In this document: one piece after another, positions 1 to 64,000 of the stretch
How positions within the stretch are numbered: position 1 is the first letter of the stretch
Layout of the letters: each line of letters begins with the position of its first letter
Source: Methylomonas sp. 11b
GTDB lineage: Bacteria; Pseudomonadota; Gammaproteobacteria; Methylococcales; Methylomonadaceae
Assembly (NCBI RefSeq): GCF_000515215.1
Contig: NZ_KI911557.1
Location: 2,289,741-2,353,740, forward strand
Reading direction: 5' to 3'
DNA: 64,000 bases
Translations under genes and position numbers: made by a program
The notes under the pieces: generated by a model
What the model saw: the letters and a program-made list of their open reading frames with translations, nothing else
What the model was told of the DNA's origin: nothing
The model's database searches: none

Positions 1-357
1 CATCGCCGCCTGCGCAGCTGCGAATATTTCAAATCGATCCCCCAAGACAACTACGATATCCGGTTGCAATTCATTTAAGGCGTCGGCAAATCCAATCAAG
101 CCCAAACCCATGGCCTTACTGATACCCACCGGCGTATCCGAAGATAACAGCATTTCGACCTTGCGATTGATAGCAAAACCGTCGGCGGCAATCTGTTGCC
201 AGGTCAAACCAAACTCCGGCGACAGGTGCATGCCGGTTACGATTAATTGCAACGCCAATTCACTATCATCCTGAATGTCTCGTAACAACCAGTACAACAA
301 ACCGTACTCAGCCCTGGAGCCCGTGATAACGCAAATTTTGCGCGGCACATTAGCCAT
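1..357 (-). CDS. UDP-GlcNAc 2-epimerase (hydrolysing), NeuC/LegG type, N-terminal part
   Basis: The reverse strand reads in frame from ATG at 357 to the window edge, giving 119 residues of the N-terminus; the rest lies outside. It shows the GSRAEYG motif at residues 13-19 and GDRFE at about 106-110, both typical of hydrolysing NDP-HexNAc 2-epimerases of the NeuC/LegG group. These release UDP and form a free 2-epimerised sugar that is condensed with phosphoenolpyruvate to give a nonulosonic acid. The ATG shares its A with the TGA of the aminotransferase gene upstream, so it is translationally coupled as the fourth gene of the operon starting at 3167. The family call is firm. The exact sugar (legionaminic type) is inferred from the neighbours. 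Confidence 0.85.
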   Translation of the reverse strand, partial: MANVPRKICVITGSRAEYGLLYWLLRDIQDDSELALQLIVTGMHLSPEFGLTWQQIAADGFAINRKVEMLLSSDTPVGISKAMGLGLIGFADALNELQPDIVVVLGDRFEIFAAAQAAM

Positions 358-1496
358 CACAAGACCACGCTACTGGGGACATTGACCAGTCGCTCTGCCA
401 AACGCCTTGATTGCACCAAGCTGTGGTGTTGGCAATCTTTATACATCGGCAGGTCCACCATCAAATCCCATAGCGGGCGCGTCATGACGCCTTGAGCGTT
501 GCTGTATTCAAGGAAGGCATCGCGTTGCACCACATCATCCAGTAACAAGGCATTCAGCCAGTAATTAGAACAAGCATCGCTCGGTTCCGAGACGATTTCC
601 ACACCAGCGCCCGCAGCCCATTCCAGGTAACTCTGCGCCAACACGCGTTTGCGTTCGACAAAAATCGGCAATTGCTCAAGTTGAGCCAGCCCCAACGCCG
701 CATTGAGGTTTGGCATCCGATAGTTAAAACCGATTTGATCGTGCGTAAATTTCCAGGCGTGCGGCAGCTTTGCGGTGGTTGTGAGATGTTTGGCCCGCCG
801 CGCGAGATCATCATGGTCGGTCAAGATCATCCCACCACCACCCGTGGTGATGATTTTGTTGCCGTTGAAACTGAGCACGCCCAGTTTACCGAACTTCCCA
901 CAATGCCGGCCGTCAAGTCGGCTGCCCAAGGCTTCGGCGGCGTCTTCCACCAACGGTATGCCGTAGTCGTCGCATACTCGTAACAATCCAGCCATATCGC
1001 ACGGATGACCGAAGGTATGCATCGGCAAACAGGCGGCGATGCGCTTACCACTGCTTTTGTTGTAAACGCCATCGTCACGGCGCTCGCAGTATTGCTCTAA
1101 AAATTCCGCCAGGGCTAGCGGCGACAAACCCAGCGTCCCAGCCTCAATATCCACAAACACCGGCTCTGCACCGCAGTAATGAATGGCGTTGCACGTGGCA
1201 ACGAAAGTCACCGCCTGGGTAAGCACTTCCTCGCCAGGCTGAACGCCGGCAAGCAATATGGCAATATGTAGCGCAGCCGTGCCGTTGACGGTCGCTATGG
1301 CGTGTTTGGCGCCTGTGTATTCGGCGATTTTGATTTCAAATTGGCTGACGTAAGGGCCAACGCTGGATACGAAAGTACTGTCGATCACATCAAACAGATA
1401 CTGCTTCTCGTTGCCGGCAAAGCGCGGTTCGTGTAGCGGAATAAAATCATTAGTTTGATAAATCTCGCGGACCAGGCGGATAAAACTGTCAAACAT
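357..1496 (-). CDS. DegT/DnrJ/EryC1 aminotransferase, LegC-like
   Basis: This PLP-dependent sugar aminotransferase has 379 residues. The Schiff-base lysine is K214 in the FNGNK motif, followed by a TTGGGG glycine run, and the PLP-binding aspartate is D185 in VEDAAE. The opening (FIPLHEPRF, then FVSSVGPYV) is characteristic of the LegC branch, which aminates C4 of a 4-keto-6-deoxy HexNAc nucleotide. It overlaps the start of the 2-epimerase gene by one base and the end of the upstream dehydratase gene by 8 bases. Its likely substrate is therefore the product of that dehydratase. The assignment to LegC rather than another DegT sugar aminotransferase rests on N-terminal resemblance from memory plus context. 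Confidence 0.85.
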   Translation of the reverse strand: MFDSFIRLVREIYQTNDFIPLHEPRFAGNEKQYLFDVIDSTFVSSVGPYVSQFEIKIAEYTGAKHAIATVNGTAALHIAILLAGVQPGEEVLTQAVTFVATCNAIHYCGAEPVFVDIEAGTLGLSPLALAEFLEQYCERRDDGVYNKSSGKRIAACLPMHTFGHPCDMAGLLRVCDDYGIPLVEDAAEALGSRLDGRHCGKFGKLGVLSFNGNKIITTGGGGMILTDHDDLARRAKHLTTTAKLPHAWKFTHDQIGFNYRMPNLNAALGLAQLEQLPIFVERKRVLAQSYLEWAAGAGVEIVSEPSDACSNYWLNALLLDDVVQRDAFLEYSNAQGVMTRPLWDLMVDLPMYKDCQHHSLVQSRRLAERLVNVPSSVVL

Positions 1497-2469
1497 TGTA
1501 AATATCCGCTTTGTATCTTTTCAGATTGTCTGCGTTGCCGAACCAAGCCACGGTGCGGCGCAAACCTTCTTCCAAACTCACTTGCGGCGCAAAATCCGTC
1601 AGTTGCTTGATTTTGCTGTTGTCGCACCACAAACGGTTCACTTCCGACTTTTCCGGCCGCAGCCTTTGCTTATCGACCAAAAACTCGACATCGCTGGCCA
1701 TGATGCTTTTGATTATATTTAAAGTATCACCGACCGAGATTTCGAAATTGGAGCCGATATTGACCGTTTCGCCGATAGCTTGCTCCGCTTCGGCTAAGGC
1801 GATAAAGCCGCGGCAGGTATCTTCCACATAATTGAAATCGCGAGTCGGCGACACATCGCCTAGTTGGATCTGTTTTTTACCGTTGGCAATCTGCGTGATG
1901 ATGGTCGGAATCACCGCCCGCGCAGATTGCCTGGGGCCATAGGTATTAAAAGGCCGAGCGATCGTCAGCGGCAGATTGAAGGCGTTGAAAAAACTCATCG
2001 CCATCGCATCGGCGGCGATTTTCGAGGCGCTATAAGGCGACTGGGGCTGTAACGGATGCTTCTCGTCTATCGGCACATATTGCGCGGTGCCGTAAACTTC
2101 GCTGGTGGAGGTATGAATCACTCGCCCGACGCCATTATCGCGCGCCGCCTGGCATATATTCAGCGTGCCGCGGATATTGGTATCGACATAACTGTCCGGG
2201 GCCTGGTAGGAATACGGGATGGCAATTAATGCCGCCAGATGGAACACCGTATCAACATCACGGCAGGCAAGCCGGCAAAACTGCGGGTCGCGTACATCAC
2301 CACAAATTACCTCAATTTGGTCTTTACAGACCACATCTTCGAGCCAACCCCAGTTGTTGAAGGAGTTATATTGCGCCAGCGCCCGCACCTGAAAGCCGCG
2401 CGCTACCAACATTTCCGTCAAATGCGAGCCGATAAAACCGTCGGCGCCAGTGACTAAAACCTTGTTCAT
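1489..2469 (-). CDS. NAD-dependent 4,6-dehydratase, LegB-like SDR
   Basis: This is an extended short-chain dehydrogenase/reductase of 326 residues. The Rossmann motif is GADGFIG (G8, G11, G14) and the catalytic YxxxK is Y146-K150 in SPYSASK, with a TSTSEVYG serine segment before it. The stretch YNSFNNWGWL near residue 34 matches the LegB group of NDP-sugar 4,6-dehydratases. These make the 4-keto-6-deoxy intermediate used by the neighbouring aminotransferase. The gene overlaps the cytidylyltransferase gene before it by 4 bases (ATGA) and the aminotransferase gene after it by 8. Whether UDP- or GDP-sugar is used cannot be told from the sequence. Confidence 0.85.
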   Translation of the reverse strand: MNKVLVTGADGFIGSHLTEMLVARGFQVRALAQYNSFNNWGWLEDVVCKDQIEVICGDVRDPQFCRLACRDVDTVFHLAALIAIPYSYQAPDSYVDTNIRGTLNICQAARDNGVGRVIHTSTSEVYGTAQYVPIDEKHPLQPQSPYSASKIAADAMAMSFFNAFNLPLTIARPFNTYGPRQSARAVIPTIITQIANGKKQIQLGDVSPTRDFNYVEDTCRGFIALAEAEQAIGETVNIGSNFEISVGDTLNIIKSIMASDVEFLVDKQRLRPEKSEVNRLWCDNSKIKQLTDFAPQVSLEEGLRRTVAWFGNADNLKRYKADIYNV

Positions 2470-3167
2470 ACCAGTCCTTGTTTAATAAAAGCCTCGGCAA
2501 TAGCCCAGTCTTCTTCGGTGTCTATATCCAGACTTTGGATTGCATTCATGATCAGCGGCATTGTTCTTTCGGGATATAACGATTTATGTTCCAACAGATA
2601 TGCCGTTTTACAGCAATACATCGCGCCATTGGGCGTCAACAGCGGCTGAATCTGCTGGCGAGCGGTCTGAGTCGGCTTGGTTTTGTTCAAGGGCGATAAA
2701 AAGCCGTCATCGCAACGAAACAGCGTGGTCAAGTCGCGATGGATTTCCTTACAGCCTATCGCCGCATCGGCCTTTCCTGACACCAGCATAGTCCACGCCT
2801 GATGAATTATAGCCGGGGAACGGAAAGGGGACGTCGGTTGTAACCACATTAGCTGGTCCGGTAAATAGCCATGCGCTTGTTGAAACCAATGTAAAGCATG
2901 TTCTGCAACCTGAAGGGCCGATGCGGTATCCGTAGCGTAATCATCAGGACGAATAAATGGCGCCTGCAGGCCGATTTGCTCGGCCTCCTCTACATATTTC
3001 TGCGAATCGGTCGATAAGATGCTCAGACAACCGGTCAAACCAGCTTGCGCTATAGCTTGCGCGGTCCAGGCAAGCAATGGTTTGCCGCCGAGTAACTTGA
3101 TATTTTTATCCGGCAAGCCCTTAGAGCCGCTCCGAGCCGGAATGACAACGAGTGTGTTAATTTGCAT
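2466..3167 (-). CDS. CMP-nonulosonate cytidylyltransferase, NeuA/LegF-like
   Basis: This acylneuraminate cytidylyltransferase family protein has 233 residues. It opens with VIPARSGSKGLPDKNI, the CTP-binding signature of CMP-sialic acid synthetases, and has the QPTSPFR motif mid-protein. It would activate a nine-carbon 2-keto acid with CTP before transfer to protein or glycan. It is the first gene of the minus-strand operon, with the LegB-, LegC- and LegG-like genes following and overlapping. The synthase (NeuB/LegI) expected for the pathway is not in the window and probably lies past position 1. Start at 3167 (ATG in MQINTLVVIPARS) is the natural choice. Confidence 0.87.
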   Translation of the reverse strand: MQINTLVVIPARSGSKGLPDKNIKLLGGKPLLAWTAQAIAQAGLTGCLSILSTDSQKYVEEAEQIGLQAPFIRPDDYATDTASALQVAEHALHWFQQAHGYLPDQLMWLQPTSPFRSPAIIHQAWTMLVSGKADAAIGCKEIHRDLTTLFRCDDGFLSPLNKTKPTQTARQQIQPLLTPNGAMYCCKTAYLLEHKSLYPERTMPLIMNAIQSLDIDTEEDWAIAEAFIKQGLV

Positions 3168-3283
3168 TCCCGTGGTTTAATTTGTCCTGAAAAATTGGAA
3201 CTCAACATAAGAATAGACCAATCTGCTTTAGCTTTCGGGTCCGCTAACGGCCCCATCAAAATTGGATTTGATACGCTGCAATT

Positions 3284-4435
3284 ATGACTTCGCGACGCTT
3301 ACGCGCGGCAATATTCATGCCTCGCGCCAACACATTCTACTTATCTTTACTATTCGGTTTAAAAAGAGGCCTGGAACAACACGACGTGGAGGTATTTGCC
3401 TCCGTCAGCCATTATGACGAACCCTGTCTGCTGGAATTTTGCCATCAGTTCAAACCCGATCTGATCTTTGAAATGAACCGTGCCCGCAGTGCCTTACCCA
3501 ATCTGCCGGCCCACATCAAGCATATCGCCTGGATTGTCGACACCCTGGGCCATACCGTAGATTACTACCATGGCAGCGATATAACCTATTTTTTCGGCGG
3601 CAATTGGAAGCGCGCGTTTACGGCTGACGGCGGCTTGGTTGACTGGTTACCGCCTGGCACATGTGAAATTAGCTATAACTTTCAGCCGCAACAACCGCTC
3701 TCGGATTTTTCGTTTGTCGGCCATATTCCCAAACCCTGGACCGAGGAAGAGTTGTCGCGAGAAATTTGCCGACATCAGCAAGAACCCATCAACTTCGGCA
3801 GGCTGCACGACGAACTGATCGATTATTGGCAAAACATAAGTTTCGAAAACTTTGAAAACGTAACCTATCTTAATTCTGCCTACCAATTGATCGAAGAACG
3901 TTACGGCCATGCGGTGGAGATCGCCGACCAAAGGCTGCGTTACGATCTGGGCTGTCGCATGATCAGACTACGAAATCGTCATCAGTTGATGTCGCTAGTC
4001 CTGGAAAACTCGGCGTCAGTGAGGATTTACGGCTCGGAAAATTGGATGGACTGGCCGCAATACCGCCCGCACTATCACCATTTTGTCGATCACAGTCATG
4101 AGCTAAAGCAGATTTATCAGTCCACCAAATTGAATCTGCACGAAGGTGTTGGGCCGCATTTTCGGGTATTTGATGCCATGTCGGCCGGAGGCGTGATGTT
4201 CGTTAAGCGGACACCGGACGATAAAGCGGAGGGCGGCATCCTGGAAATCTTCGAACCTTTCGTGCATTACGTGCCGTTTTCGGAACACGATTTTGCCGAA
4301 CACGCCGAAAGATACCTGCACGACGCACAGGCTCGACAAATAATCGTCACTAACGCCGCCGAACAAATCCAGGCCAAACATACCTGGACTCAGCGCGCCG
4401 CCAAGATCATCAAGGACTATTACCATGTGGTCTGA
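3284..4435 (+). CDS. CgeB-like glycosyltransferase family protein
   Basis: The 383-residue protein resembles the CgeB/spore-maturation glycosyltransferase group (GT-B fold, glycosyl transferase group 1-like C-terminus). Visible signatures are FEMNRA, AWIVDTLG, GSDITYFF, DWLPPGTC, FSFVGHIPKPWT, IYGSENW, NLHEGVG and FRVFDAMSAGG. The last resembles the C-terminal donor-site segment of the family. The same motif ladder occurs in the gene at 10413-11585, so the two are paralogues. It is the first gene of a plus-strand operon, and its end overlaps the methyltransferase gene by 11 bases. No convincing ribosome binding site precedes the ATG at 3284. The transferred sugar is unknown. Confidence 0.7.
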   Translation: MTSRRLRAAIFMPRANTFYLSLLFGLKRGLEQHDVEVFASVSHYDEPCLLEFCHQFKPDLIFEMNRARSALPNLPAHIKHIAWIVDTLGHTVDYYHGSDITYFFGGNWKRAFTADGGLVDWLPPGTCEISYNFQPQQPLSDFSFVGHIPKPWTEEELSREICRHQQEPINFGRLHDELIDYWQNISFENFENVTYLNSAYQLIEERYGHAVEIADQRLRYDLGCRMIRLRNRHQLMSLVLENSASVRIYGSENWMDWPQYRPHYHHFVDHSHELKQIYQSTKLNLHEGVGPHFRVFDAMSAGGVMFVKRTPDDKAEGGILEIFEPFVHYVPFSEHDFAEHAERYLHDAQARQIIVTNAAEQIQAKHTWTQRAAKIIKDYYHVV

Positions 4436-5510
4436 TCCCGAACTACCGGCACAGTTGGCTATGACCGAGTTTTACGCCGAACATGTACACAGCCATATCC
4501 ACGCCGATCCGCAGCAAACCTTGCAAAAGTATCGACGCAGAATTTGCGCCGAACTGGCCAAATTCGGGATATCAATAGAACAACTCCGCGATAAAACCAT
4601 ACTCGATATTGGTTCCGGCTGGCAGGCCATCGTCTTCCAGGAGTTGGGTTGCCGGCAGGTTTACCACCTGGACATCAATTCCAAACATGTCGATTTTCTA
4701 AATCGGTACGTCGCTGAAAACGGCATAAAAAATATTATTAGTGAACAAGCTGATATCAGCCACTCGTTGGGGTCCGCGCACGATATTGATCTGGCCTTCG
4801 TCGCCGGGGTTTATCATCACCTAGCCGATCGCGAAGGCTTTCTAGGTAAACTATTGCCGAACATGGCCGCAAACAGCGACATTTTATTCAGGGTTTACCG
4901 CGCCGGAACCTGGAGTCGCTGGCTGGTGGCGATGTTAAGGACCGCCAGCGTCGGCAGATTGACACCCGAACAGCTGCTACGCGCTTACCGGCTGTTACAT
5001 CCCTATGCAATGGACAATCAGTTTGTCGGTGACTTAATTGATGACCTGCTAACCCCACAATGGCTAGCATTTCGGCCACAGCAATTCGTCGCCGATGCTG
5101 AACGACTACAGTTACAGTGGCACTGTTCGGCACCGGCATTTGACTTCGACTTCTCGGACCAAGACGAAAACTTTCGCGTGAAATGGCATATAGACCACCC
5201 TGCCGCCTTCAACCTAAGCAACGGGGTGATCGCAACCGGCCAAGCCCACACCGAGAACGCTATAGCCTCACCACAAATCGCTGATCTGGCCGGCAAATTG
5301 ACCGATCTTATGGCAAGCCTTAGCCATTACCCCAAGCGCGACGCGGCCACCGTACTCGTAGCATTATATTTTTTGGTCAGAACACACAGTGGCGTCGATG
5401 CCTATCGCGGGCAAATCGCCGATGCCACACCCAATCCCAACCTGGCGGATTGGCGTATCGAGCAATTACACGCCTCGTTAACCTATTTCCGCGACTGGCT
5501 TAATCAATGA
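4425..5510 (+). CDS. class I SAM-dependent methyltransferase
   Basis: This 361-residue protein has a class I methyltransferase motif I (LDIGSGWQ, D61 onward), then HLDIN as motif II and an AFVAGVYHHL segment in the position of motif IV/V. The Rossmann core covers about residues 55-160, and the C-terminal 200 residues are unassigned. It sits between a glycosyltransferase and a carbamoyltransferase with overlapping ends (11 bases upstream, 4 downstream), which suggests O-methylation of a sugar in the glycan being built. The acceptor cannot be read from the sequence. Confidence 0.75.
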   Translation: MWSDPELPAQLAMTEFYAEHVHSHIHADPQQTLQKYRRRICAELAKFGISIEQLRDKTILDIGSGWQAIVFQELGCRQVYHLDINSKHVDFLNRYVAENGIKNIISEQADISHSLGSAHDIDLAFVAGVYHHLADREGFLGKLLPNMAANSDILFRVYRAGTWSRWLVAMLRTASVGRLTPEQLLRAYRLLHPYAMDNQFVGDLIDDLLTPQWLAFRPQQFVADAERLQLQWHCSAPAFDFDFSDQDENFRVKWHIDHPAAFNLSNGVIATGQAHTENAIASPQIADLAGKLTDLMASLSHYPKRDAATVLVALYFLVRTHSGVDAYRGQIADATPNPNLADWRIEQLHASLTYFRDWLNQ

Positions 5511-7207
5511 ATATACTGGGCATTACCTCCGGCAGCGAAAGCGGCGTTTGCCTGTTTCAGAATGGTCGAATAGTACTGGCAGTGAGTGAAGAACGTTTAA
5601 CTCGCAAAAAATTTGACGATAGTTTCCCCGCGCGCTCAATAGCCTGGATCCAGCAAGAAAGTGGCTTGACGTGCAGCGATATTGACTTGATCTGTTACGG
5701 CTTCAGTCAAGACTTTATTGATAGCGATGCCGAACAAGCCTATATCGACAGCTTACTGTCAGCGGAAACCATTTCAGACGAAACCACTCGTTCAATAATC
5801 AGGCAACGCGTCGAAACCGAGCGGCAAATCGACAAAACCAAACGTCGGGCATTTTTCGCGGCAATCCGCGACCTGTTTCCGGATACGCCGATTTACAATT
5901 GCAGCCACCACCAATCCCATCAGGCAGCGGCTTTTGCACCGTCGCCATTTGTCCAGGCGCTCGTGATTACCGCCGACGGCCGCGGCGACTTTAAATCGCT
6001 GACCATTAGCCGCGCCGACCGCAGCAACGGTATCGAAGAGCTCTATGTCAGCCCCAGTTGGCGCAGCCTGGGTTATTTTTACGGGCGTATCACCCATTTG
6101 TGCGGCTTCAGCGCCAATCGCCATGAGGGCAAAGTCACCGGCTTGGCCGCTTTAGGCGATCCACAAGCCGCGCAAGACTTTATCGGGCAGATCATTCGTT
6201 TGGAGGATGAGGTAATTTGTCCGGCTTTCGGCGAACTCTACACGCCGTTTTTCAGCAATTATTCTGCGGCATTGACCGAACAGGCAGCGCGCTTCAAACG
6301 CGACGATTTGGCCGCCGCCGCGCAGCAACAGCTGGAAAATATCGTCTGCCGCTTGATCGAAAAACATGTCAAATCCTCCGGCTTGAAGCAAATCTGCTTG
6401 GCAGGCGGCGTCTTTGCCAACGTCAAATTAAACCAGAAAATCCGCCAGCTCGACTGTGTCGATGAGGTATTCGTCTATCCAGCCATGAGCGATGGTGGTA
6501 TCTGTGCAGGCGGCGTTTATCACTATTTGTTATCTAAGGCGGAAGCGCGGACCGTGCTTGATCATGTCTATCTGGGTCCAAAGTGCGAATTATCGACCGA
6601 TGCCAATACCTGGCTCAAACATGGCGTTCGCGCAGTGGTCGAGGTCAATGCAATCGAAAAGCTGATAAGCATTCTGCAGAACCAGGCTATCGTTGGCCTC
6701 GTATCGGGTCGCAGCGAATTCGGCCCCCGGGCTTTGGGTAATAGAAGTATTCTGGCTTCGGCCTGCGATAGGAATATCACTGCCCAAATCAATCTGCGCT
6801 TGCAACGCGATGATTTCATGCCGTTCGCACCCAGCATAGCGGAAGATTTAGCCGACCGATGCCTAAAAAATTATCAGAACACCTGTTTATCCGCTGAATT
6901 TATGACTTTGAGTTTTCCAGTGACAGATGAATTCAGATTAAATTCGCCCGCAGCAATTCATGTAGACCAAACCGTCAGACCACAAATCGTGACCCGGAAA
7001 GCCAACCCATTTTTTTATGATTTGTTGATGGCCTGGTACAAAAAAACAGGTGGGTTATGCCTATTGAATACGTCTTTCAATAGACACGAAGACCCCATCG
7101 TCAACAGCGCCGAAGACATCATTAAAGCGCTCGAACATGGTGCTGTTGATTGGGTATTCAGCCAACCCAATCTGTTTCTGAGTTATTCAGAAGATGGTAT
7201 GAAATGA
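5507..7207 (+). CDS. NodU/CmcH-family O-carbamoyltransferase
   Basis: This 566-residue protein has the expected family length. The N-terminal actin-like half opens MNILGITSGSESGVCL and carries the metal-binding HHQSH at 134-138, as in Kae1/YrdC-type carbamoylation enzymes. The C-terminal half has the hallmark GRSEFGPRALGNRSIL and FMPFAPSI segments. Such enzymes use carbamoyl phosphate and ATP to carbamoylate a hydroxyl of a sugar or natural product. Its ATG at 5507 overlaps the methyltransferase stop (ATGA), and its own stop overlaps the next ATG in the same way, so the gene is a middle member of the plus-strand operon. Confidence 0.9.
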   Translation: MNILGITSGSESGVCLFQNGRIVLAVSEERLTRKKFDDSFPARSIAWIQQESGLTCSDIDLICYGFSQDFIDSDAEQAYIDSLLSAETISDETTRSIIRQRVETERQIDKTKRRAFFAAIRDLFPDTPIYNCSHHQSHQAAAFAPSPFVQALVITADGRGDFKSLTISRADRSNGIEELYVSPSWRSLGYFYGRITHLCGFSANRHEGKVTGLAALGDPQAAQDFIGQIIRLEDEVICPAFGELYTPFFSNYSAALTEQAARFKRDDLAAAAQQQLENIVCRLIEKHVKSSGLKQICLAGGVFANVKLNQKIRQLDCVDEVFVYPAMSDGGICAGGVYHYLLSKAEARTVLDHVYLGPKCELSTDANTWLKHGVRAVVEVNAIEKLISILQNQAIVGLVSGRSEFGPRALGNRSILASACDRNITAQINLRLQRDDFMPFAPSIAEDLADRCLKNYQNTCLSAEFMTLSFPVTDEFRLNSPAAIHVDQTVRPQIVTRKANPFFYDLLMAWYKKTGGLCLLNTSFNRHEDPIVNSAEDIIKALEHGAVDWVFSQPNLFLSYSEDGMK

Positions 7208-8328
7208 ACAAACCGGCGACATTCTCGGATTTGCAAAAAACCGCCGAGCATCATCATTGCGTACACCCCTGGGCCGATCTCTGGATCAATGCCGCAGGGC
7301 ACGTCACCTGCTGCCCGCAAAACCGTAGCCGGTTCGGAAATATTCATCAACACAGTATTGAACAACTGTGGAATTCGGACGCCGCACAAACTGTTCGAAG
7401 ACTGGTAGCAGAGGGGGATTACGTAGCCGCCGGCTGTGAAATCGAATGTCCCTATTTGCGTGGCCGCAAATCCGCGCCGGCTGAGCCGCCGCCAGCGAAT
7501 GAATTGATTAACTTGGACTTCGAACTGCCCACCGAAGAGTCTGACCTGCAGCGCAATATAGCCACAGTCATCGCCGATTACAGCAACAAGGCGCAAATAC
7601 TGTCCGGCTTGCCAATCTATGTGGACACCCAGCCGGTATTACGCTGCAATGCCGACTGCATAATGTGTCCGCAACCACACATGAGCGACATGCGGCATTC
7701 GGAGGAAATATTGCAAAAACTGGAAACACTGCGAGCAACAGCCAAAGTATTCCGTTGGCAAGGCGGCGAGGTATTCAGCAGCAAGCGCTTTTTCCATTAT
7801 CTGCATCAATTCGACACGACCGACAATCCCGATCTCGTCAAATATGTGATCACCAACGGCAGCCTGCTGACCGAAGAGCGGATTGCCGCGCTGACCGAGC
7901 ATGACAATCCGGTGTTTTTTCTGCTGTCGATAGACGGCGTTCAGCAATCGACATTCGAAAAAATACGGCTAGGGCTGAGTTACCGGCAAGTGATGGCGAC
8001 ATTGCACTTTTTGGCATCGGCTCAAGCGACTAATCGGAGCGGCCGTAAACTGGTCCGTTGGAACTATGTGGTGATGAACAGCACCTTGGCTGAGATGCGT
8101 ACCGCCATAGATCTGGCAGATGACTTAAAAGTTGACTTGAATTTTGCTGCGCTGCAAGGCGATTACCCCGAGGAAAACATTTTCCGCTATCCGTTGCACG
8201 ATATTGATACTTTGCTGGATAGATTTGCCGACCTGGCGACTTACAGCAGCAGCAAATCCATTCAGGTAGACGGGCTTTCAGGGCTAAGTTACCGGCTAAG
8301 ACAACACCTTTCAGAGCCGCACGGCTAA
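7204..8328 (+). CDS. radical SAM protein with N-terminal SPASM-like cysteine region
   Basis: From the ATG at 7204, which overlaps the preceding TGA, the protein has 374 residues. A longer reading from 7150 lies inside the carbamoyltransferase gene and is not needed. The radical SAM cluster motif is CNADCIMC (C148, C152, C155), with a WQGGEVF segment where the GGE motif should be. Ahead of it, residues 19-82 hold a SPASM-like block (CVHPW, VTCCPQN, GNIHQHSIEQLW, CEIEC). In most relatives this lies after the catalytic core. The function is unknown. Context suggests sugar or peptide modification for the glycan. The stop codon overlaps the convergent stop of the SDR gene on the other strand. Confidence 0.8.
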   Translation: MNKPATFSDLQKTAEHHHCVHPWADLWINAAGHVTCCPQNRSRFGNIHQHSIEQLWNSDAAQTVRRLVAEGDYVAAGCEIECPYLRGRKSAPAEPPPANELINLDFELPTEESDLQRNIATVIADYSNKAQILSGLPIYVDTQPVLRCNADCIMCPQPHMSDMRHSEEILQKLETLRATAKVFRWQGGEVFSSKRFFHYLHQFDTTDNPDLVKYVITNGSLLTEERIAALTEHDNPVFFLLSIDGVQQSTFEKIRLGLSYRQVMATLHFLASAQATNRSGRKLVRWNYVVMNSTLAEMRTAIDLADDLKVDLNFAALQGDYPEENIFRYPLHDIDTLLDRFADLATYSSSKSIQVDGLSGLSYRLRQHLSEPHG

Positions 8329-9230
8329 TAACTTTCGGAAAGGCGGTTCAATTCGTCCTTCAGACTGAATTTGGGTGAGAACTGCCAGGTCCGAGACTCA
8401 AGCCGAATCCGCCCAATATCCTGCACCACACCGTGCACAGCGTAATCGATACGCGAATTGGACTTAAAACTGGATACGACCAAGGCCGCCAACTCTTCGG
8501 CGGTGTAAGACTCATCCGACCATAATTCGAAACACCGCTGCCTATGTCCTGATGTTTGCAGCAGCATAACAATATCCAAAATCGAATCGATGACATCCTG
8601 GATGTGAGTAAAATGAAAGCGGGTTTGGTTATTCAACACTCTTACCGCCTGATTTTGCTTGGCGCGTTTTACAAACGTCGGCAACAACTTGTTGACGTGA
8701 TCGCGCTTTCCACCGTAAACATCCGAAAGCCGGCAAATCGCTAAAGGCATCTCATAACTATTGGCAAAAGCCAACAGCAGTTGCTCGGCAGATTTCTTGG
8801 ATATTGCATAGATGTGATCGACATTGACCTGAGTGTCGTCCAACGTATCGTAGTAACTGACTTCGCGGGTGCTAAGATAGATAATCAAAGGCTTGCGAGC
8901 CGCTCCGGCGAGTAATTCTATCAAGTTAGTAGTCGCCAGAACCGTGGAGTTGACGCATTCCATCGGGTTGGCTCGTGCATCACTAACCCGTGATACGCCG
9001 GCAGCATGCACCACAATGTCTATATCGGTGAGTAACGGCGCCAAGCCACTCCTGTCCAGTAAATCCAAATGATGAAACCGAATACCTAGCGTGGCAAACT
9101 CGCCGGCCGTGTCGGCATGCGGCATCATTCTGTCCACGCCCGCAACCCGATAACCTGCTTTCGCCAACGCGATAGCCAGTTCACTGCCTACGAAGCCGCA
9201 GATACCGGTAATGAAATAATTAACAGCCAC
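8325..9230 (-). CDS. NAD-dependent epimerase/dehydratase (extended SDR)
   Basis: This sugar-nucleotide SDR has 301 residues if it starts at GTG 9230. A GGGAG ribosome binding site lies about 8 bases upstream and the Rossmann motif GICGFVG follows at residues 9-15. An upstream ATG at 9254 is also in frame but is deeper inside the preceding gene. The catalytic YxxxK is in IYAISKKSAEQ, preceded by the YLSTREVS strand. It is the last gene of the twelve-gene minus-strand run and overlaps the aminotransferase stop by 11 bases. It may act on the 4-keto or amino sugar handled by that enzyme. Epimerase, dehydratase and reductase cannot be distinguished here. Confidence 0.8.
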   Translation of the reverse strand: MAVNYFITGICGFVGSELAIALAKAGYRVAGVDRMMPHADTAGEFATLGIRFHHLDLLDRSGLAPLLTDIDIVVHAAGVSRVSDARANPMECVNSTVLATTNLIELLAGAARKPLIIYLSTREVSYYDTLDDTQVNVDHIYAISKKSAEQLLLAFANSYEMPLAICRLSDVYGGKRDHVNKLLPTFVKRAKQNQAVRVLNNQTRFHFTHIQDVIDSILDIVMLLQTSGHRQRCFELWSDESYTAEELAALVVSSFKSNSRIDYAVHGVVQDIGRIRLESRTWQFSPKFSLKDELNRLSESY

Positions 9231-10383
9231 CGGCAAACTCCCGGACTGACGCAATCACATAATCGCATTGCGCATCGTCCAGAAATGGATGTATCGGCAA
9301 TGACAACACTTCGCGGGCCACCCTCTCGGTCATGGGCAGAGAAACCGGTGCCAGCCGCAAATGCGGATTTAGGTGTAAGGGCTGCGGCCAATGAACGAAG
9401 CATTCTATGTGCCGTGATTGCAAATGTCTGATCAATCCAGCCCGGTCCCGGCAAAGTACCGGATAAGCGCTGAACACATCAAAATACCCACTGGACTGAC
9501 AGGAAACCGGTAAATGCACACCACGGCAATCGCTAAGCCCGGCATGGTAGCGAGCAGCTATCTGTCGGCGTCTATCGATATCATCCGCAAAATACCGCAA
9601 ATTCACATTCAACAAGGCGGCTTGCAGATTATCCAGCCGGGAATTGAAACCAAATCCCATCAAATCCTTGTTTTCATTCTGGCCGTGGTTGCGCAGCATC
9701 CGGATTTTCTCCGCCAGTAACGGATCGTTAGTGGTCACCAACCCGCCGTCTCCGTAACAATGCAGATTTTTCATCGGATGCAAACTAAAGGCGCCCAATT
9801 TGCCGAAACTACCGGCATACCGACCATCAATGCGCGCTCCCAGCGCTTGGGCAGCGTCTTCAACCACTGCCACCCCATATTGTTCGGCTATTGCCAATAT
9901 AACCGGCATGTCGCAGCAACGACCATTCATATGCACAGGAATGATCGCCTTGGTAGCTGGCGTAATTGCCGCCTGTAAAGCGTCGGGCGCGAGGTTAAAG
10001 TCCTGGCCGATATCGATAAGCACCGGCTTGGCGCCGCAATGCACAATAGCCGCCAGCGTTGCCACAAACGTATGCGCAACGGTTATCACTTCGTCGCCGA
10101 CACCGATACCCAAGGCTTTCAACGCCAAAAACAATGCGTCGGTACCGCTGTTGACACCTATCGCAAACTTCACCGCCAGTTTATCGGCGATGGCCGTCTC
10201 GAACGCTCTTACGTCATCTCGCAAAATATAGCTGGCGGAATGCCCTACCGACTCGAAAGCGGCTGTCAGCAATTGTCGGCGTTCGGCAAACTCCTGCTGA
10301 AGCCCGACGAAGGGAACAGCACTAACGTGATATTCCTGTAAAGTTTTTTTTGAATAATCTATTAACACTCGGTCGCGATTCAA
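9220..10383 (-). CDS. DegT/DnrJ/EryC1 sugar aminotransferase
   Basis: This PLP-dependent aminotransferase has 387 residues. PLP lysine K205 lies in LHPMKNL, D176 in VEDAAQA, and the fold motif NSGTDALFLAL is near residue 78. It belongs to the same superfamily as the LegC-like protein at 357-1496 but to a different branch, closer to enzymes that aminate 3- or 4-keto sugars. It follows the CgeB-like glycosyltransferase gene by 29 bases and overlaps the SDR gene after it by 11 bases. It would supply an amino sugar for the glycan. The substrate is not determined. Confidence 0.87.
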   Translation of the reverse strand: MNRDRVLIDYSKKTLQEYHVSAVPFVGLQQEFAERRQLLTAAFESVGHSASYILRDDVRAFETAIADKLAVKFAIGVNSGTDALFLALKALGIGVGDEVITVAHTFVATLAAIVHCGAKPVLIDIGQDFNLAPDALQAAITPATKAIIPVHMNGRCCDMPVILAIAEQYGVAVVEDAAQALGARIDGRYAGSFGKLGAFSLHPMKNLHCYGDGGLVTTNDPLLAEKIRMLRNHGQNENKDLMGFGFNSRLDNLQAALLNVNLRYFADDIDRRRQIAARYHAGLSDCRGVHLPVSCQSSGYFDVFSAYPVLCRDRAGLIRHLQSRHIECFVHWPQPLHLNPHLRLAPVSLPMTERVAREVLSLPIHPFLDDAQCDYVIASVREFAGGC

Positions 10384-10412
10384 TTTAAAAATTAATAACT
10401 AGTCCGGACGTA

Positions 10413-11585
10413 CTACAACGCTTGAATATGCTCGAGAATCTGCTCGGCGCGGACACCCCAAGTATGATGATTTTTAATAAGCTCCAGCGTTTGTTTTTGC
10501 GCCTGACTGCCTTGATAGCGGATACTTTTCAATTGCTGGTAAACATCGTCAAAATCCAGCCATTTAAACTCGTAATAATGAAATTGCGGCGTGAAAAAAT
10601 CGGAAAGTCCGCGAGTATAAATTGCTCTTCCGGGATTATAGCTATCGTACTTATCGCCATCGCGATAGTCATACCACATCAACAATCCGCCCGAGGCCAT
10701 GCAATCGATGGCGCGAAAATGAAAGGAAATCCCATCGTGCAAATTGATATTGGATTTTTGATGAACCCGGTTTAGTTCCAACGGATTCTCTATAAAACGG
10801 CGATAATACTGCCGGTACTTACTCCACACACGCCAGTTCTGACTACCGTAAATCGCAATTGACTCGGAATATCGCAATGCAAAATCGATCAATTCGGTAC
10901 GATTACTCATGCGTTTTATGCGAATTAGTAGATCGTAATAAATATCATCACTCAGCGCGCACGAATACCCCAGCAATTCGCTTGCGATCCGATCAATTAT
11001 ACCGACACAGGACTCGTGAGTTTGCTCACAATAGGTATTGATATCCATATATTCGCTATATCGTTTGAGCAACATCTCAAAAGTGACGCGCGGATTATCC
11101 GGATGCAAAACCCGCGATAACTCTTGTGTCGTCCACGGTTGAGGAATATGACCAATAAAGCTGAACTCAGTATTGCTATCGCTCGCAATATTTTCAGGAA
11201 AATAGGTTTCAACACAGGTACCGGGCGGCATCCAATCCAGATACCCGCCAGGATTAAAACTTTCCAACCATCCTGGATCTAAGGCATAGGTAATATCGCT
11301 ACCGGTAATGTCACTTTCACATCGACCCTGCATATCCACCACCCAGGAAATATGCAAAATATTCAGCTCGTGCAATATCGGAATTTCATCCTTGACCCGG
11401 TTCATTTCAAAAATAGCACACGGTTTTTTCTCCCTGACCCAGTCCCTTATTTCCGTCTCGTTCAATAATTTGCAAGCCCCGCTGACTAATAAGCCCTGCT
11501 TTTGAAACGCTAAACCTATAAAGCCGAACAGCCGCCGATGAAACGCACTCTCGGTGGGCATGAAAATAGAAATATGCTTAATCAT
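10413..11585 (-). CDS. CgeB-like glycosyltransferase, paralogue of the 3284-4435 gene
   Basis: The 390-residue protein shares a run of motifs in the same order with the plus-strand gene at 3284: FEMNRV, SWVVDMQG, GSDITYAL, DWMPPGTC, FSFIGHIPQPWT, IYGSQNW, NLHDGIS and FRAIDCMASGG. The conserved D/E and glycine-rich C-terminal segment is what I would expect of a GT-B donor site. It lies between a radical SAM gene (64-base gap) and the DegT aminotransferase gene (29-base gap). The locus is slightly more AT-rich here than on either side. Glycosyltransferase activity is inferred from family resemblance; no acceptor is known. Confidence 0.68.
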   Translation of the reverse strand: MIKHISIFMPTESAFHRRLFGFIGLAFQKQGLLVSGACKLLNETEIRDWVREKKPCAIFEMNRVKDEIPILHELNILHISWVVDMQGRCESDITGSDITYALDPGWLESFNPGGYLDWMPPGTCVETYFPENIASDSNTEFSFIGHIPQPWTTQELSRVLHPDNPRVTFEMLLKRYSEYMDINTYCEQTHESCVGIIDRIASELLGYSCALSDDIYYDLLIRIKRMSNRTELIDFALRYSESIAIYGSQNWRVWSKYRQYYRRFIENPLELNRVHQKSNINLHDGISFHFRAIDCMASGGLLMWYDYRDGDKYDSYNPGRAIYTRGLSDFFTPQFHYYEFKWLDFDDVYQQLKSIRYQGSQAQKQTLELIKNHHTWGVRAEQILEHIQAL

Positions 11586-11649
11586 TCCTGTAATATCTGA
11601 CTTATTTAACGAGTATCCAGTCTGCTTCTTGTTATGTTTGTAAAATAGC

Positions 11650-12753
11650 TTAAGCGGTTAAAGCCGCATCTCGCCAAAAATCTCTCACTTCACCGCCTGA
11701 GTTAGCATAGCTAATGGATTCATCTATTTTCTCAAGAGAATAATACTCCAGCGCTTTTTTTCCGAAATGATCGGTTACTTTATCCAAGGACATAATCTGG
11801 CAAAAAGTGCAGGCCTGACAAATCGGATTCCCGGGCTCGGTCACTTGGCGCTTATAAGTGGCGTAAGTATCGGAAACGATCAGCCCTTCCAGGCCGTTAT
11901 GGAATATATTGCCTAATTTCTGTTTGCCATAGCAGGTCCAAAGATCGCCGGCATGGTTGACGTATAATCTATCCTGATATCCGGTGCATTGTTCGCGCCG
12001 TAACAAACCGACGCCGACTTGAAAAATACTGTCATCAAAATGCATGGCTTTTGGATGGCACTCCACAAATTTTCTGACCCGCGCCACAGTCTCTATCGCC
12101 TTCGGAATATCGTAAATCAGCAGCTCTCCGACCAAGTCGTTATTAGGTTGCCGCAACTCCAAAAAACCAATGCGAAATGAGCAAAAACCGTTATCAAGCA
12201 GATAGCTCGCCAGGTCCGGCAGTTCATCCAAATTACAGCGCATGGCAACCGCGTTACTAGCCAAGTGCGGAGTGCTTGAATTCAAACGCAATTTCGCCTC
12301 GTTGATTAAATCTATAGCCCGGGAAATTTCACTAAACCCCAGGCCGCCGCGGATTTTACGCACCGTAGCGTCGTTGACGCCGTCGACCGAAAGCGACAAC
12401 AGCATCAATCCGGATTTAACCAATTGCTCGGCATCGGCAGCGGTCCTAATTAACTTGGCATTAGTCTGCACCGAAACTTTGGTACCCATATCGCTTAAAT
12501 AGCGGACGATTTCGAATAAATCCGGATTGATATACGGCTCACTACCGTCGCCAATATGAACTTGACCGAAATAATCGAAACCCGATTTCAAATTTTTAAC
12601 TTGAGCAGCGGACATCACTCGGAATTTTTTCAAATTATCGTGAAAAGTACACATGGCACAACTGATATTGCAGCCCAACGATATTTCCAGATGTAAGTTT
12701 GGCAAGGGTTTCACCCCCAATAACTCGCCAAACTCTTGACCACTCATCAACAT
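11650..12753 (-). CDS. radical SAM protein with C-terminal SPASM domain
   Basis: This 367-residue protein has the cluster motif CNISCAMC (C28, C32, C35) right after LEISLG, then a GDGSEP segment in the GGE position. The C-terminal SPASM-like region has CTGYQDRLYVNHAGDLWTC, GNIFHNGLEGL and CQACTFC, which would hold auxiliary iron-sulfur clusters. The family includes enzymes that modify peptides and enzymes that dehydrogenate or dehydrate sugars. The nearest genes are the 1281-residue glycosyltransferase and a CgeB-like glycosyltransferase. It starts 35 bases after the giant gene's stop. Confidence 0.82.
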   Translation of the reverse strand: MLMSGQEFGELLGVKPLPNLHLEISLGCNISCAMCTFHDNLKKFRVMSAAQVKNLKSGFDYFGQVHIGDGSEPYINPDLFEIVRYLSDMGTKVSVQTNAKLIRTAADAEQLVKSGLMLLSLSVDGVNDATVRKIRGGLGFSEISRAIDLINEAKLRLNSSTPHLASNAVAMRCNLDELPDLASYLLDNGFCSFRIGFLELRQPNNDLVGELLIYDIPKAIETVARVRKFVECHPKAMHFDDSIFQVGVGLLRREQCTGYQDRLYVNHAGDLWTCYGKQKLGNIFHNGLEGLIVSDTYATYKRQVTEPGNPICQACTFCQIMSLDKVTDHFGKKALEYYSLEKIDESISYANSGGEVRDFWRDAALTA

Positions 12754-12788
12754 ACCATTACTCCGCTATCCTGAAATACACCAACAAG

Positions 12789-15700
12789 CTAATTACCACC
12801 GAATCTATTACATATAGAATCCAAAACCCGCCCGGAAATAGCCTGATAAGAAAATAACCCGATAGTTTTTTGATAAGCTCGCTCGGCCATTTTCCCGCGT
12901 ATTTCGCCGTTGGCTAGATAATACTTAACCTTCTCGACGAGATCGGCTTCATCGTTGTAATAGGCCACTTCATGCTCGTCATAGTAATCGGCTAGTGGCG
13001 CGCCATCTTTGTAGATGGTCCTGGACAGCATGAAGGCGCCAGACGCCATAATTTCCAAAGCATGCATATGTAGCGTCGTTCCAGGACTGCCGTTGAAACA
13101 GATTTTCGAGCAATTCATTAGGTGGTTAATAAATTCGCCGTTGTCGGCAATACCTTTGGCATAAGGCAAAAATCGGTCAAATCTGTCCCAATTTCTGCCA
13201 TAGAGCGCCAATTTAATATTCAAATCGGCATCGATCAAGGCGGCAATCGGTGCCGTCTTCATTCTCAGCAAATAGTCAAAATGAAACCGAGTAGCGCTTC
13301 CGGCCAACAATAAATTCACTGCCGCAGCGTCCACCAAAATACCTTGGCTTTTCAACAACGCCACAATGGCGGCAAAGCCGTCACTTTGACTATCTACCCT
13401 GAGTTGATGAAACTGGTTGGCCGACAATCCTTGCAAATAAGCGATTACGCAGCGGTAGATGTCGACTAACTCGGCACGCTCGAATTTTCCCTGATCCAAT
13501 AGCGCAACTTCATGATGATCGAAACGCCAAACTTCGGAGGGAACGTTTTCAAACGCTAGAAACGTCCGTTCCGCATCAACCAAATGACTGATCACCAGAA
13601 AGTCGTATTCGAAAACGTTGCTCTGCTCGGGATGATAATAATGATCGTTGAATCCCACAGGCAAATACTCAACCGGAAAATCTTTGTATAAAGATCCACC
13701 GTTCATTGCCAGCCAATGTTGAGAAAACACGAAGGTAAAATCCATTTTAGTCATCGGCAGTGTGTTACCGGTGATATTGGGCAACATATCCTGTATCCAG
13801 TTTACAAATGGCACGGACTCGGGAATGCCAGCAAACTCATGCCGAAAATGATCTATGGTCAGGATAATGTCCGGCTTGAAACAATTGATCTCGTCTATTA
13901 AATGCTCGATATTGCTTAAGTAATAATTTTCAGTTTCGCTACAAAAGCGGATCGTCGCACCCAAGCGCTCGAAGCCGTCCAGCCAGTCGCGCATACAGTA
14001 TTTGAGAAAACTGGAGAAACGCGAGATATACCCCAGTACGCGCAATTGGCCGGCATGTTCCGGACTAAATTTCCGTCGCCACTCATCTGCGGTTATACCG
14101 CGATAGTAATCGGCAATTTGCTGCAAATTTACAAGATGCCGCTCGGCTTTATCTTGCTTGGCTAGCATAGATAATTGATAAACTCGCTGTGCCGCAATCT
14201 GCGCTTGAGGATCGAGATTGAACAACACGTCAGGTACAGCGGCTTCGAATTTCGAAAACTCGACAAATAAATCGGCCTCAACATGTTCATCGTGATAAAT
14301 GCGTAAGCGCGGGACAAGCAATAGAGGCCGTAAATCATGCAATAGCAGATTCAATAGCCATATTTCCGGCTTGGATTCGAGCAGATAAACGGGTACTTCA
14401 AATTCTGCCATCTCGGTGATCGGTAGAGCGGTCGCGTTAAATGTTGCCAACAACTCGTAACCAGAACCCAAGCCCACCAAAGCATAGCAACAGGTATTTT
14501 CGCGGGTCATCTCGGCAATGTTATTCTCGATCAAGCCTTTATGCTCGAGCAATGCAATATTGTCGAGCCGATAGCTTTCTTTGCCATCCCTCTCCACCGA
14601 AATCCGCCAGTATTCGCCGGCAATAGCTTGATCGACCGTGATGGCTATCTGCTGCCGCGGCCAGGCGGCCAATAAGGCTTGGCCTAACGCGGGGCGGTAT
14701 TGGGCCAGGCATAGCAGATTATTTTGCAAATTGGTAAGACAGGTTTGCCGCGCAGACTCCAAGCTACTGATTAGCAATACGTTCTCGCCACAGAGTGCGG
14801 GCAAAACTGCTACCGGTTCCGGCTCCGGTGTTTTGGTATGTTCACCATTAGTCAACGCGCGTAAATCGGTTAAATCGATTAGACGCCGGACAGCGGCCTT
14901 ATAGGTAAACTGTTGGGCCAAGCCTTCCGGCGGCTTGGCCGGCTGCAAGCGCTGAAGTAGGATGTTTTGCAATTCTTCGGCAGTTTTGAAGAACAGGCAA
15001 TACTCGTCCCAATGCGGCGGCTCGGCGACGTCCCGGCAATCGTATACCAGCGGAATACAGCCGCAGGCGGCTACTTCAGCAAGGCGTTGGGAGTTGATTT
15101 CGAAGGGATGGCAAACCAAGGCATAGCGGGCCGCACGATAAACATCCGCCACCGCCACGCCATGCTGCAATTCGCCACGATAATACGCCGCCACCTCGGG
15201 GTCCTGATCCCAATAGCGGCCATAGATATCCACCGGCAAACCGGCACATCCCTGTGCGGCGCATAACCATTTCACGGCATGGTCGCGGATTACGTAATGC
15301 AGCAGCTTCCAGAATACGAACTCATAGCTTAAAGAACTGGCTGCGGCTATTTGGGTAACCGTCGCTTCGTCAAAGCGGCCACCCTGCTCCATAACCGCAA
15401 GTAGTGCAGCCAACGCTAGTTTATGCTGAGTGTTTTCCGGATCTATCACCGGCAGATAGGAACTGCCGACAAACACAATTCTGTCTGTCCGGGCGGTTTG
15501 CTGGTCGCCATGGAATATCTCGTCGTCGATCACGAAATGTAGACGTTCCACTTTCGATGCCCCGCATTGCTCCAGATAGCGGTCGAACAAGGGCGAAATC
15601 GACAAATTGAAATCCCGGGCTCGCCATTTTAGTGGTTGCCGATTCTTCAGCTGCGGCATCAAATCTTGCCACCAGACTAGATTGACGATGTCATCGTGCA

Positions 15701-16634
15701 TGAAGCTATTGTTCAAACTGTTGACATAAAAACAGGCATGCGGATCGAAGCTGATATATTTTTCCAGCATATCCACCATATTGCTGCCTTCCATTTCATT
15801 GTCTTGAACGTAAAGCAGCACATCCCAACCCAGATCTGCAAAAGCCTTGGCTACACCCCGCGAGCTGTATTGCATGACCGTAGTCAAACGGCTGGTAGGA
15901 ATGAATATCCTGGGCGGTTTATTGCCGACTAAGCGCGGTTTTAAGATTTTGGCTTTGTTCAATAGCTGCTGAAGCAAGATCCGACGCTGACGTTCGACCG
16001 CACTACGGACGGCGGCAATATCTTGTTTGAGCTCGGCTTTAACGTCCTCGTCCAACTCTTCCGGAATCTCTAAATTCTCCGGGAACCGCATGCGCGAACG
16101 AATAAAAAAATCCTGCAAATCCGGTAGTTCCAGATGGATCAGATTCTCAAAACCATGCGAGGGTAACTCGCCCCGGTAATAACAAACCTGCAAGCCATCT
16201 ATGGTCGGATGATCGCAAGCCACCCGATTGCGCTGCTTTGCCGCATTCAGCGCCTGCAGCGGATCTATAAAATAGGTATCGAAATGTACATAGTCCGGCA
16301 CCCTATATTGACTGCGATACTGCGAGATTTCCTCAATCACATCCGCCGGCATGTCATTAAAATGCACGACACCGTCTTCAGAAATCGCGATGAGTTGGGG
16401 TATCGGTAATTGGTTGTGCGAAAAAAATTCGACAAACTTGTCGGCGGGGACCTGAATAAAATTCGGTAGTACGATGTCGGTGAGCAAGCCGTCGTAATAG
16501 CAATATTGCAGGCGCTCAACACCATTGACATCGCGCAGCCATTGTTGCTTGGCCGCCTCAGCATAAGCATCCTGGATATCCAGAAAAAATATATCTGCCA
16601 ACACCGAGGTCATCAGAGCGTCCGGGTCGATCAA
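12789..16634 (-). CDS. giant tandem CgeB-like glycosyltransferase (1281 aa)
   Basis: At 1281 residues this is two to three times the usual family length. Residues about 20-78 and 122-186 are a degenerate internal repeat (YCYYDG and VCYYRG, each followed by a leucine/aspartate segment ending EFF or DFF). Residues about 240-620 form one GT-B-like unit (VWWQDLMP, then CHPFEINSQRLAEVAACGC). Residues about 860-1281 form a second (VNWIQDMLP, then NGSPGTTLHMHALEIMASGAF). The middle is unassigned. The start at 16634 overlaps the upstream radical SAM stop by 4 bases. It might transfer two sugars in turn, but glycosyltransferase activity is inferred only from the C-terminal segments. Confidence 0.7.
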   Translation of the reverse strand: MIDPDALMTSVLADIFFLDIQDAYAEAAKQQWLRDVNGVERLQYCYYDGLLTDIVLPNFIQVPADKFVEFFSHNQLPIPQLIAISEDGVVHFNDMPADVIEEISQYRSQYRVPDYVHFDTYFIDPLQALNAAKQRNRVACDHPTIDGLQVCYYRGELPSHGFENLIHLELPDLQDFFIRSRMRFPENLEIPEELDEDVKAELKQDIAAVRSAVERQRRILLQQLLNKAKILKPRLVGNKPPRIFIPTSRLTTVMQYSSRGVAKAFADLGWDVLLYVQDNEMEGSNMVDMLEKYISFDPHACFYVNSLNNSFMHDDIVNLVWWQDLMPQLKNRQPLKWRARDFNLSISPLFDRYLEQCGASKVERLHFVIDDEIFHGDQQTARTDRIVFVGSSYLPVIDPENTQHKLALAALLAVMEQGGRFDEATVTQIAAASSLSYEFVFWKLLHYVIRDHAVKWLCAAQGCAGLPVDIYGRYWDQDPEVAAYYRGELQHGVAVADVYRAARYALVCHPFEINSQRLAEVAACGCIPLVYDCRDVAEPPHWDEYCLFFKTAEELQNILLQRLQPAKPPEGLAQQFTYKAAVRRLIDLTDLRALTNGEHTKTPEPEPVAVLPALCGENVLLISSLESARQTCLTNLQNNLLCLAQYRPALGQALLAAWPRQQIAITVDQAIAGEYWRISVERDGKESYRLDNIALLEHKGLIENNIAEMTRENTCCYALVGLGSGYELLATFNATALPITEMAEFEVPVYLLESKPEIWLLNLLLHDLRPLLLVPRLRIYHDEHVEADLFVEFSKFEAAVPDVLFNLDPQAQIAAQRVYQLSMLAKQDKAERHLVNLQQIADYYRGITADEWRRKFSPEHAGQLRVLGYISRFSSFLKYCMRDWLDGFERLGATIRFCSETENYYLSNIEHLIDEINCFKPDIILTIDHFRHEFAGIPESVPFVNWIQDMLPNITGNTLPMTKMDFTFVFSQHWLAMNGGSLYKDFPVEYLPVGFNDHYYHPEQSNVFEYDFLVISHLVDAERTFLAFENVPSEVWRFDHHEVALLDQGKFERAELVDIYRCVIAYLQGLSANQFHQLRVDSQSDGFAAIVALLKSQGILVDAAAVNLLLAGSATRFHFDYLLRMKTAPIAALIDADLNIKLALYGRNWDRFDRFLPYAKGIADNGEFINHLMNCSKICFNGSPGTTLHMHALEIMASGAFMLSRTIYKDGAPLADYYDEHEVAYYNDEADLVEKVKYYLANGEIRGKMAERAYQKTIGLFSYQAISGRVLDSICNRFGGN

Positions 16635-18022
16635 ATAAAATTGATATGTTCAGGCGGATTTTTTAAATCCCACAGAAACTTGTTCACATAATCCTGCCGG
16701 CAACCGATGGCGCAATCTTTATGCACATCCACCGACTCGGCGACGTCTTTATGTACCTGCCAGTAGCGTTCGCTGGTAGCTACCAAATCGTAAAAAGAGT
16801 CGGTATGTAGATCACCGATGTAAAAGCGCTCTTTATTGAAAAACGGTCCACAAGGATAAATTTTGCCGTTACCGGAAATCTGCAATAAGAACGGCGTGCC
16901 GAAACATTGGTCGTATTTGCGGTAGCCGTCCTTATAAAGATTGGTTTCACCGGCCGCATTGATCTTGTTCCATTTGGCTTGAACCACGTAGGTGTCATTA
17001 CTCAGCGCCTCGGCTTGTTTCAGGGTATCGCCGATTTTTAGATAGGCGTCGTAATCTATACCGATTTCCTTGTATTCTGAATCTGAACAATGCTTGATCA
17101 CGAAATAATCGACACCCAATTCGGCGCCCAGTTTGGCCTCGGCCAACACTTCGTCAAAACATTCCGGGATTAGCACCATCTGCAAGCCCAGCGTGCATTT
17201 GTAATTGTTTTCTTTCTTGATTTTCACCAGTTCGCGGATCTTGTCGATCAGCAAATGAAAATTGACTTCTTTGGATTGATGCACCCGCCGAAAACCTTCC
17301 GGGGTACCGGCGGATAGATTGAAGCGGATGTAACTCATGTTTTTCAGTAAGTCGTGAGCCCGATCCATATCCAATAACAAACCATTGGTGGCCATCGCGG
17401 TGTCTATGCCCAGTTCGCCGGCCAGCACGGTGGCATCGTAGAGGGTCGGATTCAGCGTCGGTTCGCCATCGCCGATAAATCCTAACGAGCGCACCCCTAA
17501 TTTGCCGCAATCGCGCACAAAATTCAGCAAAGCATCCCGGCCAATCATGGTGCCCTTGGTCATGTTCTGTACCACGGCGTAGCAATACAGGCAGGCGGTA
17601 TTGCAAAACTTGGTCAACCCCATATCGATATGCACCGGCGCAAAACGTTGGCCGTTTTGCCAAGCCTGCACTCTGTCTAAATGGTGCATCATTTTGTGAC
17701 CGTCAAAACGAAACCGTTCTCGCTGGGTGCGGAAACTGGGACCGGTGAACTGGTTGGGAACGTGTTGTTCATGCTCACTGCCCGCTTCCAGACGAATGAT
17801 GCCTTCTTGATCGTCGTGGGAAATGCTTTGTAATTTCTGGCCTGGCAATTTAGCCAACTGGCTGGTGTCGATCACCTGATAGTCGCTCGACAAGGCGCTA
17901 CGGTCCACGATGTTATTGGACGTGCGCAGTTTATGTCCGGGTTGGCTGAACATGGGCACGTTGTCGGGTATATCGGTCACGGCGCTGTTGCCGAAGCGAT
18001 TGGTTTGTTCAATTTTTGCCAT
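16631..18022 (-). CDS. radical SAM/SPASM protein with PxHINFI tail
   Basis: The 463-residue protein has about 105 unassigned N-terminal residues and then HKMMHHLDRVQAW, which precedes the radical SAM core. The cluster motif is CNTACLYC (C140, C144, C147), with GDGEPTLNP as the GGE-like motif. The C-terminus has SPASM-like cysteines (IYPCGPF, CAIGC) and ends PPEHINFI. The flanking HK..H..RV..W motif and the HINFI tail recur in the protein at 23192-24292, so both belong to one subfamily. It lies 19 bases downstream of the E1 beta gene and overlaps the giant glycosyltransferase gene. Reaction unknown. Confidence 0.82.
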   Translation of the reverse strand: MAKIEQTNRFGNSAVTDIPDNVPMFSQPGHKLRTSNNIVDRSALSSDYQVIDTSQLAKLPGQKLQSISHDDQEGIIRLEAGSEHEQHVPNQFTGPSFRTQRERFRFDGHKMMHHLDRVQAWQNGQRFAPVHIDMGLTKFCNTACLYCYAVVQNMTKGTMIGRDALLNFVRDCGKLGVRSLGFIGDGEPTLNPTLYDATVLAGELGIDTAMATNGLLLDMDRAHDLLKNMSYIRFNLSAGTPEGFRRVHQSKEVNFHLLIDKIRELVKIKKENNYKCTLGLQMVLIPECFDEVLAEAKLGAELGVDYFVIKHCSDSEYKEIGIDYDAYLKIGDTLKQAEALSNDTYVVQAKWNKINAAGETNLYKDGYRKYDQCFGTPFLLQISGNGKIYPCGPFFNKERFYIGDLHTDSFYDLVATSERYWQVHKDVAESVDVHKDCAIGCRQDYVNKFLWDLKNPPEHINFI

Positions 18023-18041
18023 GGTCTGATGCTCTTTTTCG

Positions 18042-19115
18042 TTAAAACGGGCCGACGAAGCTGCGGTCGGGTTGATCTTTGGGCAAATCGGACTGCAAAG
18101 CGCCGATTACCGAGGCTGTTAATTCTGATCGACCTAGCATTTCCAGGACGGCACTGGCGATCTGCTCGGCTCCCGGATAATAGTGGTTCGCGACATAATG
18201 CGAGGTCGGTACCGGGTGATTAGGATAAACAATCAAACGCGGCGCTTGCTTCAGGCTATCCCCGTGCGCCAACACGAGCTTAGATAGCAACTGATGGCCG
18301 CTCGACGCCATTTCCGGCGCGCAATCCGCTATTAACAATTTACCGCCGGTTTTAGCCAGCGATGCGGCAACACTCTCTATGTCCAACGCACTGACGCAAC
18401 GCATATCCAATACTTCGGCATCAATGCCGTGTTCGGCCAGTGTCGTTGCCGCCTTCAAGGCTTCAATACTCATGTGCGAGAACGCCGCCAACGTCACATC
18501 CCGGCCTTCGCGCATTACCGCCGCGCCGTCCAAGCCAGCCGCCGGCGCCTGTTTATCCACCTCGCCAATGATATGGTGCAACCAGCGATGTTCGATAAAC
18601 AGCACCGGATTGTTATCGGCAATTGCCGCCAACATAAAGTGGTAGGCATCGCCGGCGGTGGTCGGCATCACCACTTTCAAGCCCGGCACTTGCGCGAACA
18701 TAGCTTGCAGACTTTGGGAATGCTGCGGTCCCTGCCCCCAGCCGCGGCCGATGATCACGCGAATCACCAAGGGTACTTTTTGTTGACCGTCAAACATGTA
18801 ATGCCACTTCGCGGCGTTATTGACCAATTGATCAACCGACAGCAAGGCAAAATCGATACGTTGATGCACCAGCACCGGCCGCATGCCGGCCAGCGCCGCG
18901 CCGATGCAGATGCCGGTCATGCCGTTCTCAGCCAGCGGCATATCCAGCACTCGCTCGGCGCCGTACTTTTCCCTTAAGCCCTGGGTGGTGCCAAAGATGG
19001 TTTTTGGATCTGGTACGCCTTCGCCGATTAATAACATGTCCGGAAACTGGGCCAAAGCATCGTCCAACGCTTCGCGGATCGCCTCGCCATAAGTCATCAT
19101 CTTTAAGTCACGCAT
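18042..19115 (-). CDS. ThDP-dependent dehydrogenase E1 beta-like subunit
   Basis: This 357-residue protein is homologous to the beta subunit of 2-oxoacid/acetoin dehydrogenase E1 (transketolase pyrimidine-binding and C-terminal domains). Typical segments are MTYGEAIREALDDAL, DMPLAENGMTGICIGAAL, GRGWGQGPQHSQ and a C-terminal transketolase-like domain. It pairs with the alpha gene just upstream, overlapping it by 8 bases, and together they would make an alpha2-beta2 ThDP enzyme. No E2 or E3 gene is nearby, so a full oxoacid dehydrogenase complex is unlikely. Surrounding sugar genes suggest acyl transfer to, or decarboxylation of, a sugar intermediate; that is inference. Confidence 0.88.
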   Translation of the reverse strand: MRDLKMMTYGEAIREALDDALAQFPDMLLIGEGVPDPKTIFGTTQGLREKYGAERVLDMPLAENGMTGICIGAALAGMRPVLVHQRIDFALLSVDQLVNNAAKWHYMFDGQQKVPLVIRVIIGRGWGQGPQHSQSLQAMFAQVPGLKVVMPTTAGDAYHFMLAAIADNNPVLFIEHRWLHHIIGEVDKQAPAAGLDGAAVMREGRDVTLAAFSHMSIEALKAATTLAEHGIDAEVLDMRCVSALDIESVAASLAKTGGKLLIADCAPEMASSGHQLLSKLVLAHGDSLKQAPRLIVYPNHPVPTSHYVANHYYPGAEQIASAVLEMLGRSELTASVIGALQSDLPKDQPDRSFVGPF

Positions 19116-20100
19116 ACAAATGCTGCCCCATGCTATCGATAGTCGGACGCGTACCTTGCAAGGCCCACTCGAACGCTTGCTCGATTTCTTCGGCCAACTG
19201 GGTTTCCATCTGTGCTAGTTCGGTGTCATTGCTCAATTGCTTTGCGAGTAACATCTGCCGGGTTTGCAACAAGGGACAACGCAATTTCCATTCTGCCAAC
19301 TCGCCGGGGCTGCGATAACCCAAGTCGTCATCTTCGTTAGGTCCGCAGTGTTCCGGCCAGCGATGGGTATGCAATTCCAAGAACTGCGGACCTAAGCCAT
19401 TTCGAGCATTGGCAACAGCTACGCGCGCCAGTTCATAGACCTCATCGACCCGATTGCCGTCACCGTTGACTGCGGTTAAACCGTGGGCAGCGGCAATCGG
19501 GTAAATATCGCGCTTGGGTTGGCGCTCTGCTAGCGCCGTCATCACCGAATATTGATTGTTCTCGCAGATAAATAGCAACGGCAGTTGTTTTAACACCGCA
19601 AAATTCAAGGTTTCGTGCATCACCCCTTCTTCGAAGCAACCATCGCCGAAGAAAATCACCACCACGTTGCGATGTCCCTCAACTGCTTTTTGTTTGATCT
19701 TCTCAGCCCAAGCATAACCGGCGGCTAATGGCACCGTGCCGCCGACGATGGGCGTGGAAGCGACAAAACCGGCTTCCAGGTCGGTCAGATGCATGGAGCC
19801 GCCCCGACCACCACAGCAGCCTTCGGCAAAGCCATACAACTCCGCCAACAGGCGCGGCAGATCGCCGCCTTTGGCCAAATAGTGGCCATGGCCGCGATGA
19901 TTGCTGAACACCTTGTCTTGCACCGTCAAATGCGCGGAAACCCCCACCGCAATCGCTTCTTCGCCGATACAAAGATGGGTGGGACAACGCATTTGCTGCT
20001 CCGCATAGCGCCGAGCAATCGCTTCCTCAGCCCGGCGGATGCGCAGCATTTGATAATAAAGGTGCTTCAGATCGGCCGATGCGGGACTCATAACTGTCAT
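19108..20100 (-). CDS. ThDP-dependent dehydrogenase E1 alpha-like subunit
   Basis: The 330-residue alpha subunit shows the E1 signatures RIRRAEEAI, HLCIGEEAIAVG, SNHRGHGHYLAKGGD, GRGGSMHL and the ThDP motif GDG (152-154) through NN (181-182). It lacks a lipoyl or other extra domain. The ATG at 20100 overlaps the stop of the swapped HldE-like gene, and its own end overlaps the beta gene, so alpha and beta should be made in equal amounts. Sitting inside a nucleotide-sugar operon it is more likely a sugar-tailoring or precursor enzyme than part of central metabolism. E1-like pairs have been proposed to add two-carbon branches to sugars in some antibiotic clusters, from memory. Confidence 0.88.
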   Translation of the reverse strand: MTVMSPASADLKHLYYQMLRIRRAEEAIARRYAEQQMRCPTHLCIGEEAIAVGVSAHLTVQDKVFSNHRGHGHYLAKGGDLPRLLAELYGFAEGCCGGRGGSMHLTDLEAGFVASTPIVGGTVPLAAGYAWAEKIKQKAVEGHRNVVVIFFGDGCFEEGVMHETLNFAVLKQLPLLFICENNQYSVMTALAERQPKRDIYPIAAAHGLTAVNGDGNRVDEVYELARVAVANARNGLGPQFLELHTHRWPEHCGPNEDDDLGYRSPGELAEWKLRCPLLQTRQMLLAKQLSNDTELAQMETQLAEEIEQAFEWALQGTRPTIDSMGQHLYA

Positions 20101-21617
20101 TTCAACAAAGTGGTAATGTATTTAAATAAAGCCACTGCCCGCACCGGTTCGCGGTTACAGACAATTTGCACATCCAGCGCGGCGGCGGCGCTGCCGGCAA
20201 ACAAGGCTTGCTCCGGCGACAGCCCTCCGCCCAAACATAAACCCGCCACGGACAGAAAAGCATCACCGGCACCGATCCGATCCACCACTTTGGACGACAA
20301 AGCGGGAATCTTGTATGCCGTTTTAGCTTGATCCAGCATTAACGCGCCTTTAGTACCGCGGGTGATGGCGATATGGTTGGCGCTTAATTTGTCGGCCAAC
20401 TGGCCGGCCAATTCCTCGATGACACCACCTCTATCGTGGCTCGCCAATCGTAATTCCGGTTCGTTTAACGACAAGAAATCCGCGTTCGGATAACGCGTGA
20501 TTAAGTGATAACCCCGATTGCCACTATTGACCTGCGCGTTCACCGCCAAATATTTAGCGCCTTTGGACAAGGCCGCGACCATTTGATTGGAGATGAAGCC
20601 ATTACCAAAATCCGGCACGATCACCACATCGTAATCGCGCAAATGCTTTTCCAGCCAAGCCACGATCTTGCGATTGGTTTCCTCCGGCAAGGGCGCATCG
20701 TTATAAAAATACACTTCAAATAACTTAGCGATGTCGGCATCGACATAACGTCGCTTCACGATCGTCGGCCGATCCTGACTGAAGAAGAACACCGGATCAA
20801 TCGCCGGGTTCAGATTGGTACGGATGAAATCTTCGTGACTTTTGGTGGCGCCCAAACCCGACAGCAAAGTGACGTTGTGGGCAAATTCCGCGACGTGATT
20901 CGCCACCGCTATCGCGCCACCGGCAAAGCGTTCGTAGTCGTTGTATTTCACCGAAAACACATTGCCCTTGCCGGTCTGCCCCAGGGGCGAGGTGTAATGG
21001 TATTCGTCGACTATCGCTTCGCCCACCACCAATACGTTCAATCCGCTCAAGGCCTTGAGTTTATCGATAATCTCGTTGGCGCCGACAGTTTCCTTGAATT
21101 GATCCAGGTACGCGGAGATTTCCGGGGAAAACACCTCAAAATATTCGTTCAATAAGCGTGTCGAACTGGACGTCAATTCATCGGTAAAGTAAATCTTGCC
21201 GCCGTGCCGTTCCACAGCGTCTTTTTCGTGCTGGATATTGCCGGTCAGATCGTCGCTGGTACTTTTGTAATCGCTACCCTTCACATATAAATCAGGCTTC
21301 ACCTGATCCAATACTTCCACGGCGGTAATCGCATGGTTGATCGCCACACTATCGACGCAAGCCAGTGCCGCTATGTTTTCCGCACGCAAATATTGGTTGA
21401 ACACCGGCCGCCCAGGACCCTTATTAACGTATTCGTCGGCAGTAACACTCACCAGCAAGGCATCAGCCTGCCGCGCGCCACTTTGCAGGTGGCGAATATG
21501 GCCGATATGCAATAAATCGAAGGTGCCGTGACATAAAGCCACCGATTTGCCTTGGCCTTTCAACTCGGCGGCACGTTTTGCCAGTTGTTCGATGGAGACA
21601 ATTTTTTCCGTGGACAT
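20097..21617 (-). CDS. bifunctional cytidylyltransferase-PfkB sugar kinase, HldE-like in swapped domain order
   Basis: This 506-residue protein has a nucleotidyltransferase domain first (CHGTFDLLHIGH, residues 29-40, then VKGSDY) and a PfkB/ribokinase domain second (NVLVVGEAIVDEY near residue 195, FAGGAIAVANH, and DRIGAGDAF with catalytic D452). Canonical HldE carries the kinase first, so this is the reverse fusion. The family phosphorylates heptose 7-phosphate at C1 and then transfers a nucleotide. The next gene is a GmhA-like isomerase, which supports a heptose-type substrate. It overlaps the E1 alpha start by 4 bases. Whether the product is ADP-, CDP- or GDP-linked cannot be told. Confidence 0.85.
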   Translation of the reverse strand: MSTEKIVSIEQLAKRAAELKGQGKSVALCHGTFDLLHIGHIRHLQSGARQADALLVSVTADEYVNKGPGRPVFNQYLRAENIAALACVDSVAINHAITAVEVLDQVKPDLYVKGSDYKSTSDDLTGNIQHEKDAVERHGGKIYFTDELTSSSTRLLNEYFEVFSPEISAYLDQFKETVGANEIIDKLKALSGLNVLVVGEAIVDEYHYTSPLGQTGKGNVFSVKYNDYERFAGGAIAVANHVAEFAHNVTLLSGLGATKSHEDFIRTNLNPAIDPVFFFSQDRPTIVKRRYVDADIAKLFEVYFYNDAPLPEETNRKIVAWLEKHLRDYDVVIVPDFGNGFISNQMVAALSKGAKYLAVNAQVNSGNRGYHLITRYPNADFLSLNEPELRLASHDRGGVIEELAGQLADKLSANHIAITRGTKGALMLDQAKTAYKIPALSSKVVDRIGAGDAFLSVAGLCLGGGLSPEQALFAGSAAAALDVQIVCNREPVRAVALFKYITTLLK

Positions 21618-21621
21618 GAGC

Positions 21622-22185
21622 TTATTTCCTGAGCAGATGATCGGTAATATGGTGCAACACGAACAGATGCCCCAACTCGACCATGCCGTAATGACTGCTG
21701 TTCAGCCAGCAATTCCAGCGCCCCAGTTTACGGAGCGGATTGTCGGACTTAAAGCCACTTAGCGTCATGACCGGCAAGCCTTTGGCGTTGGCAGCTTGTA
21801 CCGCGTTGACGATATTCAAGGATTGGCCGGAACTGCTGATTGCGATCAATAAATCGTCCGGATTCGCAAACGCGGTAATTTGTTTGGCAAAGGCCTGCTC
21901 GTAACCGAAGTCGTTAGTAAAACACGTCAAGGGCGCGGCTTCGTGTAAGGTCAAGGCGCACAAGCCGCCAACATTCCGCAAGTCGGTAATCACATGACTG
22001 GCAATCGCCGCGCTGCCACCGTTGCCCAGCACCATGATCTTAGCCTGCTGGTCGCGGACTCTGGCAAACTCGGCAAGCAATTGCTGTATCACCGATTCGC
22101 CGTCCAGGGTTTGGCCCTGCGCGTCTGTAAATACGCTGCTGTTCAGCAAAGTCGCAAAATCCGCTGCCGCTTGTCCGATAGCCAT
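21622..22185 (-). CDS. SIS-domain phosphosugar isomerase, GmhA-like
   Basis: From ATG 22185, preceded by a GGGAG ribosome binding site about 7 bases away, the protein has 187 residues, close to GmhA length. An in-frame extension to 22470 would run through the SDR gene and is rejected. The SIS domain shows VLGNGGSAAIASHV, TCFTNDFGYEQAF and AISSSGQSLNIVNAV. GmhA converts sedoheptulose 7-phosphate to a manno-heptose 7-phosphate, the substrate of HldE. The swapped HldE-like gene follows 4 bases after this gene. C-terminal residues around MVELGHLFVLHHITD match the family. Confidence 0.86.
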   Translation of the reverse strand: MAIGQAAADFATLLNSSVFTDAQGQTLDGESVIQQLLAEFARVRDQQAKIMVLGNGGSAAIASHVITDLRNVGGLCALTLHEAAPLTCFTNDFGYEQAFAKQITAFANPDDLLIAISSSGQSLNIVNAVQAANAKGLPVMTLSGFKSDNPLRKLGRWNCWLNSSHYGMVELGHLFVLHHITDHLLRK

Positions 22186-22195
22186 GGGCTTCTCC

Positions 22196-23182
22196 CTATT
22201 TGTCCAGGTACTTAAACCAGCCCGCAGTAGCGTCAGCGATAGAAGCCGAAGTCCACAGTGGCGCGTTTTGCCAGTAATCGATGTGCGCCAACATATTGGC
22301 CACACCCTGCTCGAAACTAACTTGCGGCTTCCAGCCGAGTTTTGCTTGGATTTTACGGGTATCGGCAAAGGTGCAATCGGGCTCGCCGGGCCGCTTGGGA
22401 ATGTATTCGATCGCACCGCCCAATAATCCCACCAGTTGATTGACACTGTAGGTGCCGCCGCTACCGACATTCATGATCTCGCCACAAAGTTCCGATTCCG
22501 CTGCGGCGATAAAGGCTTTGGCCACATCGGTGACATAGGTAAAGTCGCGGGTCTGGGTGCCGTCGCCAACCACGGTAAAGGGTTTACCGTTAATCTTTTG
22601 CGCCAGAAACACCCCGAACACCGCGCCATAAGCGCCAGTGGTGCGGGCATGCGGGCCGTAAACGTTGAATAAGCGCAGCGACACAGCAGGCAAGTCGTAG
22701 AGTTGTGCCCAGTGCATCACTAGTTCCTCACCCAGATATTTGGTCAACGCGTAAGGATACTGTGGCTGAACGGGTGCAGATTCCGGCGTGGGAAACTGAT
22801 CTGGGATGCCGTAGCAGGATGACGACGCCGCGTAGACAAATCGCTTGATACCGGCGGCGCGGGCCGCTTCCAATACATTGAATGTACCGCTGACATTGGT
22901 CTCGTAATAGGCGCGCGGCTGCTCGATGGAGGGTACGATGTCGGCTAGACCGGCCAAGTGAAAAACCCAGTCAATGCCTGCGAACAAAGGTGCGATGGTT
23001 TCGGCGTCGCGAATATCGGCCTGATGAAACTCAAAACGCTCCTGGCCGAGCAAATCAGCGATGGTTTCTTTGCGGCCGCCAACCAGACTGTCGATCACGC
23101 TGACCTGATGGCCTTTTTGCCATAACTCCCGGCTCAAATGACTGCCGATGAATCCCGCACCGCCGGTAACCAATACTTTCAT
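22196..23182 (-). CDS. NAD-dependent nucleotide-sugar epimerase (extended SDR)
   Basis: The 328-residue protein has GGAGFIGSH at 7-15, the AASSSCYG serine strand and YxxxK at Y144-K148 (YPYALTKYLGEE). The best fit is the UDP-glucose/UDP-GlcNAc 4-epimerase-like group (LFNVYGPHAR, VGDGTQTRDFTYVTDVA). In this operon it could instead epimerise a heptose nucleotide made by the HldE-like and GmhA-like proteins. Its gene lies 10 bases upstream of the GmhA-like start and 9 bases downstream of the first radical SAM gene. Confidence 0.85.
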   Translation of the reverse strand: MKVLVTGGAGFIGSHLSRELWQKGHQVSVIDSLVGGRKETIADLLGQERFEFHQADIRDAETIAPLFAGIDWVFHLAGLADIVPSIEQPRAYYETNVSGTFNVLEAARAAGIKRFVYAASSSCYGIPDQFPTPESAPVQPQYPYALTKYLGEELVMHWAQLYDLPAVSLRLFNVYGPHARTTGAYGAVFGVFLAQKINGKPFTVVGDGTQTRDFTYVTDVAKAFIAAAESELCGEIMNVGSGGTYSVNQLVGLLGGAIEYIPKRPGEPDCTFADTRKIQAKLGWKPQVSFEQGVANMLAHIDYWQNAPLWTSASIADATAGWFKYLDK

Positions 23183-23191
23183 GCGTTCGTC

Positions 23192-24292
23192 CTAGATAAA
23201 GTTGATATGGGCCGGCTGGTTGGCCGTGAGTTTGTCCAAATATTGATTAACCGACTCCATCCGACAGTTTTTACGGCATTGGCTAATATCCAAGTCCTGG
23301 GTGATGTACTGCCAGTTCTGCCGGCGTTTCTCGCCTTCCCAGATGGCTTGGAAAGACTGCTGATGGATATTGCCGTAAGCAAAGCGTTGATCGGTGAGAT
23401 AGGCACTGCAGCCATAGACTTCGCCGTCAGCCATGATATAGCCCCAAAAATAAGGCGTGGCGTGGCAGGTTTTGTAACGCTCGGTTTCCGATTGGCTGTA
23501 GTTCTTCATGGTCTGTTCGCGAAATACCACGTTAAAGCCGTCGCCGTTGAATTGGGCCAGTTCCTCGGCCATGCCCAGCAGATTGTCGTAACGCAGGCTT
23601 TCGTAGCGGCGGGTTTCGCTGAATAGATGTTGGGAGTAAGGTTTGACGACCAGATAATCCAAACCGACATCGCGGCAGATTTTTGCCAGCGTGGTTACTT
23701 CATGCTGATTTTCCGGCAACAATAAAATTTGTGCGCCTAGAGCGCAGGACAGTTGCTGGGCTTTTTTATGTTCGACCGCACGGCGCAGATTATTCAGCAC
23801 CAAGTCAAAATCGGACGCCTTGGTTTGATGAATGGCTGCATAATTTTCGGCACTGCCAGCATTCAGCGACACCTTGATCCATGATACCAGCGGCAAGGAT
23901 TGCTCGACAAAACGTTGATTCATCAACGTGCCGTTGGTGGTGAACGACACGTCGATACCGGCATCAAAAGTCCATTTGACGATTTCGTTAATCTCCTTAT
24001 GCAACATCGGCTCGCCCTCGCCGGCATACATGATGCTTTTTACGCCGAGCTTGCCCATCTCTGTCAAACGCTCCGCCAAAATTTTGACATCCAGCCGCTG
24101 CGCTTTATAGCCTATGTAATCCACCGCGCAAAACGTGCAGCGATGATTGCATGCACCTACCGGCGACACCTCCATGTAGATAGGATATACGGCTTTCGCT
24201 TGCTGCCAATCGTGCCTGCCATCCAACCATTGCGCCACCCGTTGCGGGTGATACACCAGTTTATGACTGTCTATGCCGTATTTGTCTGCCAT
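23192..24292 (-). CDS. radical SAM/SPASM protein with PxHINFI tail
   Basis: This 366-residue protein is the first gene of the minus-strand run. The cluster motif is CNHRCTFC (C48, C52, C55), the GGE-like motif is AGEGEPMLH, and the SPASM-like region has VYGCSAYL, GNIHQQSFQAIW and CRKNCR. It ends QPAHINFI. Ahead of the core is HKLVYHPQRVAQWLDG, matching a segment in the protein at 16631-18022, so the two are paralogues. That one operon has two members suggests successive steps or two substrates. The reaction is not known. Confidence 0.83.
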   Translation of the reverse strand: MADKYGIDSHKLVYHPQRVAQWLDGRHDWQQAKAVYPIYMEVSPVGACNHRCTFCAVDYIGYKAQRLDVKILAERLTEMGKLGVKSIMYAGEGEPMLHKEINEIVKWTFDAGIDVSFTTNGTLMNQRFVEQSLPLVSWIKVSLNAGSAENYAAIHQTKASDFDLVLNNLRRAVEHKKAQQLSCALGAQILLLPENQHEVTTLAKICRDVGLDYLVVKPYSQHLFSETRRYESLRYDNLLGMAEELAQFNGDGFNVVFREQTMKNYSQSETERYKTCHATPYFWGYIMADGEVYGCSAYLTDQRFAYGNIHQQSFQAIWEGEKRRQNWQYITQDLDISQCRKNCRMESVNQYLDKLTANQPAHINFI

Positions 24293-24422
24293 GTTTTTGT
24301 CGTTTAATGTGCTTTCAGAGTGAAAAACCGCTTTTTAACCGGATAAAGCGATTTCTATGCCAATAACCGGTTCAGGTAACGTGCCGCTGTTGATTGTTAT
24401 ATCGGCATCACAAAGCTTAGCA

Positions 24423-27191
24423 TTAAACAATTAGTTTCAAGCCCGGCGGCAGCGCTTCGCCGAAGACTTGCTTTTCCTGTTGTTCATCCAGTTGTTTGAA
24501 TTCGGCAACCATGTCTATCCACGACACAGGGGATTTAGCTTGTTTTAGCTTGTCGATCACCTGCGCTCGCAGGCTATCGTCGATATCCCGAGCCCGGTCG
24601 TCGCAGCGTCTAGCCAACAAGGTGGCGGCAAAGCCGGCTTGGGTTAGCTTTTTCCAATCAGCTTTCAATAGCTGTTGCAGCCAGATTTCGGCAGTCTCCG
24701 CTGGAATTACCTGATGATTGTTGCCGTGAAACAGAATCCGCCCACCGATACGTCCGACCGCCCACCAACTCTGTTCAGGCTCTCCAGCTTTTTCCAGGCG
24801 CTTTAACAGCCAATTGCCCAATTGAATTTTATCGACAAGGTTCAACCGCTCTAGTGCCGCCGCCAGTCGCACCATATCTTCGTAACCTCGTGTCGCCAGT
24901 TGCTTGCCGACACCCGGCTGGCGCGCGGCAGCCGGATTGATGAATTTGGCGATGTCGTTAAAGATACGTTGCTGGGCATCTGCGGCTAACCCGCCGGCAA
25001 CGCGCCGCCATAAAGTCCACCACTCGGCCCAGTTTTGCTTTTCGTTAACGAATTGCAGCCCTTCCGAATACAGCTTCCAGAGTTGCTCTACCCGCCAATC
25101 GTCGAGCGGATAACCAAAGCCTGGGCGCAAGCAAAAGCCGGCCAGACTTAACCAGAGGCGTTCGTGCTGTTCGCTCCGCCGCCGATATTTACTGCCTGCC
25201 AATAAGGCCGTAAACAACTCGCGCAACAACGGGGTTTGCCAGTCGCCGCGCGGCGCGGCGAGAACTTTTTCAAGCTCGGCGCGTAAGGTTTTTACCGCCT
25301 GCGGGTCGACTTGTTTGGATTTGGCACCGAATACGGCCTGGACTTTCTCCAGCGCTTGTGGCAATTGACTCGGTAATTCGGCATTGATGGATGTCTGGTT
25401 TTTTTTGCGAATTTGAAACTCTACATCCCAACGCTGGTTGGAGTCTGCCACCGCCACGCACTGCAATTGCAAAGTACCGACTTCGGTATATGTTGCCAGC
25501 AATTGCACCGCAATTTCGGTTTTCAGCTGGCCTTCGAATGCCACTGCCAGCGGCGGCAGACTGTGAAACCGCTCGTCATCGAGTTCGACTATTTCGCCTG
25601 GCTGGTAAGTACCGTCTCCGCTGCTGGACAACAAATGAAACCGTACCGGTTGTCCCACTCGGAGAGCGAATTGCCGATCACTTAACAAAATCTCATGACC
25701 TTCTTCGCTACCTTTTGGCAGGATACAAACACCACGACCGCCTTGCTTACCGTCACCAGTTTTGACCGTGGCATCAACAAGCAGAAAATAACTACGCGCC
25801 GCACCGCCGCCGATTTTCAACTTCTTCTCGCGGCGGGCAACAGCATAACTGACCGCGCCGTAAGCCACCGCCAATTCCGGATGACTATTTTCCAGCAATA
25901 ATGGCGCTTGCCCGCCACGCCACCCAGCTAATAAATCGATTAGACGTTGCACCATGGCCGAGCTACGAAACACGCCGCCGTTCAGCAATAATGCATCGGG
26001 AACTATTTGCTGCTCAGCGCCCGTGCTACCCAACGCAGTTTGTGCCGCTTGCGCATGCAACTGCAAAAAGGCAGCAATATGCTTACTGATAGCCGGCTCC
26101 GCCGCGTAGGGCAAACCAAACTCCACTACGCCGCTACGTTTCCTATCCGGCAGTTCTTGCAAGCCGGATAGGGGCAAAAAGCCATCCAAGGCAATTTGCT
26201 TAACCTCCTCTTTGCTTAGCGTGGTGCTTTTAGTGCCGCCAATCAACCTGGAACCGCCGCCCAATAAGGTTACAGCAACGTGCTCCGGTGCATCGTCAGC
26301 CAACAGCAATTCCTTGGCGATCCGACATTGCTCCAGCAATTGCGATAAATCGGCGGTAGAGAGTTTTTTATCCCCCGCTCGCAAGCGGCTTTCCGCTAAA
26401 TGCGCCAGAGCCAGATCAATATTGTCGCCACCCAACATCAAGTGATCGCCGACACCTATGCGCGTCAGCCGCGGCTCATCTAGACCCTGCTCAATCTTGA
26501 TCAAGGTCAAATCGGTAGTACCGCCGCCGACATCGCAGACCAGCAATAACCGGCTACCGGCCAGACTGAATTTGATGGTACCGGCATGCCGGCGCAGCCA
26601 GTCGTAACAAACTGCTTGCGGCTCTTCTAGCAACCTGACGCCGTTCAAACCGGCCATCTTTGCAGCTTCCAGGGTCAAGGATCGCGCGGACTCGTCGAAG
26701 GATGCCGGCACCGTAATCACAACTTCCTGCAGAGCAAGTGGCGCAGAGGGAAAACGCTGCTCCCAAACGGAACAGACATGTCGCAAATAACTAGCACTGG
26801 CTTCCAGCGGCGAGACTTTAAATACTGATTCGTCGCTCCCCCAAGGCAAAATAGCCGCACTGTGATCGACGGCGGTGTGCGACAACCAACTCTTGGCGCT
26901 GGTAACCAAACGGCCCTGCGACTTGGCACCCAATAAGCGCGCCGCTTCACCCAGCACAGCGCCATTTTCCTGAGTCAAAAATCCGTCCTCGACGGTGATT
27001 TCGCCAGGCGCAGGATGGTAACGGACCGATGGTAATAACGGCTTGGCATTCACCTCCCCTGGCGCGATCAGCTGAGGAATCTCGAACAAGTGAATTGCTT
27101 TCGCAGGATCGTGGATGTCGGAGTAGGCGACCACGGTATGGGTCGTGCCTAGGTCGATTCCGACCGAATAAGTAGCAGCGTTGTTTTTCAA
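24423..27191 (-). CDS. large Hsp70-related protein (DnaK-like ATPase plus long C-terminus)
   Basis: The 922-residue protein is far longer than DnaK (about 640). The N-terminal nucleotide-binding domain has GIDLGTTHTVVAYS, VITVPASFDESAR, EEPQAVCYDW and CDVGGGTTDLTLI. After about residue 560 the sequence leaves the DnaK pattern and resembles the DnaK-related domain (I recall Pfam DUF3731) found in such long bacterial Hsp70 relatives. The likely role is an ATP-driven chaperone-like factor with unknown client. The start appears to be TTG at 27191, with no good ATG or ribosome binding site nearby, so the N-terminus is uncertain. A 130-base gap separates it from the glycan operon that follows. Confidence 0.82.
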   Translation of the reverse strand: MKNNAATYSVGIDLGTTHTVVAYSDIHDPAKAIHLFEIPQLIAPGEVNAKPLLPSVRYHPAPGEITVEDGFLTQENGAVLGEAARLLGAKSQGRLVTSAKSWLSHTAVDHSAAILPWGSDESVFKVSPLEASASYLRHVCSVWEQRFPSAPLALQEVVITVPASFDESARSLTLEAAKMAGLNGVRLLEEPQAVCYDWLRRHAGTIKFSLAGSRLLLVCDVGGGTTDLTLIKIEQGLDEPRLTRIGVGDHLMLGGDNIDLALAHLAESRLRAGDKKLSTADLSQLLEQCRIAKELLLADDAPEHVAVTLLGGGSRLIGGTKSTTLSKEEVKQIALDGFLPLSGLQELPDRKRSGVVEFGLPYAAEPAISKHIAAFLQLHAQAAQTALGSTGAEQQIVPDALLLNGGVFRSSAMVQRLIDLLAGWRGGQAPLLLENSHPELAVAYGAVSYAVARREKKLKIGGGAARSYFLLVDATVKTGDGKQGGRGVCILPKGSEEGHEILLSDRQFALRVGQPVRFHLLSSSGDGTYQPGEIVELDDERFHSLPPLAVAFEGQLKTEIAVQLLATYTEVGTLQLQCVAVADSNQRWDVEFQIRKKNQTSINAELPSQLPQALEKVQAVFGAKSKQVDPQAVKTLRAELEKVLAAPRGDWQTPLLRELFTALLAGSKYRRRSEQHERLWLSLAGFCLRPGFGYPLDDWRVEQLWKLYSEGLQFVNEKQNWAEWWTLWRRVAGGLAADAQQRIFNDIAKFINPAAARQPGVGKQLATRGYEDMVRLAAALERLNLVDKIQLGNWLLKRLEKAGEPEQSWWAVGRIGGRILFHGNNHQVIPAETAEIWLQQLLKADWKKLTQAGFAATLLARRCDDRARDIDDSLRAQVIDKLKQAKSPVSWIDMVAEFKQLDEQQEKQVFGEALPPGLKLIV

Positions 27192-27558
27192 AAGTACTTA
27201 GTATGTTTATTCTAATTATGAAGAGCAGCCTGCCAAGTATTCAAGCAAGCAAGCTAGCGACGCGCCTATTTTAGTCGGCTTTCTGATCGAACACTCTCGT
27301 TTTTCTAGTTAGCACTATTCAAGCAGCGGTTGCCAAGTGTAATAAATTTCAGCAAAGAACAATTTTTCGACGTGTTTCGAATAAAATGCTTGCCTGGCGA
27401 ATATTTGCGATGTTACTTTTCGCCTACGGCAATCATCAGTGCATTGCATTACTGAATGCGCCCACCGAGAACAAGAACTAGCGCTGCACAGTGCTCGAAT
27501 CTAAATCAAGACCGAGCTAACCGCAGCAATTATTAACCAACTTGAGCGAGTTAAATTC
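27192..27558. other. 367-base divergent intergenic region
   Basis: This lies between the Hsp70-like gene (minus) and the secreted protein gene (plus). I see no coding frame or RNA. A candidate minus-strand promoter is listed separately at 27215-27244. A short CAAG-type tandem repeat (caagcaagcaagc) lies at about 27242-27254. No confident plus-strand promoter could be picked. Confidence 0.6.
27215..27244 (-). promoter_or_regulatory. candidate sigma70 promoter for the Hsp70-like gene
   Basis: On the minus strand TTGAAT (-35) and CATAAT (-10) are separated by 18 bases, and transcription would start about 17 bases before the TTG start codon. Found by eye only. Confidence 0.4.
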
Positions 27559-28485
27559 ATGCTTATTAAACCATCCGCATTCGCCGGCGTCTTGTTGCTG
27601 GCCGCCAGCCAATCAGCTGACGCTGTCGTCATCAATTTTGACTATACCTACGATGGCGGCTTTTTCTCCGGCAGCAACACAAGTAGACGAGACATCCTAG
27701 ACGCCGCCGGCGGCTTTTTGGGAAGCATCTTGACCGACAGCTTGACAGCTATATCATCCGGCGGTGCCAATAATTTCAGCGCGGTATTTAATCGCCCGGA
27801 TACTGGCGCCGAGACTACATTAAGCAATTTCAGTGTAGCAGCCGACACACTCACGGTGTTTGTCGGCGGACAGACCATGGGCGCCGGCAACTTGGGCTAT
27901 GGCGGCTACGGCGGTTACAACGTCAGCGGTACCCAAGATTTTTTGACCAATGCAGCACAACGCGGCCAATCAAATCCTACCTCCGGCCCATTGGCAACTG
28001 ATTTTGCACCATGGGGCGGCCAATTGACCTTCAGCAGTTCGGCAAACTGGTATTTCGACGCCGATCTTTCAACCACAGAAGCCTTTAGCGGCAACGATTT
28101 TTATTCGGTGGCTCTGCATGAGTTAGGCCACTTATTAGGTCTAGGCAGTTCCGACTCTTGGGATAATCAAGCCTCTGGCTCCGGCTTTACCGGTGCCAAT
28201 GCAGTAGCGGCTTATGGCAGCAATGTGCCGCTGGAAGGAGATAAGGTTCATTGGTTAGACGGTACAAAAAGCACGGTAAACGGCATTGAGCAAGAAACCG
28301 CAATGGACCCTACTATACGCATCGGTACGCGCAAAGTGTTTACGCAACTCGATCTCGCCGCTCTGAAAGATGTGGGCTGGCAAGTTTCGGTAACCGCGGT
28401 GCCGGTTCCTTCCGCCGTTTGGTTATTCGGCTCTGCTTTATTAGGATTTATAGCCAGCAAACGTAAGCAGCATTTGAATTTCTAG
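27559..28485 (+). CDS. secreted metzincin-like protein with PEP-CTERM (VPxPA) sorting tail
   Basis: The 308-residue protein has a signal peptide at residues 1-22 (LLLAASQSADA) and a low-complexity glycine region near 108-120. The zinc motif is HELGH at 187-191, followed by GLGS, and a likely Met-turn is AMDP before the LDLAALKDVGW helix. At the eleventh motif position, where metzincins usually have H or D, there is S197. The end, VPVPSAVWLFGSALLGF then a KRK cluster, is a PEP-CTERM/VPLPA-type anchor for exosortase processing. It would be exported and sorted at the cell surface. Protease activity is not certain because of the unclear third ligand. Confidence 0.8.
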   Translation: MLIKPSAFAGVLLLAASQSADAVVINFDYTYDGGFFSGSNTSRRDILDAAGGFLGSILTDSLTAISSGGANNFSAVFNRPDTGAETTLSNFSVAADTLTVFVGGQTMGAGNLGYGGYGGYNVSGTQDFLTNAAQRGQSNPTSGPLATDFAPWGGQLTFSSSANWYFDADLSTTEAFSGNDFYSVALHELGHLLGLGSSDSWDNQASGSGFTGANAVAAYGSNVPLEGDKVHWLDGTKSTVNGIEQETAMDPTIRIGTRKVFTQLDLAALKDVGWQVSVTAVPVPSAVWLFGSALLGFIASKRKQHLNF

Positions 28486-28500
28486 CAAATTCATCACCGT

Positions 28501-28538
28501 CGCGCCGGACACGCCAATTGGCTAACAAAACCGGCGCG
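28501..28538. terminator. possible hairpin between convergent genes
   Basis: CGCGCCGG (28501-28508) and CCGGCGCG (28531-28538) can pair over a 22-base loop, between the end of the secreted protein gene and the end of pcm. No strong T-run follows on either strand, so termination is only a possibility. Confidence 0.35.
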
Positions 28539-28554
28539 ATAAAACGATTAAAAC

Positions 28555-29217
28555 TTATTGACTGACACCTGATAAAAACGGCACAAAACTGACGCGCTCA
28601 ATCACTTCATCCTCAAAGCCATGCTCTGTGCGGGTTACCCGATGCAATTCCTGCATCCCTTCCAGCCCGACTGGAATCACCATCACGCCTCCCAGCGCCA
28701 TTTGCTCAAGTAGGGCTTCCGGAATTTCGACCGGCGCGGCAGCAGCTAAAATCCCATCGTATGGCGCATGCTCCGGCCAACCCCAACCGCCATCGCTATG
28801 CTTAAAACCCACGGTCTTAATATCCAACTCCCATAGGGTATCTCGGGCTTTTTTCATCAACGGCGCAATCCGTTCCACCGAATATACTTGCTCTACCAAC
28901 TTCGACAATATTGCGGTTTGATATCCGCAACCCGTACCAATTTCCAGTACCTTATGCAGCGGACCTTTTTCCAATAGCAATTCCGTCATTTTGGCGACAA
29001 TATACGGCTGAGATATAGTTTGATTGTGGCCGATTGGCAAAGCGGTATCTTCATAAGCGCGACTCTCCAAAGCTTCGTCGACAAAAATATGCCTCGGTGT
29101 GTCAGACATTACCGCCAAGACTTTGCTGTTATAGATACCTTGCTCGCGTAGCCGAGAAATCATCCGCTCTCTGGTCCGCCGAGAAGTCATGCCTATACCC
29201 TGGATGCGTCTACTCAT
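28555..29217 (-). CDS. pcm: protein-L-isoaspartate O-methyltransferase
   Basis: It repairs isoaspartyl residues in damaged proteins using SAM. With start ATG at 29217, overlapping the surE stop as ATGA, it has 220 residues, close to the usual length. An ATG at 29241 inside surE is less likely. Motifs are [22 protein letters not shown] in two parts (HNQTISQPY is the family hallmark) and the SAM-binding [15 protein letters not shown]. The surE-pcm order is the widely conserved gammaproteobacterial arrangement, and coupling by overlap is expected. Confidence 0.93.
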
Positions 29218-29969
29218 AAGCGCGCCTCCATTGCCAGCCAATCGCGCAATCCCTCTAGTCGTTCGTAACGCGTCAAATCCAGCTGTAACGGCGTTACGGA
29301 CACGTACCCGTTTCTTATCGCATCAAAATCGGTACCCGGCCCGGCGTCTTGTTCGCTACCTGGCGGTCCAACCCAATAAATAATGTGCCCGCGCGGATCC
29401 TTGGAGCGTATCACTGCTTCCGCCTTGTGCCGCTGTCCGAGTCGGGTAGATTGATAACCTTTTAATTCAGCGATCGGCAAATCAGGCACGTTGACGTTTA
29501 ACAAAGTGTCTTCGGGCAATGGATGAGCGAGGATTTTTTGCATTAATGTCACAGCCACATGTGCCGCCGTATCGAAATGTTTAGGATCGCTGGATGCCAA
29601 AGATATAGCTACCGCAGGCAGTCCAAGAAAACGCCCTTCTGTAGCCGCAGCCACAGTGCCAGAATAAAGCACATCGTCGCCGAGATTGGCGCCATGATTG
29701 ATACCGGCGAATACCATATCGGGCTCGTGCGCTAATAGCCCGGTAATGGCCAGATGAACGCAATCCGTCGGTGTACCATCCACCCTGACAAAACCGTTTT
29801 CGCATTGTGTAGCACGCAAAGGCATATCCAGGGTTAAAGAATTGCTTGCGGCACTCCGGTTTTTATCGGGCGCCACAACTGACACGTTGGCGTATTGACG
29901 CAGAGCTTCGGCCAGTGTGTTGATGCCTTGCGCTAAATAACCGTCGTCGTTGCTGATTAGTATGTGCAT
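29214..29969 (-). CDS. surE: 5'/3'-nucleotidase SurE
   Basis: This stationary-phase survival phosphatase acts on nucleoside monophosphates. Starting at ATG 29969 it has 251 residues; an upstream ATG at 30008 would add 13 residues with no family match. The N-terminus [16 protein letters not shown] holds the metal-binding DD pair, and [16 protein letters not shown] and [21 protein letters not shown] are family motifs. It is followed by pcm with a 4-base overlap and is divergent from the Smr gene (64-base gap). Confidence 0.93.
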
Positions 29970-30033
29970 ACTGCCGTGAAACGCTTTAAAATTCCCGCAT
30001 AGTAGCAAAAAAACCGCAAAACCAGCAGCTTAC

Positions 30034-30603
30034 GTGACAAAAAAAACCACTTCCGCAGACGATGCCCTCTTGTTTCGAAACTCGATCGGTAAAGTCCAGA
30101 CCATAGACACCAATACCGTTATTCTTAAGCCAGACAAGAAACCGCGGCCTATACCCTTATTTAAGCCGCTGGAGCAGGTTGATCCTTTACAAAAAGATGT
30201 TGAGGGCAGTTTGGAGACCCTGTTCCAAGAAGACAAGATAGCCTTCCTGGTACCAGGCATGCAAAAAAGCGTCATCAAAAAGCTTCGTAAGGGATATTAC
30301 GGCGTGGATGCCGATATCGATCTACATGGCTTAAGTAGCCGCGATGCGCAACAGCAGCTATTACGATTTTTACACTATTGCGTTGAAGACGGTTATCGCT
30401 GCGTACAAATCATTCACGGCAAGGGGTACAACTCTACGGACAATCAGCCAGTCTTAAAAAATGATATTAATCTCTGGCTACGCCAACATAAAGATGTCCT
30501 GGCGTTTTGCTCAGCCCCTCCCAAAGCTGGCGGTACAGGTGCCTTGTTCGTGCTGTTACGCTTATCAGAAAAATTTGTGACATCCGAAGACGAGCCTCAA
30601 TAA
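30034..30603 (+). CDS. Smr (MutS2 C-terminal) domain protein
   Basis: The 189-residue protein with GTG start at 30034 has a charged N-terminal half and a C-terminal Smr domain: DIDLHGLSSRDAQQQL, IIHGKGYNS and GGTGALFVLLR. The DLHG and HGKG segments are the conserved signatures linked to nuclease or nucleic-acid-binding activity. The domain layout resembles stand-alone gammaproteobacterial Smr proteins (SmrA/SmrB type), whose ribosome-rescue or repair roles are known for some members. No partner gene is evident; it is divergent from surE. Confidence 0.85.
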   Translation: MTKKTTSADDALLFRNSIGKVQTIDTNTVILKPDKKPRPIPLFKPLEQVDPLQKDVEGSLETLFQEDKIAFLVPGMQKSVIKKLRKGYYGVDADIDLHGLSSRDAQQQLLRFLHYCVEDGYRCVQIIHGKGYNSTDNQPVLKNDINLWLRQHKDVLAFCSAPPKAGGTGALFVLLRLSEKFVTSEDEPQ

Positions 30604-30853
30604 GAATAAGCCCATTTGGCTAGACTCTCCAATCTACCGCACCCGAAACAGAAGCAGCCCCTCCGTTATATTTTACTTTGCCTTGACTTGGGCGGCTTGT
30701 TGCTCTAGTTTTTCAAGCATTGCTATTCCCAATCTTGACAAACAAAAACATAAACCAACGCCATGACCATAAATCAACACCTGCGACCTCTCCAAACCAC
30801 TGGCGCTATTGGCGTTTTAACGCAAAGCACTATCAAAGCGGAGACTTTAAACA

Positions 30854-31894
30854 ATGGGCCTTAACATAGGGATCGTCGGTTTAGGCAGAATTGGTCGCGG
30901 GGTATTAAGGGGAAATTTCGCGCAAGAAAAAGGCGGCAGATTCGATATACGCGTAGTCTGCGACGTAATGGCTATCGATCACGTTGCTTACCTATTAGCA
31001 AACGATAGCACCTATGGCCGCCCACCGTTTAACGTGGACTGTGATGGCAACGACCTGATCATAGACGGCAAAAGAGTTCGCTATCAGAAGGTAGACAGGC
31101 GCCGTAGCTCACCCGATGACGACAGCTTCGGCGTATTGCGCCAATTTGATCTTGATGTATTATTTGACGCCACGGGCACCGCCACGATCCATGATTTCCG
31201 TTCCTTGATAAAGCAGGAAGTCGCTAAAAAAGTCCTTTGTACCTGGAATGTGAGCGGTTGCGACATCAGCGTGGTATTCGGAGTAAATCATTCGGCATAC
31301 GATCCATTGCACCATGATGTCATCTCAGCCAGTACTTGCACGGGTAATGCGATGGTTCCTATCTGTCATGTGCTTGATAAGCATATCGGCATCGATTACG
31401 CCAGAGCCATCACTATCCATCCGCAACTTTCAGATCAACGCGTATTGGATGGATATCACGCATCATCCCAACTTGGCCGCGGATGTGCGTCTTCCATTAT
31501 CCCAACTAGCACGAACGTAGGTAAATCCACGACATTGGTATTACCGAGACTCGAAGGCAAACTGGTAGCTATGTCTTACAGAGTGCCAACAGCAATTGTC
31601 TCAGTCATTGATTTAACGGCCAATCTTTCGCGGAAAACGTCGTTAGAAGAATGCGTAGAACTGTTTGAAGATTACGCCAACAAACAATTAGCGGGACTTA
31701 TTCATTGTGACTATGGCGCATGGGGACATCAAAAGGCCAGCATAGATTATATGGAAACCCAATATTCTTCTATATTATTGATGCATCATCTAACTGTCAG
31801 CCAAGGCCGCCAGCTCGGCCTATCTTTGATGCATGACAATGAGCACGCATATTGCTGCCGAGTATTAGACGTATTGGGCATTTTACAAAACTAG
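30854..31894 (+). CDS. divergent glyceraldehyde-3-phosphate dehydrogenase homologue
   Basis: The 346-residue protein is clearly in the GAPDH family: GIVGLGRIGRGVLR at the N-terminus, catalytic C162 (SASTCTGNAMVPI) and H189 (TIHPQLSDQRVLDG), IIPTSTNVGKS, LEGKLVAMSYRVPTAIVSVIDLT and the DNEHAYCCRVLD C-terminus. The usual SCTTNC around the cysteine is altered to STCTGNA, and several otherwise fixed positions differ. It may be a phosphorylating GAPDH, erythrose-4-phosphate dehydrogenase or a specialised relative. No glycolytic gene is adjacent. A 250-base region before it shows no clear sigma70 promoter. Confidence 0.82.
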   Translation: MGLNIGIVGLGRIGRGVLRGNFAQEKGGRFDIRVVCDVMAIDHVAYLLANDSTYGRPPFNVDCDGNDLIIDGKRVRYQKVDRRRSSPDDDSFGVLRQFDLDVLFDATGTATIHDFRSLIKQEVAKKVLCTWNVSGCDISVVFGVNHSAYDPLHHDVISASTCTGNAMVPICHVLDKHIGIDYARAITIHPQLSDQRVLDGYHASSQLGRGCASSIIPTSTNVGKSTTLVLPRLEGKLVAMSYRVPTAIVSVIDLTANLSRKTSLEECVELFEDYANKQLAGLIHCDYGAWGHQKASIDYMETQYSSILLMHHLTVSQGRQLGLSLMHDNEHAYCCRVLDVLGILQN

Positions 31895-31945
31895 TGCTAG
31901 CAAGTTTGCAAAACGCCTAATGCGACCCCATCAAATTCCGGCTGA

Positions 31946-32476
31946 ATGAACCACATAACAAGCTTCTCAGCGGAGTCATCACCGGATGCAACAGTTTTGA
32001 TTCTTGGCAGCATTCCGGGAAAAGCTTCACTGGAGGCTGGTCAATATTACGCACATCCACGTAATCATTTTTGGCCTATCATAACTGAGCTCCTGGCAAT
32101 CGATCCCGCCAGCCCATACTCAGCGAGAATCGAATCATTAAAATTAGCTGGCATAGCACTATGGGATGTAGTCAAGTCATGCCATAGGCACAATAGCAGT
32201 CTGGATACGAAAATAGACAAAAACAGTATTGTTACGAATGATTTTCCAGACTTTTTCCTAGCTCACCCTAGTATTACGCATTTATTCTTTAACGGGTTAA
32301 CGGCAGAAAAAACCTTTCAAAAGCTTGTTCAACCTTATATTTCCACAGATGGATTAATATACCACCGATTACCGTCCACAAGCCCAGCGCATGCAACAAT
32401 GCCATTCCAAAAAAAACTGGAAAGTTGGCGCATATTAACAAGGATAATAGCAAAAACCTCGCACAGCGAAAAATGA
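31946..32476 (+). CDS. DNA-deoxyinosine/hypoxanthine glycosylase (UDG superfamily)
   Basis: The 176-residue protein has the family pattern LGSIPGKASLEAGQYYAHPRNHFWPI in two parts (GSIPGKASL; YYAHPRNHFWPI) and LPSTSPAHA near the C-terminus. These are marks of the family 6 uracil-DNA glycosylase group that removes hypoxanthine (deaminated adenine) from DNA. Length matches the family. It lies 51 bases after the GAPDH-like gene and converges on the end of the ribosomal protein run. Confidence 0.85.
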   Translation: MNHITSFSAESSPDATVLILGSIPGKASLEAGQYYAHPRNHFWPIITELLAIDPASPYSARIESLKLAGIALWDVVKSCHRHNSSLDTKIDKNSIVTNDFPDFFLAHPSITHLFFNGLTAEKTFQKLVQPYISTDGLIYHRLPSTSPAHATMPFQKKLESWRILTRIIAKTSHSEK

Positions 32477-32550
32477 GAGCTACATCAGAAAGAAACAAAA
32501 TAATCAGCCCAAGGAATGTATTTTAGGAATCTAGATGACACCGGAGGGCA

Positions 32551-32593
32551 CAAAAACAAAAACGGCAGATTAGCTGTTTAGCTAATCTGCCGT
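32551..32593 (-). terminator. Rho-independent terminator of the rpsL-to-rplQ run
   Basis: A perfect 14-base-pair stem (32562-32575 with 32580-32593) and a 4-base loop, followed on the minus strand by TTTTTGTTTTTG. It lies 33 bases after the rplQ stop. Confidence 0.88.
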
Positions 32594-32625
32594 CTAAAAC
32601 GATAGATTTAAATACCTAATGGTAC

Positions 32626-33006
32626 TTATTCCTCGGTTTTAACGGGCTCCGGCCTATCTACCAACTCAACGTAAGCCATAGGTGCGTCATCACCAGATCG
32701 AAATCCGCATTTAATAATCCTTAAATACCCACCGTTTCTGGATTGGTATCTTGGACCAAGCTCGTTAAATAACTTCGTTACAACATCTCTATCACGCAAC
32801 TTAGAGAACGCCTGACGACGTTTCGCAACAGAATCGACTTTAGATAGTGTAATCAAAGGTTCAGCGATTACACGCAACTCTTTTGCTTTTGGTAACGTAG
32901 TTTTGATTAACTCGTGTCTAAACAAAGAGCAAGCCATGTTACTAAATAGCGCTTTTCTGTGGCTACTATTTTTATTTAACTGTCTTCCAGATTTACGGTG
33001 TCTCAT
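32626..33006 (-). CDS. rplQ: 50S ribosomal protein L17
   Basis: The 126-residue protein starts [20 protein letters not shown], the L17 signature, and has [23 protein letters not shown] near the end in two pieces ([10 protein letters not shown] and APMAYVEL). L17 sits at the exit-tunnel side of the large subunit. It is the last gene of the alpha cluster, 18 bases after rpoA, and a strong terminator follows. Confidence 0.96.
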
Positions 33007-33024
33007 TTTTCAAATGCCTTATAT

Positions 33025-34035
33025 TCAAATTCCAGCTTGCGATTGATCAGCCAGATTTTCAGGTGGCCAGTTTTCCAACCGCATACCCAATGACAGACCT
33101 TTAATTGCAAGAATATCTTTAATTTCCGTTAACGATTTCTTACCTAGATTCGGTGTTCTCAACAACTCTACCTCAGTCCGCTGAATAAGATCACCGATAT
33201 AGAAGATGTTTTCTGCCTTTAGGCAGTTGGCAGAACGAACCGTCAACTCCAAATCGTCTACAGGACGTAACAACACAGGATCGAAAGACTCTTCTTCAAT
33301 CGCCACCTCTTCATGTATCTGCTCATTAACTTTCTCGAAATCAACAAAAACTGATAATTGATCATGAAGAATAGAAGCAGCCAGCTTGATTGCCTGTTCG
33401 GGATCGACTGTGCCGTTTGTCTCCAATTCGATAACAAGCCTGTCCAGGTTAGTGCGCTGTTCGACACGTGTGCTTTCTACATGATAAGCAACTTTTACTA
33501 TAGGACTAAAAGCCGCGTCGACCATTAACACTCCTACAGGAGCGTCGTCGTGCATTTCCTTCCTCAGACTGGCAGGGACATATCCTCTACCTCGCTCGAC
33601 TTTAATCTTAACGTTGAGCGAACAATCTTGATTATTGATGTTAGCTATTATCAGATCGGGGTTTACCAACTCTACGTTATGAGGTAGGTCAATATCCCGA
33701 GCAGTTACCACACCGACGCCAGATTTTGACAGTGTAAGAGTTACTTCGTCCTTAGAATGAACGACAACAGCTAGTTTTTTAAGGTTCAGTATGATGTCTA
33801 TAACATCCTCCTGAACTCCCTCTATCGTGGTGAATTCATGCAATACACCCTCAATAGAAATTTCTGTAACTGCGCAACCTGGAATTGAAGACAGCATGAC
33901 CCGCCTCAAAGCATTGCCCAAAGAATGCCCAAAGCCGCGCTCCAGAGGTTCGATAACGATTCTCGAGTGGTTGGCCGATTCGTTAATCACCTCGACAAGT
34001 CTAGGCTTTAGTAGGCCAACAATAGAACTCTGCAT
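33025..34035 (-). CDS. rpoA: RNA polymerase alpha subunit
   Basis: The 336-residue protein has an N-terminal assembly domain ([20 protein letters not shown]) and a C-terminal domain ([32 protein letters not shown]) that contacts UP elements and activators. Length matches other gammaproteobacterial alpha subunits. It lies between rpsD and rplQ, the standard alpha-operon position. Spacing to rpsD is 23 bases. Confidence 0.97.
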
Positions 34036-34058
34036 AATTTAAATCCTGGACTTATTTA

Positions 34059-34679
34059 TTACTTAGAATAAAGCTCAACAACCAGCTGTTCGTTGATGTC
34101 AGAGCCTAAATCTACGCGGTCAGGAACAGACTTGAATGTTCCACTCATCTCTTTCGAATTTACTTCAACCCAAACCGGAAAACCATACTGTTCAGTAACG
34201 ACCAGCGAGTCTTTAATGCGTTGTTGGCTCTTAGCTTTTTCTCTAATCTTAATTACGTCGCCGGCAGCAACTTGGTAAGAAGGGATATTAATTAACCTAT
34301 CATTTACCAAAATCGCTTTGTGAGAGACTAACTGCCTAGCTTCCGCTCGAGTAGCAGCGTAGCCCATCCGGTAAACAACGTTATCCAAACGAGACTCTAA
34401 AAAATCGAGCAGGTTCTGGCCGGTAGCACCCTTTTGTAGATCTGCAGCTTTGTAATAGTTTCGGAACTGTTTTTCTAACACTCCGTATATGCGACGCAAG
34501 CGCTGTTTGGCGCGGAGCTGCATAGCATAATCAGAATTCCTTGTACGCTTAGCACCATGTTGACCAGGTCTTTGTTCCAATTTACATTTGCTTTCCAGAG
34601 ACTTGCCTCTGCTTTTCAAAAATAAATCAGTACCTTCCCTACGACTCAGCTTGCAAGCAGGACCAAGATATCTTGCCAT
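34059..34679 (-). CDS. rpsD: 30S ribosomal protein S4
   Basis: The 206-residue protein starts [18 protein letters not shown]. It has the S4 core [20 protein letters not shown] and ends VVELYSK. It nucleates 30S assembly on 16S rRNA and in relatives represses the alpha operon by binding its mRNA. It lacks the full zinc-binding cysteine set of the zinc-type S4. Confidence 0.97.
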
Positions 34680-34697
34680 TAAATTTACTCCACTATC

Positions 34698-35087
34698 CTA
34701 AACACGACGTTTTTTGGGTGGGCGACAACCATTATGAGGTATGGGAGTAACGTCCACGATATTTGAAATTTTGAACCCCATACTGTTCAAGGAGCGAACA
34801 GCAGATTCTCTACCAGGGCCAGGCCCTTTTATCATAACATCTAGATTCTTCATGCCATATTCCTGGGCCACGGCTCCAGCTTTCTCAGCAGCTACCTGAG
34901 CTGCGAAAGGCGTGCTTTTGCGCGAGCCACGAAAACCGGATCCGCCAGATGTTGCCCAAGATAACGCGTTACCTTTTCTGTCTGTGATAGTAACGATTGT
35001 ATTGTTAAAGGAAGCGTGGACGTGAACGATACCGTCCGCCACTTCTTTCTTAATACGTTTTTTAACTCGATTCTGGGTTGCCATCAA
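34698..35087 (-). CDS. rpsK: 30S ribosomal protein S11
   Basis: The 129-residue protein has [31 protein letters not shown] and the C-terminal [13 protein letters not shown], all S11 hallmarks. Two adjacent ATG codons could start it (35087 or 35084). It lines the platform near the mRNA exit site. It follows rpsM by 20 bases. Confidence 0.96.
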
Positions 35088-35107
35088 AAATGCCTATCTA
35101 GATGTAT

Positions 35108-35464
35108 TTATTTAGTAACTGACTTACGCGGACCTTTTCGAGTCCGAGCATTTGTTCTGGTTCTTTGCCCTCTCAATGGCAAGCCACGACGGTGCCTGAT
35201 ACCACGATAGCAACCCAGATCCATTAATCTTTTTATATTCATCGAAACTTCTCTGCGAAGATCACCTTCGACAGTCATCGCTGAAATAACCTTACGTATC
35301 GATTCCACTTGATCCTCGGAAAGGTCTCGAATCTTGACGGTTGGCTGAACCCCAACTTCATCGCAGATATTTCTAGCAGTTTGCCTGCCAATTCCATAGA
35401 TAGCAGTCAACGCTATCTCCGCATGCTTATGGTCAGCCACGTTTATACCGGCAATACGAGCCAT
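35108..35464 (-). CDS. rpsM: 30S ribosomal protein S13
   Basis: The 118-residue protein starts [21 protein letters not shown] and has the C-terminal basic tail [22 protein letters not shown] ([15 protein letters not shown]). S13 contacts P-site tRNA and L5. It is preceded by rpmJ, which lies 76 bases upstream. Confidence 0.97.
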
Positions 35465-35540
35465 TCAAATACTCCAAAAACAGTACTATAAGGTTAAACA
35501 GGGAATTATATCACCCTGCAAAATAAATCACAAAAACAAG

Positions 35541-35654
35541 TTAGCCTTGACGCTGTTTATGCCTGCCATCTTTGCAGATAACCCGCACAACGCCGTTTCT
35601 TTTAATTACTTTACAACTTTTGCATATAGCTTTTATTGAAGCTCGTACTTTCAC
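35541..35654 (-). CDS. rpmJ: 50S ribosomal protein L36
   Basis: Thirty-seven residues from a GTG at 35654 (reads [17 protein letters not shown] and onward) with stop TAA at 35541. The zinc ribbon is C11, C14, C27 and H32, so this is the zinc-binding form. It lies between secY and rpsM, the usual place. The 19-base secY-to-start gap has a GAGGAG-like site (GAGGAGTTTGCC before GTG). Confidence 0.94.
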
Positions 35655-35672
35655 GGCAAACTCCTCGAATTT

Positions 35673-36998
35673 TTAAGATTTTTTCAAATTAGCTTTTTTC
35701 ATCAAGCCTTCATATTGTTGCGACATCAAATGCGTCTGCATTTGCGAAATAAAGTCCATCACAACAACCACAATAATCAGCAAAGAGGTACCACCAAAAG
35801 AAAACGGCACGTTCCAATAAACAATTAAAAACTCGGGCAACAAACAGATCAGCGTGATGTAAACTGCACCTATCAACGTCAGCCGAGTCATTACCTTATC
35901 GATATAACTGGTGGTATGAGCACCCGGCCTAATACCAGGCAGATAGGCACCTGACTTCTTCAGGTTTTCGGCGGTTTCTTTTGAGTTAAAGACCAGAGCG
36001 GTATAAAAGAAACAAAAGAACACAATGGCCAAAGCATAACACAAAACGTACACTGGCTGACCTGGGGAAAGCACAGACGAAATATCCTGAAGCCATGAAA
36101 AGCCATCGACATTCCCGAACCATCCCGCTATTGTCGCAGGAAATAATATAATGCTCGATGCAAAAATAGGTGGAATCACGCCAGCCATATTTAACTTAAG
36201 GGGCAGAAACGAACTCTGTCCTGAATACACCTTATTGCCTTGCTGTCTCTTTGGATAATTAATTGTTATCCGTCTTTGCCCTCTTTCAACAAAAACCACA
36301 ATACCCGTTACAACTATAGATAACGCGAACAACACAACAATAAACGCACCATTCATTTCACCAGTACGAGCAAGCTCCAGTGTTCCACCGATTGCGGAAG
36401 GCAACCCGGACACGATGCCGGCAAAGATAATTAGCGATATACCATTACCAATTCCCCTCTCCGTAACCTGCTCTCCAAGCCACATTAGGAATATTGTCCC
36501 GGTAACCAACGTTATGGTGGTTATAAGGACAAAACTAACACCTGGCTGGATAACAACAGCTAGCCCACCGGCTGTTTGGTTTTGCAAGGCCACTGAAATA
36601 CCAATCGATTGGAACATGGCCAATACAACGGTACCGTAACGGGTGTACTGAGAAATCTTTCTACGCCCGGACTCACCCTCTTTTTTAAGCTGCTCCATAG
36701 CAGGAATGACTATAGTCATAAGCTGCATAATGATAGAAGCCGAAATGTAAGGCATTATACCTAGCGCAAAGAGGCTCAAACGCATCAAAGCCCCCCCCGA
36801 AAACATGTTAAACATGTTTAGGATGGAACCGGACTGCTGCTCGAACATTATTGATAAGGCTTTTGGATCTATCCCTGGAACAGGGATATGAGCGCCAATT
36901 CTATATACGACAAATGCGCCTAAAACAAACAACAATCTTGACTTGAGCTCACCAAACCGAAATGTGCCTGCAGAAACATCAACTCCTTTAGCACTCAC
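35673..36998 (-). CDS. secY: protein translocase subunit SecY
   Basis: The 441-residue integral membrane protein forms the Sec channel with SecE and SecG. About ten hydrophobic segments alternate with charged loops. Motifs are [13 protein letters not shown] near residue 35, GLPSAIGGT, and [16 protein letters not shown] in the cytoplasmic C4/C5 loops. It directly follows the rplO stop with no gap. It is the membrane gene of the spc cluster, before rpmJ. Confidence 0.97.
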
Positions 36999-37433
36999 TT
37001 AAGCCTCGACTTTGCCACCAGCAGCTTCAATAGTTAATTTTGCACCAGCCGTCACACCGAGTCCTTTTAAAATTAAAGACCTTGAAACAGTTCCAGTATT
37101 CACTACTTTAACTTTTTTCGAAAATGCAGGAATGATGTTATTACTAATCAATAATTGAATATCAACAACATCAGCCTGAAGAACATCAATTTCAGCTAGA
37201 CGAACTTCAGCGGTAAATTTTTTAGTTCTGGAGGTAAAGCCCACTTTAGGAAGTCTCCGCTGTAAGGGCATCTGACCACCCTCAAAGCCGACTTTATGAA
37301 AACCTCCAGACCGCGCCTTTTGACCTTTATGACCTCTACCGCAAGTTTTACCATCAGTAGATCCTATGCCCCGCCCAACGCGTTTCGCTTTTTTTCGTGC
37401 GCCGCATGCAGCTTGTATTGTGTTTAGATACAT
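36999..37433 (-). CDS. rplO: 50S ribosomal protein L15
   Basis: The 144-residue protein has the glycine/lysine-rich N-terminus KRVGRGIGSTDGKTCGRGHKGQKAR (two parts: VGRGIGSTDGKTCGRGHKG) and LPKVGFTSR. It starts one base into the rpmD stop (shared base 37433) and abuts secY. It is a late-assembly protein of the large subunit. Confidence 0.95.
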   Translation of the reverse strand: MYLNTIQAACGARKKAKRVGRGIGSTDGKTCGRGHKGQKARSGGFHKVGFEGGQMPLQRRLPKVGFTSRTKKFTAEVRLAEIDVLQADVVDIQLLISNNIIPAFSKKVKVVNTGTVSRSLILKGLGVTAGAKLTIEAAGGKVEA

Positions 37434-37618
37434 TAAACTTCCTCAACTTTTAGCATGTACGCGATCTTATTGATCATTCCGCGATTTTCAGGCGTATCGA
37501 TAACCTCAACGACCTGCCTTATTCTGCTTAGACCCAATCCTTTCAAACATTGCTGATGACTCTTTAAGCGACCATTTTTACTTTTAGTCATCATTACGCT
37601 TAATTTTTTGCCACTCAT
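37433..37618 (-). CDS. rpmD: 50S ribosomal protein L30
   Basis: The 61-residue protein carries the L30 pattern: a short N-terminal strand [26 protein letters not shown], then [21 protein letters not shown] at the end ([17 protein letters not shown]). It sits between rpsE (6-base gap) and rplO. Confidence 0.93.
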
Positions 37619-37624
37619 ATCGTT

Positions 37625-38131
37625 TTACCCTGTTATTTGATCAACAGATAAACCGCGCTTTGCTGCGATTTTCTTAGCATCATGCATTGCGGTCAAACCG
37701 TTAATTGTGGCACGCACAACATTGATCGGGTTACTTGTACCGATACACTTAGCCAGCACATTATGCACGCCAACGACCTCAAATACGGCACGCATAGCGC
37801 CACCCGCGATAATACCGGTACCCTCTGAAGCAGGCTGCATATAAACCTTAGCGGCACCGGTATTCGACATAATTGAATATTGTAAAGTACCTTCTTTTAA
37901 CGCTACTTTTCGCATATTTTTTCTAGCTTGCTCAAGCGACTTTTGAATCGCTACAGGCACTTCCCTCGCCTTGGACACGCCATAACCAACACGCCCGTCG
38001 CCATCGCCAACGACCGTAAGCGCAGCGAAACCAAAAACCCGACCGCCTTTTACTACTTTTGCAACGCGTCTTACTGAAACCAATTTTTCCTGCAATCCGT
38101 CTGTACTACCTTGAGATGGTGCTGTTGCCAT
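37625..38131 (-). CDS. rpsE: 30S ribosomal protein S5
   Basis: The 168-residue protein has the double-stranded RNA binding N-terminal domain ([19 protein letters not shown]) and the C-terminal domain ([18 protein letters not shown]). S5 shapes the decoding centre and mRNA entry. Nine bases separate it from rplR. Confidence 0.96.
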
Positions 38132-38140
38132 GCTATTCCC

Positions 38141-38497
38141 CTAAAACTTCAAGCCAGCTTCACGTGCAGCGTCTGCTAACGCTTTTACGCGGCCATGATA
38201 TTTAAAACCAGAGCGATCAAATGCAACCTCTGTTACACCAGCTGCAATAGCTCTTTCAGCAACAATACGCCCCACCTCGGTAGCAGCCTTAATATTACTT
38301 GTATTACTAAGACCAGCCTTTACGTCAGCTTGCAATGTAGACGCCGCCGCAAGAGTAGCCGTGCCGTCAGCACTAAGAACCTGCGCATAAATATGCTGGG
38401 AAGTTCTATGTATGGTAAGTCTATTTACATTTAACTTTTTTATTTTGCAGCGTAGTCTTAACGCCCTTTTTAATCTTGAAGACTTCTTATCCATCAC
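38141..38497 (-). CDS. rplR: 50S ribosomal protein L18
   Basis: The 118-residue protein has the L18 features: basic N-terminus ([15 protein letters not shown]), [20 protein letters not shown] and [24 protein letters not shown]. It binds 5S rRNA with L5. Two adjacent start codons are possible. Confidence 0.95.
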
Positions 38498-38502
38498 TTC
38501 AC

Positions 38503-39036
38503 CTATTTCTTTTTGGCTTCTTTTCTAGCCACGTATTCGTCAGCGATTCTCACACCCTTACCTTTATAAGGCTCGGGCGGACGAAAAGCTCTGATTTCAG
38601 ATGCGACTTGGCCGACTTTCTGTTTATCATTGCTCTTCACATGCAATTCTGTTTGCGTTGGCGCTTCAACAGTTACACCGTCGGGAATTAGATATTCGAC
38701 AGGATTTGAATAACCCAAGGAGAGCGTTAAAAGATTATCTTTAACTTGCGCCCTGTACCCGACTCCAACCAACAACATTTTTTTTACGAAGCCCTCAGAG
38801 ACTCCTTTCACCATGTTGTTAATTGAAGCTCTAGCAGTACCAGCGTGAGCCTTAGCACCTTTCACACTATCGTCCCATTTAACTCTAATTACGTTAGATT
38901 CGATTTCAAGATCAACAGCATCACAAAGATCAAACGCAAGCTGACCTAGTTTACCGTTAACTATCATTTGCTTGCCGTCAACTCTTACATCAACGCCTGA
39001 TGGCAAAGTTATAGGCGCATTAGCTACTCTAGACAT
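38503..39036 (-). CDS. rplF: 50S ribosomal protein L6
   Basis: The 177-residue protein starts [17 protein letters not shown]. It carries the L6 repeat domains and the C-terminal [14 protein letters not shown] motif. It sits near the GTPase-associated region. It follows rpsH by 15 bases. Confidence 0.96.
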
Positions 39037-39051
39037 GATATACCTCTTAAA

Positions 39052-39447
39052 TTAGCAGACAGTGCAAATGACTTCGCCGCCGTGCCCTATAGCACGCGCA
39101 GCGCGATCAGTCATCACACCATTAGAGGTTGACACTATAGCTATACCTAAACCACCTAGCACTTTAGGCAACTCGTCTTTAGACTTGTATATTCTAAGAC
39201 CTGGACGGCTAACTCGCTTAACGCTCTCGATAACAGGAACCCCGTTGTAATACTTCAGCTCAACAGTCATTTCTGTATGGCAACCGGTAACTTCAGTTTT
39301 AAAATCGGTAATATATCCCTCTTCTTTCAAAACCTTCGCGATAGCCAGCTTTAGCTTAGATGAAGGGATTTTTACACTTTTTTTGCCAGCAGATTGACCA
39401 TTTCTAATTCTGGTTAGCATATCTGCTATTGGATCTGTCATACTCAT
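39052..39447 (-). CDS. rpsH: 30S ribosomal protein S8
   Basis: The 131-residue protein starts [18 protein letters not shown] and has [17 protein letters not shown] and [13 protein letters not shown]. In relatives S8 binds helix 21 of 16S rRNA and represses the spc operon at an mRNA site near rplE. That site was not searched for here. Confidence 0.97.
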
Positions 39448-39475
39448 TTTTCAATTCTCCAAAACTTAAACAGAA

Positions 39476-39781
39476 CTACCAGCTAGCCTTTGATAAACCT
39501 GGAACGTCACCACGCATGGTGGCCTCCCTCAATTTATTTCTGCTAAGACCAAATTTTCTGTAATATCCATGCGGGCGCCCCGTCAGATTACATCTATTGC
39601 GCAACCGGGATTTACTGGAGTCTCTGGGTAATTTTTGAAGTTGAATTTGAGCGCTCTCTTTCTCTTCGAAGGAGGCATTCGGAGATCTAATTATTCCCTT
39701 CAATTCGCTTCTTTTTGCCTGATATTTTTTTATCAGTCCTTCGCGCTTTACTTCGCGAGCAATCATTGATTTTTTTGCCAT
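39476..39781 (-). CDS. rpsN: 30S ribosomal protein S14 (long, zinc-free form)
   Basis: The 101-residue protein ([16 protein letters not shown]) has [20 protein letters not shown] and [18 protein letters not shown] at the end. It is the long S14 without the CxxC pairs of the zinc form. It lies between rplE and rpsH. Confidence 0.95.
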
Positions 39782-39792
39782 GTCGATACGCC

Positions 39793-40332
39793 CTAGTTTT
39801 TAAATGGAAAATTGAATAACTTCAACAGCGCTAAACCTTCTTCATCTGTTTTAGCAGTTGTTGTGATACAAATATCCATACCACGGAGCGCATCAATCTT
39901 GTCATAATCTATTTCAGGGAAAATAATTTGCTCTTTAATTCCCATTGAATAGTTACCACGACCGTCGAAACCCTTAGAACTCATACCCCTAAAATCGCGT
40001 ATTCTAGGTATAGAAATGGTAATTAGCCTATCCAGAAATTCATACATTTTATCGGCGCGCAACGTAACCTTGCAACCAATCGGCATGTCGTCGCGAATCT
40101 TAAATCCTGCAATTGATTTTCTAGCCAACGTAATCACAGCTTTCTGCCCTGATATTTTTTCCATATCAGAAACCGCAGATTGCAGAACTTTTTTATCTGC
40201 AATAGCTCCACCAACACCCATATTAAGTGTTATTTTTGTGAGCTTTGGCACTTGCATTATTGTTTTGTAGCCAAATTGCTCCTGCATCGCGGGAACAATT
40301 TCAGTTTTGTATTTACTTTGTAGTCTAGCCAT
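39793..40332 (-). CDS. rplE: 50S ribosomal protein L5
   Basis: The 179-residue protein has [34 protein letters not shown] (in segments) and [19 protein letters not shown]. It binds 5S rRNA and contacts S13. It lies 12 bases after rplX. Confidence 0.97.
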
Positions 40333-40344
40333 AGCGTTATTACC

Positions 40345-40662
40345 TTAGAGACCAACGTTTTCGTTAGTAGATTTAAAATATCTGACTTTTTTTCCATCAT
40401 CTAGAATTCTAAAACCCACTCTGTCGCCTTTTTTCGTTTTTGGGTTAAATAAGGCAACATTCGAAATGTCGATTGGCATGTTTTTATCAACAATACCACC
40501 AGAAACACCTAGGTTCGGATTACCTCTTTGATGCTTCTTTACTAAGTTAATACCTTCGACTAATAGTTTTTGGTCTTCAAGTACTTTACTTACCTTCCCT
40601 AGCTTACCCTTATCTTTTCCTACTATTACGATGACCTCATCGCCTTGTTTAATCTTTTGCAT
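40345..40662 (-). CDS. rplX: 50S ribosomal protein L24
   Basis: The 105-residue protein has the KOW motif [18 protein letters not shown] at the N-terminus and [16 protein letters not shown]. It is an early assembly protein of the large subunit. Ten bases separate it from rplN. Confidence 0.95.
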
Positions 40663-40672
40663 CTTTGGACCT

Positions 40673-41041
40673 CTACAATACTTCTGGCGCTAGAGAGATA
40701 ATCTTCATGAATTTATCGCCTCTTAATTCACGAGTAACCGGCCCAAAGATACGAGTACCAATTGGTTGTAGTTGGTTATTTAAAATTACCGCGGCATTGC
40801 CGTCAAAGCGTATAACTGAACCATCAGCCCTACGAACGCCTTTACGAGTCCTTACAACTAATGCGTTATATACGTCGCCTTTTTTAACTCTTGTACGCGG
40901 CATAGCGTCTTTGACGCTTACCTTGATGATGTCACCGATGCCAGCATAGCGGCGGTGCGAACCTCCAAGGACCTTGATACACATGACCTTTTTTGCGCCA
41001 CTGTTATCGGCGACGTCAAGGCTAGTTTGCATCTGAATCAT
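40673..41041 (-). CDS. rplN: 50S ribosomal protein L14
   Basis: The 122-residue protein starts [20 protein letters not shown], contains [11 protein letters not shown] and [13 protein letters not shown], and ends IISLAPEVL. It sits at the subunit interface. It is the first gene of the spc group, after rpsQ. Confidence 0.97.
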
Positions 41042-41069
41042 TTTTTAAAATCCCAACTAAAATTATTGA

Positions 41070-41333
41070 TTATCTATTGGCAGTTTCTAATACTTCCAAC
41101 AGTTTGAACGCCTTATTCTTAGAAATAGGACGGCAAGAGGTAATTGAAACCACGTCGCCCTCTTGGCATATATTGTTTTCGTCGTGAACGAGAAGCTTGG
41201 TGGATCGCTTTATATACTTTCCGTATACAGGGTGCTTTACCAGGCGCTCAACCAAAACAGAAGCAGTCTTATCCATTTTATTGCTAACTACCCGACCAGT
41301 TACCTTACGTACAGTATCTAGATTTTCGCTCAT
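41070..41333 (-). CDS. rpsQ: 30S ribosomal protein S17
   Basis: The 87-residue protein has the OB-fold pattern [31 protein letters not shown] and [14 protein letters not shown]. It is a primary 16S rRNA binding protein. Two bases separate it from rpmC. Confidence 0.95.
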
Positions 41334-41335
41334 AT

Positions 41336-41527
41336 CTATACTCTTACCATTTCACTTAGAATAGTATTAATGCGAGCAATATCTCGCCTCACCTGCTTAA
41401 TTTGACTCGGCTTGCTAAGTTGCCCAGTTCCCTTTTGCATTCTCAAGTTGAATTGTTCGCGAGACAACTCCAAAAGACTGGAATTCAACTCTTCTTTTGT
41501 TTTGCTTCTTAAATCTTTCGCTTTCAT
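41336..41527 (-). CDS. rpmC: 50S ribosomal protein L29
   Basis: The 63-residue helical protein starts [21 protein letters not shown], then has [15 protein letters not shown] and [12 protein letters not shown]. It sits beside the exit tunnel. It shares one base with the rplP stop. Confidence 0.94.
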
Positions 41528-41940
41528 TACATTATTGTCCGTGCAGAGAACGTAGTTTTCACAGGCAATTTAGCTGCGGCCAATTCAAAGGCTTCTCTTG
41601 CTAATTCCTCAGAAACACCCTCAATTTCAAACAGCATCGTGCCGGGTTTAATTTGAGCAACCCAGTATTCTACACTACCTTTACCTTTACCCATACGAAC
41701 TTCTAATGGTTTTTTCGTGATAGGCTTGTCTGGAAAAATTCTGATCCAGATTTTACCACCACGCTTTACGTGACGACTAATAGCTCTCCTGGCCGCCTCA
41801 ATTTGGCGGGCGGTCATTCTACCACGGCTAATTGATTTTAAACCATACTCGCCGAAGCTTACTGACGAACCGCGCAACGCCGTACCGTTATTTCTACCGG
41901 TATGTTGTTTGCGGAATTTTGTTCTTTTTGGCTGAAGCAT
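41527..41940 (-). CDS. rplP: 50S ribosomal protein L16
   Basis: The 137-residue protein starts [19 protein letters not shown]. It has [21 protein letters not shown] and [21 protein letters not shown] in segments. It organises the A-site region. The gene follows rpsC by 19 bases. Confidence 0.97.
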
Positions 41941-41959
41941 CTCTTATATACTCCTTCAA

Positions 41960-42631
41960 CTATTTTTTTGAGTCGGCGTTTAATGACGCTGCATGAGCAT
42001 CCATATCAAACACCTCACCCTTAAATATCCAAACCTTTATACCGATAATTCCATAAGTGGTTTTGGCTTCAGCAGTTCCGTAATCAATATCTGCCCGCAA
42101 AGTATGAAGCGGCACACGGCCTTCGCGATACCATTCCGTTCTAGCAATCTCAGCTCCGTTCAGTCTACCTGCTACGGTGATTTTTATACCCTCAGCACCT
42201 AAACGCATGGTGTTAGTAACAGCTCGCTTCATCGCACGACGGTACATAATCCGTTTTTCAAGCTGTTGAGCTATGCTTTCAGCCACTAAATACGCGTCAA
42301 GTTCTGGCTTGCGAATCTCTTCGACATTTAATTGGACAGGAACTCCCATCATTACAGATATACTCTGCCTTAACACATCTATATCTTCACCTTTCTTACC
42401 TATCACAATCCCAGGACGAGCGGTGTGCACAGTAATATTGGCATTATTCGCAGGACGATTTATTTGCACCCTGCTGACAGATGCGTGAGCTAACTTTTGT
42501 TTGATGTATTCTCTAACCTTCAAATCCTGCAACAGAAACACAGGGTAATTCTGGCTATTTGCATACCATCTCGAAGTCCAATCTTTTACTATCCCGAGAC
42601 GAATCCCAGTGGGATGTACCTTTTGTCCCAT
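41960..42631 (-). CDS. rpsC: 30S ribosomal protein S3
   Basis: The 223-residue protein starts [15 protein letters not shown]. The KH domain carries the GKKGEDID loop, and the C-terminal domain has [21 protein letters not shown] in segments. S3 lines the mRNA entry pore. It follows rplV by 9 bases. Confidence 0.97.
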
Positions 42632-42640
42632 TTGCTACCT

Positions 42641-42979
42641 CTATTTCTCTGCTACTTTAATTGTTATGTGACAAGTTCTTTTTAGGATGTGATTCGCACG
42701 CCCTTTCGCCCTTGCGCTAACTCTCTTTAACGTTCTGCCTTCGTTAACGAATATGGTCGAAACCCTTAATTCATCTACATCAGCACTTTCGTTATGTTCT
42801 GCGTTAGCTATTGCCGACTCAAGAACTTTTTTGATTATCGCAGCAGCTTTCTTAGAGCTGAAACTCAGCAAATTCAATGCTTTTTCAACAGGTAACCCGC
42901 GTATTTGATCCCCTACAAGCCGTGCTTTTTGCGCAGAAAGAGGAGCGTTACTTAATTTAGCCGAAACTTCCACATTCAC
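42641..42979 (-). CDS. rplV: 50S ribosomal protein L22
   Basis: The 112-residue protein has [35 protein letters not shown] and the tunnel-lining loop with [18 protein letters not shown]. Its beta-hairpin reaches into the exit tunnel. The gene begins 3 bases after rpsS. Confidence 0.96.
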
Positions 42980-42982
42980 TCC

Positions 42983-43255
42983 TTATCTTGATTTCTTGTC
43001 TGCTATATGACCTTTATAAGTCCTTGTAGGCGAGAACTCACCCAGCTTATGCCCGACCATATTTTCTGAAATCAATACCGGCACATGCTGTTTGCCATTA
43101 TGCACGGCAATAGTCAATCCCAGCATATCTGGGCTGATCATTGACCTTCTAGACCAGGTTTTAATCGGTTTCCTATTATTCGCTCTCACCGCTTCCTCTA
43201 CTTTCTTAAGCAAGTGATGATCTATAAATGGACCTTTTTTAATTGAACGTGGCAC
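42983..43255 (-). CDS. rpsS: 30S ribosomal protein S19
   Basis: The 90-residue protein starts [19 protein letters not shown] and has [23 protein letters not shown] in segments and [16 protein letters not shown]. It contacts S13 in the head. It lies 12 bases after rplB. Confidence 0.97.
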
Positions 43256-43267
43256 GTCAAATACCTC

Positions 43268-44095
43268 TTATTTTTGCTTACGGCGTCTGACAATCATGTT
43301 GTCAGTACGTTTGTTTTTTCGAGTTTTATAGCCTTTTGTCGGCGTTCCCCAAGGAGACACAGGATGTCTACCACCCGATGTTCTACCTTCACCACCACCA
43401 TGTGGATGGTCTACAGGGTTCATCGCTACACCTCTAACAGTAGGTCTGACACCGCGCCATCTTTTTGCACCAGCTTTTCCTAACGAAATAAGATTGTGCT
43501 CAGAGTTGGAGACTTCGCCAACTACACCTCTGCAATCTGACGGGACTTTCCTCATCTCTCCAGAACGAAGCCGGATGGTGACGTATGCGCCATCTTTAGC
43601 AACCAATTGAACAGAGGTTCCTGCGCTTCTTGCAATTTGAGCGCCCTTTCCTGGCTTCAGTTCGATACAATGAATTGTGGTGCCCAAAGGCATATTCCGC
43701 AGAGGCATACAATTTCCAGGCTTAACCGGAGTCGTTTCAGCACTCAATATCTCTTGGCCTATCTCGATGCCTTTTGGCGCAATTATATATTTGCGCTCGC
43801 CATCTTTAAAAAGAATCAGCGCTATATTCGCAGTTCTGTTCGGATCGTATTCAATACGCTCAACTAGCGCGGGAATATCGGTTTTGTCGCGTTTAAAGTC
43901 TACTATCCGATAGAATTTTTTGTGTCCACCGCCAATATGGCGAGTCGTTATTCTACCTAGATTGTTACGACCACCGGTATTGTTCTTTTTGTCAAGTAGT
44001 TGTGCAAATGGCTTACCCTTATGCAAATCATTATTTTGTACACGCACTACAAACCGAGAACCCGGAGATGTCGGTTTTGATTTTAGAATAGCCAT
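43268..44095 (-). CDS. rplB: 50S ribosomal protein L2
   Basis: The 275-residue protein has the peptidyl transferase-proximal segment [20 protein letters not shown] and the basic C-terminus with [16 protein letters not shown]. It is needed for subunit joining. It follows rplW by 33 bases. Confidence 0.97.
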
Positions 44096-44128
44096 GCTCT
44101 TCTACCGCTCCTTATTTGCTTTAAAGTA

Positions 44129-44428
44129 TTATGCTGTCGCTAATTCAATGTTATGACCGGGCTGAAGCTTAACATAAGCTTTTTTCCAGTCGGATCGCTT
44201 ACCCAATGTACGTCCGAATCGTTTAATTTTTCCTTTAACATTCAGAACACGAACGGCAGCTACTTCAACACCAAACATCAATTCAACTGCATTTTTAATC
44301 TGCAATTTAGTTGCAGACTTTTTTACTTTGAATACAAACTGATTACTTTGGTCAGCAGCGTTGGAGCTTTTCTCCGACACAATTGGCGCATACAGAACGC
44401 TTGCTAGTTTGATTTTTTCAATGCTCAT
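44129..44428 (-). CDS. rplW: 50S ribosomal protein L23
   Basis: The 99-residue protein has LYAPIVSEKSSNA, the VEVAAVRVLNVKGKIKRFGR loop and the DWKKAYVKLQPGH end. It docks trigger factor and SRP at the tunnel exit. It overlaps the rplD stop by 4 bases. Confidence 0.96.
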   Translation of the reverse strand: MSIEKIKLASVLYAPIVSEKSSNAADQSNQFVFKVKKSATKLQIKNAVELMFGVEVAAVRVLNVKGKIKRFGRTLGKRSDWKKAYVKLQPGHNIELATA

Positions 44429-45045
44429 GCCAAACGCTCCTCAATCTGTTTCAGCGCTGCTGCTGTCGCAATTACCTTATCCGCAGAAACCAAGGACACT
44501 GGGTCCACACTACTTGGAGTAACTACGGCTATATAAGGGATGTTTCTAGCCGCCAGAATTAAATTTTCATTTAAGTCATCCGCAACCACTAACAATCTTT
44601 TCGCATCGATACCTTTTATCTTGCTCAAAAAGTCTTTTGTTTTTGGTGTTGCCGGCGTTATGTCGTTGCATACGGCCAACCTACCCTGTCTCAACAACTC
44701 AGAAAAAATAGACCTAATACCGACCTTATACATCTTCTTGTTCAACTTCTGATCAAAAGATCTTGGTTGAGCTGCAAATGTAACACCGCCTGTACGCCAT
44801 ACCGGGCTCCTGGTTGTTCCTGCGCGCGCACGACCAGTACCTTTTTGACGGAAAGGCTTAGCACCACCACCACTTACCGCCGCGCGGTTTTTTTGGCCTT
44901 TAGTGCCCGCTCTTGCTGCTGAAAGATATTTGGTTACCAGTTGATGCACCAACGTTTCGTTAAAATCCTGTCCGAATACCGCCTCGGAGACATCGAGCGC
45001 CTGTGCTGAATCTTGATTATTGATTGCAGGTATTTGCAAAGTCAT
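44425..45045 (-). CDS. rplD: 50S ribosomal protein L4
   Basis: The 206-residue protein has the tunnel loop with GGGAKPFRQKGTGRARAGTTRSP and WRTGGVTFAAQPRSF in segments. In relatives L4 represses the S10 operon through its leader. No S10 leader was recognised here, where tuf precedes rpsJ closely. Confidence 0.96.
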   Translation of the reverse strand: MTLQIPAINNQDSAQALDVSEAVFGQDFNETLVHQLVTKYLSAARAGTKGQKNRAAVSGGGAKPFRQKGTGRARAGTTRSPVWRTGGVTFAAQPRSFDQKLNKKMYKVGIRSIFSELLRQGRLAVCNDITPATPKTKDFLSKIKGIDAKRLLVVADDLNENLILAARNIPYIAVVTPSSVDPVSLVSADKVIATAAALKQIEERLA

Positions 45046-45048
45046 AAA

Positions 45049-45699
45049 TTAACCTTTATTTAACATTTTTACTGCAGGGGTGATCACTACATCACCACCC
45101 TTGGCACCAGGCACAGCGCCTCTGACTAAAATCAGGCTCCGCTCAGCATCTACAGCATGGATAGTCAAATTCTGTATTGTAGTTTTGACCGCCCCCATGT
45201 GTCCGCACATTTTCTTACCTTTAAATACTCGGCCCGGAGTTTGATTCATACCGCTAGAACCGGGAACCCGATGGGAACGTGAGTTACCGTGCGTCGCATC
45301 TTGCGTTCTGAAATTATGGCGCTTAACTGTACCGGCAAAACCTTTACCAATGCTAGTACCGGACACATCGACGACCTGCCCAGCTTCAAACACATTAACT
45401 TTTAACTCCGTCCCTGCAGAAAACTCGCCAGCCTCGCTCTCACTTAGCCTAAATTCCCACAGACCACGACCTGCGGTGACATTGGCAGATGCGTAATGCC
45501 CAGCCATTGCTTTGTTGACTTTTGAAGACTTAACATCACCCGCCGCTACCTGAATAGCGCGATAACCATCAGTTTCAATGCTCTTCACCTGTATAACTCT
45601 GTTAGAGTCTATATGAAGTACGGTAACAGGTACCGAAGAGCCATCTTCGCAAAAAATTCTGGTCATACCACATTTACGACCAATAAGACCTATTGACAT
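45049..45699 (-). CDS. rplC: 50S ribosomal protein L3
   Basis: The 216-residue protein starts [20 protein letters not shown] and has [17 protein letters not shown] and [20 protein letters not shown] in segments. It is an early assembly protein near the peptidyl transferase centre. It follows rpsJ by 30 bases. Confidence 0.97.
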
Positions 45700-45729
45700 C
45701 TGCCAATCCCTCTAAATTATTACTTGCTG

Positions 45730-46041
45730 CTATTTAAGCTTAATTTGAACATCGACCCCAGCCGCCAGATCCAACTTCATCAAGGCGTCAACAGTCTTAT
45801 CGGTTGGCTCAACGATATCAAGCAACCTTTTGTAAGTTCTCAGTTCATATTGATCACGAGCATCTTTATTGACATGCGGTGAAATCAATACAGTAAAACG
45901 TTCTTTTCTAGTAGGCAAAGGAATAGGCCCCTTAACTTGGGCGCCTGTTCTCTTCGCTGTTTCTACTATCTCACCCGCTGACTGATCAATCAATTTATGA
46001 TCAAACGCTTTTAATTGGATTCTGATAGTTTGATTGGCCAT
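45730..46041 (-). CDS. rpsJ: 30S ribosomal protein S10 / NusE
   Basis: The 103-residue protein ([20 protein letters not shown]) has [22 protein letters not shown] in segments and [20 protein letters not shown]. It also acts as NusE in antitermination. Only 5 bases separate it from the tuf stop, so it is read from the str promoter. Confidence 0.97.
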
Positions 46042-46045
46042 CTTG

Positions 46046-47237
46046 ATTACTCGATAATAGAAGCAACAACACCCGCACCAACGGTGCGACCACCTTCGCG
46101 AATCGCAAAACGTAAGCCGTCTTCCATCGCAATCGGTGAGATTAGTTTTACGGTAACAGCGATGTTATCACCAGGCATCACCATTTCCACACCTTCTGGC
46201 AAATCAACCGCACCGGTTACGTCGGTTGTTCTAAAGTAGAACTGCGGACGGTAGCCATTGAAGAACGGGGTATGACGGCCACCCTCTTCTTTGGACAGCA
46301 CATAAATCTCTGCTTTAAAGTGAGCGTGTGGCTTGATGGAGTTAACATGCGCCAATACTTGACCACGTTCAACATCTTCTCTTTTGGTACCACGCAACAG
46401 GACACCGACGTTATCACCCGCTTGACCTTGATCAAGCAGCTTGCGGAACATTTCCACACCGGTGCAGGTCGTTTGAACGGTGTCTTTAATGCCGACGATT
46501 TCAACTGCTTCGCCCACTTTGATGATGCCACGCTCAACACGACCGGTTACTACGGTACCGCGACCTGAAATTGAGAACACGTCTTCGATGGGCATCAAGA
46601 ACTTGCCGTCGATCGCACGCTCTGGCTCAGGAATGTAACTATCCAGAGCTTCAACCAAGCGGACTACGGATTGTACACCAATTTCGCTTTGCTCGCCTTC
46701 TAAAGCTTTCAATGCAGAACCCACAATAATAGGGGTATCGTCACCAGGGAATTCATATTGGTTCAACAGCTCACGAATTTCCATTTCGACAAGCTCAATC
46801 AGCTCGGCGTCGTCTACCATATCTGCTTTGTTCAAGAACACGACAATGTAAGGCACACCAACTTGACGTGACAACAGGATGTGTTCGCGCGTTTGCGGCA
46901 TAGGACCGTCCGCAGCCGAGCAAACCAAGATGGCTCCGTCCATTTGGGCCGCACCGGTAATCATGTTTTTAACGTAGTCAGCGTGACCAGGGCAGTCAAC
47001 GTGGGCATAGTGGCGGTTGGCTGACTCATACTCTACGTGTGAGGTAGAAATAGTGATACCGCGCGCACGTTCTTCTGGGGCGTTGTCGATTTGATCAAAA
47101 GCCTTGACCTCGCCGCCTTGCAGCTCCGCCATTACTTTTGTTAATGCCGCTGTCAATGTGGTTTTACCATGGTCAACGTGACCAATGGTGCCAACATTTA
47201 CGTGCGGTTTCTTTCTTTCAAATTTTTCTTTAGCCAT
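46046..47237. repeat. tuf duplication, copy 1 (copy 2 at 62249-63440)
   Basis: The two copies are the same over the whole open reading frame. The only difference I found is one base (A at 47196, G at 63399, a silent Asn codon). Flanks diverge immediately outside the start codon and one base past the stop. Confidence 0.9.
46047..47237 (-). CDS. tuf: elongation factor Tu, copy 1
   Basis: The 396-residue GTPase delivers aminoacyl-tRNA. G1 is GHVDHGKT, G3 DCPGH, G4 NKAD (NKADMVDD) and the C-terminal domain is intact. It is the last gene of the str group, downstream of fusA by 26 bases and upstream of rpsJ by 5. Its protein is identical to copy 2. Confidence 0.98.
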
Positions 47238-47263
47238 GATTCAATACCTGATATGTAAAAAAT

Positions 47264-49357
47264 TTAAGATACTTTTCTAATAATCGCTTCCGCAATATTT
47301 GCAGGTGCTTCGTTATATCTTTCAAACTGCATACTGTACGTTGCCCTACCCTGAGTCGCCGACCTTAGATCCGTGGCATAACCGAACATTTCAGCAAGAG
47401 GCACTTCGCACTCTATTACTTTTCCGGCCGGAACATCTTCCATTCCATGAATAACACCTCTCCGTCGATTAATGTCACCCACTACCTCACCCATATAGTC
47501 CTCGGGGGTTACTACCTCGACTTTCATAATGGGCTCCAGCAACGCAGGATTTGCAGTCTTAGCCCCATCCCTGAAGCACATAGATCCTGCTATCTTGAAA
47601 GCCATTTCATTCGAATCGACATCATGATATGAACCATCGAATAAACTAACCTTTACATCAACAACCGGAAAACCAGCTAAAACGCCGTTCTCCATTTGCT
47701 CTTGCACACCTTTATCTATAGCTGGAATATATTCCTTTGGAATAGCGCCACCAACCACTTCACTCACAAATTCATAGCCCGAACCACGCTCCTTTGGTTC
47801 TAACCTGAGCCACACATGTCCATATTGACCCTTGCCTCCTGACTGCCTTATAAACTTCCCTTCACACTCTACGACGCTCTTAATTGTTTCCCTGTATGCA
47901 ACTTGCGGCGCGCCCACATTTGCCGCAACGTTAAACTCTCTTTTCATTCGGTCAACGATAATTTCAAGATGCAATTCACCCATGCCCGAAATTATTATTT
48001 GACCCGATTCCGGGTCACTACCGACTCTAAAGGACGGATCTTCTTGGGCTAACTTGGCTAGCGCAGCTCCCATTTTATCTTGATCTGCTTTTGTTCTTGG
48101 CTCTACAGCCACGGCAATAACCGGCTCAGGGAATTCCATTTTCTCGAGCAAAATCGGCTTTTCAATATCACAAAGCGTATCCCCGGTTGTTACGTCTTTC
48201 AGCCCAATAAACGCCGCGATTTCACCCGCCCTTACTTCACTGATTTCAACGCGACTGTTGGCATGCATCTGCACAATACGTCCAACCCTTTCCTTTTTAC
48301 CCTTACCAGCATTTAAAACCACATCTCCAGACTTGACCAATCCGGAATAAACCCTGAAAAAAGTCAGTGTTCCAACAAATGGATCTGTGGCTATTTTAAA
48401 TGCCAAGGCTGAGAAAGGCTCATCATCAGAGGCACTGCGAACGGCATTACTCTCCGCATCCGATAGACCTTCTACGGGCTTTATATCGAGAGGAGACGGC
48501 AGAAAATCTATCACGCCATCGAGAATACACTGCACACCTTTGTTCTTAAACGCCGACCCGCAATAAGCCGGGACCAACTTATTCTGCAGAACCTGCGCTC
48601 TTATACCCTGCTTTACTTCTTCGTTTGTCAAAACACCTTTTTCAAGGTATTTATCCATCAATTCTTCAGATGCGTCAGCGGCGGCCTCAACCATACGTTC
48701 ACGCCACTCTCTTGCGCGATCTTGCAGTTCTGCTGGAATTTCCATTTCCGTAAAGCCTACACCCATGTTGGCATCTTCCCAGTAGATAGCCTTCATTTTC
48801 AGCAAATCTACAACACCTTTAAAACCTTCTTCTGCCCCAATCGGCAGCTGCATCGGCACTACGACACCACCTAGTCGCACCTTAATTTGCTCAACGACGC
48901 GCAAAAAATCAGCCCCGGAACGATCCATTTTGTTCACAAAAGCCAGTCTAGGCACATGATACTTGTTCGCTTGACGCCACACTGTTTCCGACTGCGGCTC
49001 TACCCCACCTACAGCACAAAAAACAGCGCACGCACCGTCCAACACACGCAACGACCGCTCCACTTCTATCGTGAAATCAACATGCCCTGGCGTATCAATT
49101 ATGTTGATCCGATGCTCTGGATATTGCTTTTCCATACCCAACCAAAAGCACGTAGTCGCCGCAGAGGTGATTGTTATCCCTCTTTCTTGTTCTTGCTCCA
49201 TCCAGTCCATAGTAGCGGCGCCATCATGGACCTCGCCCATCTTGTGAGAAACACCCGTATAAAACAGAATTCTCTCGGTTGTTGTTGTCTTTCCAGCATC
49301 GATATGAGCCATGATGCCTATATTACGGTAACGCTCTATAGGCGTCTTACGAGCCAC
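47264..49357 (-). CDS. fusA: elongation factor G
   Basis: The 697-residue translocase GTPase has [19 protein letters not shown] at the N-terminus, [20 protein letters not shown] as the G3 region, and the C-terminal [12 protein letters not shown] and [20 protein letters not shown] segments. It sits in the str order after rpsG by 23 bases. Confidence 0.98.
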
Positions 49358-49380
49358 AACAACAATCCAATGTAACTTTA

Positions 49381-49851
49381 TTACCAGCGATAATGAGCAA
49401 ACGCTTTATTCGCTTCCGCCATTCTATGCGTATCTTCGCGTTTCTTTGCTGCCGCTCCACGACCTTCCGATGCATCCAACAACTCACCTGCCAACTTAGC
49501 AGCCATTGTTCTTTCGTTGCGCTTGCGCGCAGCATCAATTAACCACCGCATCGACAACGCCAACCTTCTAGCAGGACGCACCTCTACAGGCACCTGATAA
49601 GTCGCACCACCAACCCGGCGGGATTTAACCTCAACCCGTGGCTGGACATTTTCCAGTGCTTTTGCAACCAAATCTAAAGACTCTTTATGGCCTTTACCTT
49701 CAATGACATCCAACGCACCGTAAACAATTTTCTCAGCGACAGACTTCTTACCATCCTCCATGATCATATTCATGAATTTTGACAACATATCGCTACCAAA
49801 ACGCGGATCCGGATTAATGACTCTTTTTGCAGCAACTCTTCTTCTTGACAT
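49381..49851 (-). CDS. rpsG: 30S ribosomal protein S7
   Basis: The 156-residue protein starts [20 protein letters not shown]. It has [16 protein letters not shown] and ends [11 protein letters not shown]. In relatives S7 nucleates the 30S head and represses the str operon. It follows rpsL by 14 bases. Confidence 0.97.
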
Positions 49852-49865
49852 CTGTTATCAACCTT

Positions 49866-50240
49866 TTATTTCTTAGGTCTTTTCGCGCCATATTTGGAGC
49901 GACCACATTTTCTATCCTTAACACCAGAAGTATCGAGACTTCCCCGAACCACGTGATAGCGAACACCAGGTAAATCTTTTACACGACCACCCCGGATCAA
50001 CACCACGGAATGCTCCTGAAGATTATGACCCTCACCACCGATGTAACTACTTACCTCGGCACCATTGGTCAACCTCACCCTTGCAACTTTACGCAGAGCC
50101 GAGTTCGGCTTTTTAGGGGTTGTGGTATAAACCCTGGTACAAACCCCGCGTCTTTGCGGACAAGCTTCCAACGCCGGAACGTTAGTCTTCTCTATTTTTT
50201 TAGCACGAGGCTTACGGACCAATTGATTGATCGTGGCCAT
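49866..50240 (-). CDS. rpsL: 30S ribosomal protein S12
   Basis: The 124-residue protein carries the wild-type decoding segments [18 protein letters not shown] and [17 protein letters not shown], with no residue at the known streptomycin-resistance lysines changed. It is the first gene of the str cluster, behind a near-consensus promoter. Confidence 0.97.
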
Positions 50241-50345
50241 TCTTAACTACTCCGAATATGCAATGTTTAATAAGCAATAAAGAAATCTGCGCAATCACAG
50301 ATCAATATAGCTCCGCCCAAACCTATTGGCTGATGTGAGCAGAAC

Positions 50346-50374
50346 ATAATACCTTTACAATAGAACCAGGTCAA
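50346..50374 (-). promoter_or_regulatory. str-operon promoter
   Basis: The minus strand has TTGACC (-35) and TATTAT (-10) separated by 17 bases, between rpoC and rpsL. It would give an approximately 100-base leader before rpsL. Strength inferred from match to the sigma70 consensus. Confidence 0.75.
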
Positions 50375-50390
50375 GCATTTTTGAGAATCT

Positions 50391-53300
50391 CTACTCTACA
50401 TTCAATGCTTGTTTCAAAGCCTCTTCAACGTCAACCGCTTCAATGGCCTGGGTAGCCGTTTCTGAGCTGGAGCCAGAGTCCGCAGCTCTTCTCTTACGCC
50501 GTTGTTCATGGTAAGCCAAACCAGTACCCGCTGGAATGAGACGCCCAACAATTACGTTCTCTTTCAAGCCATTCAAGCTATCGCTGATACCCCTTACCGC
50601 AGCATCGGTCAATACACGAGTTGTCTCCTGGAACGACGCCGCCGAAATAAATGACTCAGTGGCCAACGATGCTTTCGTGATGCCCAATAGCAAAGAATCG
50701 TAGCTAGCCGGAATTTTCCCTTCTCTTTCAACCTGGTCGTTAACCGCGTTAATCATGGTGCGCTCGACCTGCTCTCCCTTAACAAAATCGGTATCACCAG
50801 ACGCGGTAATCTCAACTTTTCTGAGCATTTGACGGATGATTGCCTCAATGTGCTTGTCATTGATTTTCACACCTTGTAAACGATAGACATCCTGAATTTC
50901 TTTTACCAGATAGTCAGCCAACTCTTCGATACCACGTAATCTTAAGATGTCATGCGGGGTCAATTCACCTTCAGCAATGGTTTCGCCTTTATCGACAAAC
51001 TCACCCTCGAACACAGTGATGTGCCGCCACTTTGGAATCAGTGTTTCATATTGCTCGCCTTCCGAATCAGTGATGATGACGCGCTGCTTACCCTTAGTTT
51101 CTTTACCAAAGGAGACCATACCGGTTGCCTCGGCTAAAATCGCAGGATCTTTGGTTTTACGCGCTTCAAACAAGTCAGCGACCCGTGGCAAACCACCGGT
51201 AATATCCCGAGTTTTACTAGACTCTTGCGGAATTCTCGCCAAAACGTCACCAACCTTTACTTCCCCACCGTCTTTAACACCGACGATAGCGCCTGCCGGC
51301 AAGAAGTATTGGGCTGGAATATCAGTTCCCGGCAAATTGATTTGCCCACCCTGCTCATCGAGAAGACGAACCATAGGCCGCAACTCTTTACCAGCCGAGC
51401 TTCTTTGCTTAGGATCGGTAACCACGCGCGAGGTTAAGCCAGTTACGTCATCCGATTGTTCTTGAACAGTAATACCGTCCATAAAATCGATCAGTTGAAT
51501 AAAACCGTCTACTTCGGTGATAACTGGGTGAGTGTGCGGATCCCAATTAACAATGATATCGCCGGCACTGACCGGACTACCGTCACCAACCGACAATACA
51601 GCACCGTAAGGTATTTTGTAACGTTCGCGCTCACGACCGTAATCGTCCATCACCCCAACCTCGCCCGACCGCGACACGGCTACAAGATTGTTTTCTCTGT
51701 TCTTCACAGTTTTCAAGTTATTGAGCTTCGCAGTACCGCTCGATTTAACTTGCACGTTACTGACCGCGGCAGACCGGGAGGCAGCACCTCCGATGTGGAA
51801 CGTCCGCATCGTTAACTGAGTACCCGGCTCACCGATCGACTGCGCCGCTACAACGCCAACAGCTTCGCCAATATTAACTAAATGGCCGCGCCCTAAATCG
51901 CGACCGTAGCATTTGGCGCAAACGCCTTGACGAGACTCGCATGTGATTACTGAGCGTACCAACATTTTATCGACGCCGTTATCCTCCAGAACCGTGACCA
52001 GATTTTCATCAATCATGGTGCCGGCAGGAATTAAGACGTTGTTGCCGGCTGGATCAGTTACATCCATTGCAGCAACCCGCCCCAGTACACGATCGACCAA
52101 TGGCTCGACGACATCACCGCCTTCGATAATCGGCATCATAGTCAGGCCGTTTTGCGTACCGCAATCGGATTCGGCAATCACCAAATCCTGCGCGACGTCA
52201 ACCAAACGACGAGTCAAATATCCCGAGTTAGCGGTTTTCAGAGCGGTATCGGCCAAGCCTTTACGCGCACCATGGGTTGAAATGAAGTACTGTAATACGT
52301 CCAAACCTTCACGGAAGTTCGCGGTAATTGGGGTCTCGATGATGGAGCCATCCGGCTTAGCCATCAAACCACGCATACCCGCCAACTGCCGAATCTGTGC
52401 CGCAGAACCCCGCGCACCGGATTCAGCCATCATAAAGATAGAGTTGAACGACTTTTGTTTTACTTTCTCGCCTTTTGAGTTGACAACTTCGTCTTCACCC
52501 AAACCTTCCATCATCACTTTCGCGACCTGGTCATTGGCACGGGACCAAATATCGACAACCTTGTTGTAGCGCTCGCCGTCGGTAACCAAGCCTGAGGCGT
52601 ACTGATTCTGGATTTCGTTAACTTCGGCATCGGCTGAGCGGATGATATCGGCTTTTTTGACCGGAATTTCCATGTCTTCAATACCGAAGGATACGCCGGA
52701 ACGCGTGGCGTATTTAAATCCCAGGTACATGATCTTATCTGCCAACATCACGGTTTCTTTGATACCCAGATAGCGGTAGCTATAGTTGATCAACCGAGAA
52801 ATATTCTTTTTGGTCATATCAACGTTGACCAATTCGTATGGCATGCCATCGGGGACTATGCCCCAAACAATTGCGCGCCCTACTGTGGTTTTCTTTCTAG
52901 TCACGATGGTTTCGAAGTCGCCTTCCGGAGTTTTCAATTTCTCCGTCACGCGTACTTCAATTTTACTCTGTAATTCAATAGCTTTAGCGTCGAGAGCTAG
53001 CATCACCTCAGACAAGTCGCCAAATACGCTACCCTCGCCTACCGCATTGATTTTCTCACGCGTGATGTAATACAAACCCAATACCACGTCCTGGGACGGA
53101 TTGATTACAGGCTCACCGTTGGCGGGTGACAAAATATTGTTAGTCGCCATCATCAAGGTACGCGCTTCGAGCTGAGCCTCGATCGACAACGGAATATGCA
53201 CGGCCATTTGGTCGCCGTCAAAGTCTGCGTTAAACGCACTACAAACTAATGGATGCAGCTGAATGGCTTTGCCTTCGATCAAAATCGGCTCGAATGCTTG

Positions 53301-54602
53301 AATACCCAATCTATGCAAAGTCGGGGCACGATTCAACAGCACAGGGTGTTCGCGAATTACCTCTTCGAGAATATCCCACACTTCGGCGCCTTCCCGTTCT
53401 ACCATTTTTTTGGCAGCTTTGATCGTTGTCGCCAAACCGCGTAGCTGCAATTTGCTAAAAATGAAAGGTTTAAACAGCTCCAGTGCCATTTTTTTTGGCA
53501 AGCCGCACTGATGCAGTCTTAATGTCGGGCCGACCACGATAACCGAACGTCCCGAGTAATCGACACGTTTACCCAACAAGTTTTGCCGGAAACGACCCTG
53601 CTTACCTTTGATCATATCGGCCAAAGATTTCAACGGGCGTCTGTTGCTACCGGTGATAGCACGACCGCGGCGACCGTTATCCAACAAGGCATCGACAGCC
53701 TCTTGCAGCATGCGTTTTTCGTTGCGAACGATAATGTCTGGCGCGTTCAGATCCAACAAGCGTGTCAAACGATTGTTTCTGTTGATCACCCGGCGATACA
53801 AATCATTCAAATCAGACGTCGCAAAGCGACCACCATCCAGCGGCACCAATGGGCGCAATTCGGGTGGCAATACTGGCAATACTGTCATAATCATCCACTC
53901 AGGACGATTATTCGAAGCCAGCAAAGAATCGATAACTTTCAGACGTTTCGAATATTTTTTGATTTTGGTGTCGGAATTCGTCGCATTGATTTCTTCACGC
54001 AACGTGTTGATTTCTTCTTTTAAATCAATTGATTTGAGCAAATCATAGATGGCTTCTGCACCCATTTTTGCCACGAAATCATCGCCGTGCTCTTCAACGG
54101 CGTTCAAGTATTCTTCGTCGGTCAGCAGCTGGCCTTTTTCCAAAGGCGACATGCCGGGATCGATCACTACGAATGTTTCGAAATACAACACCCGCTCAAT
54201 AGAACGCAGGGTCATGTCTAACAACAAAGCAATCCTAGATGGCAGTGATTTCAAAAACCAAATATGCGCAACCGGGCTGGCCAAATCGATATGGCCCATT
54301 CGTTCCCGGCGCACCTTAGACAGGGTAACTTCGACTCCGCATTTTTCGCAGATGACACCGCGATGTTTTAGGCGCTTGTATTTACCGCACAAACACTCGT
54401 AATCGCTGATCGGTCCAAAAATCTTGGCGCAAAACAGGCCATCACGTTCCGGCTTAAAGGTACGGTAATTGATTGTCTCAGGCTTTTTAACTTCACCATA
54501 AGACCAAGAGCGAATCATGTCCGGCGAAGCCAATCCAATGCGGATATTGTCAAAATCATCTGTACGACCTTGACGTTTTAAGAAATTCATTAAATCTTTC
54601 AA
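50391..54602 (-). CDS. rpoC: RNA polymerase beta' subunit
   Basis: The 1403-residue protein is close to the E. coli length of 1407. It has the N-terminal zinc ribbon ([20 protein letters not shown]), the catalytic [12 protein letters not shown], and the second zinc site around [16 protein letters not shown]. The start gives [20 protein letters not shown]. It follows rpoB by 61 bases and is the last gene of the beta operon. Confidence 0.98.
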
Positions 54603-54663
54603 GAGCTTATCCCCTTTAAATGTTATCCGATATTGTCCAGAATCTATCTCGCAAAGAACAGAA

Positions 54664-57600
54664 TTAATCTTGTTCCATTTCGATATTCACTGCTAGCGAA
54701 CGAATCTCTTTCACTAAGACATTGAATGATTCCGGCATGCCGGCTTCCATTGAATGATTGCCATCGACAATGTTTTTATACATTCTGGTTCTGCCTGTGA
54801 CGTCGTCGGATTTGACCGTCAACATTTCTTGTAACGTATAAGCGGCACCGTAAGCTTCGAGCGCCCAGACCTCCATCTCACCAAAACGTTGGCCACCGAA
54901 TTGCGCTTTACCGCCCAAAGGCTGTTGTGTTACCAAACTATATGGACCGGTTGAACGTGCATGCATTTTGTCGTCCACCAAGTGATTCAGTTTCAGCATG
55001 TACATGTAACCCACGGTAACTTCACGCTCGAACGGCTCACCTGTCAAACCATCGTAAAGCACGGTCTGACCATGTTCCGGCAAATCCGCCAAACGCAACA
55101 TGGTGCGAATATCTTCTTCGGAAGCACCGTCGAATACAGGAGTCGCCATCGGCACACCGGCAACCAGATTGACCGCCATCTCCAAAATTTCTTTATCGGT
55201 GAATGAATTAAGATCTTCTTTTCTACCGCTGCAATTGTAAATTTTCTCCAAGAAACCACGAATTTCGACGACTTTTGCTTGAGCTTCAAGCATCTTACCG
55301 ATCTTGATACCCAAACCTTTGGAAGCCCAACCCAAATGTGTTTCCAGTACCTGTCCAACGTTCATCCGCGACGGTACACCGAGTGGGTTTAATAGAATGT
55401 CGACAGGATTGCCGTCAGCTGTATAAGGCATGTCTTCAATCGGTACGATTTGCGAGATAACACCTTTGTTACCATGGCGACCCGCCATTTTGTCGCCGGG
55501 CTGAATGCGTTTTTTCACGGCCAAATACACTTTGACCATTTTCAACACACCTGGCGCCAAATCGTCGCCCATCGTGATTTTTTTCTTTTTCTGCTCGAAA
55601 CGTTCGTCGAACTCTTTACGTTGCTGCTCTACATGCTCGGCAACAGTCTCCAACTGCACATTGACATCTTCGTCCTGTGTGCGAATTTTCAACAACTCTG
55701 AGGGAACCAGTCCATCGAGGTAATCGGCAGTAATCTCTTCGCCTTTTTTCAAGCCATTCGGGCCTTTTTCGGCCTTTTTACCCGCTAACAAAGTTTTTAC
55801 CCGCGCAAAAATATCGTGCTCGACGATTTTCAGCTGGTCGTCCAAGTCTTTCCGGTAACGCTTGATTTCCGCATCTTCGATTTCCAATGCTCGCTTGTCT
55901 TTCTTCACACCATCGCGGGTGAAAACCTGAACATCAATAACTGTGCCGCGAACATTGCCGGGTACGCGCAGAGAAGTATCCTTAACGTCGGCCGCTTTTT
56001 CACCGAAAATCGCTCTCAGCAGTTTTTCCTCCGGGGTTAATTGCGTTTCGCCTTTTGGCGTCACTTTACCAACCAGAATGTCACCGCCTTTGACTTCCGC
56101 ACCCACATAAACGATGCCGGATTCGTCCAGTTTGGATAAGGCTTCTTCGCTGACGTTGGGAATATCCGCAGTAATTTCTTCCGGACTATGCTTGGTTTCA
56201 CGCGCAACGCAGGTTTTTTCTTCGATATGAATAGTGGTAAAGCGATCCTCTTTCACTACACGCTCGGACACCAAAATGGAGTCTTCGAAGTTATAACCGT
56301 TCCATGGCATAAAGGCGATCAACATGTTTTGACCAAGTGCCAATTCGCCTATGTCGGTGGAAGGACCGTCCGCCAAAATATCGCCGGCTCTAACGATGTC
56401 ACCGAGTTTAACCAGTGGTTTCTGGTTAATGCAGGTGTTTTGGTTAGATCGGGTATATTTAATCAAGTTATAAATATCGACACCTGGTACGCCAGCTACC
56501 GTTTCATTATCGTTTGCACGTACTACGATGCGCGCAGCGTCGACCGCTTCGATACGACCGCCACGAGTCGCAACGACGGTTACGCCAGAGTCTTTGGCCA
56601 CTACGCGTTCCATACCGGTACCAACTAAAGGCTTCTCAGCGCGCAAAGTCGGAACGGCTTGCCGTTGCATGTTAGAACCCATCAAAGCCCGGTTCGCGTC
56701 GTCATGCTCAAGGAACGGAATAATCGATGCCGCCACTGAAACGATCTGTTTGGACGATACGTCCATATACTGCACAGTTTCGGAGGAAGCCAAAGTGAAT
56801 TCGTCTTTGTAACGGCAAGATACTAAGCCTTCAACCAATTTGCCGCTTTCGTCAACCGCAACGCTGGACTGCGCAATAACGTATTCGCCTTCCTCAATAG
56901 CAGAGATGTAATCGACCTGATCGGTAACTTTGCCATCGACCACTTTCCGATAAGGGGTTTCCAGGAAGCCATATTCGTTGGTTCTAGCATACACCGACAG
57001 TGAGTTAATCAAACCGATGTTCGGTCCCTCTGGCGTTTCGATAGGGCAAACCCGACCATAGTGAGTGGTGTGAACGTCACGAACCTCGAATCCTGCGCGT
57101 TCTCTGGCCAAACCACCTGGTCCCAAGGCCGAAACTCGGCGTTTATGAGTGACTTGCGACAGCGGATTGTTTTGGTCCATAAACTGCGATAGCTGGCTAG
57201 AACCAAAGAACTCTTTGACCGCAGCGGAAACTGGTTTCGCATTGATGATTTCCTGCGGCATATAGCCTTCGGAATCCGCCAAAGTCAAACGTTCTCTAAC
57301 AGCCCTTTCAACTCGCACTAAACCGATGCGGAACTGGTTCTCAATCATTTCCCCAACAGAACGTACGCGTCTGTTACCCAAATGATCGATATCGTCTACG
57401 GTACCGTTACCATTTCTGATCTTGATCAGTTCTTTCAGTACATCGATGATGTCTTCTTTGCTTAGAGTCCCTAAGCCTTCTGTCTCTTCACGACCCAGGC
57501 GACGGTTAAATTTCATCCGTCCAACGGCTGACAAGTCGTAACGCTCGTCAGTGAAAAACAGGTTTTCGAATAAATTTTCCGCAGACTCGACGGTAGGAGG

Positions 57601-58740
57601 CTCGCCAGGACGCATCATGCGATAAATTTCTACCAAGGCTTCCAAGCGATTTGTGGTGGTATCCAGGCGCATCGAATTGGAGATATACGGCCCCCTATCC
57701 AAATCGTTGACATACAGGGTGTTTATCTCGGTAACACCTGCGTCGATCAATTTTTGCAATAAATTATCGGTGATTTCGTCGTTAACACTGGCCAACAACT
57801 CGCCAGTGGATTTATCGACAACATTGTGGCCCAGAATTTTTCCATACAGATAGTCTCTAGGCACTTCGATTTCAGTGACACCGGACTTTTCCAGTTGACG
57901 AACATGCTTCGCTGTAATTCTGCGACCTTCTTCGATAACAACGTTACCGTCGTGCTTAATATCGAAAACAGCCATTTCACCACGCAACCTATCCGGAATA
58001 ACGTGGAACATCAATTTTTCGGCGCTCAATGAGAACTTGTTGGTTTCGAAGAAAATGTTGATCATTTCTTCGTTTTCATATCCCAAAGCCCGTAACAAAA
58101 TAGTAGCCGGAATTTTTCTACGTCTGTCTATACGCACATAGACGGCGTCTTTATGATCGAATTCAAAATCCAACCATGAGCCACGATACGGTATTACCCG
58201 TGCATTGAACAGCAATTTACCGGACGAATGGGTTTTACCTTTGTCGTGATCGTAGAATACACCGGGAGATCTGTGCAACTGCGACACAATGACCCGCTCA
58301 GTACCGTTAATCACGAAAGTGCCGTTATCGGTCATTAGCGGAAGTTCGCCCATGTAAACTTCTTGCTCTCTAATATCTTTGACGACCTTGGTATTGGCAG
58401 GCGCGTCTTTATCATAGATAACTAAACGTACTAAAACGCGCAACGGAGCTGAAAATGTAGCACCGCGCTGTTGACATTCTCTTACATCGAATGCGGGTTC
58501 CCCCAAGCGATATTTAACGTACTCCAATACGGCATAGCCGGAATGACTTACTACCGGAAAAACACTGGAGAATGCGGCATGCAGCCCCTGATTACGTCTT
58601 TTATCCGGCTCTATGCCGGACTGCAAAAAATTTGCATACGAATCAATTTGTGTTGCCAAAAGATAGGGGACTTCCAATACTTCGGAACCCTTCCCAAAAT
58701 TATTACGGATACGCTTTTTTTCGGTAAAAGAATAGGCCAT
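54664..58740 (-). CDS. rpoB: RNA polymerase beta subunit
   Basis: The 1358-residue protein starts [20 protein letters not shown]. The rifampicin pocket is wild type: [26 protein letters not shown] (in segments) keeps the usual D, H and S positions. The C-terminal [21 protein letters not shown] is intact. It lies 122 bases after rplL, across a hairpin region. Confidence 0.98.
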
Positions 58741-58776
58741 ATTGCTTCTATACCTTCGTCGTCAGAGATTATTTAC

Positions 58777-58819
58777 TACTGTTTTAGAAACAGTAAAAGG
58801 CCGACGGCAAAATGCCGTC
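58777..58819 (-). promoter_or_regulatory. rplL-rpoB intergenic hairpins (attenuator-like)
   Basis: Two hairpins lie between rplL and rpoB: GACGGCA (58803-58809) with TGCCGTC (58813-58819), and TACTGTTT with AAACAGTA (58777-58795). Similar elements in E. coli lower rpoB expression relative to rplL. There is no long T-run, so partial termination or RNA processing are both possible. Confidence 0.5.
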
Positions 58820-58862
58820 AGCCCGGTTTGGTAGGCTTATGCCTGGTATGCAGTCAAGATGC

Positions 58863-59231
58863 TTATTTGATTTCGGCAGTTGCGCCAGCTTCTTCAAGCT
58901 CTTTTTTCGCCGCTTCAGCTTCGGCTTTGTTGACACCTTCTTTAACGGTAGTTGGTGCGCCTTCAACAGCGTCTTTAGCTTCTTTCAAGCCCAAGCCTGT
59001 CAATCCGCGAACTGCTTTAATAACCGCTACTTTGTTTTCGCCGAAACCGGTCAAGATAACATCGAACTCGGTTTGCTCTTCAACAACAGCCGCCGCTACA
59101 GGAGCTGCAACCGCCACTGCCGCAGCAGCAGAAACGCCAAACTTTTCTTCCATCGCTGAAATCAGATCAACGATTTCCATAACAGTCATGTTAGAGACTG
59201 CTTCCAAGATGTCTTGTTGTGAAATTGCCAT
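58863..59231 (-). CDS. rplL: 50S ribosomal protein L7/L12
   Basis: The 122-residue protein has the N-terminal dimer region [20 protein letters not shown], an alanine-rich hinge near residues 35-50 and the C-terminal [24 protein letters not shown] (in segments) that contacts GTPase factors. It follows rplJ by 46 bases. Confidence 0.97.
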
Positions 59232-59277
59232 TGTGTATTCCTCTAAAATTAATGAGTTTTAACTGGTTAACGCGAGA

Positions 59278-59772
59278 TTATGCCGCTTCTTTCTCGTCTC
59301 TGATTGCAGCCAGAGTACGCGCGAGTTTCTCGACCGGTGCTTTCATGACCGACATCAGCATGCTGATACCTTGATCACGGGTTGGCAATCTTGCCAATCT
59401 ATCTAGCTCCGATCCATCAAAAGCCTGTCCGCCGATCGCAACTACTTTAGCGATCAGTTTGTTATGGCCTTTGGAGAATTCGCTGATGAGTCGTGCAGCG
59501 CAGCCTGGATCTTCCATGGAAAATGCCAGAATTAAAGGACCAACCAGTCCTTCCTGCATACATTCAAACTCAGTCCCAGCGACAGCACGTTTAGCCAGTG
59601 TATTTTTGACTACGCGCAAATAAACGCCCGTTTCTCTCGCGGTTTTACGCAGCTCCGTTAATTCGGTAACTGTCAAACCCCGATATTCCGCCGCAATGGC
59701 GGAATGGGCTTTAGCGGCGAATTCAGCAACTTCCTCTACGACAACTTTTTTGCTATCTAAATTGAGTGCCAC
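59278..59772 (-). CDS. rplJ: 50S ribosomal protein L10
   Basis: From the GTG at 59772 the protein is 164 residues (VALNLDSKK), matching L10 length. A GGAGG ribosome binding site lies 5 bases upstream. An ATG at 59820 would add 16 residues lying in the leader and is rejected. RGLTVTELTELRKTARETGVY (in segments) and GVYLRVVKNTLAKRAVAGTEFEC are family motifs. It binds L7/L12 and represses its own leader. Confidence 0.94.
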   Translation of the reverse strand: MALNLDSKKVVVEEVAEFAAKAHSAIAAEYRGLTVTELTELRKTARETGVYLRVVKNTLAKRAVAGTEFECMQEGLVGPLILAFSMEDPGCAARLISEFSKGHNKLIAKVVAIGGQAFDGSELDRLARLPTRDQGISMLMSVMKAPVEKLARTLAAIRDEKEAA

Positions 59773-59945
59773 ATCTACCTCCGGTACTTTCCGATTATGC
59801 ATCGGATCTATGAAACGCATCTTTCGATGCCCCTTTCACGGTCCCTTTCACCAACTTTGCGGCTCCAGCTCCCGTCTGCGTAGGAAAATTAAGCTTTCGC
59901 ACCTACGGTCTTTGACGGCTGCCGATAACTCGGCAACCCAAAGCC
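59773..59945 (-). promoter_or_regulatory. rplJL (L10) leader
   Basis: The minus strand between rplA and rplJ holds ACCGTAGGTGCGAAAGC, then TTTTCCTACGCAGACGG, closely resembling the known gammaproteobacterial L10 leader, where L10-L7/L12 binds to repress translation. The arms CGTAGG and CCTACG can pair. Identity with the described RNA family was judged by eye; 3' and 5' limits are approximate. Confidence 0.75.
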
Positions 59946-59962
59946 TTACAACTGTTAATTTA

Positions 59963-60658
59963 TTAAATATCGATACTGCTTTGATCGATCCACAAACCTG
60001 GACCCATAGTCGACGACAGGGCAATTTTTTTCAGATACACGCCTTTCGCTGCCGTAGGCTTGGCTTTTTTCAGATCTGAAATCAAAAACTCCAGATTTTG
60101 TTTGAGTGAGGTTTCATCGAAAGACACTTTGCCGATAGAGCAATGAATGATGCCTGATTTATCGGTGCGGTATCTAACCTGCCCGGATTTGGCATTTTTG
60201 ACTGCTGTAACGACGTCAGGCGTTACGGTACCTACTTTCGGGTTTGGCATCAGTCCTCTTGGACCTAAAATTTGACCTAATTGACCAACTACGCGCATTG
60301 CATCAGGTGAAGCAATAACCACATCGAAATTCATCTCGCCGCGTTTCACTTGCTCGGCCAAATCATCCATACCGACGATGTCCGCGCCCGCTTCACGCGC
60401 TGCATCAGCATTAGGGCCTTGAGTAAACACAGCAACTCTTACCGTTTTGCCAGTCCCGTTAGGCAACACGGAGGCACCACGAACGTTTTGGTCGGATTTG
60501 CGTGGATCAACACCCAAATTAACACTCACATCCACTGACTCATCAAACTTGCTATTCGCGAACTCTTTTAAAAGAGCCACCGCTTCGGCAACCGAATATT
60601 GTTTACTTCTAACTACCTTTTCTTTGATAGCCTTTGCTTTTTTAGTTACTTTTGCCAT
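59963..60658 (-). CDS. rplA: 50S ribosomal protein L1
   Basis: The 231-residue protein has the [21 protein letters not shown] (in segments) N-terminal, [19 protein letters not shown] and [21 protein letters not shown] motifs. L1 moves the E-site stalk and in relatives represses the L11 operon. The gene shares a base with the rplK stop. Confidence 0.97.
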
Positions 60659-61089
60659 TACACGCCCTCCACGTTCAAACCCATGCTGCGAGCGCTTCCC
60701 GCAATAATTCTTATCGCCGCTTCCAAATTAGCTGCGTTCAAGTCTTCCATTTTGGTTTTAGCGATTTCTTCCAACTGCGCACGCGAAACCGTGCCGACTT
60801 TATTAGAATTGGGCTTGCTGCTTCCGCTTTTAATACCCACTGCTTTTTTCAACAAAACCGAAGCGGGTGGCGTCTTGGTAATAAAAGTAAAGCTTTTATC
60901 ACTATAGACGGTGATAACAACAGGCAAAGGCAGGCCTTTCTCAACTTCTTGAGTTCTCGCATTAAACGCCTTGCAGAACTCCATAATATTGACACCACGC
61001 TGACCCAATGCAGGACCAATTGGTGGACTAGGATTAGCCTCACCTGCTTTAACTTGCAGCTTGATGTACGAATCAATTTTTTTTGCCAT
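60658..61089 (-). CDS. rplK: 50S ribosomal protein L11
   Basis: The 143-residue protein has [19 protein letters not shown] (proline-rich N-terminal domain) and the C-terminal rRNA-binding [14 protein letters not shown]. It forms the GTPase-associated centre. It is coupled to rplA by a one-base overlap. It starts 99 bases after nusG. Confidence 0.97.
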
Positions 61090-61138
61090 TTTATACTCCT
61101 AACGGGTGCAAACGCTTTTCAGCTCCCCAACAAACAAA

Positions 61139-61166
61139 AATCCCGGCCACATAAATGACAGGGATT
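61139..61166 (-). terminator. nusG-rplK hairpin, possible attenuator
   Basis: On the minus strand AATCCC (61161-61166) and GGGATT (61139-61144) pair around an imperfect inner stem and are followed by TTTGTTTGTT. It may partly terminate transcription between nusG and rplK. Confidence 0.45.
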
Positions 61167-61188
61167 CGTAAAAATCTCGGATTGTAGG

Positions 61189-61722
61189 TTAGACTTTTTC
61201 AACCTGTCCAAATTCTAATTCAACTGGTGTAGATCGACCGAAAATAAGAACCGATACGCGCAACCGGCTTTTCTCGTAATTGACTTCTTCTATGTTGCCA
61301 TTGAAGTCTTTAAATGGGCCATCGGTAATCCGAACAACTTCCCCAACTTCGAACAACACTTTAGGCCTCGGTTTATTCACACCCTCTTCAACGCGATTTA
61401 ATATTGCCATCGCTTCTTTTTCAGAGATCGGTGACGGCCTATCTGATGCCCCACCAATAAAGCCTAATACTCTGGGGACGTTCCTTACCAAATGCCATGT
61501 TTCGTCATTCAATTCCATTTGCACAAGCACGTATCCGGGAAAGAATTTTCTTTCACTTTTACGCTGCTGACCCATACGCATTTCAACGACCTCTTCGGTA
61601 GGAACCAGAATTTTTCCAAAAAATTCTTCCAATCCTTCACGTTTTATGCGCTCTTCCAGAGCTTGCTTGACTTTATTTTCAAAGTTGGAATAAGCGTGAA
61701 CGACATACCAGCGAAGTGCCAT
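61189..61722 (-). CDS. nusG: transcription termination/antitermination factor NusG
   Basis: The 177-residue protein has the N-terminal NGN domain ([17 protein letters not shown]) and the C-terminal KOW domain ([22 protein letters not shown] in segments). It links RNA polymerase to Rho and the ribosome. It overlaps the secE stop by one base. Confidence 0.97.
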
Positions 61723-62102
61723 TATTTAATCCCCTGGCTCATCAAAAGCTGAACACCCCAAAACAAAAACATATCTAGCAGCCACAGTATTAAGCCTACT
61801 ATGAAGACCATTAAAAAAACCATTAGCGTAGTACGAACCGCTTCGTCTTTAGTGGGCCAGACGATTCTCTTGAATTCCTGCTTGGACTCCAGCATAAAAC
61901 CCCATAGACCACGACCTTTAGCAGTCGTAAAAGCGACAGCCACAGCAGCCGCTAAAACCGCCACCAAAACTAAAACGCGATAAAGAAGCTGCAAATCAGA
62001 AAAATAGTAGAACGCTGATATGCCGGCAACAACAAAAACCAGAGATAAAGCCAACTTTACGATGTCCACCACTGAGGAGACTTCTTCTGCCTGTGCGTTC
62101 AT
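61722..62102 (-). CDS. secE: protein translocase subunit SecE
   Basis: The 126-residue protein has three hydrophobic segments (about 15-35, 40-60, 95-120) like other gammaproteobacterial SecE proteins. The conserved cytoplasmic [21 protein letters not shown] (in segments) precedes the last membrane helix. It lies 37 bases after tRNA-Trp. Confidence 0.95.
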
Positions 62103-62139
62103 TTAGTCAACTTGAATTAAATTATGAAGATTCCCTGAA

Positions 62140-62215
62140 TGGCAGGCCAGGAGGGACTCGAACCCCCAACTTGCGGTTTTGGAGACCGCTGCTCTACCAA
62201 TTGAACTACTGACCT
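62140..62215 (-). tRNA. tRNA-Trp (CCA)
   Basis: A 76-base cloverleaf with AGGTCAG acceptor pairing to CTGGCCT, T loop GTTCGAGTCC and a CCA end encoded. The anticodon loop has CTCCAAA, giving anticodon CCA. It lies between tuf copy 2 and secE, as in enterics. Confidence 0.97.
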
Positions 62216-62249
62216 ATTCAGAAAATATTTTTTGAATCAAAACCGGTTA

Positions 62250-63440
62250 TTACTCGATAATAGAAGCAACAACACCCGCACCAACGGTGCGACCACCTTC
62301 GCGAATCGCAAAACGTAAGCCGTCTTCCATCGCAATCGGTGAGATTAGTTTTACGGTAACAGCGATGTTATCACCAGGCATCACCATTTCCACACCTTCT
62401 GGCAAATCAACCGCACCGGTTACGTCGGTTGTTCTAAAGTAGAACTGCGGACGGTAGCCATTGAAGAACGGGGTATGACGGCCACCCTCTTCTTTGGACA
62501 GCACATAAATCTCTGCTTTAAAGTGAGCGTGTGGCTTGATGGAGTTAACATGCGCCAATACTTGACCACGTTCAACATCTTCTCTTTTGGTACCACGCAA
62601 CAGGACACCGACGTTATCACCCGCTTGACCTTGATCAAGCAGCTTGCGGAACATTTCCACACCGGTGCAGGTCGTTTGAACGGTGTCTTTAATGCCGACG
62701 ATTTCAACTGCTTCGCCCACTTTGATGATGCCACGCTCAACACGACCGGTTACTACGGTACCGCGACCTGAAATTGAGAACACGTCTTCGATGGGCATCA
62801 AGAACTTGCCGTCGATCGCACGCTCTGGCTCAGGAATGTAACTATCCAGAGCTTCAACCAAGCGGACTACGGATTGTACACCAATTTCGCTTTGCTCGCC
62901 TTCTAAAGCTTTCAATGCAGAACCCACAATAATAGGGGTATCGTCACCAGGGAATTCATATTGGTTCAACAGCTCACGAATTTCCATTTCGACAAGCTCA
63001 ATCAGCTCGGCGTCGTCTACCATATCTGCTTTGTTCAAGAACACGACAATGTAAGGCACACCAACTTGACGTGACAACAGGATGTGTTCGCGCGTTTGCG
63101 GCATAGGACCGTCCGCAGCCGAGCAAACCAAGATGGCTCCGTCCATTTGGGCCGCACCGGTAATCATGTTTTTAACGTAGTCAGCGTGACCAGGGCAGTC
63201 AACGTGGGCATAGTGGCGGTTGGCTGACTCATACTCTACGTGTGAGGTAGAAATAGTGATACCGCGCGCACGTTCTTCTGGGGCGTTGTCGATTTGATCA
63301 AAAGCCTTGACCTCGCCGCCTTGCAGCTCCGCCATTACTTTTGTTAATGCCGCTGTCAATGTGGTTTTACCATGGTCAACGTGACCAATGGTGCCAACGT
63401 TTACGTGCGGTTTCTTTCTTTCAAATTTTTCTTTAGCCAT
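62250..63440 (-). CDS. tuf: elongation factor Tu, copy 2
   Basis: The 396-residue protein is identical to copy 1. It is cotranscribed with three upstream tRNA genes (Tyr, Gly, Thr) and read into tRNA-Trp. This tufB-like position is the conserved gammaproteobacterial one. The G motifs [13 protein letters not shown] and NKAD are intact. Confidence 0.98.
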
Positions 63441-63481
63441 TATGAAACACCCTAACTACAACAGAAACAATCAACCTTATC

Positions 63482-63557
<76 letters not shown>

Positions 63558-63577
63558 GAGTACCATTACCTCGAGAA

Positions 63578-63651
63578 TGGAGCGGGTGATGGGAATCGAA
63601 CCCACGCAATCAGCTTGGAAGGCTGGAGTTCTACCATTGAACTACACCCGC
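63578..63651 (-). tRNA. tRNA-Gly (TCC)
   Basis: A 74-base cloverleaf with GCGGGTG/CACCCGC acceptor stem, loop CTTCCAA (anticodon TCC) and an encoded CCA. The top pair of the anticodon stem (C27-A43) is mismatched, while the rest pairs normally. Confidence 0.95.
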
Positions 63652-63669
63652 AGATCCCATTAAATTTGG

Positions 63670-63754
63670 TGGTGGAGGGGGGAGGATTCGAACCTCCGAA
63701 GGTAGAACCGGCAGATTTACAGTCTGATCCCTTTGGCCGCTCGGGAACCCCTCC
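63670..63754 (-). tRNA. tRNA-Tyr (GTA)
   Basis: An 85-base class II tRNA with a long variable arm and anticodon loop ACTGTAAA (anticodon GTA). The CCA end is encoded. It is the first gene of the tRNA-tuf unit, about 10 bases after the predicted start site. Confidence 0.96.
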
Positions 63755-63770
63755 GTTACTTATTCGGTCA

Positions 63771-63799
63771 ATTATCCTTATTTATAAAATCCTAGTCAA
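63771..63799 (-). promoter_or_regulatory. promoter of the tRNA-Tyr-Gly-Thr-tuf unit
   Basis: On the minus strand TTGACT (-35) and GATAAT (-10) with a 17-base spacer, just upstream of tRNA-Tyr and after the pth stop. Confidence 0.7.
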
Positions 63800-63829
63800 G
63801 TTTTTTTTAAGAATCCTTTCTAAAGACTC

Positions 63830-64000
63830 TTAGGCATTAATCAGAGCAAAATCGCCCGCAATTAGCGCCTCCATATTTTTTGCCACTCCCTCAAACATAC
63901 CAAGCAGTCTCGCCTGACCGTCTAGCGACAATCCAGACAATACGTAATCAGCTACCTTTTCCCTTGTGACAGGGCGACCAATACCGAGTCTCAGCCGGTA
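63830..64000 (-). CDS. pth: peptidyl-tRNA hydrolase, C-terminal part
   Basis: Fifty-six residues in frame to the window edge with TAA at 63830. YRLRLGIGRPVTREKVADYVL matches the C-terminal region of Pth (RLRxGIGxP). Pth releases peptides from peptidyl-tRNA. The N-terminal catalytic residues lie outside the window. The tRNA-Tyr promoter begins about 30 bases after its stop. Confidence 0.88.
   Translation of the reverse strand, partial: YRLRLGIGRPVTREKVADYVLSGLSLDGQARLLGMFEGVAKNMEALIAGDFALINA

Follow-up and report, generated by a model that had tools for sequence, protein, structure and literature searches.

The window, the whole 64,000-nucleotide stretch of Methylomonas sp. 11b DNA that was analysed, contains a run of seven genes at positions 16631-24292, all on the minus strand and spaced by 9, 10, 4, -4, -8, and 19 bases (gaps positive, overlaps negative, calculated from the coordinates). 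With gaps of at most 19 bases and overlaps of 4-8, this agrees with the seven closely packed co-directional genes proposed in an initial annotation of this DNA. The operon starts with rSAM1 (23192..24292), a 366-aa radical SAM/SPASM protein with the motif CNHRCTFC (PF04055, 63.7 bits; PF13186, 36.9 bits), followed by NDPep (22196..23182), a 328-aa extended SDR of the NDP-sugar epimerase type with the motifs SSSCYG and YPYALTK (PF01370, 221 bits). The start of the third gene, SIS (21622..22185), which encodes a 187-aa GmhA-like sugar isomerase (PF13580, 50.6 bits), was corrected: a 282-aa open reading frame extends back into the epimerase gene, and 22185 is the likeliest start. HldEsw (20097..21617) is a 506-aa fusion of a CTP_transf_like domain and a PfkB domain (PF01467, 53.3 bits; PF00294, 70.5 bits). 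E1a (19108..20100; 330 aa) encodes a ThDP-binding E1 alpha subunit (E1_dh; PF00676, 193.4 bits) and E1b (18042..19115; 357 aa) the E1 beta subunit with Transket_pyr and Transketolase_C domains (PF02779, 113.8 bits; PF02780, 70.4 bits). The last gene, rSAM2 (16631..18022), encodes a 463-aa radical SAM/SPASM paralogue of rSAM1 with Pfam Radical_SAM and SPASM domains, the latter just at the cut-off (21.5 bits).

The same-strand run continues past 16631 with a gene for a 1281-aa glycosyltransferase-like protein (12789..16634; PF13524, 92.9 bits in two stretches), which overlaps rSAM2 by 4 bases and also adjoins it in the Methylococcales loci L064 and L065. Four further minus-strand genes, separated by gaps of 35, 64, and 29 bases and then one overlap, extend down to 8325: a third radical SAM/SPASM gene, rSAM3 (11650..12753; PF04055, 63.4 bits), a gene for a 390-aa glycosyltransferase-like protein (10413..11585; PF13524, 29.6 bits), a DegT/DnrJ/EryC1 aminotransferase gene (9220..10383; PF01041, 352.6 bits), and, overlapping the latter and ending the run, a gene for an SDR of the epimerase/dehydratase type (8325..9254; PF01370, 118.1 bits). 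A promoter and terminator scan revealed no excess over shuffled sequences (20 versus 20.5, and 23 versus 20.5, sd 4.6).

In HldEsw, the nucleotidyltransferase domain (residues 29-137, about 21207-21533) precedes the PfkB domain (residues 194-484, about 20166-21038), as expected from the swapped HldE-like protein of the initial annotation. This is the reverse of HldE, in which the kinase comes first and the adenylyltransferase second. HldEsw scored below the curated HldE cut-off (PRK11316, 163.8 versus 521 bits) and passed only the generic domain model TIGR00125 (48.5 versus 27.7). The (F/L)xxGxSTT motif of HldE/HENase (PMC11461863) was absent from all 93 HldEsw rows. A canonical HldE encoded elsewhere in the same genome (TIGR02198, 415.9 versus 345) carries FIEGHSTT.

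SIS likewise fell below the curated GmhA cut-off (TIGR00441, 84.1 versus 209.45 bits). The zinc ligands of GmhA are H61, E65, H183, and Q175 (PMC5387315); among the 46 rows of the SIS alignment, H61 is kept in 45 and H183 in 40 (GmhA numbering), E65 is replaced by Asp in 45, and Q175 by Glu in 44 and Asp in one. Both GmhA proteins encoded elsewhere in the genome have H, E, Q, and H at the zinc positions; they too miss TIGR00441 (L172, 170; L173, 191), and L173 passes PRK13936 (311 versus 276). With two histidines conserved and an acidic residue at each of the remaining zinc positions, SIS could plausibly still be a metal-dependent isomerase: judged from these residues, Asp and Glu could still bind a metal, which would be compatible with isomerase function. 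Both proteins are homologous to these families yet miss the cut-offs and some of the GmhA and HldE markers, and in this detail the initial annotation is not supported. NDPep scored under the NCBIfam cut-offs of the best 25 families shown (galE, 197.4 versus 262.3). Its motifs lack the D/E of a 4,6-dehydratase, which we take as a sign of the epimerase type; its family comprises 39 rows, window included.

E1a can be aligned to human PDH E1 alpha and E1b to PDH E1 beta chains, and both miss the curated PDH cut-offs (E1a, TIGR03182, 271 versus 393.85; E1b, NF006667, 251.5 versus 321). Transketolase_N also scored under its cut-off (20.6 versus 22 bits). The E1b motifs PLAEN and QHSQ line up with PDH E1 beta, with the Glu present in 33/33 family rows; presumably, the PLAEN Glu is the cofactor-activating and the QHSQ His an active-site residue, as in ThDP E1-type enzymes. 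A further motif, VHQRIDF (residues 83-89; 18849..18869, minus strand), contains Arg86, which is found in 33/33 family rows (counting the window and its near relatives), in 8/8 viral rows, and in nine of 17 further E1 betas, the remaining eight of this control set having another residue. The predicted structure of a fused E1 protein from locus L130 was poor (mean pLDDT 66.7, pTM 0.47), the underlying alignment having 10 rows; single-subunit proteins in it had been trimmed at approximate ends, and the first L083 row lay mostly upstream of the gene. A Pfam scan of the 20 proteins encoded at 357-27191 detected no E2 or E3 domains, in line with the dehydrogenase-type ThDP pair without E2/E3 of the initial annotation.

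The two radical SAM proteins are indeed related, as had been suggested: rSAM1 and rSAM2 share 29% identity over 375 aa (E 5e-54), and both have CxxxCxxC and a SPASM domain. For rSAM1 (family of 27 rows, window included), the best solved chain was cytosylglucuronate decarboxylase (7vob, 39.1 bits), followed by one named Fe-S radical SAM (26.8 bits) and DesII (24.1 bits). A ThDP gene lies on the same strand within 1.2 kb of rSAM2 in 13/17 cellular and 7/12 viral loci with rSAM2, and 13 of the 16 loci with rSAM2 carry the E1 pair, an odds ratio of 17.

The complete seven-gene set recurs in other Gammaproteobacteria, a Magnetococcales-type genome, Elusimicrobia, and Ruminiclostridium, so that the co-occurrence search proposed in the initial annotation found all seven genes together in several groups. 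The grouping goes beyond chance. Among 251 genomes of the order, epimerase-SIS-HldEsw-E1a-E1b kept order and strand in 16/16 carriers (own genome included); this survey used 1.5 kb flanks, which placed rSAM1 and rSAM2 outside its view. In a phylum sample of 398 genomes, HldEsw was present in 19 of the 20 genomes with this E1 family, against a background of 49/398 (hypergeometric p 2.6e-18, uncorrected for relatedness, 10 family codes). A central-metabolism PDH was rejected as an identity for the E1 pair: cut-offs are missed, no E2/E3 was found in the locus, and the pair tracks HldEsw. HldEsw relatives were found in many phyla, and versions of the cassette also on contigs classed as viral; GenBank phage records gave zero HldEsw matches at E 1e-20. 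Among 24 E1 loci, SIS was detected in just 16 and a DegT aminotransferase in 11 (and also in Azospirillum oryzae). A Streptomyces plasmid carries one E1 pair from this wider group with no sugar genes around it. The seven-gene operon is one version of a mix-and-match cassette shared by many bacterial groups and viral-classed contigs, and the cassette probably makes an unusual long-chain sugar and activates it for use at the cell surface. No pathway with this gene set was found described in the open-licence PMC literature, mostly represented without full text, in agreement with the initial annotation. Neither of the outcomes that would have refuted that annotation, a lack of co-occurrence or a known pathway, was observed.

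Comparison of 71 HldEsw loci revealed that the E1 pair (24 loci) and a transketolase (TK; 29 loci) rarely occur together: 22 have E1 alone, 27 TK alone, two both, and 20 neither (p 8e-5, uncorrected for relatedness; p 1.8e-4 after dropping three loci with full-length TK). On the HldEsw tree, a quick tree with many weak forks, we counted at least 10 E1/TK switches. A phylogeny-controlled pair test of E1/TK was not significant (7 pairs; opposite 4.0, same way 0.3; median p 0.22). Nor were the tree-based tests for rSAM1/SDR0 (median p 0.25), NDPep/GSU2086 (0.5), and E1/rSAM2 (0.5), so descent may account for part of these patterns. The exchange can be seen in place in Omnitrophota: locus L134 reads HldEsw, SIS, rSAM1, E1a, E1b, rSAM2 and L129 HldEsw, rSAM1, E1a, E1b, rSAM2, and in L077 (HldEsw, SIS, rSAM1, TKn, TKc, rSAM2) a split transketolase occupies the exact E1 slot of L134 between rSAM1 and rSAM2. 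The viral contig L193 has the order HldEsw, rSAM1, TKn, TKc, rSAM2. Both enzymes are present in L066, L071, L182, and L185; in the latter two, E1 and split TK lie about 4 kb apart or less, on one strand in L185. TK loci have other partners (HAD-like, APH-like kinase, and methyltransferase genes), so that E1 and TK may each be used for a different sugar. A transketolase-like 644-aa gene near the canonical GmhA L173 lies on the opposite strand and was not counted as evidence.

Taking the observed gene set, its conservation, domain make-up, marker residues, and the E1/transketolase exchange together, we see an even chance that the operon encodes a pathway dedicated to a nucleotide-activated, heptose-like higher sugar of the surface glycan, in which the E1 pair acts like a transketolase. 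E1a/E1b would serve as a ThDP ketol transferase that extends an aldose phosphate by a two-carbon unit, and SIS would isomerise the resulting ketose phosphate to an aldose phosphate. In HldEsw, the PfkB half would then phosphorylate the anomeric carbon, and its nucleotidyltransferase partner would form the NDP-sugar, with a phosphatase, if needed, supplied from elsewhere. After epimerisation by NDPep, rSAM1 and rSAM2 may edit the sugar by radical chemistry (epimerisation, oxidation, or deoxygenation), with rSAM2 acting in concert with the ThDP enzyme, and the 1281-aa glycosyltransferase would likely transfer the product. Since the E1 pair sits mostly in the transketolase slot, making of the carbon chain at the ketose phosphate level is favoured over branching of an NDP-sugar. 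The near-exclusivity and in-place exchange of E1 and TK, their exchange in HddA-type operons, the E1b Arg marker, the tracking of HldEsw by E1, and the SIS residues count for this pathway. Counting against it are the four loci in which both enzymes coexist, the PDH-like sequence of the pair, the phylogeny-controlled test, the differing partner genes of TK, the SIS count in E1 loci, and the Streptomyces plasmid pair. At somewhat less than even odds, we tentatively entertain the broader reading that these pairs are a new class of ThDP ketol transferases, derived from dehydrogenase E1 and repeatedly swapping with transketolase, which build higher-carbon sugars that paired radical SAM enzymes edit, in a cassette that different phyla have in common and that viruses also carry.

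The initial annotation had proposed a modified or two-carbon-branched higher sugar. The higher-sugar pathway beside glycan genes was retained, but the branch became just one option because E1 mostly occupies the TK slot. Branching would require the E1 pair to act like AviB1/AviB2 and Pau11/Pau12, transferring an acetyl unit from pyruvate to a keto-sugar to give a two-carbon-branched sugar after activation. A paulomycin pau11 replacement strain is on record, and DegT aminotransferases, which act on keto-sugars, accompany E1 in the loci counted above and in A. oryzae; paulomycose, on the other side, is reported to be made with TDP-hexose genes and not with SIS and a kinase-nucleotidyltransferase. 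Other sugars of the AviB/Pau type likewise use TDP-hexose genes rather than the latter set. In addition, Gram-negative yersiniose relies on YerE, a TPP-dependent flavoprotein, and together with the transketolase slot this leaves branching unlikely.

Alternatively, E1 and transketolase could be separate tailoring modules for two sugars, their near-exclusion reflecting one sugar per locus, with E1 and rSAM2 performing other acyl or ketol chemistry. The pairing of E1 with rSAM2, the HAD-like, APH-like, and methyltransferase genes that accompany TK, and the coexistence of both enzymes in four loci fit such modules; the in-place exchange that keeps rSAM1 and rSAM2 in L077 and L193, and the exchange in HddA-type operons, do not, and we regard this explanation as quite improbable. 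A second, conventional ADP-heptose route (GmhA, HldE, HldD) lying next to the E1 of an unrelated pyruvate dehydrogenase would account for the homology to those families and for the two zinc ligands that SIS keeps exactly, next to acidic residues at the other two. It is highly improbable and was rejected: the window proteins stay under the cut-offs, the HENase motif is missing, canonical HldE and GmhA are encoded elsewhere in the genome, and E1 tracks HldEsw in 19/20 genomes, with no E2/E3 found in the locus.

If the transketolase-like pathway is true, widespread surface-sugar loci would share a chemical logic of ThDP chain-making, reversed HldE-like activation, and radical SAM editing. E1-type enzymes, regarded as components of dehydrogenase complexes, would acquire a role like that of transketolase, and the loci would suggest that bacteria display higher sugars yet to be described and that phages carry genes for surface modification.

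Compared with known systems, the operon shares with the ADP-heptose pathway (GmhA, HldE, GmhB, HldD) the logic of an isomerase, a PfkB kinase plus HxGH nucleotidyltransferase, and an SDR epimerase. It differs in the reversed domain order, the missing HENase motif, the E-to-D and Q-to-E changes at the SIS zinc site, the ThDP pair, and the two radical SAM proteins, and no GmhB was seen in the run. The GDP-heptose pathway (GmhA, HddA, GmhB, HddC) belongs to the same purpose class, but its kinase and nucleotidyltransferase come from other families; the scores obtained for HddA- and HddC-like proteins fall under the curated cut-offs. The E1 pair is found in HddA-type operons (L148, L189), as in the orders HddA-like, E1a, E1b, DegT in L189 and HddA-like, E1a, E1b in the Solidesulfovibrio plasmid pDMC1 of S. 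magneticus. A similar operon in the Methylomonas genome (HddA-like, TKn, TKc, DegT, HddC-like, GmhA-like, SDR) has a dedicated split transketolase of its own. In Geobacter sulfurreducens, GSU2085 is listed as hldE, GSU2086 as a protein of unknown function from a sugar operon, and GSU2087 as gmhA; this order matches the HldEsw-GSU2086-SIS version of the cassette (L094, L104, L151), with GSU2085 likened by annotation, and the description consulted mentions no E1 pair. AviB1/AviB2 (avilamycin) and Pau11/Pau12 (paulomycin), compared by description, also place an E1 alpha/beta-like pair in sugar biosynthesis, but for actinobacterial antibiotics and with the branch formed on a keto-sugar. Split transketolase, finally, is a two-gene ThDP enzyme that occupies this operon slot at several HldEsw loci, and differs from the E1 pair in family (Transketolase_N versus E1_dh) and, in most loci, in its partner genes.

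The seven operon genes lie on the minus strand at 16631..24292, as the initial annotation had placed them and as gene coordinates bore out, and neighbours are either separated by 9, 10, 4 or 19 bases or overlap by 4 or 8; the window (G000:C1:2289741-2353740) is part of a complete 5.41-Mb genome. Pfam domains identified rSAM1 and rSAM2 as radical SAM/SPASM proteins, NDPep as an epimerase-type SDR, SIS (start corrected to 22185) as a SIS-domain protein, the swapped HldE-like fusion HldEsw as CTP_transf_like-PfkB, and the ThDP pair E1a and E1b as E1_dh and Transket_pyr/Transketolase_C, respectively. The same-strand gene run goes on past rSAM2, with which a 1281-aa glycosyltransferase-like gene shares a 4-base overlap, down to 8325. 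Two more radical SAM/SPASM proteins (7150-8328 and 11650-12753) bring the total in the glycan locus to four.

The sole curated model passed by the operon proteins was the generic nucleotidyltransferase domain TIGR00125. HldEsw scored 163.8 bits against the HldE model (cut-off 521), SIS 84.1 against GmhA (209.45), E1a 271 against PDH E1 alpha (393.85), E1b 251.5 against E1 beta (321), and NDPep 197.4 against galE (262.3). The HENase motif, described as (F/L)xxGxSTT (PMC11461863), was found in 0 of 93 HldEsw rows of an alignment including the window and near relatives, and is carried by the genome's own canonical HldE. GmhA zinc ligands include H61, E65, Q175 and H183 (PMC5387315). Among 46 SIS rows, again taking in the window and near relatives, E65 is replaced by D in 45 and Q175 by E in 44, while H61 is kept in 45 and H183 in 40; the altered residues could still bind metal. 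The genome's two other GmhA copies have H, E, Q and H at these positions. Because canonical HldE (415.9 bits, above cut-off) and canonical GmhA (311 bits, above the PRK13936 cut-off) sit elsewhere in the genome, the operon is other than the standard heptose route.

Within the order, HldEsw was detected in 16 of 251 genomes, counting the genome studied here, and in 2 of 48 genera; a phylum sample gave 49 carriers among 398 genomes. All 16 carriers in the order keep epimerase, SIS, HldEsw, E1a and E1b adjacent and in this order. A named-genome scan listed at least 589 stretches, 572 of them encoding HldEsw relatives, of which the best 80 were retained; these best 80 of at least 572 span many phyla. 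The closest named relative among the matches listed was a Methylococcaceae MAG (L067; 90% HldEsw identity). Profile searches of 100 loci (L047-L146) recovered the complete seven-family set in nine, namely the window (L047), L048, L051, L064, L065, L068, L069, L121 and L129; the co-occurrence check proposed in the initial annotation found all seven families in eight further loci, including Elusimicrobia (L121) and Ruminiclostridium (L129). E1 alpha and beta are fused in a single frame of ~695 aa in L051, L070 and L130; the latter two are named as Magnetococcales, and L051 (genome G335) is put there solely via a family code common to G355 and G439, the presumed genomes of L130 and L070. The HldEsw halves form two adjacent frames in L105, L107, L111, L121, L126 and L138, so each half may be a gene of its own in these loci.

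An E1b search of the 398 genomes gave 20 genomes with a match at E 1e-95 or better, a cut chosen after seeing the gap from 1.6e-95 to 1.9e-86; HldEsw was present in 19 of these 20 (p 2.6e-18, uncorrected), and 11 have open frames of 690-724 aa. The Arg of the E1b HxRxDF motif, which would suit an anionic substrate, was found in 33/33 family rows, 8/8 viral rows, 4/5 plasmid E1 betas and 9/17 further E1 betas from the 398-genome search (two of the nine being family members), with 8/17 lacking it. One E1 pair, on Streptomyces griseofuscus pSGRIFU1 (L149:13989-16035; ~430 bits to both profiles), lies amid acyl-carrier and ketosynthase genes with no sugar genes within the 31 kb shown.

Removing six near-duplicates from the 100 loci left 94, and removing those below 12 kb left 71, 67 of them with HldEsw above 500 bits. 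E1 was found in 24 of the 71 and transketolase (TK) in 29 (mostly split, full-length in three), both in 2 and neither in 20; these 20 include L080, in which a short pair resembling E1 scored below the threshold. With relatedness ignored throughout, E1/TK co-occurrence had an odds ratio of 0.067 (p 8e-5), and exclusion gave p 1.8e-4 after the three full-length-TK loci were dropped. Across the same 71 loci, 13 of 16 with rSAM2 contained E1 (p 1.3e-5), and zero loci were shared by rSAM1 (20) and another SDR, SDR0 (32; p 3.7e-7), or by NDPep (27) and the GSU2086-family protein (17; p 9e-5). A quick HldEsw tree required at least 10 E1/TK switches, but independent-pair tests on it gave no significance (median p 0.22 for E1/TK); exchange is therefore recurrent, and exclusivity once phylogeny is considered is unproven. 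For the GSU2086-family protein (NF052581; in L060, L062, L089, L094, L104, L111, L151 and others), a possible stand-in for the epimerase step, Pfam weakly suggests an ArgZ-like Rossmann fold. Three large-genome Pseudomonadota loci (L056, L057, L059) carry NDPep, HldEsw, SDR0, HAD-like, APH-like, split TK, two DegT and methyltransferase genes on one strand, with SIS divergent.

The exchange also occurs in place. L077 (Omnitrophota), left out of the 71-locus statistics because it is shorter than 12 kb, reads HldEsw, SIS, rSAM1, TKn, TKc, rSAM2 (TKn and TKc being the split TK halves), and, for comparison, L134 reads HldEsw, SIS, rSAM1, E1a, E1b, rSAM2. The order HldEsw, rSAM1, E1a, E1b, rSAM2 in L129 (in L121 a single SDR is inserted between E1b and rSAM2) is paralleled by HldEsw, rSAM1, TKn, TKc, rSAM2 in L193, a contig classed as viral. 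Scores were 411.5 for TKn versus 30.6 for E1a in L077, and 279 versus 34.5 in L193; at 188 and 160 aa, respectively, the TKc frames of the two loci leave no room, judged on length alone, for a Transketolase_C domain behind the pyrimidine domain. Counter-examples have E1 and split TK near each other (L182, L185) or in the same locus (L066, L071).

A search of IMG/VR gave 225 HldEsw relatives; among the best 80 kept, 18 contigs classed as viral combined HldEsw with one or more of the listed partners. E1, or a short pair resembling it, was present in 11 of the 18 and TK in 4, with 0 having both and 3 neither (L202/L203 and L205/L206 look like duplicates). E1b frames of 173-208 aa in L198, L209 and L214 are likewise too short, by length alone, for Transketolase_C behind the pyrimidine domain; longer ones occur in L195, L201 and L203. 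Very short E1-like pairs (~200 aa each) lie beside HldEsw, SIS and rSAM2 in L196, L198, L199, L209 and L210. GenBank phage records gave no HldEsw match at E 1e-20.

HddA/HddC-like operons show a parallel to the E1/TK swap. The genome's own L172 (G000:C1:2550001-2570000) reads B12-radical SAM, HddA-like (151.5 bits, cut-off 600), TKn, TKc, DegT, HddC-like (172.8, cut-off 300), GmhA-like, SDR; its radical SAM is of the B12-binding type, and ABC-transporter-like genes (by eye) adjoin. Solidesulfovibrio magneticus pDMC1 has HddA-like (133.3 of 600 bits), E1a and E1b in series, then a GDP-fucose-synthase-like gene, DegT, SDR and a nucleotidyltransferase (HddC model 130.8 of 300; mannose-1-phosphate guanylyltransferase model 160.4 of 440), with SIS 5.7 kb further. 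Genome G435 (L189) reads HddA-like, E1a, E1b, DegT.

The operon represents a genuine and conserved variation on NDP-heptose-type sugar synthesis that is, as far as our literature searches show, undescribed. Its SIS protein, kinase-nucleotidyltransferase and SDR correspond in logic to the making of an NDP-heptose. The closest solved relatives of rSAM1, cytosylglucuronate decarboxylase (39.1 bits) and, lower, DesII (24.1 bits), hint weakly at radical editing of the sugar. Because one slot is common to E1 and transketolase, the E1 pair is suggested to make a ketose phosphate, and a transketolase-like role is plausible but unproven. The strongest rival would have the pair attach a two-carbon branch from pyruvate, as proposed for the E1-like pairs AviB1/AviB2 and Pau11/Pau12 (PMC4753412, PMC4425429), which are likened to the operon pair by description, not sequence. 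Geobacter sulfurreducens offers a phenotype lead: GSU2085, likened by its hldE listing, GSU2086 and GSU2087 (gmhA) have the same gene order as the HldEsw-GSU2086-SIS loci, and in a genome-scale study of mutants they score -3.1, -3.2 and -3.7, respectively, among the genes that affect growth on electrodes (PMC5585712).
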